Shown here: positions 1 through 38,089 of the stretch, one piece after another | Numbering within the stretch: the stretch's first letter is position 1 | Layout of the letters: each line of letters begins with the position of its first letter | From: Daejeonella sp. | GTDB taxonomy: Bacteria; Bacteroidota; Bacteroidia; Sphingobacteriales; Sphingobacteriaceae | NCBI RefSeq assembly: GCF_030684675.1 | Contig: NZ_JAUXXZ010000067.1 | Coordinates: 1-38,089, forward strand | Reading direction: 5' to 3' | Length of the DNA stretch: 38,089 nt | Program-made: the position numbers and the translations under genes | The notes under the pieces: generated by a model | What the model saw: only the letters and a program-made list of their open reading frames with translations | Told to the model about the DNA's origin: nothing | The model's database searches: none

Positions 1-1
1 G

Positions 2-103
2 TACGCAAATGAGGAGACTATTCAAAAATATATAAATGAACAAGGCCAAGAAAAGACTGCTTATAAGAAGTTTCATAGGGCACAATTACGGTTATTCGAA
101 TAA
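2..103 (+). CDS. C-terminal fragment of probable IS200-like (Y1) transposase
   Basis: An open frame runs in from the left edge and stops at TAA 101-103, giving 33 residues beginning YANEETIQKYINEQG and ending QLRLFE. The segment 'ETIQKYINEQ' resembles the last helix of IS200/IS605-type single-strand transposases (TnpA or TnpA-REP), where a conserved 'I-x-x-YI-x-x-Q' follows the catalytic tyrosine region. A hairpin of the kind these enzymes recognise lies 7 bases downstream, which supports the call. The catalytic part lies outside the window, so it cannot be judged whether the gene is intact. The family call rests on a short stretch and is tentative. Confidence 0.5.
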   Translation, partial: YANEETIQKYINEQGQEKTAYKKFHRAQLRLFE

Positions 104-109
104 CGCGAT

Positions 110-132
110 ACCTCGAAGCTCTGCTTCGGGGT
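110..132. repeat. 10-bp-stem hairpin, possible IS200/REP end
   Basis: ACCTCGAAGC and GCTTCGGGGT pair over 10 bp (one G-T wobble) around a TCT loop. It sits 7 bases after the stop of the transposase-like fragment, the place where IS200-family elements keep the subterminal hairpin bound by their transposase. It could also act as the transcription terminator of that gene, but no T-run follows. Confidence 0.5.
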
Positions 133-182
133 CATTCATTATTTAAAAATTATGGTTAGGAGCATAAATAAGTACAGCCTAA

Positions 183-190
183 TAAATTTG
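183..190 (+). promoter_or_regulatory. Putative Bacteroidota -7 box for the serine hydrolase gene
   Basis: TAAATTTG fits the Bacteroidota -7 consensus TAnnTTTG exactly. The start codon at 264 is 73 bases downstream, which would leave a leader of about 65 nt. No well-spaced -33 TTG is present, so this is a motif match only. Confidence 0.35.
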
Positions 191-263
191 TTTTTACCTT
201 GATGAAAATATTTAATTAACATTCCGAATTATTAGAAAATCTACGTTGTTATTTAACTAAAAT

Positions 264-1160
264 ATGAAAAACTGCCTGCTCTTAGTTATGTTATTTATCA
301 TGCATATAACTGTCTATGCTCAGTTATCAGCAAGAGATATTCTTAAACAAAAAACAGAAAAAGATCTGCAAACAATCATGGCCACATCGCCATCGTTAAG
401 CGGTCTGATGGCTGTCGATCTGAGTAGCGGAGAATCCATAGGTATCAATGAAAACATCATTTTTACCCAGGCCAGTGCGATTAAGATTCCAATCCTGATG
501 GAGGTTTATAAACAAGCACATGAAAAGAAGTTTGCTCTATCTGATATCAGACAATTGTTGCCTTCGAATACAGTTGCCGGTTCAGGGATACTGAATGTAA
601 TGGTCGATCCGGTTAACCTGAGTATTCGGAATTTGTGTGTATTGATGATCGGCCTGAGTGATAATTCAGCCACCAACACCCTGATTGAACTGGTTGGTAT
701 GAAAAATGTAACTAATACGATGCAATCCCTTGGGTTTTCGAATACCAGATTGCAGCGTAAGATGATTGATCAGCCTGCCTCACTTAGAAATGAGGAGAAT
801 CTTTCCACTCCTGCTGAAGCTGTAAGGATTATGAAGCTATTACATGAAGGTAAATTCATTGATAAGGCTACTTCTGAGGAGATCCTTTCAATTCTCAAGA
901 ATAATCCAATTTCAAATAGTAAAATAGCTAACGGACTTCCGGCAAATATAAAACTTGCATTCAAACCTGGTGGAATGGGAGGGGTGTCTACTGAATGGGC
1001 TATCGTCTATCTGTCGAACAGACCTTATGCGATAGCAATTATGGAAAATTATAAAACTTCAGCTACGCCATCAAATATCATCAGCGCACTTTCCAAACGG
1101 GTGTTCGATTATTTCTCGATGATGAAAGCGACGAAATACGGCGTTATAATTGAGAATTGA
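264..1160 (+). CDS. Class A beta-lactamase-fold serine hydrolase (Glu166 not seen)
   Basis: A 298-residue secreted protein with a signal peptide over residues 1-20 (hydrophobic run, cleavage near VYAQ). It has the serine acylation motif S71-A-I-K74 and the second motif S132-D-N134 of class A beta-lactamases and related DD-peptidases. The third box reads K234-P-G-G rather than KTG. The omega-loop region around residues 163-185 (RLQRKMIDQPA, then NEENLSTP) does not show the usual R-x-x-E-x-x-LN arrangement, so the deacylating Glu166 of true class A enzymes seems absent. It is best read as a beta-lactamase-related serine hydrolase of the periplasm, perhaps peptidoglycan- or peptide-directed, not a resistance gene. 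It stands apart from the glycan locus, is convergent with the next gene, and has a normal family length. Confidence 0.8.
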   Translation: MKNCLLLVMLFIMHITVYAQLSARDILKQKTEKDLQTIMATSPSLSGLMAVDLSSGESIGINENIIFTQASAIKIPILMEVYKQAHEKKFALSDIRQLLPSNTVAGSGILNVMVDPVNLSIRNLCVLMIGLSDNSATNTLIELVGMKNVTNTMQSLGFSNTRLQRKMIDQPASLRNEENLSTPAEAVRIMKLLHEGKFIDKATSEEILSILKNNPISNSKIANGLPANIKLAFKPGGMGGVSTEWAIVYLSNRPYAIAIMENYKTSATPSNIISALSKRVFDYFSMMKATKYGVIIEN

Positions 1161-1234
1161 GAATGGAGAGTTTGATCTACAGATTAAGAATTTTATTCTC
1201 GATTTAGAACTTTAATTCTCAACTCTCCATTCTC
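1159..1234. repeat. 14-bp inverted repeat between convergent genes
   Basis: GAGAATGGAGAGTT at 1159-1172 is repeated as its exact reverse complement at 1221-1234. It fills the space between two genes that end towards each other and begins inside the stop codon of the serine hydrolase. It could terminate transcription from both sides, although the 48-base loop is long and T-runs are poor. The GAGAATTGAGAAT-type wording recurs at 30002-30036. Confidence 0.6.
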
Positions 1235-1243
1235 CACTTTCCA

Positions 1244-3871
1244 CTACCTCGTTGGTGAACCTCCTCCAAACTTATTCAATCTCATAGTGAAAGACAGCAT
1301 GAAATACTGGCCAAGACGGTTTATCTGACGATCTACGATAATGTTGTCATAAACATCTCTGGAGATACCTGTATTCTGATTCAAGAGGTCATTTCCTTCA
1401 AAACGTAAGGTTCCATTGTTCCCTTTCAGAAAGCGATATTCAGTATATAAACGGAGGATTGTTGGGTTTCTGACGATCCCATTATCAAAACCTGAGTTAA
1501 TAGTTTTTCTAAGATCATAACCTAAAGTAAGATCCTTGAAAAAGTAATTTCTTCCCCGAAGCTGAAAACTCAAACTATTGGTTTGACGATCAGTAAAATT
1601 TGCCTGAGAGTATTGAGTTTTATTAATGGCATATGATGTTTCTAATTCAAAATCGATAACATCCTTGATATCTATTTCAAATTCAATTTCCTGTCTTACC
1701 ATGAAGTTCTTGGCAATGTTTTTATTCAGGTCGATAAAGGCTACGTTATTATTCAGGTATGCAGAACCTGAGTAAGTGAGGGTATATTTACGCTCTGCGA
1801 ATGGCTTACCATAGGAGTAATCTCCACGAAGGGAATAGAATCCATCGGTATTGGTATAGCTGGTTAACTGGTTAACTGTGTTTGGAACCTGCACTTTGGT
1901 GGTTACAATTTTATCCTGAGTTTGACTGAATGAAAGGTTTGCATGTAAAACATGCCCCATGTTCCAGTCTGACTGATTGTATCGTGCATTGAAAGTATGG
2001 ATGAATTCCGGTTTAAGATCAGGGTTTCCTGTAATGGTATTCTGAAGGTTAGAATTATCAGTAATAGGCTGCAACTGAAGGAAGCCCGGCTGATTATTAC
2101 GACCCCAGTAATTGATGTTTAATGCCTGCTGCTTCGAAAATTTATACACCATTCTTGCAGATGGGATCAGGTTAAATGTTCTGTTTTCAGTGTTTATTCC
2201 CCTGCTCAGATTTTGACCCTTAAGTATTGCAGGCTGGGCGTTCAATCCAAGGGTATAATTGAACTTATCTGCGATATACCTGTAATTTGCTCCAAATCTG
2301 TGAGTATAGAACTGGTACTCATAATTATTGCTGAGATCAGCGTTAAATATCTGATTCCCACCAATAATATCATTCGTTATGCGATCTGTTGTAGTACTTG
2401 AGCGGCTGTGACTGTAGTTGAATTCAACATAGGTTTTCTCCCAGATCGGTTCCATATAAGTTATATTCGACCAGAGATTAAAATTATTGTTTGTGTTGGC
2501 AATTAATTGATTCTGAATACGGGTTGAATCGCCACCCGCCTGCTTAATCAGGTAATTATTCATCACATTACGGTCATTATCGCCATTTGTATAATTGAAA
2601 TTCCCACTCATACTCATATTTCTTCCCTTTTTTGAGAACTTATGATTGTAATAGAAACGCGTTCCCATATTTAAATTCAAGGCATTTGTCCCTGATAGAT
2701 TATTCCTGACGGTGGTGAGGCTTTGCTGGGAAATGTCAGTTACACCTATATTGTCAGAATTGTTTAAGTTATGTGAGAAGCTGGGGGAGATTCTCAGGAA
2801 GTTTAAAGTATCGGGTTTTAGTACGAGGTTACCGGAGAAGTTATGACTATAATTATCACTGTTATTATCGGAAACAGCATTTTCCAGCCTGGTGAAGTTT
2901 TCAAGGAAATTCTGCGAAAATGTTTTACTAAAAGTTGTGTTTTTACGGTTATTGAAGCTATATCCTGCATCTGCGGATACTTTTTTACTCCAATCATTAC
3001 GGTAGTTCATGCTGGCTGAATTGGTGCTGGTGATTCCATTTGAATTGCCGCCGCGCATATTGATATTGTTAATGGTTCCGTCAAATGATAACTGGCGTTC
3101 TCCCTTAAAAGTGTTCCCTCTTAAACTGGTATTGTACCTGTCTTCATTTCCCATTCCGCCAAAAATTCGTGCAGAATAACCCCGCTTTTTATCCTCCTGA
3201 ATGGTTAGGTTCAATACTTTCTCAGCTTCACCCGTCTTAATTCCGGTGATGTTGGCATGATCGCCATAATCATCAATTATTTGTAGATTCTTAATGATAT
3301 CAGCAGGAAGATTTTTTATTGCTGTTGCTACATCAGTTCCGAAAAAATCTTTTCCATTTATCCTGATCTTTGTAATGGCCTCACCCTGAGTTGTAACATT
3401 CCCATCAGCATCAACTTTAACTCCCGGAAGCTTTCTAAGCATTTCATCTACTGCATCACCCTGCCTTACAGGGAAAGAGGAGGCATTGAATGTAACGGTA
3501 TCTTCGCTAATTTTAATCGCAGTTACTGCTGTTATTACAACTTCATCTAAGGTATTTGATGATGTTTTCAACTTAATAGGAGGGATTACCAATGAATTAC
3601 CCCCGGATATTGTATAAGCTTTCAGGAATGTCTCAAACCCAATAAACGCAGCAGAAAGCGTGAAATTAGGCCATTTTACATTTGTTAAATAGAAATTTCC
3701 ATCAATGTCTGCAGAAGTTTGAACACTGTCTTTCCCATTTTTTAGTTTGATCAGAGTTCCCGTTAAAGGAACACCGGCTGTATCCAGTACACTTCCTTTT
3801 ACCTGATAATTCTGTGAATAACTAAAAATGGAATATGATACTAAACAAAGCGTGAGGAAAAATCTTCTCAT
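1244..3871 (-). CDS. TonB-dependent receptor-like outer-membrane beta-barrel protein
   Basis: 875 residues with a signal peptide (MRRFFLTLCLVSYSIFSYSQ). Residues 22-100 form a carboxypeptidase-regulatory-like beta-sandwich (VKGSVLDTAGVPLTGTLI, then DGNFYL). Residues 110-230 resemble a plug domain, with 'DEVVITA', 'LRKLPGVKVD', 'ITKIRINGKDFFG' and 'LPADIIKNLQIIDDYGD'. The remainder is long, rich in Asn, Tyr and aromatic beta strands, and fits the OMP_b-brl_3 type barrel common in Bacteroidota. No SusD partner is adjacent, so it is not a SusC of the canonical kind. Substrate unknown; proteins of this type are often loosely annotated as TonB-dependent receptors. It is transcribed away from the glycan locus and its membership in that locus is uncertain. 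Confidence 0.88.
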   Translation of the reverse strand: MRRFFLTLCLVSYSIFSYSQNYQVKGSVLDTAGVPLTGTLIKLKNGKDSVQTSADIDGNFYLTNVKWPNFTLSAAFIGFETFLKAYTISGGNSLVIPPIKLKTSSNTLDEVVITAVTAIKISEDTVTFNASSFPVRQGDAVDEMLRKLPGVKVDADGNVTTQGEAITKIRINGKDFFGTDVATAIKNLPADIIKNLQIIDDYGDHANITGIKTGEAEKVLNLTIQEDKKRGYSARIFGGMGNEDRYNTSLRGNTFKGERQLSFDGTINNINMRGGNSNGITSTNSASMNYRNDWSKKVSADAGYSFNNRKNTTFSKTFSQNFLENFTRLENAVSDNNSDNYSHNFSGNLVLKPDTLNFLRISPSFSHNLNNSDNIGVTDISQQSLTTVRNNLSGTNALNLNMGTRFYYNHKFSKKGRNMSMSGNFNYTNGDNDRNVMNNYLIKQAGGDSTRIQNQLIANTNNNFNLWSNITYMEPIWEKTYVEFNYSHSRSSTTTDRITNDIIGGNQIFNADLSNNYEYQFYTHRFGANYRYIADKFNYTLGLNAQPAILKGQNLSRGINTENRTFNLIPSARMVYKFSKQQALNINYWGRNNQPGFLQLQPITDNSNLQNTITGNPDLKPEFIHTFNARYNQSDWNMGHVLHANLSFSQTQDKIVTTKVQVPNTVNQLTSYTNTDGFYSLRGDYSYGKPFAERKYTLTYSGSAYLNNNVAFIDLNKNIAKNFMVRQEIEFEIDIKDVIDFELETSYAINKTQYSQANFTDRQTNSLSFQLRGRNYFFKDLTLGYDLRKTINSGFDNGIVRNPTILRLYTEYRFLKGNNGTLRFEGNDLLNQNTGISRDVYDNIIVDRQINRLGQYFMLSFTMRLNKFGGGSPTR

Positions 3872-4286
3872 AAAATTACTGGTTTCGGGTATATGGTTAT
3901 TTTAATAGTAAAACACTTAGATACCCGATGGGATGTAATGGTTTAAACATCTAAACAGCCGTTTCTTATAATTCGGGCAAATATAATCTTAAGCCATGTT
4001 TAAGCCCTTTTATGTTCAGTATTGTTACAAAGTTGTACAAACATATTACAATACATTTTTGAAAAGCTAAAGAAATAAGGTTTCATGAGATTAAGAGCTT
4101 TTTAAGCGAAGTTGCCTAACCGAAAAACTGCCAATCAAAGAATTGTTTACGTAACCATTATAACTTATTCCTAATATTTAAATGAAAAATAGGGCATGCA
4201 ATATCAAATAAATTGTATTTTTAGTTCCGGGAATTTAGGCTTTCCGGAAGACTCTTTCAGGAGATTTAATTAGTTTTTGATATTTT
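3872..4286. other. 415-bp AT-rich divergent intergenic region
   Basis: It separates the minus-strand barrel protein from the first gene of the plus-strand locus and must carry promoters for both. Apart from the minus-strand box at 3978-3985, nothing else is clear: TATTTTTA near 4217 and TAGTTTTTG near 4272 are near misses to the plus-strand consensus. No ORF, RNA gene or strong palindrome is visible. Confidence 0.6.
3978..3985 (-). promoter_or_regulatory. Putative -7 box for the minus-strand outer-membrane protein
   Basis: On the minus strand this reads TATATTTG, an exact match to TAnnTTTG, about 107 bases before the start codon at 3871. No convincing -33 TTG is found at the usual spacing. 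It lies inside the 3872-4286 intergenic region. Confidence 0.4.
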
Positions 4287-5603
4287 ATGGAAAGAAGACA
4301 ATTCATGTCAAATACGCTTTTGGCGGGTTTAGGAGGATTTAGCCTTAATGCATTCGGATCTGAGTATCATGCTGCTTCTGAAAGCATGGATAATTTAGAG
4401 TCAAAAGGCCTTGAGCTAAACAAACTTCATGAATTTTATCATGCTGAGATATTCAAGCGATTTATCCCGAATATGGATAAGTATGTAATTGATCATCAGC
4501 TTGGCGGTTTCATGACTTCCATAGATATTACCAATGGAAAACAGGCCAATCCAAATAAGACTGCCTGGTTTGAAGGCAGGGGGATGTGGACTTATTCTTT
4601 TCTGTACAATAACCTTGAAAAGAATCCTAAATACCTCGAAGTTGCACGTAAATCAAAGGATTTCATCCTGAAGCATCTTCCTACAGATGACAAGTTTTTC
4701 ACTTCTTCATATACTAATGATGGTAAGCCTTTGTCAGGCTCCGGTGATATTTATTCCAGTTTATTTGTAGCCGAAGGTCTGGCAGAGTATGCCAAGGCTT
4801 CCGGTGATAAGCAGTATTTTACGATTGCCAAGAAGATTATTTTATCCTGCCTTAAAAGATATGAAAGTCCTGATTACGACTATTATGTAGCTTATTTGAA
4901 TCCGGGTGCAACTAAAATTTCTGGCCCAAGGGTACTTGGTCATTGGATGGTGTTTTTGCGTGCGGCCACTCAGATTTTGGAGAATGGGCCGGATGCTGAT
5001 ATGGAGAAATTAGCTGACAGATGTCTGGATGCTTGCCTGAATCATCATCTAAACCCTCAATATCAGTTGTTCAATGAGGTTTTGAACCACGATTTCAGTC
5101 GCCCGGATAACTCATACAAGGATTTCTCTTATACTGGTCATGGTATAGAAATGTGCTGGATGTTGCATTTTGAGGCTGCCCGCAGAAAGGATAAAAAGCT
5201 TTTCGATCGGATCACAGAGATATTTAAAAGACATGTTACTGTAGCACATGATGATGTATATGGGGGTTATTTCAGAGCTCTTGATCATGTTGATAGTAAT
5301 ATCTGGAAAGTAGATAAAGTACTTTGGCTTCAGGAAGAGGTTCTGATTGGTAGTATGTTCATCGCTGAGCACACCGGAGAGGAATGGGCAAAAGAACTCT
5401 TTAACGAAACCCTTGAATATGTTCGGAAAAGTTTTGTCAAGCCCGGTAATTTATTCTGGGCTTCGGCTGGGGATCGGTTTATGAAGGATTATGCAAAAAT
5501 TAGGGCTGAACATTATCATCATCCCCGGCACCTGATGTTGAATCTGCTTGCCTTAAAACGAATGATTAAACGTAATGGTAAACCTTCCGGACTTTTCGGA
5601 TAA
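4287..5603 (+). CDS. Tat-exported AGE-family (N-acylglucosamine 2-epimerase fold) protein, copy 1
   Basis: 438 residues. The N-terminus MERRQFMSNTLLAG is a twin-arginine signal, so the folded enzyme should be exported. The mature part is an alpha/alpha-barrel of the AGE/cellobiose-epimerase type: GGF near 73-75, the 'KTAWFEGRGMW' segment at 91-101, 'GHGIE' with H285 and E288, 'VLWLQEE' near 345-351, and 'EHYHHPR' with H409, H411 and H412 near the C-terminus. AGE-fold epimerases use two histidines in the later two motifs as acid/base, and these are kept. The likely role is epimerisation or isomerisation of a free or N-acylated sugar in the periplasm; the exact substrate cannot be read. It is followed after 30 bp by a close paralogue and is the first gene of the plus-strand run. 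The C-terminus 'KPSGLFG' is shared with its paralogues. Confidence 0.8.
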   Translation: MERRQFMSNTLLAGLGGFSLNAFGSEYHAASESMDNLESKGLELNKLHEFYHAEIFKRFIPNMDKYVIDHQLGGFMTSIDITNGKQANPNKTAWFEGRGMWTYSFLYNNLEKNPKYLEVARKSKDFILKHLPTDDKFFTSSYTNDGKPLSGSGDIYSSLFVAEGLAEYAKASGDKQYFTIAKKIILSCLKRYESPDYDYYVAYLNPGATKISGPRVLGHWMVFLRAATQILENGPDADMEKLADRCLDACLNHHLNPQYQLFNEVLNHDFSRPDNSYKDFSYTGHGIEMCWMLHFEAARRKDKKLFDRITEIFKRHVTVAHDDVYGGYFRALDHVDSNIWKVDKVLWLQEEVLIGSMFIAEHTGEEWAKELFNETLEYVRKSFVKPGNLFWASAGDRFMKDYAKIRAEHYHHPRHLMLNLLALKRMIKRNGKPSGLFG

Positions 5604-5633
5604 TATCAGCCGAATTAAATTGAATAAAAGTAT

Positions 5634-6971
5634 ATGATTAATAAGGAATATTCCAGACGTAATTTTTTAAAACAGAATACCCTTGCAGGATTAGGTCTGG
5701 TGGGTTCAGCTGTCTTTGCAGGATCAGTTTTGCCAGCTGATGCCCTGGCTTCACAATCTCAGGATCTGAAAAAGATTACAGGGCTCGATTTTAGAAAACT
5801 CCGTGAACAGTATAAAGAGGCCTTGCTAGGTAAATTTATTCCGAACCTGGGTAAATACGTAGTGGATCATGAACTTGGTGGATTTATGTGCTCTGTGGAT
5901 ATTCTGACCAGAAAACTGGTTAATACGACTAAGCGGGCATGGTTTGAGGGTAGGGGGATCTGGATGTATTCCTTCCTGTATAATAATCTGGATAAGGATC
6001 CTGCTTATCTTGAAATCGCCCGTAAATCCAAAGACTTTATCTTAAGGCGTTTGCCTGCTGATGGCAGCTATTATATCTCATCCTTTACAAAGGAAGGCGA
6101 GCCAATTGGTGATATCGAAGGAGATATCTATGGAAATCTTTTCGTAGCCGAGGGACTGGCGGAATATGCTAAAGCGACAGCCGAACCTAAATATTTTGAT
6201 CAGGCAAAAGAAATTGTATTGAAAGCTGTACAGCGTTATGACAGACCTGAATTTACTTACAACTACAAGGCAGAAAACAGAGTAGCAGGCCCGCGAATTC
6301 TGGGGCACTGGATGATTTTATTGAGTGTATGTACACAAATGCTGAGGCAAAGAAGTGATAAGGAAATCAGGGCATTAGCCGATCGTTGTGTAGATGCGAT
6401 TATGAATCATCACTTGAATAAAGATTACAGACTTTTAAATGAAGCTCTGGCTCATGATATGAGTCCGCTTCCGGATCCTGTAGCCTCTCAATATGGTGAC
6501 CTGGGGCATGGTTGTGAAACACTCGCATTTGTGATGAATTATGCCGTGCTGATTAAGGATGCTGATCTCTTTCACCGATCGGCTAAAGAATTTAAGAGAC
6601 ATGTGGATACCTCATCGGATGATATTTATGGCGGTTTTTATCATGAGCTTACTCATGTAGACAAAAATGTATGGACTCTGAATAAATTACGCTGGGTCCA
6701 TGAAGAGATATTGATTGGTGCAATGATCCTGATTGAGCATACGGGAGACGAATGGGCGATTAATTGTTATGCAAAGACTGAGGCTTACATCAGAAAGAAT
6801 TATGTTCGTCCGGAGTATGCATTTGTCATCGATAGTGGCGATAGAAAGATGCAAAAGCATACCCAGGTGAGAGCAGAGCACTATCATTATCCAAGACAAT
6901 TAATGGTGGGTATACTTGCAATAGATAGGATAATAAGCAGAGGAGAGAAGCCCTCTGGCTTATTTTCATAA
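5634..6971 (+). CDS. Tat-exported AGE-family epimerase-like protein, copy 2
   Basis: 445 residues with a classical Tat signal, SRRNFLK at 7-13 followed by a hydrophobic stretch. It is colinear with the preceding gene throughout and roughly half identical by eye, so the two are a tandem duplication that has diverged. Conserved parts include 'RAWFEGRGIW' at 101-110, 'GHGCE' with H292 and E295, 'LRWVHEE' and 'EHYHYPR' with H416 and H418. Copy 1 has Gln (LWLQEE) where this one has His (RWVHEE), a change in a wall of the expected active site that may alter substrate choice. It ends in 'KPSGLFS'. Only 30 bp separate the pair, consistent with one transcript. Function as a sugar 2-epimerase or isomerase is inferred from fold. 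Confidence 0.8.
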   Translation: MINKEYSRRNFLKQNTLAGLGLVGSAVFAGSVLPADALASQSQDLKKITGLDFRKLREQYKEALLGKFIPNLGKYVVDHELGGFMCSVDILTRKLVNTTKRAWFEGRGIWMYSFLYNNLDKDPAYLEIARKSKDFILRRLPADGSYYISSFTKEGEPIGDIEGDIYGNLFVAEGLAEYAKATAEPKYFDQAKEIVLKAVQRYDRPEFTYNYKAENRVAGPRILGHWMILLSVCTQMLRQRSDKEIRALADRCVDAIMNHHLNKDYRLLNEALAHDMSPLPDPVASQYGDLGHGCETLAFVMNYAVLIKDADLFHRSAKEFKRHVDTSSDDIYGGFYHELTHVDKNVWTLNKLRWVHEEILIGAMILIEHTGDEWAINCYAKTEAYIRKNYVRPEYAFVIDSGDRKMQKHTQVRAEHYHYPRQLMVGILAIDRIISRGEKPSGLFS

Positions 6972-7036
6972 AATACAGCAGGCCAGAAGATCAATATTGG
7001 TTTGTTTTTAGATAATAATTATAATAAAATTCTCCG

Positions 7037-8089
7037 ATGAGTAAGAAAATATATGAAGGCCAGGCATTTTATAATGCACCATTTGTAGTTGAAAGTTTTA
7101 ACGGCATGCCATACCGCGTTCTCGGTAAATCCGGATTAAAAGTTTCAAATATAGGATTGGGAACCTGGAAAATGGGATATCCGGAAAGTGGGGATGACTC
7201 CAGGATTGATAAGAAAAATTCGTTCAGTATTCTCGACAAGGCAATAGACCTTGGGGTTACTTTTTGGGATACTGCAAACAGATATAATAATGCTTCGGGA
7301 AATTCGGAAAGGATTCTTGGGAAGTGGTTTAAGAAAAATCCTGAGCAAAGACGCAATGTTGTGCTTGCGACAAAAATGGCCGGAACAATGGACGGATTAA
7401 GTCCGAATCATTGCGGACTTTCAAGAGGAAATATCATGGAAGCGGTTTATGCTAGTCTTGAAAGGCTTCAAACTGACCATATCGACTTGCTTTATTTTCA
7501 CAGATTTGATGGAATTACCCCTCCTGAAGAAAGTCTGACTGCAATTGAAGATCTAGTAAAACAGGATCTGATACGCTATTTTGCTGTATCAAATGCCAGC
7601 GTTGATATTCTTAAAACCTACCAGGCTGTCCAGTCTCAAATGTCTGTAAGAAACCGGATACTCGCTGTACAGAACCAGTTTGATCTGCTCGATGGAGAAG
7701 CTGCGGAAGACAGGGGTGTTTTGAATTATGCTTCAGAACAGGGGATATCTTTCATCGGCTGGAGCCCGATGGCCAGGGGGCTGCTGACAAACAGATACCT
7801 GAATCCTGTAAATGTCGGTCCTGGCGACCGTTTGTTTGATGAGGGTGACCTGAAAGCAAAAACAAGCCCTGAAAATATGGCTAAACTACATGCGCTTGCG
7901 GTTATTTCAGATGAAATGGGAGTTGAGCTCAGCCAGCTTGTTATGGCTTATATGCTGACAATGAAAGGTATGGGGCCAATCATTCCATCCTCATCCAGTG
8001 TGAAACAGCTTGAATCTAACGCAGCAGCTGGTAAGCTTGTTCTTACTGATAAACAAATTGCAAGGGTAAAGAAAATTGTAAACTATTAA
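7037..8089 (+). CDS. Aldo/keto reductase
   Basis: 350 residues, no signal peptide, so cytoplasmic. The family's catalytic tetrad is visible: D78 in 'FWDTANRY', Y83, K113 in 'VVLATKMAG' and H155 in 'DLLYFHRFDG'. The start of the barrel reads 'YRVLGKSGLKVSNIGLGTWKMG', typical of the AKR11/YhdN-like NAD(P)H-dependent reductases, and the C-terminal 'IIPSSSSVKQLESNAAAGKL' is the usual cofactor phosphate-binding segment. In sugar loci such enzymes reduce a keto or aldehyde sugar, or work in the oxidative direction. It sits 65 bp after the AGE pair and 10 bp before the lyase gene, so it probably belongs to their operon. Substrate not determinable. Confidence 0.92.
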   Translation: MSKKIYEGQAFYNAPFVVESFNGMPYRVLGKSGLKVSNIGLGTWKMGYPESGDDSRIDKKNSFSILDKAIDLGVTFWDTANRYNNASGNSERILGKWFKKNPEQRRNVVLATKMAGTMDGLSPNHCGLSRGNIMEAVYASLERLQTDHIDLLYFHRFDGITPPEESLTAIEDLVKQDLIRYFAVSNASVDILKTYQAVQSQMSVRNRILAVQNQFDLLDGEAAEDRGVLNYASEQGISFIGWSPMARGLLTNRYLNPVNVGPGDRLFDEGDLKAKTSPENMAKLHALAVISDEMGVELSQLVMAYMLTMKGMGPIIPSSSSVKQLESNAAAGKLVLTDKQIARVKKIVNY

Positions 8090-8099
8090 ATAAATCCTG

Positions 8100-9668
8100 A
8101 TGTCAAGTTTCAGATCCATTTTCGCTGCTTTTCCCATTATTGTTCTGACAGCAATGAGCAGTATTGCCCAACCAAAAAAACTGGAACAGAAAGCCCGTAC
8201 AGCAATGTTAGCTGCAACCCGTTTTATGGTAGAAAAAGCAAGTGTGAACGGAGGCTATGTTGCTCATTATCTTCCAGATTTCTCACGCCGCTGGGGAGAG
8301 CTGGAAGGTTTTAAAACTCAGGTTTGGGTTCAGGATCCCGGTACAGTGAGTATGGGAAATGTGTTTCTTGATGCCTATAAAGCTACCGGAGATGACTATT
8401 ACTATACAGCGGCAGAAAAAGTTGCATCGGCACTGATCTGGGGTCAGCTACCTGAAGGTGGATGGAATTATATGATTGATTTTGCCGGAGACCGTTCTTT
8501 AAAACAATGGTACAACACCATTGGTAAAAATGCATGGGGTTTTGAAGAATACTATTATTACTATGGAACTTCTACATTTGACGATTCCAATACTTCGGGT
8601 CCGGCTTCTTTTCTTCTCAGACTTTATCTTCAGAAGATGGATAGCAAATATAAACCGGCACTTGATAAAGCTATTCAGTTAATAATTGACAGTCAGTATC
8701 CGCTTGGCGGATGGCCACAGCGTTTTCCTCTTAAAGACAATCATCCTAAAAATGGCAAAGAAGATTATTCGGCATATTATACATTTAATGATGAAGTGAT
8801 TTCCGGAAACATAGACTTCCTGATTCAGTGTTATATCAATTTGGGAGAGGAACGTTTTCTTGATCCAATCCGTCGTGGGATGAATTTTTACCTGATTACT
8901 CAACAGGGGAATCCGCAGGGTGGTTGGGGACAACAATACAATATGGAACTTCAGGTTGCACATGCCCGTAGTTATGAACCACCTGCACTGATGCCAGGAT
9001 TTACCTATACCCATGTTTTGCTCCTGATGAAGTATTACCAGTTGACCGGCGACAGGAAATTCCTGGCACGTATTCCTGATGCGATCCAATGGCTTGAAAG
9101 TTGCCGCTTGCCCGCCGAAAAAAGCCTTGGGGGAACGCGTACCCATGCTACATTCATTGAGATCGGAACCAATAAAGGGCTTTATGCTCACCGCAAGGGT
9201 ACAGGAGTGAAGGATGGTCATTACTGGTGGGATTATGATGATAATAATCTGCTTGCACATTATGGGGGTAAAACCAATATTAATATTCAGTATCTTAAAG
9301 ATGAGTACCAGCGGGTAAACGCACTTTCAACTGAGGAAGCAAGCAGGAATTCACCCTTAAAAGCAGGAATGATCGAGGATGGTACTTTACCTCAGACCCA
9401 GTTTCTGCCAGCTAATTCTGCCGGAGCTATACCTGACGATACTATGGTATCGGTTATATTAAAAGCATTGGATCAGGATCGATGGCTCGTAAAACACATT
9501 CAAATCAGCAGGCCTTATTCGGTTTTACCGGATGGCTCGGAAATGAATACTGCGAAGCTCAGTGATGAAAATGGGAAGGGTATTGTCGATTTATCTGAAC
9601 AGCAATATATCTCCACACGTGAGTATGAAAAGAATATGGGATTATTAATCAGATATTTAAAAAAGTAA
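8100..9668 (+). CDS. PL10-like pectate lyase family protein, secreted
   Basis: 522 residues with a signal peptide ending near SSIAQ (about residue 23). The body is an alpha-helical toroid with segments recognisable from the pectic acid lyase family: 'SQYPLGGWPQRFPL', 'YYTFNDEVISGNIDFL', 'PQGGWGQQYN', 'ARSYEPPAL' and 'FLARIPDAIQWLE'. Family 10 polysaccharide lyases cleave polygalacturonate by beta-elimination; the members found in this kind of Bacteroidota cluster are more distant and their substrates are mostly unknown. There is only a 10-bp gap to each neighbour, a strong operon sign. With the heparinase II/III-type protein downstream it points to a uronate-containing glycan. The 193-residue frame on the opposite strand inside it is a shadow. 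Confidence 0.75.
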   Translation: MSSFRSIFAAFPIIVLTAMSSIAQPKKLEQKARTAMLAATRFMVEKASVNGGYVAHYLPDFSRRWGELEGFKTQVWVQDPGTVSMGNVFLDAYKATGDDYYYTAAEKVASALIWGQLPEGGWNYMIDFAGDRSLKQWYNTIGKNAWGFEEYYYYYGTSTFDDSNTSGPASFLLRLYLQKMDSKYKPALDKAIQLIIDSQYPLGGWPQRFPLKDNHPKNGKEDYSAYYTFNDEVISGNIDFLIQCYINLGEERFLDPIRRGMNFYLITQQGNPQGGWGQQYNMELQVAHARSYEPPALMPGFTYTHVLLLMKYYQLTGDRKFLARIPDAIQWLESCRLPAEKSLGGTRTHATFIEIGTNKGLYAHRKGTGVKDGHYWWDYDDNNLLAHYGGKTNINIQYLKDEYQRVNALSTEEASRNSPLKAGMIEDGTLPQTQFLPANSAGAIPDDTMVSVILKALDQDRWLVKHIQISRPYSVLPDGSEMNTAKLSDENGKGIVDLSEQQYISTREYEKNMGLLIRYLKK

Positions 9669-9678
9669 AACATTCTGA

Positions 9679-11475
9679 ATGAAATTCGAGAAAAAATTTC
9701 TGAAAAATCATAGAAACCCGGTAATCAGAACCGGAATGGTGCTGCTTCTTATTGCTCTTGTAATAATATCATGCTCAAAAATTTCCAGGACTTTGCCAGT
9801 CGGATTACCCGATAACGGCGGCTTGTTCCTTCCGGATAACTTCGAAGCGCTGGTTGTAGTAGACAGCATTGGTAAAGCCAGGCATCTGGCTGTGAATGAT
9901 AACGGAGATATTTATGTCAAATTAACCTTTAACCGGGCAATGAAGGGCTCAGGCGGTACCGTCGGATTGAGGGATTTGAATAAGGACGGCAAGGCTGATT
10001 CAATTGTTTATTTCGGTGATTATAAAGATATAGGTGGCTCTGCAGTTGGAATGACTATTCACGATGGTTATCTCTACACCAGTACTGTTAATCAGGTACT
10101 TAAGAATAAACTGACCCCGGGTCAGTTAGTTCCTCAAAGTAAAACAGAGGTTGTACTTACTGATCTTGATCCAAATGTTGCAAGAAACTGGCATACAACC
10201 AAACCTGTAGCATTTGACCTCAAAGGGTATATGTATGTTCCTTTTGGAACACCTTCAGATGCCGGTCAGGATATTACTAAATACGGTCCGATTGGAATAC
10301 CCGGTGGTAAAGGTTTGGATCCTTCACCTGAATTGGAAACCCATGGAGGAATCTGGAGGTTTGATGCATCCAAAACCAATCAAACCCAAAAGGACGGTTA
10401 TAAATTTGCGACGGGCATCAGGAGTGTTGTAGGTATGGTTTGGAGTCCGCTTGATGATAATTTGTATGCTGTAATGAATGGTATTGATAATTTTCGCACC
10501 ATTTTCCCTGATCTGTACACAGCATGGCAGGCGGCTGTTCTGCCTTCAGAGCCACTGCTCAAGGTTACAGAAGGCTCTGATTTTGGCTGGCCCTATGCTT
10601 ATTACGATCACATGTTAAAGAAAAATGTCTTGCAGCCCGGCTATGGTGGTGATGGTAAGATCATAGGAAGGGCCTCAAAATTTGACGCTCCTGTAATTGG
10701 TTTTCCAGGGCACTGGGCACCAATGGATGTGATGTTTTATCAGGGCAATCAATTCCCTGAGCGTTATAAACAAGGAGCTTTTGTCGCATTTCATGGTTCA
10801 ACCGATCGTTCACCTTATCCACAGGCAGGCTATATAGTATGTTTTGTGCCCTTTAAAGACGGGGCTCCTACCGGTGAATGGGAGGTATTTGCAGACGGTT
10901 TTACCGGAGTAGATACCGTGATTAATACCAGTGATGCAGTTTATCGTCCAATGGGACTTGCAACCGGACCTGATGGATCTTTGTATATATCTGAATCTAA
11001 TAAAGGAAAGATCTGGAGGATAATGTATAAGGGAGATAAGAAGGAATTCGGGGAGAAACAGCTTGCAGGTATGGAACTCAGAAAGAGCAGATCATACATT
11101 AAAACACCGGATGAGCTTAAAGATAATTTGCATAGAGGCGACCGTCTGGCTGGAAGTATTTTATATAATACCTATTGTGCATCCTGTCATCAACGGGATG
11201 GCAAAGGTGATAATAGTCGTTTCCCTCCGCTTGCCGGATCTGAATGGGTAACAGGTGATAAACAGAGACTGATCAGTGTAATTCTCAACGGACTGGATGG
11301 GGAAATAACAGTGAATGGACAATCCTGGCAGGGCATGATGCCTGCACATGCTGAATTTCTGGATGACCATGCCATTGCATCAATCTCGACCTATATCCGC
11401 CAGAGTTTTGGTAATAAAGCCGGACCAGTCAGTAGCCTTGAAGTTAATGAGGTAAGGAAGAAGTCCAGGAACTAA
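9679..11475 (+). CDS. Sorbosone dehydrogenase-like beta-propeller lipoprotein with C-terminal cytochrome c
   Basis: 598 residues. The N-terminal hydrophobic run ends in a lipobox with C32 (LVIISC), so it is membrane-anchored and extracytoplasmic. Residues 50-450 resemble the glucose/sorbosone dehydrogenase six-bladed propeller ('GDIYVKL', 'FATGIRSVVGMVWSP', 'GSDFGWPYAYYD', 'PMGLATGPDGSLYISE'). Residues 485-585 are a class I cytochrome c domain with C500-A-S-C503-H504 binding haem and a Met in 'GMMPAH' as the likely axial ligand. Such fusions oxidise a sugar at the propeller, usually with PQQ, and pass electrons to the haem. Whether the propeller binds PQQ is not visible. It starts 10 bp after the lyase gene. 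It would oxidise the sugar released outside the cytoplasm, for example aldose to aldonate. Confidence 0.82.
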   Translation: MKFEKKFLKNHRNPVIRTGMVLLLIALVIISCSKISRTLPVGLPDNGGLFLPDNFEALVVVDSIGKARHLAVNDNGDIYVKLTFNRAMKGSGGTVGLRDLNKDGKADSIVYFGDYKDIGGSAVGMTIHDGYLYTSTVNQVLKNKLTPGQLVPQSKTEVVLTDLDPNVARNWHTTKPVAFDLKGYMYVPFGTPSDAGQDITKYGPIGIPGGKGLDPSPELETHGGIWRFDASKTNQTQKDGYKFATGIRSVVGMVWSPLDDNLYAVMNGIDNFRTIFPDLYTAWQAAVLPSEPLLKVTEGSDFGWPYAYYDHMLKKNVLQPGYGGDGKIIGRASKFDAPVIGFPGHWAPMDVMFYQGNQFPERYKQGAFVAFHGSTDRSPYPQAGYIVCFVPFKDGAPTGEWEVFADGFTGVDTVINTSDAVYRPMGLATGPDGSLYISESNKGKIWRIMYKGDKKEFGEKQLAGMELRKSRSYIKTPDELKDNLHRGDRLAGSILYNTYCASCHQRDGKGDNSRFPPLAGSEWVTGDKQRLISVILNGLDGEITVNGQSWQGMMPAHAEFLDDHAIASISTYIRQSFGNKAGPVSSLEVNEVRKKSRN

Positions 11476-11539
11476 TGCCTAATCTGTTATTTACCACTTT
11501 ATTAATTGTACATTAATCACTTTAAATAATAAAAAAAAC

Positions 11540-12013
11540 ATGAAATCAACCATTTTATTAGGATCTCTACTCATTTTCGGATTGACATCCTGTGTAGGCA
11601 CTGTCTCAACAGACTCAGCAGAGTCCAAAAAAGCTATATCGGAGCGTAAAATAATTATGCCCGAAGGTTATAATCGTGGCCTTCCATTTACACCCGGCAT
11701 TCTGGTTGATGGGACTCTTTATGTTGCCGGATTTAGTGGTGAGGATGCAAAGACCGGTATTATTCCTGAAGAATTTGAAACAGAAGTAAAGCAGGCATTA
11801 GATAAGATTGGAGTGATTCTTAAAGAAGCTGATATGGATTACAAGGATGTAGTTTCTGTGCAGGTTTATATGACCGATATGGAACTATTTGAACGTATGA
11901 ATACAGTCTACCGCACTTATTTTGACGAACCACGTCCAACCCGTTCAATAATGGGAATTAAAAGTTTGATCGGACCTGCGAGAATTGAAATCACTGTTAC
12001 CGCCAAAAAATAA
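11540..12013 (+). CDS. RidA/YjgF-family protein with lipoprotein signal
   Basis: 157 residues. The N-terminus MKSTILLGSLLIFGLTSC carries a lipobox with C18, so this RidA domain (about residues 37-157) is predicted to be lipid-anchored outside the cytoplasm. The fold is clear: 'GILVDGTLYVAGFSGED', 'VKQALDKIGVILKEADMDYKDVV', 'VYMTDMELFERMNTVY', 'EPRPTRS' and 'IEITVTA'. R135 in PTRS aligns with the Arg105 of enteric RidA that holds the substrate carboxylate and is needed for imine/enamine hydrolysis. Classical RidA is cytoplasmic and clears 2-aminoacrylate made by PLP enzymes; here a Tat-exported PLP enzyme lies two genes downstream. A role in hydrolysing an enamine produced by that enzyme is an inference. 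Confidence 0.88.
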   Translation: MKSTILLGSLLIFGLTSCVGTVSTDSAESKKAISERKIIMPEGYNRGLPFTPGILVDGTLYVAGFSGEDAKTGIIPEEFETEVKQALDKIGVILKEADMDYKDVVSVQVYMTDMELFERMNTVYRTYFDEPRPTRSIMGIKSLIGPARIEITVTAKK

Positions 12014-12080
12014 TAAAATAGAGTTATATACCCACGCAGGATTATTTCCTGTAAAATTTTAAAAATACTGTTTATATAAA

Positions 12081-12821
12081 ATGAAGATTAATATATCTGA
12101 GAATCCGGTCGAATTAGGAAAAGTGTCTGCAGCCGCTGCAATTGAAGGAATTAAAAAAGCTATTGCTGAAAAGGGACAGGCCAATGTAATACTTGCAACC
12201 GGTGCAAGTCAGTTTGAAACATTAAAAAATATTGTTCTTGACCAGAGCATTGACTGGTCTAAAATGGTTATGTTTCATTTGGATGAATATATTGGATTGC
12301 CGGAAACCGAACCAGCAAGTTTCAGGAAATATTTAAAAGAGCGATTTCTTAATCTTGTCGCTCCACTAAAAGCCAGTCATCTGGTAAATGGCGAGAATGA
12401 TCCCACAGCAGAATGCAAGCGATTAAATGAGATCATCACAAAACATCCGATCGATGTAGCTTTGGTAGGGATTGGTGAAAACGGACACCTGGCTTTTAAT
12501 GATCCTCCGGCGGATTTCGACACGGAAATGCCTTATATTGTTGTAAATCTGGACGAAAAATGTCGTTTACAACAGTTTAATGAGGGTTGGTTTAAGACAA
12601 TAGAAGAAGTTCCGAAGCAGGCTATCAGTATGTCGATCAGGCAGATATGTAAGTCAAAAATGATAATATGTTCAGTTCCGGATGCCAGAAAAGCCGAGGC
12701 AGTTAAAAATTCATTGGAGAATGAGGTGAGCAATAATTTCCCCGCCAGTATCCTGCAGACTCATTCCAATTGCATTTTTTACCTTGATAAACCTTCGGCA
12801 TCATTACTCAGCAATAACTAA
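12081..12821 (+). CDS. Glucosamine-6-phosphate deaminase (NagB)-like protein
   Basis: 246 residues, no signal peptide, cytoplasmic. NagB-family motifs: 'ILATGASQ' at 37-44, phosphate binding; 'FHLDEYIGL' with D68, matching catalytic Asp72 of E. coli NagB; and 'GIGENGHLAFNDP' with H136, matching His143. The position of Asp141 is N134, as in Bacillus-type enzymes, and the position of Glu148 is D141, a conservative but unusual change. NagB converts glucosamine-6-phosphate to fructose-6-phosphate and ammonia; an alternative sugar-phosphate substrate is possible for this divergent branch. It starts 67 bp after the RidA gene and ends 11 bp before the PLP enzyme. Its presence hints that an amino sugar is handled by the locus. 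Confidence 0.8.
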   Translation: MKINISENPVELGKVSAAAAIEGIKKAIAEKGQANVILATGASQFETLKNIVLDQSIDWSKMVMFHLDEYIGLPETEPASFRKYLKERFLNLVAPLKASHLVNGENDPTAECKRLNEIITKHPIDVALVGIGENGHLAFNDPPADFDTEMPYIVVNLDEKCRLQQFNEGWFKTIEEVPKQAISMSIRQICKSKMIICSVPDARKAEAVKNSLENEVSNNFPASILQTHSNCIFYLDKPSASLLSNN

Positions 12822-12832
12822 TAAAAATCAAA

Positions 12833-14047
12833 ATGAAACGCAGAGATCTGATTAAATACCTATCCGTGGCTCCTTTGGCCGGCGGACTTAGTGGTGTGCC
12901 CTTTAATACTGCCAATGCAAGCGTGAATTCACTTGCAAAGCGCGATCTGATCAAAGAATTAGGATTGCGGACTTTCATTAACGCTTATGGAGTATATACT
13001 ACCCATACAGCCTCGCTAATGGCTGATGAGGTTATGGATGCGATTAAGGCTGCTTCAAAAAAATATGTGTTATACAATGATCTTCAGGATAAGGTAGGTG
13101 AAAAAATTGCCGCTATGTGTCATTCAGAGGCTGCTATGGTCACATCAGGCTGCTGGTCGGCACTTGTACTTGGAACTGCTGGAATTCTAACCGGAATGGA
13201 TAAGGCTAAAGTTTCCATATTGCCTGACGTCTCAGGTTTTGAAAGAAGCGAGGTTATTCTTCAGAAAACTCATAGTGGTTCATACGATCATGCACTGACT
13301 AATACAGGTATAAAACGTGTTTTTGTAGAGACAGCAGAAGAAATGGAAGCTGCAATTAATTCAAAAACTGCAATGACCTGGTTTTATAATGAAGCAGATC
13401 CATGGGGGAAAATTGGATATAAGCAATGGCTGGCTCTATCCCAAAAGCATAAAATACCTGCAATGATTGATATTGCTGCTGATGTACCTCCTGTTGAGAA
13501 TCTATGGAAGTTCAATGATATGGGTTATGATGTGGTTTGTGTTTCGGGTGGAAAAGCCATCCGCGGACCACAGAGTGCCGGTATTTTGATGGGCAAAAAA
13601 GAGATTATTGCCGCCGCCAGACTAAGTGCACCTCCCGGAGGAGGGAATATCGGTAGGGGTATGAAAGTGAATAAAGAGGAGATTTTCGGGATGTATGCAG
13701 CTCTTGATCGTTTTGTTAATCTGGATCATGGGAAAGAATGGCAGATGTGGGAAGACAGAGCCAATGTAATCCTGAATGCGGTGAAAAAGGTGAATGGTGT
13801 TAAGGCCGAAATTTTTGTCCCACCAATAGCTAATGTTACTCCAACCCTCCGAATCTCCTGGGATCAATCCTTGATTAAGTTAACTCCGAGGGAAATGAGT
13901 TTAAATTTGCGCAATGGTGAACCTTCTATTGAAGCACCAAAGAGTATCAATGATGCGATGATTCTTTCGGTATGGATGATGCAGCCGGGAGATGAAAAAA
14001 TCGTTGCAAAGCGATTTGCCGAGGAACTAATGAAAGCCAGAGTTTAA
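12833..14047 (+). CDS. Tat-exported SelA-like PLP-dependent enzyme
   Basis: 404 residues. The N-terminus MKRRDLIKYLSVAPLAGG is a Tat-type signal, cleaved near residue 29. The mature part is a fold-type I PLP enzyme of the SelA/DgaE-like branch: 'AYGVYTTHTASLMADEV', 'AAMVTSGCWSALVLGTAGI', 'AMIDIAADVPP' with the ring-stacking Asp, and 'VSGGKAIRGPQSAGIL' where K241 should form the Schiff base. Relatives include D-glucosaminate-6-phosphate ammonia-lyase, and such genes often sit next to amidohydrolases as here (gap 36 bp). It is not a selenocysteine synthase, since no selenium genes accompany it. Tat export fits an enzyme that must fold around PLP before leaving the cytoplasm. The likely chemistry is an alpha,beta-elimination releasing ammonia through an enamine. 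The substrate is unknown. Confidence 0.82.
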   Translation: MKRRDLIKYLSVAPLAGGLSGVPFNTANASVNSLAKRDLIKELGLRTFINAYGVYTTHTASLMADEVMDAIKAASKKYVLYNDLQDKVGEKIAAMCHSEAAMVTSGCWSALVLGTAGILTGMDKAKVSILPDVSGFERSEVILQKTHSGSYDHALTNTGIKRVFVETAEEMEAAINSKTAMTWFYNEADPWGKIGYKQWLALSQKHKIPAMIDIAADVPPVENLWKFNDMGYDVVCVSGGKAIRGPQSAGILMGKKEIIAAARLSAPPGGGNIGRGMKVNKEEIFGMYAALDRFVNLDHGKEWQMWEDRANVILNAVKKVNGVKAEIFVPPIANVTPTLRISWDQSLIKLTPREMSLNLRNGEPSIEAPKSINDAMILSVWMMQPGDEKIVAKRFAEELMKARV

Positions 14048-14083
14048 AAAGCCCGGCAATTTTTAATTTTTAATTTATACTTC

Positions 14084-15337
14084 ATGCTACGCAAACTATC
14101 CCTGCTTTTATTGACAACAATATTCATTTCAAGCAATGTTGAGGCTCAAAGACCCTATAGAATACTTATAAAGGGTGGTCATGTAATTGATGCTAAGAAT
14201 AGCATCAACGAAAAAATGGATGTGGCCATTCAGGAAGGAAAAATTGTCAGAGTTGCAAAGAACATTGACACCGCCCTAGCTGTTCAGGTAGTTGATGCTG
14301 CTGGAATGTATGTTACTCCCGGACTGATCGATCTGCATGCCCATGTTTTTTATGGATTTGACCCTGACAGTTATCTGAGTGGGGGTACAGTAGCTGTACT
14401 CCCTGATCAGTCAACTTTCCGCGCCGGCGTTACAACAGTTGTGGATGCAGGAGGTGCTGGTTGGAGATCCTTCCCGACTTTCAAGAAGAATATTATTGAT
14501 GTCTCAAAAACCAGGGTTCTTTCTTTATTAAATATAGTAGGAGAGGGTATGAAGGGTATTGAAAAGTATGAACAGAATGTTAGTGATATGGATGCAAAAA
14601 AAACTGCTGAAGTTGCACTGGCGAACAAGAATGATGTTGTTGGTTTTAAGGTGGCGCATTTTACAGGCTCCGAATGGACACCGATCAGTAGGGGAGTAGA
14701 AGCCGGGAAACTTGCCAATATGCCAGTGATGATTGATCTGAATACCCTTTTTATATCTATTGAAGAGCTATTCACTAAATATCTCCGTCCAGGGGATATT
14801 TACACCCACACCTTCATCCAGTCGTCAAGGGGGGTAGTTGAGCCCATAGTTGATCTTAAAACAAAGAAATTTAAGCTATTTGTTCTGGAAGCTCAACGAA
14901 AAGGGATCATATTTGATGTTGGTTTTGGTGGAGGCAGTTTTAACTTCAACCAGGCTTTGCCGGCATTAAAAGCTGGATTTTATCCAAATACTATGGGAAC
15001 TGACTTACATCAGGGTAGTGTGAATGGTGCGATGAAAGATCAGTTAAATGTTTTGTCCATATTCATGGCGATGGGAATGAAATTTCCTGATATGATCAAA
15101 GCCAGTACCTGGACTCCTGCACAAGTTATTAAGCGCGAAGAACTGGGAAACCTTTCGGAAGGAGCGTTGGCGGATGTAGCAATATTAAGTATTCGTGACG
15201 GTAAATTTGGTTTTCGCGATGTGGCCGGAAACAGATTTGATGGTAAACAAAAGATCGATTGTGAGCTAACAATCCGGGATGGAAAGATTGTATATGATTT
15301 GAATGCAATAGCCGGCCTGATCAATCAGTCCAAATAA
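14084..15337 (+). CDS. Secreted amidohydrolase/deacetylase-family metallohydrolase
   Basis: 417 residues with a signal peptide ending near residue 21 (SSNVEAQ). Amidohydrolase-superfamily features: beta-strand 'ILIKGGHVIDAKNSINEKMDVAIQEGKI', H85-A-H87 metal pair in 'GLIDLHAHVF', K189 in 'VGFKVAHF' as the probable carboxylated lysine, H242 in 'YTHTF' and D307 in 'MGTDLHQ'. The other metal histidine, expected in 'DVGHG', is F281 here ('DVGFGGGSF'). The group containing Atu3266 and EF0837 is paired with SelA-like genes and deacetylates small N-acyl or O-acyl acids. By context this one would remove an acyl group from the substrate of the neighbouring PLP enzyme. It is the last gene of the first block and is followed by a repeat-filled gap. 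Confidence 0.82.
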   Translation: MLRKLSLLLLTTIFISSNVEAQRPYRILIKGGHVIDAKNSINEKMDVAIQEGKIVRVAKNIDTALAVQVVDAAGMYVTPGLIDLHAHVFYGFDPDSYLSGGTVAVLPDQSTFRAGVTTVVDAGGAGWRSFPTFKKNIIDVSKTRVLSLLNIVGEGMKGIEKYEQNVSDMDAKKTAEVALANKNDVVGFKVAHFTGSEWTPISRGVEAGKLANMPVMIDLNTLFISIEELFTKYLRPGDIYTHTFIQSSRGVVEPIVDLKTKKFKLFVLEAQRKGIIFDVGFGGGSFNFNQALPALKAGFYPNTMGTDLHQGSVNGAMKDQLNVLSIFMAMGMKFPDMIKASTWTPAQVIKREELGNLSEGALADVAILSIRDGKFGFRDVAGNRFDGKQKIDCELTIRDGKIVYDLNAIAGLINQSK

Positions 15338-15376
15338 ATACTGTTTTCAGTTAGATTGTAATTGCGGGCACAAAGA

Positions 15377-15514
15377 TTTGTCATTGCAAACTCAGCACTT
15401 TGTCATTGCGAGCGCAGCACTTTGTCATTGCGAGCGCAGCGCTTTGTCATTGCGAGCGAAGCGCGGCAATCCTCTAAATGCCATGGGATTGCTTCGTTGC
15501 TCTTGCAATGACAG
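15377..15514. repeat. Four tandem 22-bp repeats plus inverted arm (Bacteroidota GTCATTGCGAGC family)
   Basis: Four contiguous 22-bp copies of TTTGTCATTGCGAGCGCAGC-type sequence start at 15377, 15399, 15421 and 15443; the first is the most diverged. After the fourth copy, GGCAATCC leads through a short spacer to an imperfect reverse complement of the last copy at 15486-15514 (GGATTGCTTCG, then TTGCAATGACAG), so the RNA could fold into one long hairpin with a 13-base loop. This word is a familiar dispersed intergenic repeat in Bacteroidota. It lies between the amidohydrolase and the sigma factor genes and may terminate the first block. Confidence 0.85.
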
Positions 15515-15682
15515 TTAGATTGCTTCCTATAGGGTGTTTGCTTTCAAAATGATCAGCTTTATGTGCTGATATTAGAATGTTGAAAAAAATAATATATTTT
15601 TTTTTGGATTTTCGGGTACGTAAACGTAACTTACATTTAAATATTCAATTTACATCTCAGGATAACTATAACTATATCTGTA

Positions 15683-15690
15683 TAGTTTTG
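15683..15690 (+). promoter_or_regulatory. Putative -7 box for the ECF sigma factor gene
   Basis: TAGTTTTG matches TAnnTTTG exactly, 29 bases before the ATG at 15720. No -33 TTG is found at the right distance. The rest of the 15515-15682 stretch is AT-rich with no other recognisable feature. Confidence 0.4.
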
Positions 15691-15719
15691 AATTATTGTA
15701 TTGTTTCGAAAAATAGTAA

Positions 15720-16262
15720 ATGGAAGATATTAACCCGGAAGTTCAGGATGACAGAATACTTTTACTGCAGTTGCAGGAAGGTAAGAGGACTGCCTTTAAT
15801 ATTTTGTATAATAAGTACTGGGAACAAACCTATTCAAATGCTTACAAACGTTTGAGAGATGAAGATCAGGCGAAGGATATTGTGCAGGAGATTTTTGTGA
15901 GTATTTGGGTGAACAGGCATAGTCCGATAAATAATTTACCTGCATATTTAAGCATATCAGTCCGAAACCAGGTATTCAAACTGGCTGCAAAGAGCAAAAA
16001 CTTAACTCCTTATTTAGAAATATTTGATAATATACCGGCTCATAATGAAAAGGCAGATGCCAATCTTTTATGGCAGGAATTCTACCGCTCTTATGAGCAA
16101 TTACTTTTGACACTGCCTCCCAAAAGGCAGCAAATATTCAGACTTCGTTTTCACGATGATATTCCTACAAAGACTATTGCCAGCCAGATGCGAATTTCCC
16201 GAAAAACTGTTCAGAATCAGTTGGGAAAAGCAATAGAACAATTGCGGGTTTTCTTTTATTAA
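15720..16262 (+). CDS. ECF-type RNA polymerase sigma-70 factor of the FecI/SusC-locus type
   Basis: 180 residues, typical length. Region 2 covers about 15-90 ('AFNILYNKYWEQTYSNAYKR', 'DEDQAKDIVQEIFVSIWVNR', core binding and -10 recognition). Region 4 covers about 120-175 ('LLLTLPPKRQQIFRLRFHDD', then the helix-turn-helix 'TKTIASQMRISRKTVQNQL'). In Bacteroidota such sigma factors are held by a FecR anti-sigma and released when SusC, through its STN domain, senses its ligand. The FecR gene follows on the same strand, but 438 bp away, an unusually long gap filled with hairpins. Expected target: the promoter of the downstream susC. An alternative frame starting at 15577 overlaps it and is not coding. 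Confidence 0.93.
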   Translation: MEDINPEVQDDRILLLQLQEGKRTAFNILYNKYWEQTYSNAYKRLRDEDQAKDIVQEIFVSIWVNRHSPINNLPAYLSISVRNQVFKLAAKSKNLTPYLEIFDNIPAHNEKADANLLWQEFYRSYEQLLLTLPPKRQQIFRLRFHDDIPTKTIASQMRISRKTVQNQLGKAIEQLRVFFY

Positions 16263-16272
16263 GCTTTCTCTT

Positions 16273-16498
16273 GACTTACGAAATCACCTGGGCGTCTGGA
16301 AAGTCGATTTCGTCAGTCACAAAATGCAAAAGCGACTTACGAATTTAAATGCATAACGCCTAAGTAAATTCGTAAGTCACCGGACCCCTCAGACTTACGA
16401 AATCACATAGGCGTTTAGAAAGTAGATTTCGTCAGTCGCATACTAGAAAAGTGACTGACGAATTTAACCGGTATGACGCCTAAGTAAATTCGTAAGTC
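16273..16498. repeat. 119-bp tandem duplication of paired hairpins
   Basis: Two units with a period of exactly 119 bp. Each unit holds hairpin A (stem GACTTACGAAATC with GATTTCGTCAGTC; starts 16273 and 16392) and hairpin B (stem GACTTACGAATTTA with TAAATTCGTAAGTC; starts 16334 and 16453). The loops contain GGCGT or ACGCCTAAG, which are themselves partly complementary between hairpins A and B, so a larger folded structure is possible. A related single hairpin is at 35461-35505. The block begins 10 bases after the sigma factor stop codon. Confidence 0.85.
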
Positions 16499-16511
16499 CC
16501 TCGACCATTTT

Positions 16512-16541
16512 CCTCTGGTCGGTGTTCTCACCGTACCATAA
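16512..16541 (+). repeat. 30-bp dispersed repeat, copy 1 (GGTCGGTG hairpin)
   Basis: A 30-bp sequence whose core folds as GGTCGGTG-TTCT-CACCGTACC with one bulged base. Its exact reverse complement occurs at 35585-35614. It lies between the 119-bp duplication and the FecR gene. Confidence 0.85.
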
Positions 16542-16594
16542 TATCAATTCAGAATATATTCCTTCTTGTTGGTATTTCCATCTTCGAATTACAT

Positions 16595-16614
16595 GGTCGG
16601 TGATAACACCGACC
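16595..16614. repeat. Perfect 8-bp-stem hairpin GGTCGGTG/CACCGACC
   Basis: GGTCGGTG, loop ATAA, CACCGACC. It is the same hairpin type as at 16512-16541 and 35585-35614, with a repaired stem and a different loop, so it is a second member of the family within one intergenic region. Confidence 0.75.
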
Positions 16615-16643
16615 ACTGGGATTTTAAAAATATTTTAATCTGT

Positions 16644-16660
16644 AATGGGACATTCCCATT
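16644..16660. promoter_or_regulatory. Small palindrome upstream of fecR-like gene
   Basis: AATGGGA-CAT-TCCCATT forms a perfect 7-bp dyad 41 bases before the ATG at 16701. It might be a protein-binding site or a hairpin in the leader. No promoter consensus was found near it, so the function is open. Confidence 0.35.
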
Positions 16661-16700
16661 CAATCTGGTCTATAATGTAAGGTAAGTATGATTTTGCTAG

Positions 16701-17687
16701 ATGGACAAGAAATATTTTTCTGAATTATTAAACAAATACTTGAAGCATGAAGCCTCGGAAGAAGAGTGTGATCTGCTGATAAAGCATTATAATCTGTTTG
16801 AATCAGAGCCTGATATTTTTGATAATATGTCTCAGAATCAGAAAGCTGATATCAGGAATGAAATTGAAAACAAAATTTGGGATGAGATCCTTGATGATGA
16901 AATTAGTCCGAAAAACGTTTCTTCTTCAAACCATCGGATGTGGATCAATTTTATATCTTTTGCAGCAGTATTGTTGATTATATTAAGTACAGGATTTTAT
17001 TTTTTCAGGAATGAACCTGTTAAGCAAACGAATGTCATTTCCAGACAGATAGATATAAAAGAGAACAGGTTGATACAGTTGCCGGATGGAAGTAACGTTA
17101 TTTTGCGACCGGGTGCTAAATTGAATTATCCTTCTTCCTTCGATGGCCTTGCACTAAGAGAGGTTTATTTGGATGGGCAGGCTTATTTTGACATTAAGCA
17201 CAATTCCCTGAAACAATTTATTATTCACACAGGTAAATTGAAAACCATAGTTCTTGGGACTGCATTTGAAATTAATGCATGGTCTGATGATTCCAGCATT
17301 CAGGTAACAGTTAGCCGGGGCAAGGTAAGGGTTGAAGATCAAAATAACAGAACGATAGGAATTATCACACCAAATCAACAGATTACTTATGATAAAACCA
17401 GTAAAAACGTTGTTCAAAAGGTGGTAAATGCTCCTGAGTATATGGAATGGAAAGAACAGGATTTGTTATTGAGTGATGTAACGGTTGCTGAAGCCGCCAT
17501 GCTTTTGGAGAGTCGCTATAAGGTTGAGATAATAATTTCAGACGATAGTATCAGATCGAAGCGCTTTACAACTATTGTCAGGAAAGGTGAAACTCTTGAT
17601 CAGATTTTAAAAAGTATGTCCGAGTTTAATGATGCTGTTTATCAATATGATGTTGGTAAAGCAGTAATTACGCTGGATTCAAAATAG
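16701..17687 (+). CDS. FecR-family anti-sigma factor
   Basis: 328 residues in the usual three parts. Residues 1-70 are the cytoplasmic sigma-binding helices ('YFSELLNKYLKHEASEEECDLL'). Residues 81-102 are a single membrane segment. Residues 115-215 are the periplasmic FecR domain ('IQLPDGSNVILRPGAKLNYP', 'REVYLDGQAYFDI', 'LGTAFEINAW'), and residues about 255-326 the C-terminal DUF4974-type domain ('DVTVAEAAMLLESRYKVEI', 'TTIVRKGETLDQILKSM'). It should hold the ECF sigma factor and release it when the SusC STN domain signals. It lies between sigma and susC, as is standard, but is preceded by a 438-bp hairpin-rich gap. Confidence 0.95.
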   Translation: MDKKYFSELLNKYLKHEASEEECDLLIKHYNLFESEPDIFDNMSQNQKADIRNEIENKIWDEILDDEISPKNVSSSNHRMWINFISFAAVLLIILSTGFYFFRNEPVKQTNVISRQIDIKENRLIQLPDGSNVILRPGAKLNYPSSFDGLALREVYLDGQAYFDIKHNSLKQFIIHTGKLKTIVLGTAFEINAWSDDSSIQVTVSRGKVRVEDQNNRTIGIITPNQQITYDKTSKNVVQKVVNAPEYMEWKEQDLLLSDVTVAEAAMLLESRYKVEIIISDDSIRSKRFTTIVRKGETLDQILKSMSEFNDAVYQYDVGKAVITLDSK

Positions 17688-17771
17688 AGAATTTATTAAA
17701 AGCTATTTTATTAATTTTTTTAAAAAAATAAAAGCAACTCAATATGAATTTCGACCTCGCACCATAAAAAA

Positions 17772-17808
17772 CCCTCTGAAATCCTGTTTGAACAGTTTAT
17801 TCAGAGGG
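17772..17808 (-). terminator. Terminator-like hairpin oriented towards the minus strand
   Basis: CCCTCTGAA pairs with TTCAGAGGG (9 bp), and the loop holds a second small stem (CTGTT/AACAG). Read on the minus strand, the stem is followed directly by TTTTTT, the form of a Rho-independent terminator; on the plus strand it is followed by ATAATTG, which is not. No minus-strand gene needs it here. It lies 99 bases before the susC start codon and could end an antisense RNA of the susC leader. Confidence 0.55.
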
Positions 17809-17833
17809 ATAATTGTTGTCCGACTGCCATCGT

Positions 17834-17847
17834 ACATCAATTGATGT
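17834..17847. promoter_or_regulatory. Perfect 14-bp palindrome upstream of susC
   Basis: ACATCAATTGATGT is its own reverse complement. It lies 60 bases upstream of the susC start codon, between the reverse-facing hairpin and the gene. It might be an operator for a dimeric regulator or chance; no second copy was noticed. Confidence 0.3.
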
Positions 17848-17907
17848 TTTAAATTCTGTCTTCTAAAATTAGAAGCTATTTCGATAAATTTAAACCGATG
17901 TAAAATT

Positions 17908-20900
17908 ATGAATATTTTTACACTTCTTGCTGAAAATCAGCAAAAACCGCATTTTGCCTATTATTTAAGGCAACTTTTTGACAAATTATTATTGATAATT
18001 ATGCAACTCAGATTAGCATTTTTTATTGTTTTAACAACCTCAATTCAGCTTTTCTCGGCTCCACCGGTAAAGAGTCAGGCAATTGATAAGGTTGAAATAA
18101 AGTTTGAGCTTAAAAACGAGTCTTTAGTGAAGGCTTTTCAAAAAATTGAGAAGCAAAGTCAATTTCAATTCATGTATCGCTATGCCGATGTAAAGGATAT
18201 TAACAAGTTGGAGTTGTTCGCAGAAAAAATGTCTGTCGCTGATATCTTGAAAGAATTGTTATCAAATACTTCACTTGATTTTAAACAGGTAGATAACAGG
18301 ATCATGATTGTCAATAATCAAAAGGGTGGGAATGATGCAAATACTGTCAAATTAAATGATAATGTAGCTTCCAACTTACTCGATATAGTCGTCAAAGGCC
18401 AGGTAAAAGACGATAAGGGTGAAACTCTCCCGGGGGTGAGTGTTATGGTAAAGGGTAGTGCAAATGGTACTTCAACAGACATTGACGGTAACTATTCAAT
18501 TAATGTTCCTGATAATGCGACTTTAGTTTTTACCTATATTGGTTATGTTACTCAGGAGGTTGTAGTTAACAACAGAAGTATGATTAGTGTTACGTTAGTG
18601 ACTTCTGCAACTTCATTAAGTGAAGTCGTTGTTACTGCATTGGGAATAGAAAGGGAAGCAAAGTCACTTACTTATGCTACACAGGGTGTAAGTGCCAAAG
18701 AACTTTCCGAGACCCGCAGTTTAAATGTGGTCAATTCATTACAGGGCAAGGTTGCCGGTATGACTATTGAATCGGCAGGAACTGGTCTGGGTAGTCCATC
18801 CCGGGTAATATTGAGGGGAAATCGTTCTCTTACCGGTGGTAGCGGACCATTATATGTGATTGATGGGGTACAAATGAGCACTGCCATCTCGAATATCAGT
18901 CCTGATAATATTGAGTCAATCAACGTATTAAAAGGTCCGAATGCAGCTGCATTATATGGAAGTGCTGCACAGAACGGAGCTATTATTATCGAAACAAAGA
19001 AAGGTAAAGCTGGATTTGTTCAGGTTAGTTTAAATGAAACCTTTATTGCGGGTTCACCTATTCATTATCTGGAACCACAAAATGAGTATGGACAAGGAGT
19101 TTCAGGAATATATAATGCTACCGCTGAAGAATCCTGGGGTCCTAAAATGACTGGTCAGATGGTTAATCATTGGTCGAACGCCCCTGGTAAGGCGGGAACA
19201 CAATATGCCTTTCTTCCACAACCCAACAATTTTAGGGATATCTTTAATACCTCCCAATATGTAACTCATAATTTTAATGCTTCGGTAGGTTCTCAAAACA
19301 CACAGTCTGCATTTTCATATACACGTGAGGAAGCTAAAGGTTTGGTTGATAACAATGAATTGCGCAGACATAATGCTTCGGTAAGAGTAACCAGTCAGTT
19401 AAGAAAATGGCTTACCCTAGATACTAAATTGAACTATATCCGCAATGAAATAGATAATCAGAGTGGGACAGGTGATAATGCTGCCAACAACCCTTATATG
19501 AATATCTATCGACTTCCAAGGAATATTGCATTCGAAGATTTGCGACAGTTTGAATACACTGATCCCTTAACCGGTAAAAACAAACAAAATTTTTGGTCTC
19601 CGGGTTCAACTATTGGAAGAAACCCATATTGGATTTTGAATAGAGTTTTAAATTATCAAACTTCGGACCGCTTACTTGCGATGGGTTCATTTACCATCAA
19701 TTTCACAGATAAGCTTAAAGTAATGGCACGTACTTCATTTGATGGGGGTTCTAATACTTTAGAACGTAAAGCATGGGAAGATTCTTATGGTGGAGGACAG
19801 GATAATTTTGGTAGTTATAGTGGATCTATTGGTGGACCTGGGGGAGTTTGGAATAGTGATGCAATCATTTCTTACAATGATCAAATAACAAAAAACATAA
19901 ATGTTTCGGGTTTAGTTGGAGCTAATCTAAGAAAGCAGGATGGTTCTGGAAGCATTGCAACCAGTACACAGGCGGGTTTAACCATTCCAAATTTCTTTTC
20001 CCTTGCAAATACTTCATTGGTAGCCGGCTCATTTACCCCAAGTACCAGGATGGAGTCGCAATCTTTGTATTTTTCGGGAAATTTTGGTTGGAAAAATGTA
20101 CTTTATCTGGATATTACCGGTCGTAACGATTGGAGTTCAACGCTACCGGCTGATAGCCGTTCCTATTTTTATCCATCAGTTGGTTTGTCGGCAATTCTTT
20201 CAGATATAATCCCATCCCTTCCTTCAGCTTTGACTTACGCTAAAGTAAGAGCATCCTGGGCTAAAGTTGGAAATAGTGCAGATCCTTATCAGTTAAGCCG
20301 TTCGGCTTTATTTAATGGTAACGGGGGAAATAATGGCTTTATAACTTTGGGTAGTGTTTTACCAAATACGGAACTTAGACCTGAAACTACTGAGGGCTAT
20401 GAGCTTGGATTGGATTTACGCTTTTTTCAGGGTCGATTGGGTTTAGATCTAACAGCCTATAAAACCAATACTTATGATCAACTCTTCACCATTTCATTAC
20501 CTTCAGGTTCAGGTGCTGCTTCATTCTTTACGAACGGTGGCGACGTTCAGAACACTGGTTTTGAAGCAATTATTTCGGCAACTCCTGTTCAAACAAAACG
20601 TGGATTTACCTGGGATTTAAGCACAAACTTTGCTACCAATAGAAACTGGGTCAACAAAATCTCTGATGACCGCCCGAGAATTATTGTAGGTGGTGATTCT
20701 TATTTATATGACTTTGTTGTAGAACAAGGTAAAGAGTTTGGTGATATTTATACCCGTGGCTGGCAAAGAGATGCCCAGGGTAGGGTAATAGTTGGAGCAA
20801 ATGGGATACCATTATTTACACCAGGCAGAACCGTGAAGTCAGCTAATTTTAATCCGGATTGGATGGGAGCTATTTCAAATACGTTTTCATACAAAAACCT

Positions 20901-21405
20901 GAGCTTTAGTTTCTTAATTGAACACCGTCAGGGTGGTTCAGTAGTTTCTTCAACTGATGCTCTCTTATTTGGAGAGGGTATCACTGCAGAAACCTTACCA
21001 GGTAGGGAAGGTGGTTTGATCTTTGGACAAAATCTTTTCGGACATGAAACAGCTGTTAAGGCTGATGGAACACCAAATACTACTGCCATTACTTCAGAAG
21101 CATTCTGGAAAACCGTTGGTGGTAGAAATACTCCAATCGGTGAAGCTTTTGTGGTAGATGCTACAAATACAAGGATGAGAGAAGCCTCAATCGGTTTTAC
21201 TTTACCTAAATCGGCTCTGGCTAAATTGCCTTTTGTGTCCAATGCTAAACTTTCATTGGTAGGAAGGAATTTATTTTTCTTGTATAAAAAGGGCAATTGG
21301 GATCCTGAGATTCTTTCATCTACAAATACTTCGGCTGCGGGTGGCCAATCCTATCTACCCCCAACAGAAAGAACTTTTGGTCTCAACCTTAAGTTAGATT
21401 TTTAA
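17908..21405 (+). CDS. SusC-family TonB-dependent outer-membrane transporter with STN domain
   Basis: 1165 residues. The start at 17908 gives a 31-residue extension before a second ATG at 18001 that begins a conventional signal peptide (MQLRLAFFIVL, cleaved near KSQA); the extended form is common in this group and is kept here. Domains: STN about 65-135 ('FELKNESLVKAFQKIEKQSQ'), which talks to FecR; carboxypeptidase-regulatory-like 163-232 ('VKGQVKDDKGETLPGVSV', 'DIDGNYSI'); plug about 240-360 ('LSEVVVTALG', 'VNSLQGKVAGM', 'GSGPLYVIDGVQM', 'NVLKGPNAAALYGSAAQNGAIIIETKKG'); then the barrel, closing in 'LNLKLDF' with terminal Phe. It imports oligosaccharides with the SusD lipoprotein 46 bp downstream. 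Expression is expected to depend on the upstream sigma/FecR pair. Confidence 0.96.
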   Translation: MNIFTLLAENQQKPHFAYYLRQLFDKLLLIIMQLRLAFFIVLTTSIQLFSAPPVKSQAIDKVEIKFELKNESLVKAFQKIEKQSQFQFMYRYADVKDINKLELFAEKMSVADILKELLSNTSLDFKQVDNRIMIVNNQKGGNDANTVKLNDNVASNLLDIVVKGQVKDDKGETLPGVSVMVKGSANGTSTDIDGNYSINVPDNATLVFTYIGYVTQEVVVNNRSMISVTLVTSATSLSEVVVTALGIEREAKSLTYATQGVSAKELSETRSLNVVNSLQGKVAGMTIESAGTGLGSPSRVILRGNRSLTGGSGPLYVIDGVQMSTAISNISPDNIESINVLKGPNAAALYGSAAQNGAIIIETKKGKAGFVQVSLNETFIAGSPIHYLEPQNEYGQGVSGIYNATAEESWGPKMTGQMVNHWSNAPGKAGTQYAFLPQPNNFRDIFNTSQYVTHNFNASVGSQNTQSAFSYTREEAKGLVDNNELRRHNASVRVTSQLRKWLTLDTKLNYIRNEIDNQSGTGDNAANNPYMNIYRLPRNIAFEDLRQFEYTDPLTGKNKQNFWSPGSTIGRNPYWILNRVLNYQTSDRLLAMGSFTINFTDKLKVMARTSFDGGSNTLERKAWEDSYGGGQDNFGSYSGSIGGPGGVWNSDAIISYNDQITKNINVSGLVGANLRKQDGSGSIATSTQAGLTIPNFFSLANTSLVAGSFTPSTRMESQSLYFSGNFGWKNVLYLDITGRNDWSSTLPADSRSYFYPSVGLSAILSDIIPSLPSALTYAKVRASWAKVGNSADPYQLSRSALFNGNGGNNGFITLGSVLPNTELRPETTEGYELGLDLRFFQGRLGLDLTAYKTNTYDQLFTISLPSGSGAASFFTNGGDVQNTGFEAIISATPVQTKRGFTWDLSTNFATNRNWVNKISDDRPRIIVGGDSYLYDFVVEQGKEFGDIYTRGWQRDAQGRVIVGANGIPLFTPGRTVKSANFNPDWMGAISNTFSYKNLSFSFLIEHRQGGSVVSSTDALLFGEGITAETLPGREGGLIFGQNLFGHETAVKADGTPNTTAITSEAFWKTVGGRNTPIGEAFVVDATNTRMREASIGFTLPKSALAKLPFVSNAKLSLVGRNLFFLYKKGNWDPEILSSTNTSAAGGQSYLPPTERTFGLNLKLDF

Positions 21406-21451
21406 AAGGTTTGATAATTAGGTAAATTAATTAATCTAAAAAGGTTATATC

Positions 21452-23107
21452 ATGAAAATAAAATATTTTATAAAAAAGAGTATAGTCTTAATGACAGTAC
21501 TTATTATCAGTTCGGTGTCCTGTACTGATAATTTCGATGAACTGAATGTTAAAAGAGGAGAATTGACTACCGATCAAATGGATGGAAGCATGCTTGGTTT
21601 TGCATTTGCTGAAGCCCAACACTGGGGAATGAGATGCTGGTATCAGGGTAATAACCTTTTTGCAGGTGAATATTCACAGTTCCAGGCAACAATTCATCCG
21701 AATTTCACTTCTTCTAATTACAATGGCCCCGGTAGTTGGACTAATTTAATGATGGAAGGTTTTTATTCAAATACTGCTTTTGGAGCTGCAGCAAATCAGT
21801 TGGACTTTGTATTAAAGTATACTGAAAAAAACAATCTGAAGCCTGAAAATGCCCTGGCTAAAATATGGAAAGTGATGTTGTATCACAGACAAACAGATTA
21901 TTGGGGGCCGATTATTTATTCCAATTTTGGTAATGGTAAAACAAGTGTTGCTTTTGATTCTCAGAAGGATATTTATTTTGACTTCTTCAAAATTCTGGAT
22001 GAAGCAGCTGCAGATTTACGTGCTATCAATGCTACAAGCCCATCAACAAAGATTTATGGCACCCATGATCTTGTTTATGGCGGGAATATTCTGAAGAATT
22101 TAAAATTGCTTAACTCTTTGAGACTTAGACTTGCAATGCGTATTGCCTATGTTGAACCTGCGAAAGCAAAGCAAGAGGCTGAAAAGGCCGCCGCCGCACC
22201 AGAAGGTTTTATAGCTAATAATGCAGATAATGCGCTTTCAAAAGTTAATTTGAACTTTGTTAATAAGTTAAGTACAATCACCTATATCAGCGAATTTGTA
22301 CTGACATCCACACTGGCTAGTTTAATGAATGGTTATGAGGATCCAAGAATTGCTGAATATTCGCAGCCTTGCTGTGGTAGATTAACTCCAGGGAATGCGG
22401 TATATGGAGGATTAGTTGGATTTAGGAATGGTTATCCGGCAAGCCAGAGAGGTAAGGAAAAAGACCTGGAATACTCTTATGTGGGCAAAAAATGGTTGCC
22501 AATTAATAATGGGGGTGCAAATGAGTATGATCCAATTATGGAAGCTGCAGAGGTATTTTTTCTTCGTGCGGAAGGTGCTTTAAGAGGCTGGAATATGGGC
22601 GGAACTGCTCAGGACTTTTATAATGAAGGTATTAAAGCATCTATAAAATTCAGGGTAAATGCTCCGGATGCAGTAGTTAACAGCTACGTAATCAGTACTA
22701 AATTACCAGCAAAACCTTTAGACAGATTTGGAAAACCGGATAAAAGAAATAGTCCTCCTGTAACTGACATTCCTGTATTATATGATAATGCTGGTAGTTT
22801 TGAAAGACGTTTAGAGCAAATTATTACTCAGAAGTGGCTGGCTTTATTTCCTATGAATGATACAGAAGCCTGGGCTGAACGTCGTAGAACTGGTTATCCA
22901 AGAGGTTATGCAATTATTGAGTCGGCGAATCCGGATCTTACAAGAACCCAATTAGCGAGAAGACTGATTTATCCACCAAATTCATACTCAACTAATGGTG
23001 CAGCAACCACAGCCGCTTTGGCACTTTTAGGTGGAAAAGATAGTTATGCTACCAGACTATGGTGGGATGCTAAACCTTTGGCTGCTTTCCCAACTCCTAC
23101 TGATTGA
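21452..23107 (+). CDS. SusD/RagB-like nutrient-binding outer-membrane lipoprotein
   Basis: 551 residues. Lipoprotein signal with C24 (IISSVSC), followed by 'DNFDELNVKRGEL', the typical start of the SusD-like_2 branch. Later segments ('VMLYHRQTDYWGPIIYSNFG', 'KLLNSLRLRLAMRIAYV', 'VFFLRAEGALRGWNMGGTAQDFYNEGIKASI', 'ITQKWLALFPMNDTEAWAERRRTGYPR') match the TPR-like helical scaffold and C-terminal region of that family. It caps the SusC channel and binds glycan at the surface. It is the last gene before a strong terminator, so susC and susD form their own transcriptional unit or the end of a sigma-fecR-susCD unit. Confidence 0.93.
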   Translation: MKIKYFIKKSIVLMTVLIISSVSCTDNFDELNVKRGELTTDQMDGSMLGFAFAEAQHWGMRCWYQGNNLFAGEYSQFQATIHPNFTSSNYNGPGSWTNLMMEGFYSNTAFGAAANQLDFVLKYTEKNNLKPENALAKIWKVMLYHRQTDYWGPIIYSNFGNGKTSVAFDSQKDIYFDFFKILDEAAADLRAINATSPSTKIYGTHDLVYGGNILKNLKLLNSLRLRLAMRIAYVEPAKAKQEAEKAAAAPEGFIANNADNALSKVNLNFVNKLSTITYISEFVLTSTLASLMNGYEDPRIAEYSQPCCGRLTPGNAVYGGLVGFRNGYPASQRGKEKDLEYSYVGKKWLPINNGGANEYDPIMEAAEVFFLRAEGALRGWNMGGTAQDFYNEGIKASIKFRVNAPDAVVNSYVISTKLPAKPLDRFGKPDKRNSPPVTDIPVLYDNAGSFERRLEQIITQKWLALFPMNDTEAWAERRRTGYPRGYAIIESANPDLTRTQLARRLIYPPNSYSTNGAATTAALALLGGKDSYATRLWWDAKPLAAFPTPTD

Positions 23108-23114
23108 TGTTTTT

Positions 23115-23160
23115 AATAGCAGTTATTGATTTTAATAATCAATAACTGCTATTTTATTTT
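23115..23160 (+). terminator. Strong Rho-independent terminator after susD
   Basis: A perfect 17-bp stem (AATAGCAGTTATTGATT with its complement) around a TTAAT loop spans 23115-23153 and is followed by TTATTTTTATTT. It begins 8 bases after the susD stop codon. It closes the regulatory/transport block and separates it from the enzymes downstream. Confidence 0.9.
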
Positions 23161-23426
23161 TATTTAAAGCTTTATTAAAATTTCTTTCATAGAAAAATTA
23201 TTTCTTTCACAGTATATTTTCTGTATCTGTAATTAAATGTGGATGTAGAAACGTCTTGTATTTTACAGATTCAAACCCTTTGACGATTTAATCGATCCTG
23301 AAATTTAAAGACAGAATGCCTGATTAAGAGCTTAAAAGGCTCGAATTGAATTCCCGGCTGTTTATTATGTTGTATGAGCTTCCCTGTTAATTTTCATTTA
23401 TCAAACTCTATATAATTTGATTGCTT
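23161..23426. other. AT-rich leader region before the second enzyme block
   Basis: About 270 bp with no ORF and no strong hairpin. It must contain a promoter because a terminator precedes it. TATAATTTG near 23411 is one base longer than the TAnnTTTG consensus and lies very close to the ATG, so it was not accepted as the promoter. Confidence 0.4.
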
Positions 23427-25694
23427 ATGAAAAAAGTTTTTTCCCTTCTTGCAGTGTTGGTAATAAACTGTTTTACTATAATCTCATTATTTGGCCAGCT
23501 CACAGAAGAAAGAAAGTCGGGCTATAAAGTTCTTGCCGGCCTTGTTAATGATGATCCGAAAAACAGTTCAAAGTTCAGATTTAATGAGACCAAACTTGAT
23601 GCTTCAGGTATTGAGAAAGACGCACAACTGATTAAATTAAAGTTTGATCAAAAAATGGGAATAATCAGGCTTCAGGAAACTGAACTTGTGGAGGATGATG
23701 CTCCTGCTGCCGGTCTTCCCGAAGGTTATAAAACCTATACAAAAGGTCCTGTAGAATGGGTTGAGGATCTGAGAAAGGGGATTATAATTAAAAAAATTCT
23801 GGAGATTGAAAATCCAATTGCAGCTTCAGCCAGACTGGTATTTAAAGGAATGGAGGTTAAGGGTAACAGAGCCCCGCTTCATTTATCCCTGAATGGTGAA
23901 AAGTTTGTCAGACCGGCTTCTGTCATCGCCTATCCGCATGCACGTCAGTATATTGATATGGCAGGACTAGACCGATGGTATTATATCGACCTTCCGCATG
24001 ATAAATTACGTAAAGGAAAGAATGAGATCCAGATGTGGACTGAGACCGATTCAACTTCCTGGCGGGTATTGATTGCGCATATTAATGAGTTTAAACGTGG
24101 GTCTCTAACACGTACAAGTCCCAACCGTTCTTTGAAAAGTAAAGATGGCGGCAGTACATGGAGCGATACAAAACTCGGAGCAATGGATCAGATTGATGGA
24201 GAATACTCCATACGATTTAGCATTGACAGATTCCTTCCAGTCGGTGAATATGTTTCTCCTTTAATTGACCTTGTTGATGGGGAAAATCCACTCAAGCATA
24301 GTTCAGCCAATTTGAAAGCATCATTCTGGGCCGATCTCGAAGAACCATCAATGACTTCCGCCAAAGTTCTTATTCGATATGGATCAGGTCCATTTATTGG
24401 TGATAATACATGGACAGCCTGGCAGCCACTCGAAAGAGGCCGTGAATATTCCCTTGGCGATAAACGCTATTTCCAATGGAAAGCAGAACTGAGTACCGCT
24501 GATCTTTTAAAAACTCCGCTGATCAGAGGCTTTCGTTATTCAACATCGTGGGAAGATAATTCACTGAATACTAAAGCCGGACTGCAGGCTCATGTAATAA
24601 ATAATGGCAGGATAATACAATCTTCATATCCTTTCTCTTATGAAAATCTAAATCACCTTGATCTTAAAAAGTACAGGGAAGATCATAAGCTTGATCAGAT
24701 TGTAAAAGGTGCCAACACTGAATTTGAAGTGATGATGCTTCTGCTCAATTGGGCCTATCGTGTACCACTCAGGAGTGAAGCCTATTCCTGGAACTGGAAT
24801 GATGTTACTGTTAACCCCGTAATTGATGAAGGAACGGGTATGCCACGACTAAATGGCCCCTTTTTCAAAGGCCGGCGTATGGTTGAAATGTGTCTATATC
24901 CAAATCAGGCTTTGATTGGAGCACTTTTGTCAATGGGATATCAGGCGCGGCATATCAATATCCATAGTGAAGGGGAGAGCGGGCATGAAGTGACCGAGGT
25001 GTGGTCAAATCAGCTGAATAAGTGGATCTATATGGATTCAACCCGCGACTATTATTATTTTGATCCTGAAACAGGTATCCCATTCAATCTTCTTGAAATC
25101 CATAAATTACTGGCGGCCGCAATGCCCCGTGTCGAAACCTGGGAGCGCCCTTTTGCACCAGAGTTTGGTGAAGAACTCGTAAAAACATTAAAAGTTGGAC
25201 AGCGTCAGGGTAATAATCCTTTCTCAATTCAGGGTGGTGGTGGTACCCATATTTTGGAAATTATGGGTCATTTCCGAATCATCCCGCGTAACGACTTCCT
25301 TTCAAAGCCCCTGCCGGTTCCTGTGCATACCGGTGATACCATGTGGGGATGGGATGGATTTTTAAACTGGTACGATGATGTATTTCCAAAGCGCGATGAA
25401 TATCAGCGATATACTAACCGTGAATCGGATTTTTATCAGCCTTTGAATCAGGCTAAAATTTATCTCAATGAGACCAATAAATCCGGAATTCTGAAAGTGG
25501 AAGTTGATGCTTTTACTCCCGGTGGATCTGATGGATTTCTCGTTGCCAATAAGGATGGAGAATGGCAAAATCAGAGCCAGAAATCATGGGATTGGACATT
25601 GCAGAGTGGCCTGAATACAATTAAAGTCCGCACAAAAAATGTAAGTGGGATACTTGGTCCGGTTTCTGAACTAAACGTAACCTACAATCCATAA
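23427..25694 (+). CDS. Secreted transglutaminase-like protein with N-terminal beta domains
   Basis: The ATG at 23427 is chosen over an in-frame TTG two codons earlier because it gives a clean signal peptide (MKKVFSLLAVLVINCFTIISLFGQ); length 755 residues. The first 400 or so residues are beta-rich and contain a sialidase-like 'SKDGGSTWSD' and a 'TWTAWQPLERG' segment. A transglutaminase/protease-like core follows: C489 in 'VEMCLYPNQALIGALL', H520 in 'SGHEVTEVW' and D537 in 'WIYMDSTRDYY', the expected Cys-His-Asp triad. The C-terminus looks like an Ig-like sheet. Proteins of this design recur in Bacteroidota glycan loci; the actual reaction is unknown and need not be transglutamination. It heads the third block. 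Confidence 0.75.
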   Translation: MKKVFSLLAVLVINCFTIISLFGQLTEERKSGYKVLAGLVNDDPKNSSKFRFNETKLDASGIEKDAQLIKLKFDQKMGIIRLQETELVEDDAPAAGLPEGYKTYTKGPVEWVEDLRKGIIIKKILEIENPIAASARLVFKGMEVKGNRAPLHLSLNGEKFVRPASVIAYPHARQYIDMAGLDRWYYIDLPHDKLRKGKNEIQMWTETDSTSWRVLIAHINEFKRGSLTRTSPNRSLKSKDGGSTWSDTKLGAMDQIDGEYSIRFSIDRFLPVGEYVSPLIDLVDGENPLKHSSANLKASFWADLEEPSMTSAKVLIRYGSGPFIGDNTWTAWQPLERGREYSLGDKRYFQWKAELSTADLLKTPLIRGFRYSTSWEDNSLNTKAGLQAHVINNGRIIQSSYPFSYENLNHLDLKKYREDHKLDQIVKGANTEFEVMMLLLNWAYRVPLRSEAYSWNWNDVTVNPVIDEGTGMPRLNGPFFKGRRMVEMCLYPNQALIGALLSMGYQARHINIHSEGESGHEVTEVWSNQLNKWIYMDSTRDYYYFDPETGIPFNLLEIHKLLAAAMPRVETWERPFAPEFGEELVKTLKVGQRQGNNPFSIQGGGGTHILEIMGHFRIIPRNDFLSKPLPVPVHTGDTMWGWDGFLNWYDDVFPKRDEYQRYTNRESDFYQPLNQAKIYLNETNKSGILKVEVDAFTPGGSDGFLVANKDGEWQNQSQKSWDWTLQSGLNTIKVRTKNVSGILGPVSELNVTYNP

Positions 25695-25740
25695 ATGGAT
25701 TTTATTTATCTGTTTAATTGACCGGACAAAACTGATTTGA

Positions 25741-26979
25741 ATGATGATAAATAATAAAAAGCTTCAGCGGGCTGAGTTTATAAAAATGACCGGAGGACTG
25801 GCATTTTTAATGCTTAGCAATAAATGGTCTTTCGCTGAAAGCAGTTTATCATCTGATCTTGTTGCAAGTGCCCAAAAACGTCAGGAATATACAATCTCCT
25901 TATTAAAGCAATTGGTGACGGATATTGGTCCAAGGCTGAGTGGAAGTAAGGCCTATGCAAAGGCTGCAAAGATTGTGCTTAAGGAAATGCAGCGTTCCCT
26001 TCCTCAGGTTAATTATGATAAATACGAATTTGATGACTGGGGTCCGGTAAGTAGTTCAGATTTGATTGTTGCCGGACAGCATATTGAGGCAATACCTCAG
26101 AAAAGAGGTTTTGGAACTCCAGCCGAAGGTGTAAGGGGAATATTTAAAAAAGATGGTACTGGCTACGCAATTATTGACGAGCAAAGCGATCAGATTCTGG
26201 CATATTTTTCTGTCAGTCAATATGGAAGAGCAATTGCAGGATCTGCAAGCGGAAACCTGGACAAATTAGTCCCTGTTTTTGGGCTTGGGAAGCAGGATAT
26301 TCTCCTGCTTGATCGATTCGCAAAAAATAAAAGCCAGGCCTGGATTAAATCAGAATATAAGCCTGTTCATAAAGCCCCTGGAATCAATGTAATTGGTCGT
26401 ATACAGGGGAAAAGTAAAAGTGAAATTTTGATTATTGCCCATCTGGATACTATTTTCAATACGGCGGGTGCTAATGATAATGCCGCTTCAGTTATTGTCA
26501 TGCTGATGCTGGCACATGCAGCATCCGCGAGGCAAAATAATCACACCCTGACTTTTTTAGCCTCTGATTCGGAGGAATATGTTTTTGAAGGGGCATATCA
26601 CTATGCAAATAGCCGGATTGCAGATAATACAATGAAGGATATTAAATATGTCCTGAATTTTGATTCCCTGACCTATGGACCAAATCTCTGGATTAATTCG
26701 AAAGACCAGGGTGTCAAAGATATGATCAGGGATATTCATAAGGATTTGAATATTGAATCAACACCAATCTATGGTGAAAATGATGGATTTGTAATGGATT
26801 CATTGCCTTTTAAACCATCGGGTGCCAGAGCATTGCATGCAAACAGCAGGGGTTATGATGAAAAGACCCTGCCGGTTTATCATCGGCCTGATGATACTGC
26901 GGATAAAGTCCCGCTTGATTGTGTGGAGATCAGTTTTAAGGTGTTTGATGAGTTTATAAAAAGGGTTGATCGTATGTAG
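25741..26979 (+). CDS. M28-family zinc metallopeptidase, exported
   Basis: 412 residues. The N-terminus 'LQRAEFIKMTGGLAFLML' looks like a degenerate Tat signal (QR in place of RR) with a hydrophobic stretch at 17-26. M28 two-zinc ligands are all present: H234 and D236 in 'IIAHLDTI', D246 in 'GANDNAAS', E278/E279 in 'SDSEEYVFEGA', D308 in 'LNFDS' and H381 in 'YHRPDDTADKV'. M28 enzymes are aminopeptidases or act on small amides such as glutamate carboxypeptidase substrates. A PA-like insert domain occupies about 95-205. In this locus it may remove an amino acid or acyl group from a modified sugar, but that is only suggested by context. It starts 46 bp after the preceding gene. Confidence 0.87.
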   Translation: MMINNKKLQRAEFIKMTGGLAFLMLSNKWSFAESSLSSDLVASAQKRQEYTISLLKQLVTDIGPRLSGSKAYAKAAKIVLKEMQRSLPQVNYDKYEFDDWGPVSSSDLIVAGQHIEAIPQKRGFGTPAEGVRGIFKKDGTGYAIIDEQSDQILAYFSVSQYGRAIAGSASGNLDKLVPVFGLGKQDILLLDRFAKNKSQAWIKSEYKPVHKAPGINVIGRIQGKSKSEILIIAHLDTIFNTAGANDNAASVIVMLMLAHAASARQNNHTLTFLASDSEEYVFEGAYHYANSRIADNTMKDIKYVLNFDSLTYGPNLWINSKDQGVKDMIRDIHKDLNIESTPIYGENDGFVMDSLPFKPSGARALHANSRGYDEKTLPVYHRPDDTADKVPLDCVEISFKVFDEFIKRVDRM

Positions 26980-27047
26980 AAACCTTGTCCCTAATCGTAA
27001 TTGCACATAATAAATAATAAAAATCAATATAATTAAATTAAGAATAC

Positions 27048-28394
27048 ATGAAAATCGCCGCATTTGTTGCCTTACTTTTTACAGCCGGAATGGCTAATGC
27101 CCAATCGGGATCCGGTTGGTACACCGAAGGGAAGGACTACAACCCCACCCGAAGAATTAAGATCACCGTTACAAATCCTTTAAATGTAGCCATTAAAGCT
27201 TGTCCGATCGTTGTGCCACGGACTAGCTTGCCAATGCAAAATATCCCTGAACGCTGGATAGGCATTGTAGACCCAAAGCTTCCATCAGATCCTGAACCAA
27301 CGGTTGAACAACTCAAGACCAATAGCGGTTATGTGAGAAGAAAAGAAACCAATGGTCACTATGTAGAACTTCAGGTAGACGATAAGAATAAAGATGGTAT
27401 TTGGGATGAGATCTTTTTCATGTCAGATCTGGCAGCTAAAGAATCAAGAGATTTTTACATCTATATCGACCATTATGAGCGGGGAATGTATGAGCATCAG
27501 GTTCATGCATCAATCGCCAATTACGGACGTCATATTGTACCCTTATGGGAATCAAAGGATATGGGCTGGAAACTATGGTATCCTCATGAAGTAGATCTTC
27601 ATGGTAAAAGAGCTCCAATGCTGACCGCTTATTATGAGTATTCAACCAATAAGTCGGGTTATTATATGCCATGGGAAATGGGAACAGATATCATGACCGT
27701 TGCCAGTACTTTTGGTGCAGGGGGTATGTGTATTTTCGAAAACCCGATGGATATGGAGAACCCGGCACGCGCCTACCATTCTCCTTTCAAAAATAAAGGT
27801 CCCTTTGATGATAGCCGCTTTGCATTTGATTTAGTGTACAATGGCCCCCTTCGTAGTATGATTAAGGTTAGAACAACTAATTGGAATTCAGGAAAGGGAT
27901 TTTATGAACTGGATCAGTATTATACCGCCTATGCCGGAAAAAGCTGGAGCACTGTGGAGACCAAATTCAGCGAATTTAATGCACCAAATGCCCAGGTGAT
28001 GTTTGGAGCAGGTATTCGCCGGATTATGAATGAATATACCTCAGTCAATAAAAATGGAATCGCTATTTCAATGGGTAAAAATGTTGAAGCCAGAATTCCG
28101 GATGAGGATATCGGTGATGAGGTTTTAATGGTGCCATGGCAGGGAATAGGTATGGTTGTAAAAGATAAATACAGGCCTCAATATCAGGCTATTAAAAACT
28201 ATGGTGGTAACCATGTTTTTAAAATGCCGGTTACCAGTGACCTTAGTTATGAGTACATGATATTTGGTGCATGGAGTTTCGGTGAAGTAAATAATAATGA
28301 AAAGGATTTTGTAAAGTATGTTGAAGACGAGGCATTGAAATACAATTATCCGCCGCAGATAGCAGTACATGCGCTTGAGACTAAAGCCAAATAA
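27048..28394 (+). CDS. DUF4861-family secreted protein
   Basis: 448 residues, signal peptide to about residue 18 (GMANA). Hallmarks of DUF4861 are visible: 'ELQVDDKNKDGIWDEIFFMSDL' at about 106-127, 'VPLWESKDMGWKLWYPHEVDLHGKRAP' and 'WEMGTDIMTVASTFGAGG'. The family occurs in Bacteroidota loci for uronate- and rhamnose-containing glycans; I cannot assign a reaction from the sequence. A ladder of conserved Asp, Glu, His and Trp residues suggests an enzyme rather than a binding protein. It lies in the same run as the ceramidase-like and heparinase-like genes. Confidence 0.75.
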   Translation: MKIAAFVALLFTAGMANAQSGSGWYTEGKDYNPTRRIKITVTNPLNVAIKACPIVVPRTSLPMQNIPERWIGIVDPKLPSDPEPTVEQLKTNSGYVRRKETNGHYVELQVDDKNKDGIWDEIFFMSDLAAKESRDFYIYIDHYERGMYEHQVHASIANYGRHIVPLWESKDMGWKLWYPHEVDLHGKRAPMLTAYYEYSTNKSGYYMPWEMGTDIMTVASTFGAGGMCIFENPMDMENPARAYHSPFKNKGPFDDSRFAFDLVYNGPLRSMIKVRTTNWNSGKGFYELDQYYTAYAGKSWSTVETKFSEFNAPNAQVMFGAGIRRIMNEYTSVNKNGIAISMGKNVEARIPDEDIGDEVLMVPWQGIGMVVKDKYRPQYQAIKNYGGNHVFKMPVTSDLSYEYMIFGAWSFGEVNNNEKDFVKYVEDEALKYNYPPQIAVHALETKAK

Positions 28395-28512
28395 AACAGA
28401 TGGGATAAGTAAGTCCGGTTTGTAAAGCAGGATCGGTTTTCCCTCTAAACTTTATCAATTGAGAAGAATGTCTGCCATTGACCATCTTATGTTCTAAATT
28501 TTTACAAAGGCT

Positions 28513-29994
28513 ATGAAAAACATGCATTTTTTAAAGGTATCCTCAGTCATGCTGATGGTATTGATGGGTTTATTTGGCACCTTATCAGCACAAATAAAAG
28601 TGGGTGTTGCCGAAACGGTAATTACGCCACCAAATCCAATTGGTTTCAGGATGGCGGGATACGACAGGGGAACGAATACTTCTACAGGTGTTCACGATGA
28701 TCTATTCGCCCGAAGTCTGGTTGTTGAAGCTGCTGATGGGACCAGTTCTGCGATGATTACTGTCGCTGTGGTGAATATGTCTGAACTGGTGATGGATCAG
28801 ATCCGCAGCGGGGTAAATAAAGAGACCGGTATTCCCTTTAAAAATGTGATTATTTCATCTACTCACACGCATTCCGGTCCGGTGATGGGTAATCTTGAGG
28901 ATGCTTATATTAAGTTTTTCATAAGCAGGGCTGTTCAAAGTGCTGTCAATGCATGGAAGGGCAGAGTTAATGGGAAGATTGGAGCAGGTTCAACCGAAGT
29001 GTTTGGAATGGCAATGAACGACCGCAGAATGGAACATGGTGGTGTTCCGCCTGATCCGGAAGCTGCGGTTATAAAAGTTGAGAATGTTCAGGGTAAACTA
29101 ATGGGGGTATTTTTTAATTATGGCTGTCACCCTTCTGCATTGGATCTTCATAATTTAAAATTTACAGAGGACTGGCCGTATTTTTCAATCAAAGGAATTA
29201 AAGAGAAATTGCCAAAAGGTGTTATTGTGGGCTACTTTCAATCAGCACAGGGCGATGCAAAAGTGGGTTATCAGGCAGAACTGTCTGCAGTAGGTGCTTT
29301 TATGCAGGGTATAAGGAGTTTTGAATTCGCCGAAAAGAAGGGTCTTGTTCTTTCTGAAGCGGTACTTAAAGTATTGCCTGAGATTAAAACTGCTGCAAAC
29401 CTGGATGTAAAAGTTACCTATGATAAATTCAAGATCCCAATCCGGACAACCTTCCCTTATACACATGAAGAAGCCCTTCGCTGGCAGGGGCAGGCAAAGA
29501 AGACCCTGGATGAAAAGGAAAAATTGGTTATTTATTATCCCAAAGATCTGGAAGGTGATGCCCGGCTAAAGGAAGCAGCCCGTGAATTGGTTGCAAAAGG
29601 AAGCATAGGGAAAACCATCGGACCAAGAACATTGGATAAATTCAAAGTTGATTACTGGCTTGCGACACAGGCAGTCGCTCAGTCCAAAAGGATTGAGGCT
29701 CTACCGGCAAATCCTGCACCCTATTTAATGCCAATGCAGGCGATACGGATTGGAACCACGGTTTTCGTAACCTTCCCGGCTGAAGTCTTTACTGAGATAG
29801 GTTTAAGCGTTAAACAGAAATCTCCCTATGCAAATACCTTTATTTTGGGTGTAGCAGGTGGGTTTAATGGGTATATCGCCACGGCTGCAGAATATATTGA
29901 AGGGGGTTATGCCGTTAATGGTAGTCCTTATGCACCTCAGGCAGAGCAGGTGTTGATTGATGCGTCGATGGAATTGATTGAGAGGGTGAAGTGA
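28513..29994 (+). CDS. Neutral ceramidase N-terminal-domain protein (zinc amidase-like)
   Basis: 493 residues with a signal peptide (cleavage near LSAQ, 27). The N-terminal domain of neutral/alkaline ceramidases is clear: 'VGVAETVITPP' at 30-40, 'GVHDDLFARSLVVE', H118-T-H120 in 'SSTHTHSGP', and H206 in 'NYGCHPSAL', the expected zinc ligands. 'GDAKVGY' stands where the classical enzymes have the catalytic Ser-containing 'GDVSPN', with no Ser directly after it. The C-terminal Ig-like ceramidase domain is absent (full ceramidases are around 670 residues). Members of this short group are widespread in Bacteroidota and Planctomycetes glycan loci and probably cleave amides other than ceramide. A sugar N-acyl bond is one candidate here. 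Confidence 0.8.
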   Translation: MKNMHFLKVSSVMLMVLMGLFGTLSAQIKVGVAETVITPPNPIGFRMAGYDRGTNTSTGVHDDLFARSLVVEAADGTSSAMITVAVVNMSELVMDQIRSGVNKETGIPFKNVIISSTHTHSGPVMGNLEDAYIKFFISRAVQSAVNAWKGRVNGKIGAGSTEVFGMAMNDRRMEHGGVPPDPEAAVIKVENVQGKLMGVFFNYGCHPSALDLHNLKFTEDWPYFSIKGIKEKLPKGVIVGYFQSAQGDAKVGYQAELSAVGAFMQGIRSFEFAEKKGLVLSEAVLKVLPEIKTAANLDVKVTYDKFKIPIRTTFPYTHEEALRWQGQAKKTLDEKEKLVIYYPKDLEGDARLKEAARELVAKGSIGKTIGPRTLDKFKVDYWLATQAVAQSKRIEALPANPAPYLMPMQAIRIGTTVFVTFPAEVFTEIGLSVKQKSPYANTFILGVAGGFNGYIATAAEYIEGGYAVNGSPYAPQAEQVLIDASMELIERVK

Positions 29995-30001
29995 GGTGAT
30001 A

Positions 30002-30110
30002 GTTGAGAGTGGAGAATTGAGAATTGAGAATTGAAATCGAGCCTTGACTATCACTATTTATTTCAATTGAAAAAGAATGTCATCCCGACGCAGGAGGGAA
30101 CTTAGAGATT
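30002..30110. repeat. Low-complexity GAGAATTGA repeats and GTCATCCCGACG repeat
   Basis: 30002-30036 is a run of GAGAATTGAGAATTGAGAATTG-like words, directly after the ceramidase-like stop codon. 30079-30110 carries GTCATCCCGACGCAGGAGGG and a short tail, a known dispersed intergenic word in Bacteroidota. Together they occupy the first half of the 227-bp gap; the second half (30111-30221) shows no clear promoter. Confidence 0.7.
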
Positions 30111-30221
30111 TTAAAGAAGATTTTAATATGGAAAAATGTAATCCATCGTAATAATAAGGTCAGTATCGTACAATGAATCAATAAATTACTGACAACAGGT
30201 AACTGATAACAGAATTAGATT

Positions 30222-33200
30222 ATGAAAATAAAAGCAATCCTCCCTTTCCTGTCACTTTTCCTCTTTGTAAGTGCATTAAATGCACAAACATCTGGAAGCA
30301 GGGTGCCTTATGTCATTTATGATAATTTCGATACAGGTGAAATGTTTACCTGGGAGCCTTATCCCTATCAGCAGGATACGGGTTATGATCCATTATTTGG
30401 TACGAAGAAGGAGCCTGCTTTTGGAGGAAAGGGGAGTTCGCTTTCCCGCATAACAAAGCCTAATGATGCCAATGATCTGACACAGGGATTTACCAAGCGG
30501 ATTGATATGTATTCTTTGAATTCTACAAGACTAAAGTTTGTATATTATTTCATGACTGACAGAAAACCTGAGAAGCTGGATGTTTCCCTCGGGACTTTCG
30601 ATGGGAAATTATTCACCCATACAATTTTATCACCAAAGGCAAATACCTGGGTAGAGGTGGATATTCCGCTTAATTCGTTTTCTCTTAATGGAATATCATT
30701 GAAAGGAGGTGCTCATTTACAGGTTGTAGTAGTGCAGGCCTTTTATCCGCTTGTTAATCATTTGCCAAGTTACAGCATACTTATGGACGAGTTCAAGCTA
30801 AACGGTGAAAGATCCCGTCAGTTTATCGCTCAATCCCCCAATTCAACCTGGTTTGAGCAGTTCGGTCATGCTATATTGAACAAGCATTACTCAAATGGTG
30901 AAACGATTAACCTGAGCATCTCAGCCGAGCCGGGTAAAGCCCTGAATGAAGTGAGTGCCGAACTTATTAGTCCGGATAATAAAACGGCAGTAAGCAATAT
31001 CAAATTTTATGATGATGGAAGCCACGGTGATTTAAAGGCTTTAGATGGTATCTGGTCAAATAATGCAGTTTATACAATTAAACCATTAGATCCACGGGGT
31101 CAGTGGAAGGTCAGGGCTGAATCGGGAACCGGAACAGAGCAATTTTCCTGGGATCTTGGATTCATCGTTCCTGTTTCTGATCACGCAGCAGGCGTACACC
31201 CAAGAGTATTTCATTCACAGGCTCAACTGGATGCCCGTATGGCAGGACCTGAGCCCGAGTCTGCAAAAAAACTTCTTAATAATTTAATTCAAAGTTATAA
31301 ACCATCAACAATTGATATCGATAAGCTACCTGCGCAAAATATGGTCGCACCGGAGTCGGTAACTGGAGGACCATACGCAAGTGCCGGTATGGGCGGATGG
31401 TATAATACTCAGAATGCTTTGGTCAGAGTAATAACTAATGAAGCCTGGCACTATGCACTTACAAAAAACAAGGATGCAGCAGATAGGGCAAAGGCAGCAC
31501 TCTTAAAACTTAGTCTATTACCTTCATGGCATCACCCCTGGATGGAAGCCAATGGTAACCATACCTATTATCCCGGAGCTCCTGCAGCCTTTGCAGCCGG
31601 TATAGCTTACGATATTTTATATAATTTACTCAGTGCTGAAGAGCAAAAGACTGTACGTGATGGCATGATGGAAAAATCGATTAAACCATTTTACCGTGAT
31701 ATGGTAGAACTGAATCGGATGCCTTCCAGTAATTCCAATCACATTGGGGTGATACTTTCGGGAGTGGGTGTTGCCGCAATGGCAATTGCAAATGATGATC
31801 CAAATTTACCGGGTTTGGAGCCCTATTTGTCGGGGATTCTCGCTAAGACTAAACAGTTTATCGACCGTACGATGTTGCCGGAAGGCAGCTATAATGAACC
31901 CTATACCTATCAGGAAATGGGATATCGTGAATTAGTTGAATTTCTTTATTCATTAGAGCGGAATTTCGGGGTTGATTATACCTCTACAACCAATTTAAAA
32001 GAGTTTTATCAGTATCCGATCTATGTTACCCAGGCTAAGGATGGTGCTTATCAGGATTTAGGGGATGTTTCGCATACCTATAATTTTACCCAGCAGCCGA
32101 TGCAATGGCTGGTTTATAAAATGAAAGATCCTTTCATGTATAAATATGTAAAACCATCTTGGGATTCGGGTAAGGCAAGGGGCGGAATTATTCCCTATTT
32201 GTGGTACACAGAAGGGATCACGCCGATTGGCAGGGAAACGCTCCCATTATCAAAACATTTTGAAGGCAAGGGACATATGGTTACCCGGACTTCATGGGAA
32301 GATTCCGGGACTGTTATGATATTTAAGGCCGGGCCCAATGGGAATCATTATCATGCCGATCAGGGAACCATACTCTTAACACATAATGGAGAAGAACTCT
32401 TAAGTGATGCAGGACATAGCAGTGATTATTATGGAAATCTGTATTTTCCGGGCTATTATACCCAGGCGATCGGTCATAATGTGATGCTGGTAGATATGAA
32501 TGCCGAAAGCCAGTCGGTAGGGGATTTTGAAAACGGAATTGCTGCCCTCAGAACGCATCCTGAAATTACTCAATCTTTTGCCGGAAATAATTTGATGGCA
32601 GCTGTTGGGGATCTGACCAATGTTTATAAAAATAAGATTTCAAAATATACCCGGACTTTATTGAGCTCAAAGAATGGTCCTGTTTTTCTATTTGATCAGG
32701 TAAAAAGTCCCGAAGCACATGCCTACAATTGGATCTTTCATGCTGAACATACAAATGGAAAAAGCTCCATATCTTACTCTGATAACCGGATGACTATAAA
32801 CCGACCGGCAGCTCGTTTAACAATGGATATTCTTTCTCCGCAAGCATTAACCAGTCGGATCAGAAATTCAGACAGGGATGAGAGTTTTATTGCCATTTCA
32901 TCTGAAAAGATGAAAGATGCTGATTTTCTGGCCGTTATGCAGCCTGAAAGTAAACCTGCCAACGCTAATTATGCATCCAGACCAAAGCCGAAACGAATCG
33001 ATTCAAACGGATGGATTGGAGCTATACTCAATGAAGGAAATTCTACCCACTATGGATTTTTCAGGATAAATGACAGTTCAGATTCGGGTGTGGAAGGTTT
33101 TAAAACGGATGCTTCCAAATTTTCGGCACTAGTTGCAGATAATAAGCTCCAGGAAGCCTATTTTGATGGAAAGACATTTGAAGGCCATGGTTCAGATCTG

Positions 33201-33422
33201 AAATTCAGTGTTCCGGTTGCTGCTTCTCTGGAAGTGTCTTCTTCGGAAACTGTTCTGGAACTAAAAACGGATAATCCTGTTGAATTGACTATGGTCATTG
33301 GTTTAAAACCCAATTCTATTAGCTATAATGGTGTTTTGTTAAAGAACTGGAAGTATAGTCAGAAAACAAAAGTATTGAGTATTAGTCTGCCTAAGGGCCA
33401 GTCAAAAATTACTATAAATTAA
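30222..33422 (+). CDS. Large heparinase II/III-type polysaccharide lyase-like protein
   Basis: 1066 residues with a signal peptide (cleavage near ALNAQ, 22). Residues 25-200 are a beta-sandwich resembling a carbohydrate-binding module; 220-320 look Ig-like. Residues 325-660 are an alpha/alpha-toroid, with H507 in 'SSNSNHIGV' and Y561 or Y563 in 'PYTYQEMGYRE' as likely catalytic residues. The beta-sandwich half has H709-Y-H711 in 'GNHYHADQGTILL' and 'LLSDAGHSSDYYG', 'AIGHNVMLVD', the signature of the heparinase II/III C-terminal domain. Such enzymes cleave uronate-containing polysaccharides by beta-elimination. It is much longer than many family members because of the extra N-terminal domains. 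With the PL10-like gene it makes a uronate glycan the favoured target. Confidence 0.88.
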   Translation: MKIKAILPFLSLFLFVSALNAQTSGSRVPYVIYDNFDTGEMFTWEPYPYQQDTGYDPLFGTKKEPAFGGKGSSLSRITKPNDANDLTQGFTKRIDMYSLNSTRLKFVYYFMTDRKPEKLDVSLGTFDGKLFTHTILSPKANTWVEVDIPLNSFSLNGISLKGGAHLQVVVVQAFYPLVNHLPSYSILMDEFKLNGERSRQFIAQSPNSTWFEQFGHAILNKHYSNGETINLSISAEPGKALNEVSAELISPDNKTAVSNIKFYDDGSHGDLKALDGIWSNNAVYTIKPLDPRGQWKVRAESGTGTEQFSWDLGFIVPVSDHAAGVHPRVFHSQAQLDARMAGPEPESAKKLLNNLIQSYKPSTIDIDKLPAQNMVAPESVTGGPYASAGMGGWYNTQNALVRVITNEAWHYALTKNKDAADRAKAALLKLSLLPSWHHPWMEANGNHTYYPGAPAAFAAGIAYDILYNLLSAEEQKTVRDGMMEKSIKPFYRDMVELNRMPSSNSNHIGVILSGVGVAAMAIANDDPNLPGLEPYLSGILAKTKQFIDRTMLPEGSYNEPYTYQEMGYRELVEFLYSLERNFGVDYTSTTNLKEFYQYPIYVTQAKDGAYQDLGDVSHTYNFTQQPMQWLVYKMKDPFMYKYVKPSWDSGKARGGIIPYLWYTEGITPIGRETLPLSKHFEGKGHMVTRTSWEDSGTVMIFKAGPNGNHYHADQGTILLTHNGEELLSDAGHSSDYYGNLYFPGYYTQAIGHNVMLVDMNAESQSVGDFENGIAALRTHPEITQSFAGNNLMAAVGDLTNVYKNKISKYTRTLLSSKNGPVFLFDQVKSPEAHAYNWIFHAEHTNGKSSISYSDNRMTINRPAARLTMDILSPQALTSRIRNSDRDESFIAISSEKMKDADFLAVMQPESKPANANYASRPKPKRIDSNGWIGAILNEGNSTHYGFFRINDSSDSGVEGFKTDASKFSALVADNKLQEAYFDGKTFEGHGSDLKFSVPVAASLEVSSSETVLELKTDNPVELTMVIGLKPNSISYNGVLLKNWKYSQKTKVLSISLPKGQSKITIN

Positions 33423-33438
33423 GTGACATGGCATTAAA

Positions 33439-33475
33439 CACATAGAAACATAGAATCTATATATCAATCTATGTG
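33439..33475. repeat. CACATAGA/TCTATGTG inverted repeat
   Basis: An 8-bp perfect inverted pair, CACATAGA at 33439-33446 and TCTATGTG at 33468-33475, with an additional AACATAGA in the left arm. It lies 17 bp after the lyase stop codon and resembles a dispersed Bacteroidota intergenic word. It might act as a weak terminator, but no T-run follows. Confidence 0.6.
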
Positions 33476-33533
33476 ATTAAAAATTGATTGTTATTATTTA
33501 TACGTCACAATCTGGTTCAATTAATTCAAAAAA

Positions 33534-34535
33534 ATGAAGCATTTAGTCCTTTTGTTTGGAATTTTAATTGGAATTGGTTCGAATTCTTTTGCACAAAAAA
33601 GTACTCTGAACTGGGTGCAGGAAACCCGGGAAGCAGCCTGGCAGGCCCGTGATTCACAGGGTGAGTTTGTGTTTAAAGGCCATATGTGGATTCTTGGAGG
33701 ATGGTTTACGCCCTCTTTACCTAATCCGCGGGACGTCTGGAAGTCGCCTGATGGAAAGAACTGGACCCGTGTCATAGAAACCGCACCCTGGCAGCATAGT
33801 GATCTTCCTGCAGCAATGATTTTTAAAAATAGAATGTGGATAATGGGAGGCCGTAAATTACCGGGCACCAATACCAGTAATCAGGTTTGGTCATCGAAAG
33901 ATGGCGCTGACTGGGTGCTGGAAACCCCCAATGCGGGATGGAGTCCAAGATTAGCACCCGGATTTGTTGTGTTTAAAGACCGTATCTGGATAATGGGCGG
34001 CACCAGTGACTTTTATAAGAACAATGATACCACCCTTTTCAATGATGTATGGTCATCGGCAGATGGTAAAGAATGGAACCTTGAACTGGCCAATGCGCCA
34101 TGGTCAAAAAGGACTCACGGACAGGCGCTCGTATTTGACGGAAAGATCTGGATTATAGGTGGTGGAACGCGCGCTCCAAAAGCAAACTCATTGAATGATG
34201 TCTGGTGTTCTGAGGATGGGGTAAACTGGACACAGGTTACTGCTGCTGCTCCATGGGATCCACGGATCTGGTTTTCTGCCCTGGTTTACCAAGACAGGAT
34301 GTGGGTATTGGGTGGCTGGGCTGAATCAGGAAATAAGGGTGATATTTGGTATTCAAAGGATGGTAAAAACTGGACAGAACTAAAATCTGATATAAAATGG
34401 AGCACCCGGCATGAACAGGCTGCCTTTGTATTTAAAGATAAAATCTGGATAGCCGGTGGTGCTGCAGAACCAAACTATTTACTGGATAGTGAGGTGTGGA
34501 GTTTGAAGGTGCCGAGGAAGTGGTTTGAGGAGTAG
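33534..34535 (+). CDS. Secreted kelch-like/galactose oxidase-like beta-propeller
   Basis: 333 residues, signal peptide to about 21 (GSNSFAQ). The mature protein is a series of about five to six blades, each with a 'FKNRMWIMGG' or 'FKDRIWIMGG' strand followed by 'VWSSKDGADW' or 'VWCSEDGVNW'. The repeated 'W-x-(S)-x-DG-x-x-W' is half kelch and half Asp-box-like. No copper ligands of galactose oxidase (Cys-Tyr pair) can be recognised, so it is probably a binding or scaffolding propeller, or an enzyme of unknown type. It lies between the lyase and the CBM9-like gene. Confidence 0.75.
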   Translation: MKHLVLLFGILIGIGSNSFAQKSTLNWVQETREAAWQARDSQGEFVFKGHMWILGGWFTPSLPNPRDVWKSPDGKNWTRVIETAPWQHSDLPAAMIFKNRMWIMGGRKLPGTNTSNQVWSSKDGADWVLETPNAGWSPRLAPGFVVFKDRIWIMGGTSDFYKNNDTTLFNDVWSSADGKEWNLELANAPWSKRTHGQALVFDGKIWIIGGGTRAPKANSLNDVWCSEDGVNWTQVTAAAPWDPRIWFSALVYQDRMWVLGGWAESGNKGDIWYSKDGKNWTELKSDIKWSTRHEQAAFVFKDKIWIAGGAAEPNYLLDSEVWSLKVPRKWFEE

Positions 34536-34540
34536 GGATG

Positions 34541-34666
34541 AATTACGAATTACGGAAATACGAATTACGGGTTGAGAACCAAGAATAGGAAATGGAATTT
34601 AATTAATGACATCTGATGTCTGATACCTCATACTTCAGACCTCAGACTTCGTACCTCATACCTCAA
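34541..34666. repeat. Simple-sequence-like intergenic repeats (AATTACGAATTACG and CAGACCTCAGACTT)
   Basis: 34541-34570 repeats (A)ATTACGAATTACGG words; 34609-34666 repeats CTGATGTCTGATACCTCATAC and CAGACCTCAGACTTCG-like words with TACCTCA units. These fill most of the 144-bp gap. They are low-complexity tandem decays of a type seen across Bacteroidota intergenic DNA and show no coding. Confidence 0.7.
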
Positions 34667-34679
34667 TAAATACACAATT

Positions 34680-35408
34680 ATGAAAAAAATATCATTCTTA
34701 CTCTTATTCGCCTTCATCTGTATGCTCTCTGTAGCGTATTCAGCCGATAAGCCTTCTGTTTACAAAGTCAAAAAACTCAAAGTTTCAATGAAAATTGATG
34801 CTAATTGGGATAAAGCGCAATGGAAGAAGGTAAAGGAAATTCCAATTGTGAATTTTATGGGGCAGCTGCCGGCATTTCAGCCTGTGGTGACTGCAAAAAT
34901 GATGTATGACAGTGAAAATGTTTATCTGATCTATAAGGTTGAAGACCGTCATGTCAGGATTCAGAATACGAAGTTTAACAGCTCTGTGTCTACTGATGCC
35001 TGCGTTGAATTCTTTTTTTCACCGGATAAGGACTGGCCACTAAGATATTTCAATGTTGAGATCAATGCCGGTGGTACAGGCTTGATGGCCTACCATAAGG
35101 ATGGCAAAAGGAATAATGTGAAAGAAGAAGATTTTAATGTTGTAGAACTTGCCCACACTTTGCCAAAAAAGCTGGAACAGGAGATTTCTGAACCTGTAAC
35201 CTGGTTCCTTGAATTCAAAATGCCGCTCTCTTTGATTTCAAAATATGCAAATTATACTCAGCCGGCAAAAGGGGTTAAATGGAAAGCCAATTTCTATAAA
35301 ACATCAAGCAGAAGCACTAATCCGCATTATATAACCTGGAATGTTGTTCAGAATCCGACTCCTCAGTTTCATCTTCCGCAATATTTTGGTACACTGGTGT
35401 TTAAATAA
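34680..35408 (+). CDS. Secreted CBM9-like (DOMON-type) sugar-binding protein
   Basis: 242 residues with a signal peptide (cleavage near AYSADK, 20-22). The mature part, about 25-242, reads as a single carbohydrate-binding family 9-like beta-sandwich: 'KVSMKIDANWDKAQWKKVKEIPIVNFMG', 'VTAKMMYDSENVYLIYKVEDRHV', 'STDACVEFFFSP', 'YFNVEINAGGTGLMAYH' and 'TWFLEFKMPLSLI'. There is no catalytic domain. Such free modules are frequent in Bacteroidota glycan loci and are thought to bind released sugar or the polymer in the periplasm or at the surface. Family inference is from strand pattern and should be taken as probable. Confidence 0.72.
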   Translation: MKKISFLLLFAFICMLSVAYSADKPSVYKVKKLKVSMKIDANWDKAQWKKVKEIPIVNFMGQLPAFQPVVTAKMMYDSENVYLIYKVEDRHVRIQNTKFNSSVSTDACVEFFFSPDKDWPLRYFNVEINAGGTGLMAYHKDGKRNNVKEEDFNVVELAHTLPKKLEQEISEPVTWFLEFKMPLSLISKYANYTQPAKGVKWKANFYKTSSRSTNPHYITWNVVQNPTPQFHLPQYFGTLVFK

Positions 35409-35460
35409 TTAGGAGCAAAGAATAAAGTCAATGAAATACTAATTTGAGATTTAGTTTTCC

Positions 35461-35505
35461 GACTTACGAATTTACATAGGCAGCATGCCGGTTAAATTCG
35501 TCACC
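35461..35505. repeat. GACTTACGAATTTA hairpin, member of the sigma-fecR gap family
   Basis: GACTTACGAATTTA at the left pairs imperfectly with TTAAATTCGTCACC at the right. The stem words are those of hairpin B at 16334 and 16453, 19 kb away. Confidence 0.75.
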
Positions 35506-35520
35506 CGATAGCTATCGGGT
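35503..35520. repeat. Perfect 18-bp palindrome ACCCGATAGCTATCGGGT
   Basis: Every base pairs with its mirror, so it can form a 9-bp cruciform or hairpin. The CCCGATAGCTATCGGG core is a common intergenic palindrome in Bacteroidota. It abuts the preceding hairpin. Confidence 0.8.
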
Positions 35521-35545
35521 CGCTTGCCCGTAATTACTATTTCCA

Positions 35546-35614
35546 ATGGTAGGTGTTTTCACAGACCATGAGATGAGAGAGCGTTTATGGTACGGTGAGA
35601 ACACCGACCAGAGG
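35546..35614 (-). repeat. GGTCGGTG-type hairpin pair, with 30-bp inverted copy of 16512-16541
   Basis: 35546-35569 is an imperfect hairpin (ATGGTAGGTG-TTTT-CACAGACCAT). 35585-35614 is the exact reverse complement of the 30 bases at 16512-16541. The order hairpin-B then GGTCGGTG hairpins is the same as in the sigma-fecR gap, so both loci carry one composite repeat. Confidence 0.85.
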
Positions 35615-35688
35615 CAATAATAAATGTTTACAGATTGGCATCAATGGACTAATAACCTTTTTTAGCTCCGAATGAAATAAACTAGAAT

Positions 35689-37050
35689 ATGGAAAATTGT
35701 GAATATTCAAGACGACAGTTTCTGAAAAAGAATTCTTTAGTGGGATTAGCTTCAATGATAGGACTTGGGCTAAGTCCGGAAATTCTTGCTTCAGAAAGGA
35801 TTGGAGAAGAAGGACAAACTGAATACCTAAGTGATAAGACAGTTATCGAAGGAAGCATTGATCAATTGGGAGGTATGTCTCTTCCGGATCTGCTGAAGTA
35901 TCACCGTAATTATCTGAGAGACATTTACATTCCAAACTGGGAGCGGGGTATTGATCATAAGTACGGTGGATTTGCCAATGCAATAAGTCCGGGTCAGGAA
36001 CCTGATTTTGAAAAGAAAGGCATGTACTTCCAGGGCAGAGCTGTCTGGATGTTCTCTTATCTGTATAATCATATCACAAATGATAAAAAGCATCTGGACG
36101 CAGCCATAAAAGGCCGTGATTTCCTGATCAAAAGTGCAATGACGGATGACTACAGATGGGCATCATTCGTGAGTCGCGATGGGACAAAGAAACTGACAGA
36201 ACCTTTGGATCATTATGGTGATATCTATATGATGCAGGGTTTGGCAGAATTGTATATCGCAACAAAAGATCCTCGAGATCTTGATCTGGCAATCAAAACG
36301 GCCATATCTGTTAAAGACAGATTATTATCTCCAACCTATCAGCATGTTGATGCACATACCGAGGCGCTGGAGCCGGGAACCCGCCGTCTTCCAAGCTGGC
36401 AACACTTTTTAGCCGCTTTAACTCCATTACTTAAAGTTAGCCGTGATCCGGCTGTTGAGCGGATTGCCCGTTATTGTGTACGTGTAATCTGTGAGCATCA
36501 CTGGCAGCCTAATGAAGGTGTTTTACTTGAATTACTCGATGATTATTTCAGACCCTATACCTTTGATGCACCAAATTGGGGTGCTTTCTATCCTCAGGGT
36601 GTAAGTGGCTGGCATTCGATTCAGGCTTGCTGGATGGTTATGAATGAAGCCTTGCGGGTTTCTCATTATCCTACCTTTAGAAAAGGCATGGAAATGGGAA
36701 TATCTACGCTCGAAAAGACCTATATTTTAGGTAAGGGAATGCCCTCAAATCCCGATTTCGGGGGTTTATCACTAAGTCATCCAAAAGCTAAATTAGTTGA
36801 GAATGGGAATTATACCTGGGGAGCCCTGGATGATGTTCTCGTGTTTGGTCTTATGACCATCGAACATACGCATGATCCGCTGGTAATCGATTATTATAAT
36901 GATTGTTTCAAGGTTTACTCAGCCAAACCCGAAAAGATTGTCACCAATGGTTTATTGCATACCCCTAGGCAATTTTTTTACTCCATAGAAATTTTGGAAA
37001 GAATTATTGCCAGAGGAGGTAAAGTTTCAGGGTTATTTGCAAAATCCTAA
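35689..37050 (+). CDS. Tat-exported AGE-family protein, copy 3 (divergent active site)
   Basis: 453 residues with a Tat signal, SRRQFLK at 7-13. It shares the overall alpha/alpha-barrel plan with the two proteins at 4287 and 5634: 'HKYGGF', 'QGRAVWMFSYLYN', 'GDIYMMQGLAELY', and the closing 'GKVSGLF'. The histidine motif reads 'GWHSIQ' where the others have 'GHGIE', so the Glu is Gln; 'WLQEEVL' becomes 'WGALDDVLVF'; and the last motif is 'LLHTPRQFF' with a single His. The acid/base histidine positions seem kept, but the surroundings differ, so a different substrate or a hydrolase-like activity is possible. It follows a composite-repeat gap and probably starts its own unit with the gene at 37130. 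Confidence 0.75.
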   Translation: MENCEYSRRQFLKKNSLVGLASMIGLGLSPEILASERIGEEGQTEYLSDKTVIEGSIDQLGGMSLPDLLKYHRNYLRDIYIPNWERGIDHKYGGFANAISPGQEPDFEKKGMYFQGRAVWMFSYLYNHITNDKKHLDAAIKGRDFLIKSAMTDDYRWASFVSRDGTKKLTEPLDHYGDIYMMQGLAELYIATKDPRDLDLAIKTAISVKDRLLSPTYQHVDAHTEALEPGTRRLPSWQHFLAALTPLLKVSRDPAVERIARYCVRVICEHHWQPNEGVLLELLDDYFRPYTFDAPNWGAFYPQGVSGWHSIQACWMVMNEALRVSHYPTFRKGMEMGISTLEKTYILGKGMPSNPDFGGLSLSHPKAKLVENGNYTWGALDDVLVFGLMTIEHTHDPLVIDYYNDCFKVYSAKPEKIVTNGLLHTPRQFFYSIEILERIIARGGKVSGLFAKS

Positions 37051-37129
37051 AAGGAAATATAAAGCCATCAACCATAATGTTATGGGTAGAAAAATAAAAT
37101 TAATAGAATAAACAAATACAAAATAAGCC

Positions 37130-37837
37130 ATGAACAATAGAATTTTAACTCTCGGATTTCTTCTATTATTTCTTCTATCAGCTCAAATCTCTTTTGCATC
37201 TGTTAGAAATTCGGTAGAGATACCATCTGATTGGCAGGAACATAAGATTTCTGCCGAAGATCTCGTGAAATGGAAATTGCTTGGAAAAGGGAAGGTATTT
37301 AATGTGTTAAATGCACAGACCTGCCTTTCAGAAGCCGAAGATAGTCAGGGAGTCATGCTGATGAGCCCGGAATCTTACGGCGATGTTATTCTAAAATATA
37401 AAGTCCTTGCACTGACTCCTGCTACGGTACTTGTAACAATCTTATCCGCTTCAGATCCCTTAGAAAAAAAAGGCTTAACTATACCGTCAGATTATGATGG
37501 TGGTATGAAATTGCTGAATGCAGATAGTAAGAATTACCTTTTTGCGTATAAAAATGCCCCTCATGGTGCAAATCCCTTCATTTTAAAAAATCCGGCATCA
37601 GTGCAAATCGCGAATGCTTCACATCCTGATATGATGGTAGCAGGGATTTATTATCAGGTGGAGATTTCCAAAATTGGTAAAGATATTCGAATGAGTATAG
37701 ATGGGAAACGGGTTGTGGAAATGCAGGATACTACTCCCCATGGAAATGGAAATATCCTGTTCAGGATTCGGGGAACTGCCGGATTAACTGCTTCATGCCT
37801 GATCAGGGATCTCAGTATTTATAAACCAGGAAATTAA
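37130..37837 (+). CDS. Secreted concanavalin-like-fold protein (DUF1961/DUF1080-like)
   Basis: 235 residues with a signal peptide (cleavage near SFA, about 23). The mature protein reads as one beta-sandwich: 'WKLLGKGKVFNVLNAQTCLSEAE', 'GDVILKYKVLALTPATVLVTILSAS', 'AGIYYQVEISKIGKDIRMSIDGKRVVEMQD' and 'GNILFRIRGTAGLTASCLIRDLSIYK'. The 'Y-x-V-E-I-x-K-x-G-x-x-I-x-x-S-I-D-G' strand pair and closing 'IRDLSIYK' match the LamG/concanavalin family that includes DUF1080 and DUF1961 proteins found beside uronate-lyase genes. A glycan-binding or hydrolytic role is possible; no catalytic residues are certain. Confidence 0.6.
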   Translation: MNNRILTLGFLLLFLLSAQISFASVRNSVEIPSDWQEHKISAEDLVKWKLLGKGKVFNVLNAQTCLSEAEDSQGVMLMSPESYGDVILKYKVLALTPATVLVTILSASDPLEKKGLTIPSDYDGGMKLLNADSKNYLFAYKNAPHGANPFILKNPASVQIANASHPDMMVAGIYYQVEISKIGKDIRMSIDGKRVVEMQDTTPHGNGNILFRIRGTAGLTASCLIRDLSIYKPGN

Positions 37838-37870
37838 CAGAACTAATCAAAAGCTATAAAGAAATATTCA

Positions 37871-38089
37871 ATGTATAAATCCAGACGGGAATTCATTAAA
37901 AAAAATTCCATAACCCTTTTAGGGACTACAGTATTATCTGCAACTTCAGGCAACCTCCTTGCTTCGACTGCCGATTTTTTGATGCCACAGACCAAGGATC
38001 TTTTATTTTTTGATGCCTTCGCCCGCATCGGTCCGAGAAGGTACAAGCATCCGGGTGAAAAGTGGCAGTTGGAAGATCTGATCAAAGAA
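37871..38089 (+). CDS. Start of a Tat-exported protein, cut by the window edge
   Basis: The ATG at 37871 opens a frame of 73 residues to the last base. It begins with a Tat signal (SRREFIKKNS at 4-13), a hydrophobic stretch and 'LLAST', followed by 'LLFFDAFARIGPRRYKHPGEKWQLEDLIKE'-like text in three short stretches: 'FFDAFARIGPR', 'HPGEKW', 'LEDLIKE'. The pattern 'FFDxxxRIGP' then 'LEDL' resembles the start of an amidohydrolase-2/TIM-barrel metal hydrolase, but that is a guess from 40 residues. Spacing of 33 bp from the previous gene suggests the same operon. The opposite-strand 80-residue frame here is a shadow. Confidence 0.8.
   Translation, partial: MYKSRREFIKKNSITLLGTTVLSATSGNLLASTADFLMPQTKDLLFFDAFARIGPRRYKHPGEKWQLEDLIKE

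Follow-up and report, generated by a model that had tools for sequence, protein, structure and literature searches.

An exported PLP enzyme, RidA and amidohydrolase set in Daejeonella that may deaminate an acylated amino compound outside the cytoplasm

The stretch of DNA studied here (the window) is 38,089 nt of contig NZ_JAUXXZ010000067.1 from Daejeonella sp. (assembly GCF_030684675.1). It contains a run of nine genes at 4287-15337, in which all gaps are 67 bp or less. The run starts at 4287 with two AGE-type epimerase genes, an aldo-keto reductase gene, and the gene of a distant PL10-type protein, and it includes the four genes at 9679-15337 described earlier as a consecutive set encoding exported proteins. 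All four carry export leaders, but they are not consecutive: a leaderless NagB-like gene (12081-12821), missed by the original prediction, lies between the RidA and PLP genes. The features of the run and of the SusCD locus are as follows.

4287..5603, + strand: AGE-type (N-acylglucosamine 2-epimerase fold) protein with a Tat-type leader, MERRQFMSNTLLAGLG (PF07221, E 4.3e-22)
5634..6971, + strand: second AGE-type protein with a Tat-type leader (PF07221, E 3.8e-23)
7037..8089, + strand: aldo-keto reductase, leaderless (PF00248, E 5.4e-68)
8100..9668, + strand: PL10-like (pectic acid lyase-like) secreted protein (PF09492, E 1.9e-23; below the TIGR02474 cut-off)
9679..11475, + strand: lipoprotein of 598 aa with a weak glucose/sorbosone dehydrogenase-type propeller (PF07995, 26 bits) and a C-terminal cytochrome c (PF00034, 40 bits)
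11540..12013, + strand: lipoprotein RidA of the enamine/imine deaminase family, 157 aa, with an LTSC lipobox (PF01042, E 7.2e-24)
12081..12821, + strand: NagB-like protein (glucosamine-6-phosphate deaminase family), leaderless, 246 aa (TIGR00502, E 3.8e-44, below its cut-off)
12833..14047, + strand: SelA/DgaE-like PLP enzyme with the Tat-type leader MKRRDLIK, 404 aa, a proposed beta-eliminating ammonia-lyase (TIGR01437, E 1.8e-44, below its cut-off)
14084..15337, + strand: amidohydrolase/deacetylase with a Sec-type leader, 417 aa, a proposed N-deacylase (NF006689, 405.1 bits against a cut-off of 371)
15720..16262, + strand: ECF-type sigma factor of the SusCD locus (PF08281)
16701..17687, + strand: FecR-type anti-sigma factor (PF04773, PF16344)
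17908..21405, + strand: SusC-type TonB-dependent receptor (PF07715, PF13715)
21452..23107, + strand: SusD-type lipoprotein (PF12741, E 4e-112)
30222..33422, + strand: heparinase II/III-type secreted protein, a possible glycan lyase of the SusCD locus (PF07940, E 1.4e-13)
35689..37050, + strand: third AGE-type protein with a Tat-type leader, MENCEYSRRQFLKKNS (PF07221, E 6e-8)

The window also encodes an M28 peptidase. A promoter scan of the window returned 44 sites against 42.3 in shuffles, no better than chance. Terminator-like sites numbered 17 against 9.9 in shuffles and are left out of the argument.

Leaders were called with a rule-based test written by the author, not with SignalP. By this test, 61 of the 64 distinct PLP homologues of the short form have a Tat leader, the window enzyme among them, as do 16 of 19 of the long form. 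The amidohydrolases, again counting the window protein, are exported in 81 of 83 cases and the RraA-like proteins of related loci in 18 of 18. Homologues of both AGE-type proteins of the run scored Tat (8/8 for each) and those of the PL10-like protein scored Sec (9/9), while none of the eight aldo-keto reductase homologues scored as exported. These aldo-keto reductases served as one control; the others gave exported calls for 0/22 sigma factors and 0/3 KDPG aldolases. The genome encodes TatC, the second feature expected of a Tat substrate besides the twin-arginine leader. Some RidA-family proteins near PLP genes are leaderless (L028 and L116; L039 is Sec by the rule and leaderless by eye). That export signals would be conserved in other genomes is borne out by the rule-based calls for the PLP enzyme and the amidohydrolase, and the retention of leaders in nearly all homologues tested argues for the exported location predicted for both.

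In Pfam, NCBIfam, and PDB searches, the PLP enzyme finds its matches in SelA/DgaE and in further enzymes of the SelA or Cys/Met type. Profile searches show homology to SelA and to 7lc0, glucosaminate-6-phosphate lyase (DGL; E 6.7e-56), and no other solved homologue matches the full chain as closely as DGL. Plain membership of the DgaE family was rejected, as both DgaE models score below cut-off (152.2 of 385.3 bits and 129.2 of 600 bits). Lys241, the PLP lysine, is found in 78/78 aligned homologues, as are Asp213 and Arg275, and a basic carboxylate-side residue occupies the DGL Arg226 position in 58 of 59 short-form proteins. The DGL phosphate arginines 301, 332, and 346 align with Arg in only 1, 1, and 0 of the 78 homologues; the window enzyme has Thr338, Pro369, and Met382 there. 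In DGL numbering, the PLP lysine is Lys-217 in PMC9529869 and 213 in the aligned PDB chain, and His163, Arg226, Arg301, and Arg332 agree. The missing phosphate-site arginines, together with export, support an unphosphorylated substrate, as had been proposed.

The DGL His163 position holds His in 0/78 homologues, and 12/78 have a His elsewhere in the His162/163 loop. The DGL mutant H163A releases free enamine (PMC9529869). Similar release by an enzyme lacking His163 would explain the presence of an exported RidA. It is very unlikely that the SelA-like protein is instead a racemase, retro-aldolase, or transferase, with the exported RidA serving as a general enamine guard. The failed DgaE cut-offs and the several missing DGL residues fit such a protein, as does the occurrence of exported RidA genes away from PLP homologues (C4:135144, C4:135700, and C80). 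A deaminating lyase is favored by the retained PLP lysine, Asp213, Arg275, and short-form basic residue, and by the genomic coupling of the PLP gene to RidA and the deacylase.

This coupling was counted in 40 loci with 52 PLP genes, using a common same-strand run as the criterion. The run includes an amidohydrolase gene for 38/52 PLP genes, RidA for 31/52, an RraA-like gene for 23/52, and a symporter gene for 18/52. The amidohydrolase, PLP enzyme, and RidA genes are tightly linked. The Daejeonella genome itself has 18 PLP genes of the SelA-like kind and 24 amidohydrolases of the window kind. For 18 of these amidohydrolases, a SelA-like gene is no more than 5 kb away; the zones so defined make up 3.8% of the genome, so the arrangement exceeds chance (binomial P 3e-21, uncorrected for tandem copies). 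Within the same distance, 5/18 PLP genes have no such amidohydrolase, 4/12 amidohydrolase clusters have no PLP gene, and only 1/6 RraA-like genes has a PLP gene. Co-divergence of the PLP gene and the adjacent amidohydrolase is weak (r 0.36, 25 pairs); in a 16-pair subset, r is 0.52 against 0.34 for SusD.

A single recent tandem expansion of the 18 copies was rejected. In a FastTree phylogeny of 78 homologues, the paralogues are scattered and several sit next to genes from other genera; some of the long form do cluster (the two L042 copies; that of L043 with one from L047). A viral link was also rejected, since tblastn showed that none of the 88 viral-contig stretches matching a pattern encodes a relative.

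The window RidA retains the Arg105 and Glu120 positions, and Arg105 is found in 50 of 51 RidA proteins, the window protein included. This residue marks the Arg105-type imine deaminases of the RidA family (PMC7311433). The amidohydrolase is a member of the PRK09237 family by its NF006689 score. Its His85, His87, Lys189, His242, and Asp307 are invariant in 19/19 aligned proteins and are putative metal ligands.

The dehydrogenase lipoprotein has a lipobox-like ISC leader and a CASCH motif in its cytochrome c. Its propeller is weakly assigned, with 26 bits where the cut-off is 25, and among solved structures it comes nearest to PQQ sugar dehydrogenases (E 2e-5). The cytochrome c domain matches nitrite reductases and other proteins and is uninformative on substrate. 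A dehydrogenase-type gene is found in the runs of only 15/52 PLP genes. Aldose oxidation had been placed first in the route; it is the weakest step because no pqqE scores above cut-off in the genome and the orthologous operon L016 lacks the dehydrogenase.

The NagB-like protein is most similar among solved structures to 2bkv, a glucosamine-6-phosphate deaminase (E 1e-35). Its gene stands directly before the PLP gene in all nine other window-type loci (L009-L016, L031), and RidA is visible upstream in eight of them; the L015 stretch starts too late. The protein is leaderless in 9 of 10 cases by the rule-based test, and the genome has two nagA genes above cut-off. The leaderless NagB-like gene suggests that part of the amino sugar goes by the ordinary phosphorylated route. 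An extreme form of this, in which the exported set acts only on oxidised or odd ends and most amino sugar of the polysaccharide enters the cell to be processed by a cytoplasmic kinase, NagA, and the NagB-like protein, would account for these observations but is unlikely. None of the 27 sister loci of relatives has the NagB-like gene, nor does any of the 13 further Daejeonella stretches that were counted. It is also missing from the next closest locus (L017; PLP protein at 78% identity), which has RidA and the PLP gene and where the exported module does without it.

In relatives, compact loci also hold an exported RraA-like enzyme and, in many cases, a Na+ symporter. Neighbouring genes in sister loci point to sugar acids, as they encode lactonases, a homologue of a sugar-acid dehydratase, and KDPG aldolases; of the three KDPG-aldolase genes in the genome, two have a PLP gene within 10 kb. 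In other loci (L041 and L115), GGT and M81 genes beside the PLP genes suggest peptides. No dehydrogenase or glycosidase is present among the nameable ORFs of the compact loci L106, L107, L108, and L111, where several ORFs are unnamed. Amidohydrolases of the cog3964 type act on N-acetyl-D-amino acids. The exported trio could act on beta-hydroxy amino acids of D or L form with an N-acyl (or gamma-glutamyl) group, such as serine or threonine derivatives from peptides or other polymers, and the SBF symporter would import pyruvate or 2-oxobutyrate. The window's M28 peptidase fits this, as does OngC, a deaminase that also acts on D-serine and D-threonine (PMC9537276). Such substrates are a less likely possibility, set against the glycan-lyase-like proteins, epimerases, CBM9, and sugar-acid genes of the window and sister loci, and against glucosaminate-6-phosphate lyase as the closest solved PLP enzyme.

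Some soil and water bacteria appear to deaminate an acylated amino compound outside the cytoplasm, and this compound is probably an oxidised amino sugar. The reading preferred here, with a probability of about one half, is that an exported module works in the periplasm and strips an N-acylated 2-amino-3-hydroxy acid of its acyl group and its nitrogen, with an N-acyl-2-amino-2-deoxy aldonate as the likeliest substrate. The Ong pathway described below counts in its favor. Against it weigh the optional dehydrogenase, the compact loci with neither a named dehydrogenase nor a glycosidase, the NagB-like gene and the two nagA genes, the PLP, amidohydrolase, and RraA-like genes that lack a partner within 5 kb, the leaderless RidA-family proteins, the His residues elsewhere in the loop, the peptide-type neighbours, and the weak co-divergence. 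The sequences provide export leaders, gene linkage, and catalytic residues, from which we infer each reaction, their order, and an amino-sugar acid as the substrate. The N-acyl aldonate would be imported via SusC/SusD or made in place by the dehydrogenase, with a lactonase in other loci. The amidohydrolase would take off the acyl group, and the SelA-like enzyme would eliminate water and release an enamine/imine. RidA would hydrolyze this product to a 2-keto-3-deoxy acid and ammonia, and the acid would be taken up by the cell. In sister loci, the keto acid may first be processed outside by the exported RraA-like enzyme, followed by uptake through the SBF-type Na+ symporter.

A fuller scheme is doubtful. 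Here, Bacteroidota would break amino sugars down completely outside the cytoplasm by a phosphate-free, Entner-Doudoroff-like route. The dehydrogenase and lactonase would yield the N-acyl aldonate; the amidohydrolase, a His-less enamine-releasing PLP lyase, and exported RidA would yield the 2-keto-3-deoxy acid; an exported RraA-like aldolase would cut it; and the SBF symporter would import pyruvate. The Daejeonella cassette would have diversified to 18 PLP lyases, each for a different amino sugar.

Of the route first proposed, export, the linkage of deacylase, PLP enzyme, and RidA, and an unphosphorylated substrate hold up, but the dehydrogenase step is weak. Literature searches of open PMC papers found no described periplasmic pathway of this kind, in agreement with the original prediction. 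To our knowledge, the PLP deaminations and RidA functions known so far, those of PMC9537276 and PMC9529869 among them, take place in the cytoplasm. An exported set that is conserved and reaches 18 PLP paralogues in one genome would shift one branch of amino-sugar or amino-acid catabolism to the periplasm, and many SusCD-locus genes of unknown function would gain a role. It would also offer a clean test of whether a PLP lyase without its proton donor depends on RidA, and what becomes of oxidised chitin-type sugars in soil Bacteroidota could be put to the test.

The closest known counterpart, overlooked by the original prediction, is the cytoplasmic Ong pathway of Pseudoalteromonas prydzensis, made up of OngB, OngC, OngD, and KdgK (PMC9537276, PMC12017989). 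It acts on N-acetylglucosaminate with a deacylase, a PLP deaminase, and RidA, whose gene is essential for growth on this compound (PMC9537276). Both systems have, in the same order, a deacetylase, a PLP deaminase leading to 2-keto-3-deoxygluconate, a RidA-family protein (here in the window and in 31/52 PLP-gene runs), no prior phosphorylation, and TonB-dependent uptake, each as proposed in the present case. OngB and OngC are predicted to be cytoplasmic, whereas the PLP enzyme and amidohydrolase here carry export leaders. OngC is a fold-type III enzyme and OngB is related to subtype V D-aminoacylases, in contrast to the SelA/DgaE and PRK09237/EF_0837 families found here. Plain membership of the Ong pathway was rejected on the fold type of the PLP enzyme and on the leaders of the deacetylase and deaminase.

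The sister-locus RraA-like proteins have the Arg123-Asp124 pair (17/18) in common with HMG/CHA pyruvate aldolase and the RraA-like FlDet (PMC5065237, PMC8563752), but they are exported and have an N-terminal extension. Their Asp102 position varies (Asp in 9/18), and aldolase activity is not assured because FlDet is a dehydratase/decarboxylase. The amidohydrolase has, by alignment, the same HxH, Lys, His, Asp pattern as the PRK09237/EF_0837/cog3964 family (PDB 8je0, 2ogj, 2ics) and differs in being secreted. The SelA-like PLP enzymes have the PLP lysine and, in the short form, the basic residue at Arg226 in common with DGL (PMC9529869). Unlike DGL, they do not conserve the phosphate arginines and His163, possess a Tat leader, and are paired with RidA and a deacylase rather than with a PTS.

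The window is contig C53 of its own genome (4.25 Mb, 98.97% complete). Its central feature is a nine-gene operon encoded on one strand with intergenic gaps of at most 67 bp.

4287-15337, one strand: AGE, AGE, aldo-keto reductase, PL10-like protein, dehydrogenase/cytochrome lipoprotein, RidA lipoprotein, NagB-like protein, Tat PLP enzyme and secreted amidohydrolase, in this order
12081-12821, same strand: the NagB-like gene, no leader, immediately upstream of the PLP gene here, as in 9 of 9 further loci of this type
12833-14047, same strand: the SelA/DgaE-like PLP enzyme, 404 aa

Downstream lie a sigma/FecR pair, SusC, SusD and more secreted proteins. The original prediction described the dehydrogenase, RidA, PLP enzyme and amidohydrolase as four consecutive-type genes for exported or lipid-anchored proteins. 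All four are present with their leaders; they are not consecutive because the NagB-like gene, which the prediction omitted, is interposed. L017, the next closest locus after those 9, lacks this gene. At the window start, separate from the operon, 264-1160 encodes a PF13354 (Beta-lactamase enzyme family domain) protein (E 6e-53).

Predicted export is conserved across families of the module. Leaders were called on distinct proteins with the author's rule-based test, not SignalP. Short-form PLP enzymes carry a Tat leader in 61 of 64 cases, and long-form enzymes (about 530-575 aa) in 16 of 19. The short-form exceptions comprise the L112 protein, which starts MKRRDVLK and misses the hydropathy limit, and two L033 pieces that are masked or broken. 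The long-form exceptions are L034 and L035, where a twin-arginine stretch lies deeper within the ORF, and L037, whose start is ambiguous. The amidohydrolase is scored as exported in 81/83 proteins, Tat-type RidA in 28/30, long-type RidA in 8/10, RraA-like proteins in 18/18, SMP-30-type lactonases in 10/10, and dehydrogenase-cytochrome proteins in 19/20. The Tat-type RidA exceptions, on contigs C35 and C21, are distant from PLP genes; the long-type exceptions are those of L028 and L116, and the long-type RidA of L039 is leaderless by eye. Proteins serving as leaderless controls were never scored as exported (sigma 0/22, aldo-keto reductase 0/8, KDPG aldolase 0/3, M81 0/3), and the NagB-like protein was scored Sec in 1/10. 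The own genome encodes TatC, and inspection by eye shows leaders on 11 of its 15 RidA-family proteins. Leaderless homologues in syntenic loci, which would have counted against the original prediction, were seen for no PLP enzyme or amidohydrolase whose start is clear, but for a few RidA proteins.

The long PLP form has an extra C-terminal domain of ~150 residues (TGRWDVDIEF...GEYINARF), seen in L025, L026, L027, L033, L034, L035 and other long-form copies. In L025, L026, L027 and L033, a DUF362 gene with a Tat-type leader adjoins the long-form PLP gene.

Linkage was followed in stretches around PLP homologues (L numbers), with ORFs named by BLAST against window proteins and Pfam-annotated representatives. 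Operon order is maintained in L009 to L016 and L031, as far as these loci extend, except that L016 lacks the dehydrogenase gene. These window-type loci and L017 were excluded from the run count, as were the near-duplicate, short or distant loci L020-L023, L026, L027 and L032-L037. The 40 counted loci are the window and 12 own stretches, together covering 17/18 own PLP genes (one split between L047 and L048 is excluded), and 27 loci of relatives (7/29 from one set and all 20 of another), which are not independent because several come from related species. Among their 52 PLP genes, a same-strand run is shared with an amidohydrolase in 38, RidA in 31, SusD in 24, an RraA-like gene in 23, an SBF, SSF or SDF symporter in 18, a dehydrogenase-type gene in 15, and a lactonase in 9. 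RidA and amidohydrolase both occur in the run at 22/40 loci, and all four originally predicted families at 7/40 (window, L024, L029, L041, L105, L109, L110). Relatives with one or two copies have a compact locus of SusC, SusD, RidA, PLP enzyme, amidohydrolase and RraA-like genes, with or without SBF (most of L099 to L111).

Other neighbours were also observed. L041 and L115 have Gamma-glutamyltranspeptidase and M81 (MlrC-type) genes in one run with the PLP gene and RidA. In L018, L021 and L038, the PLP and amidohydrolase genes are followed by a sulfatase, a Tat-leader homologue of enolase-superfamily sugar-acid dehydratases, and a BNR protein.

The own genome encodes 18 SelA-like PLP genes and 24 amidohydrolases of the window kind, the latter at E <1e-100 (33 amidohydrolase rows, 9 weak ones from E 7e-10 upwards dropped). 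The 5 kb zones around the PLP genes make up 3.83% of the genome and hold 18/24 amidohydrolases, 6/15 RidA proteins (17 rows, three from one protein), 3/7 dehydrogenase-cytochrome proteins (12 rows, four cytochrome-only rows dropped and two same-gene rows merged), and 1/6 RraA-like proteins; P values for this enrichment were computed as if without tandem duplication. When the amidohydrolases are counted by cluster, 8/12 clusters lie within 5 kb of a PLP gene. Conversely, 13/18 PLP genes have an amidohydrolase and 9/18 a RidA within that distance. There are three KDPG-aldolase genes; the distance to a PLP gene is within 5 kb for one of them and within 10 kb for two. PLP-distant RidA genes include two with Tat leaders (G000:C4:135144-136056) and one for a Sec-leader three-domain protein (C80:82195-83232).

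The best PLP-protein identity to relatives is 95%, and the nearest named ones are MAGs labelled Sphingobacteriales, Daejeonella, Sphingobacterium and Pedobacter. At family level, 36/201 genomes match at E 1e-3 (31 strong; 5 weak, above 1e-5), with at most 9 copies scored per genome. Matches occur in 14/20 genomes of the genus (among those listed), in 8/395 of the phylum at E 1e-40, and in 8/395 of the class by profile search at E 1e-30, the own genome included each time. The own paralogues are scattered over many parts of the tree; therefore, most copies are old or were acquired singly.

Among solved proteins, the PLP enzyme is closest to D-glucosaminate-6-phosphate ammonia-lyase (DGL; 7lc0, profile E 6.7e-56), followed by 8t7j and then SelA. 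Lys241, Asp213, Arg275 and Lys278 are invariant across 78 homologues. The position aligned with DGL Arg226, transferred by hand, is Lys/Arg in 58/59 short-form and 12/19 long-form proteins. DGL Arg 301, 332 and 346 align with window Thr338, Pro369 and Met382, and are Arg in 1, 1 and 0 of 78. In DGL, Arg226 lies near the carboxylate, and the three other arginines are modelled at the substrate phosphate (PMC9529869). The DGL proton donor is His163; PMC9529869 reports that H163A retains much of the rate (kcat 20 vs 27 per second) and, in the authors' interpretation, releases free enamine. This position is Glu187 in the window and His in 0/78, with His elsewhere in the loop in 12/78. By analogy, histidine loss may be tied to RidA, as a natural PLP enzyme without this histidine would be expected to need a RidA nearby. 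RidA is co-encoded with the PLP enzyme and mostly co-exported. It has Arg105, the residue of the RidA rule stated in PMC7311433, in 50/51 proteins and Glu120 in 47/51.

By its score above cut-off, the amidohydrolase is a member of the PRK09237 family; the residues likely to bind its metal are the same in 19/19 proteins. Of all parts of the module, the dehydrogenase is assigned with the least certainty. Its propeller matches GSDH at 26 bits, its nearest solved relatives are PQQ sugar dehydrogenases (E 2e-5), and no pqqE was found above cut-off in the own genome (best 49 vs 381 bits). An exported RraA-like protein of ~310 aa with an N-terminal extension is encoded at L106:5285-6208 and 17 other sites, mostly in PLP-gene runs. 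In these sister-locus proteins, the position of Asp102, which has a role in HMG/CHA aldolase, is Asp in 9/18, and the Arg123-Asp124 pair of that aldolase is kept in 17/18. Roles for this pair are given in PMC5065237. FlDet, a Bacteroidota RraA-like enzyme, is described in PMC8563752 as a dehydratase/decarboxylase that acts on a 2-keto-3-deoxy sugar acid, so pyruvate-forming cleavage by the RraA-like partner is one of two options. The SBF protein of L100 is similar to PanS, which carries ketopantoate/pantoate, with an E of 7e-68 and a score below the cut-off.

Location signals, linkage and residues are the observed basis for the module. In the most likely working, for which we infer the substrate and all reactions from sequence, an N-acyl amino-sugar acid would enter through SusCD or form in the periplasm. 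The amidohydrolase would deacylate it, the PLP enzyme would eliminate water, and RidA would hydrolyze the resulting enamine or imine to a keto acid, which would then be imported or processed outside. D-glucosaminate is a 3-hydroxy D-2-amino acid, and sequence therefore cannot separate serine-type from amino-sugar-acid substrates. Counted against this working are above all the NagB-like gene within the operon, two nagA genes in the own genome, neighbouring genes of peptide type (L041, L115) and the compact loci, in which no ORF could be named as a sugar oxidase.

The proposed series resembles the Ong pathway, in which OngB, OngC and the RidA protein OngD act on N-acetylglucosaminate and the OngD gene is essential for growth on this compound (PMC9537276, PMC12017989). 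The conversions are the same as those proposed here, but OngB and OngC are predicted to be cytoplasmic and belong to other protein families, whereas the module carries export leaders. No exported counterpart of the Ong pathway appeared among the listed results of literature searches in open PMC papers. The logic of the module is already known; new, as far as could be seen, are its compartment, its protein families and its amplification.
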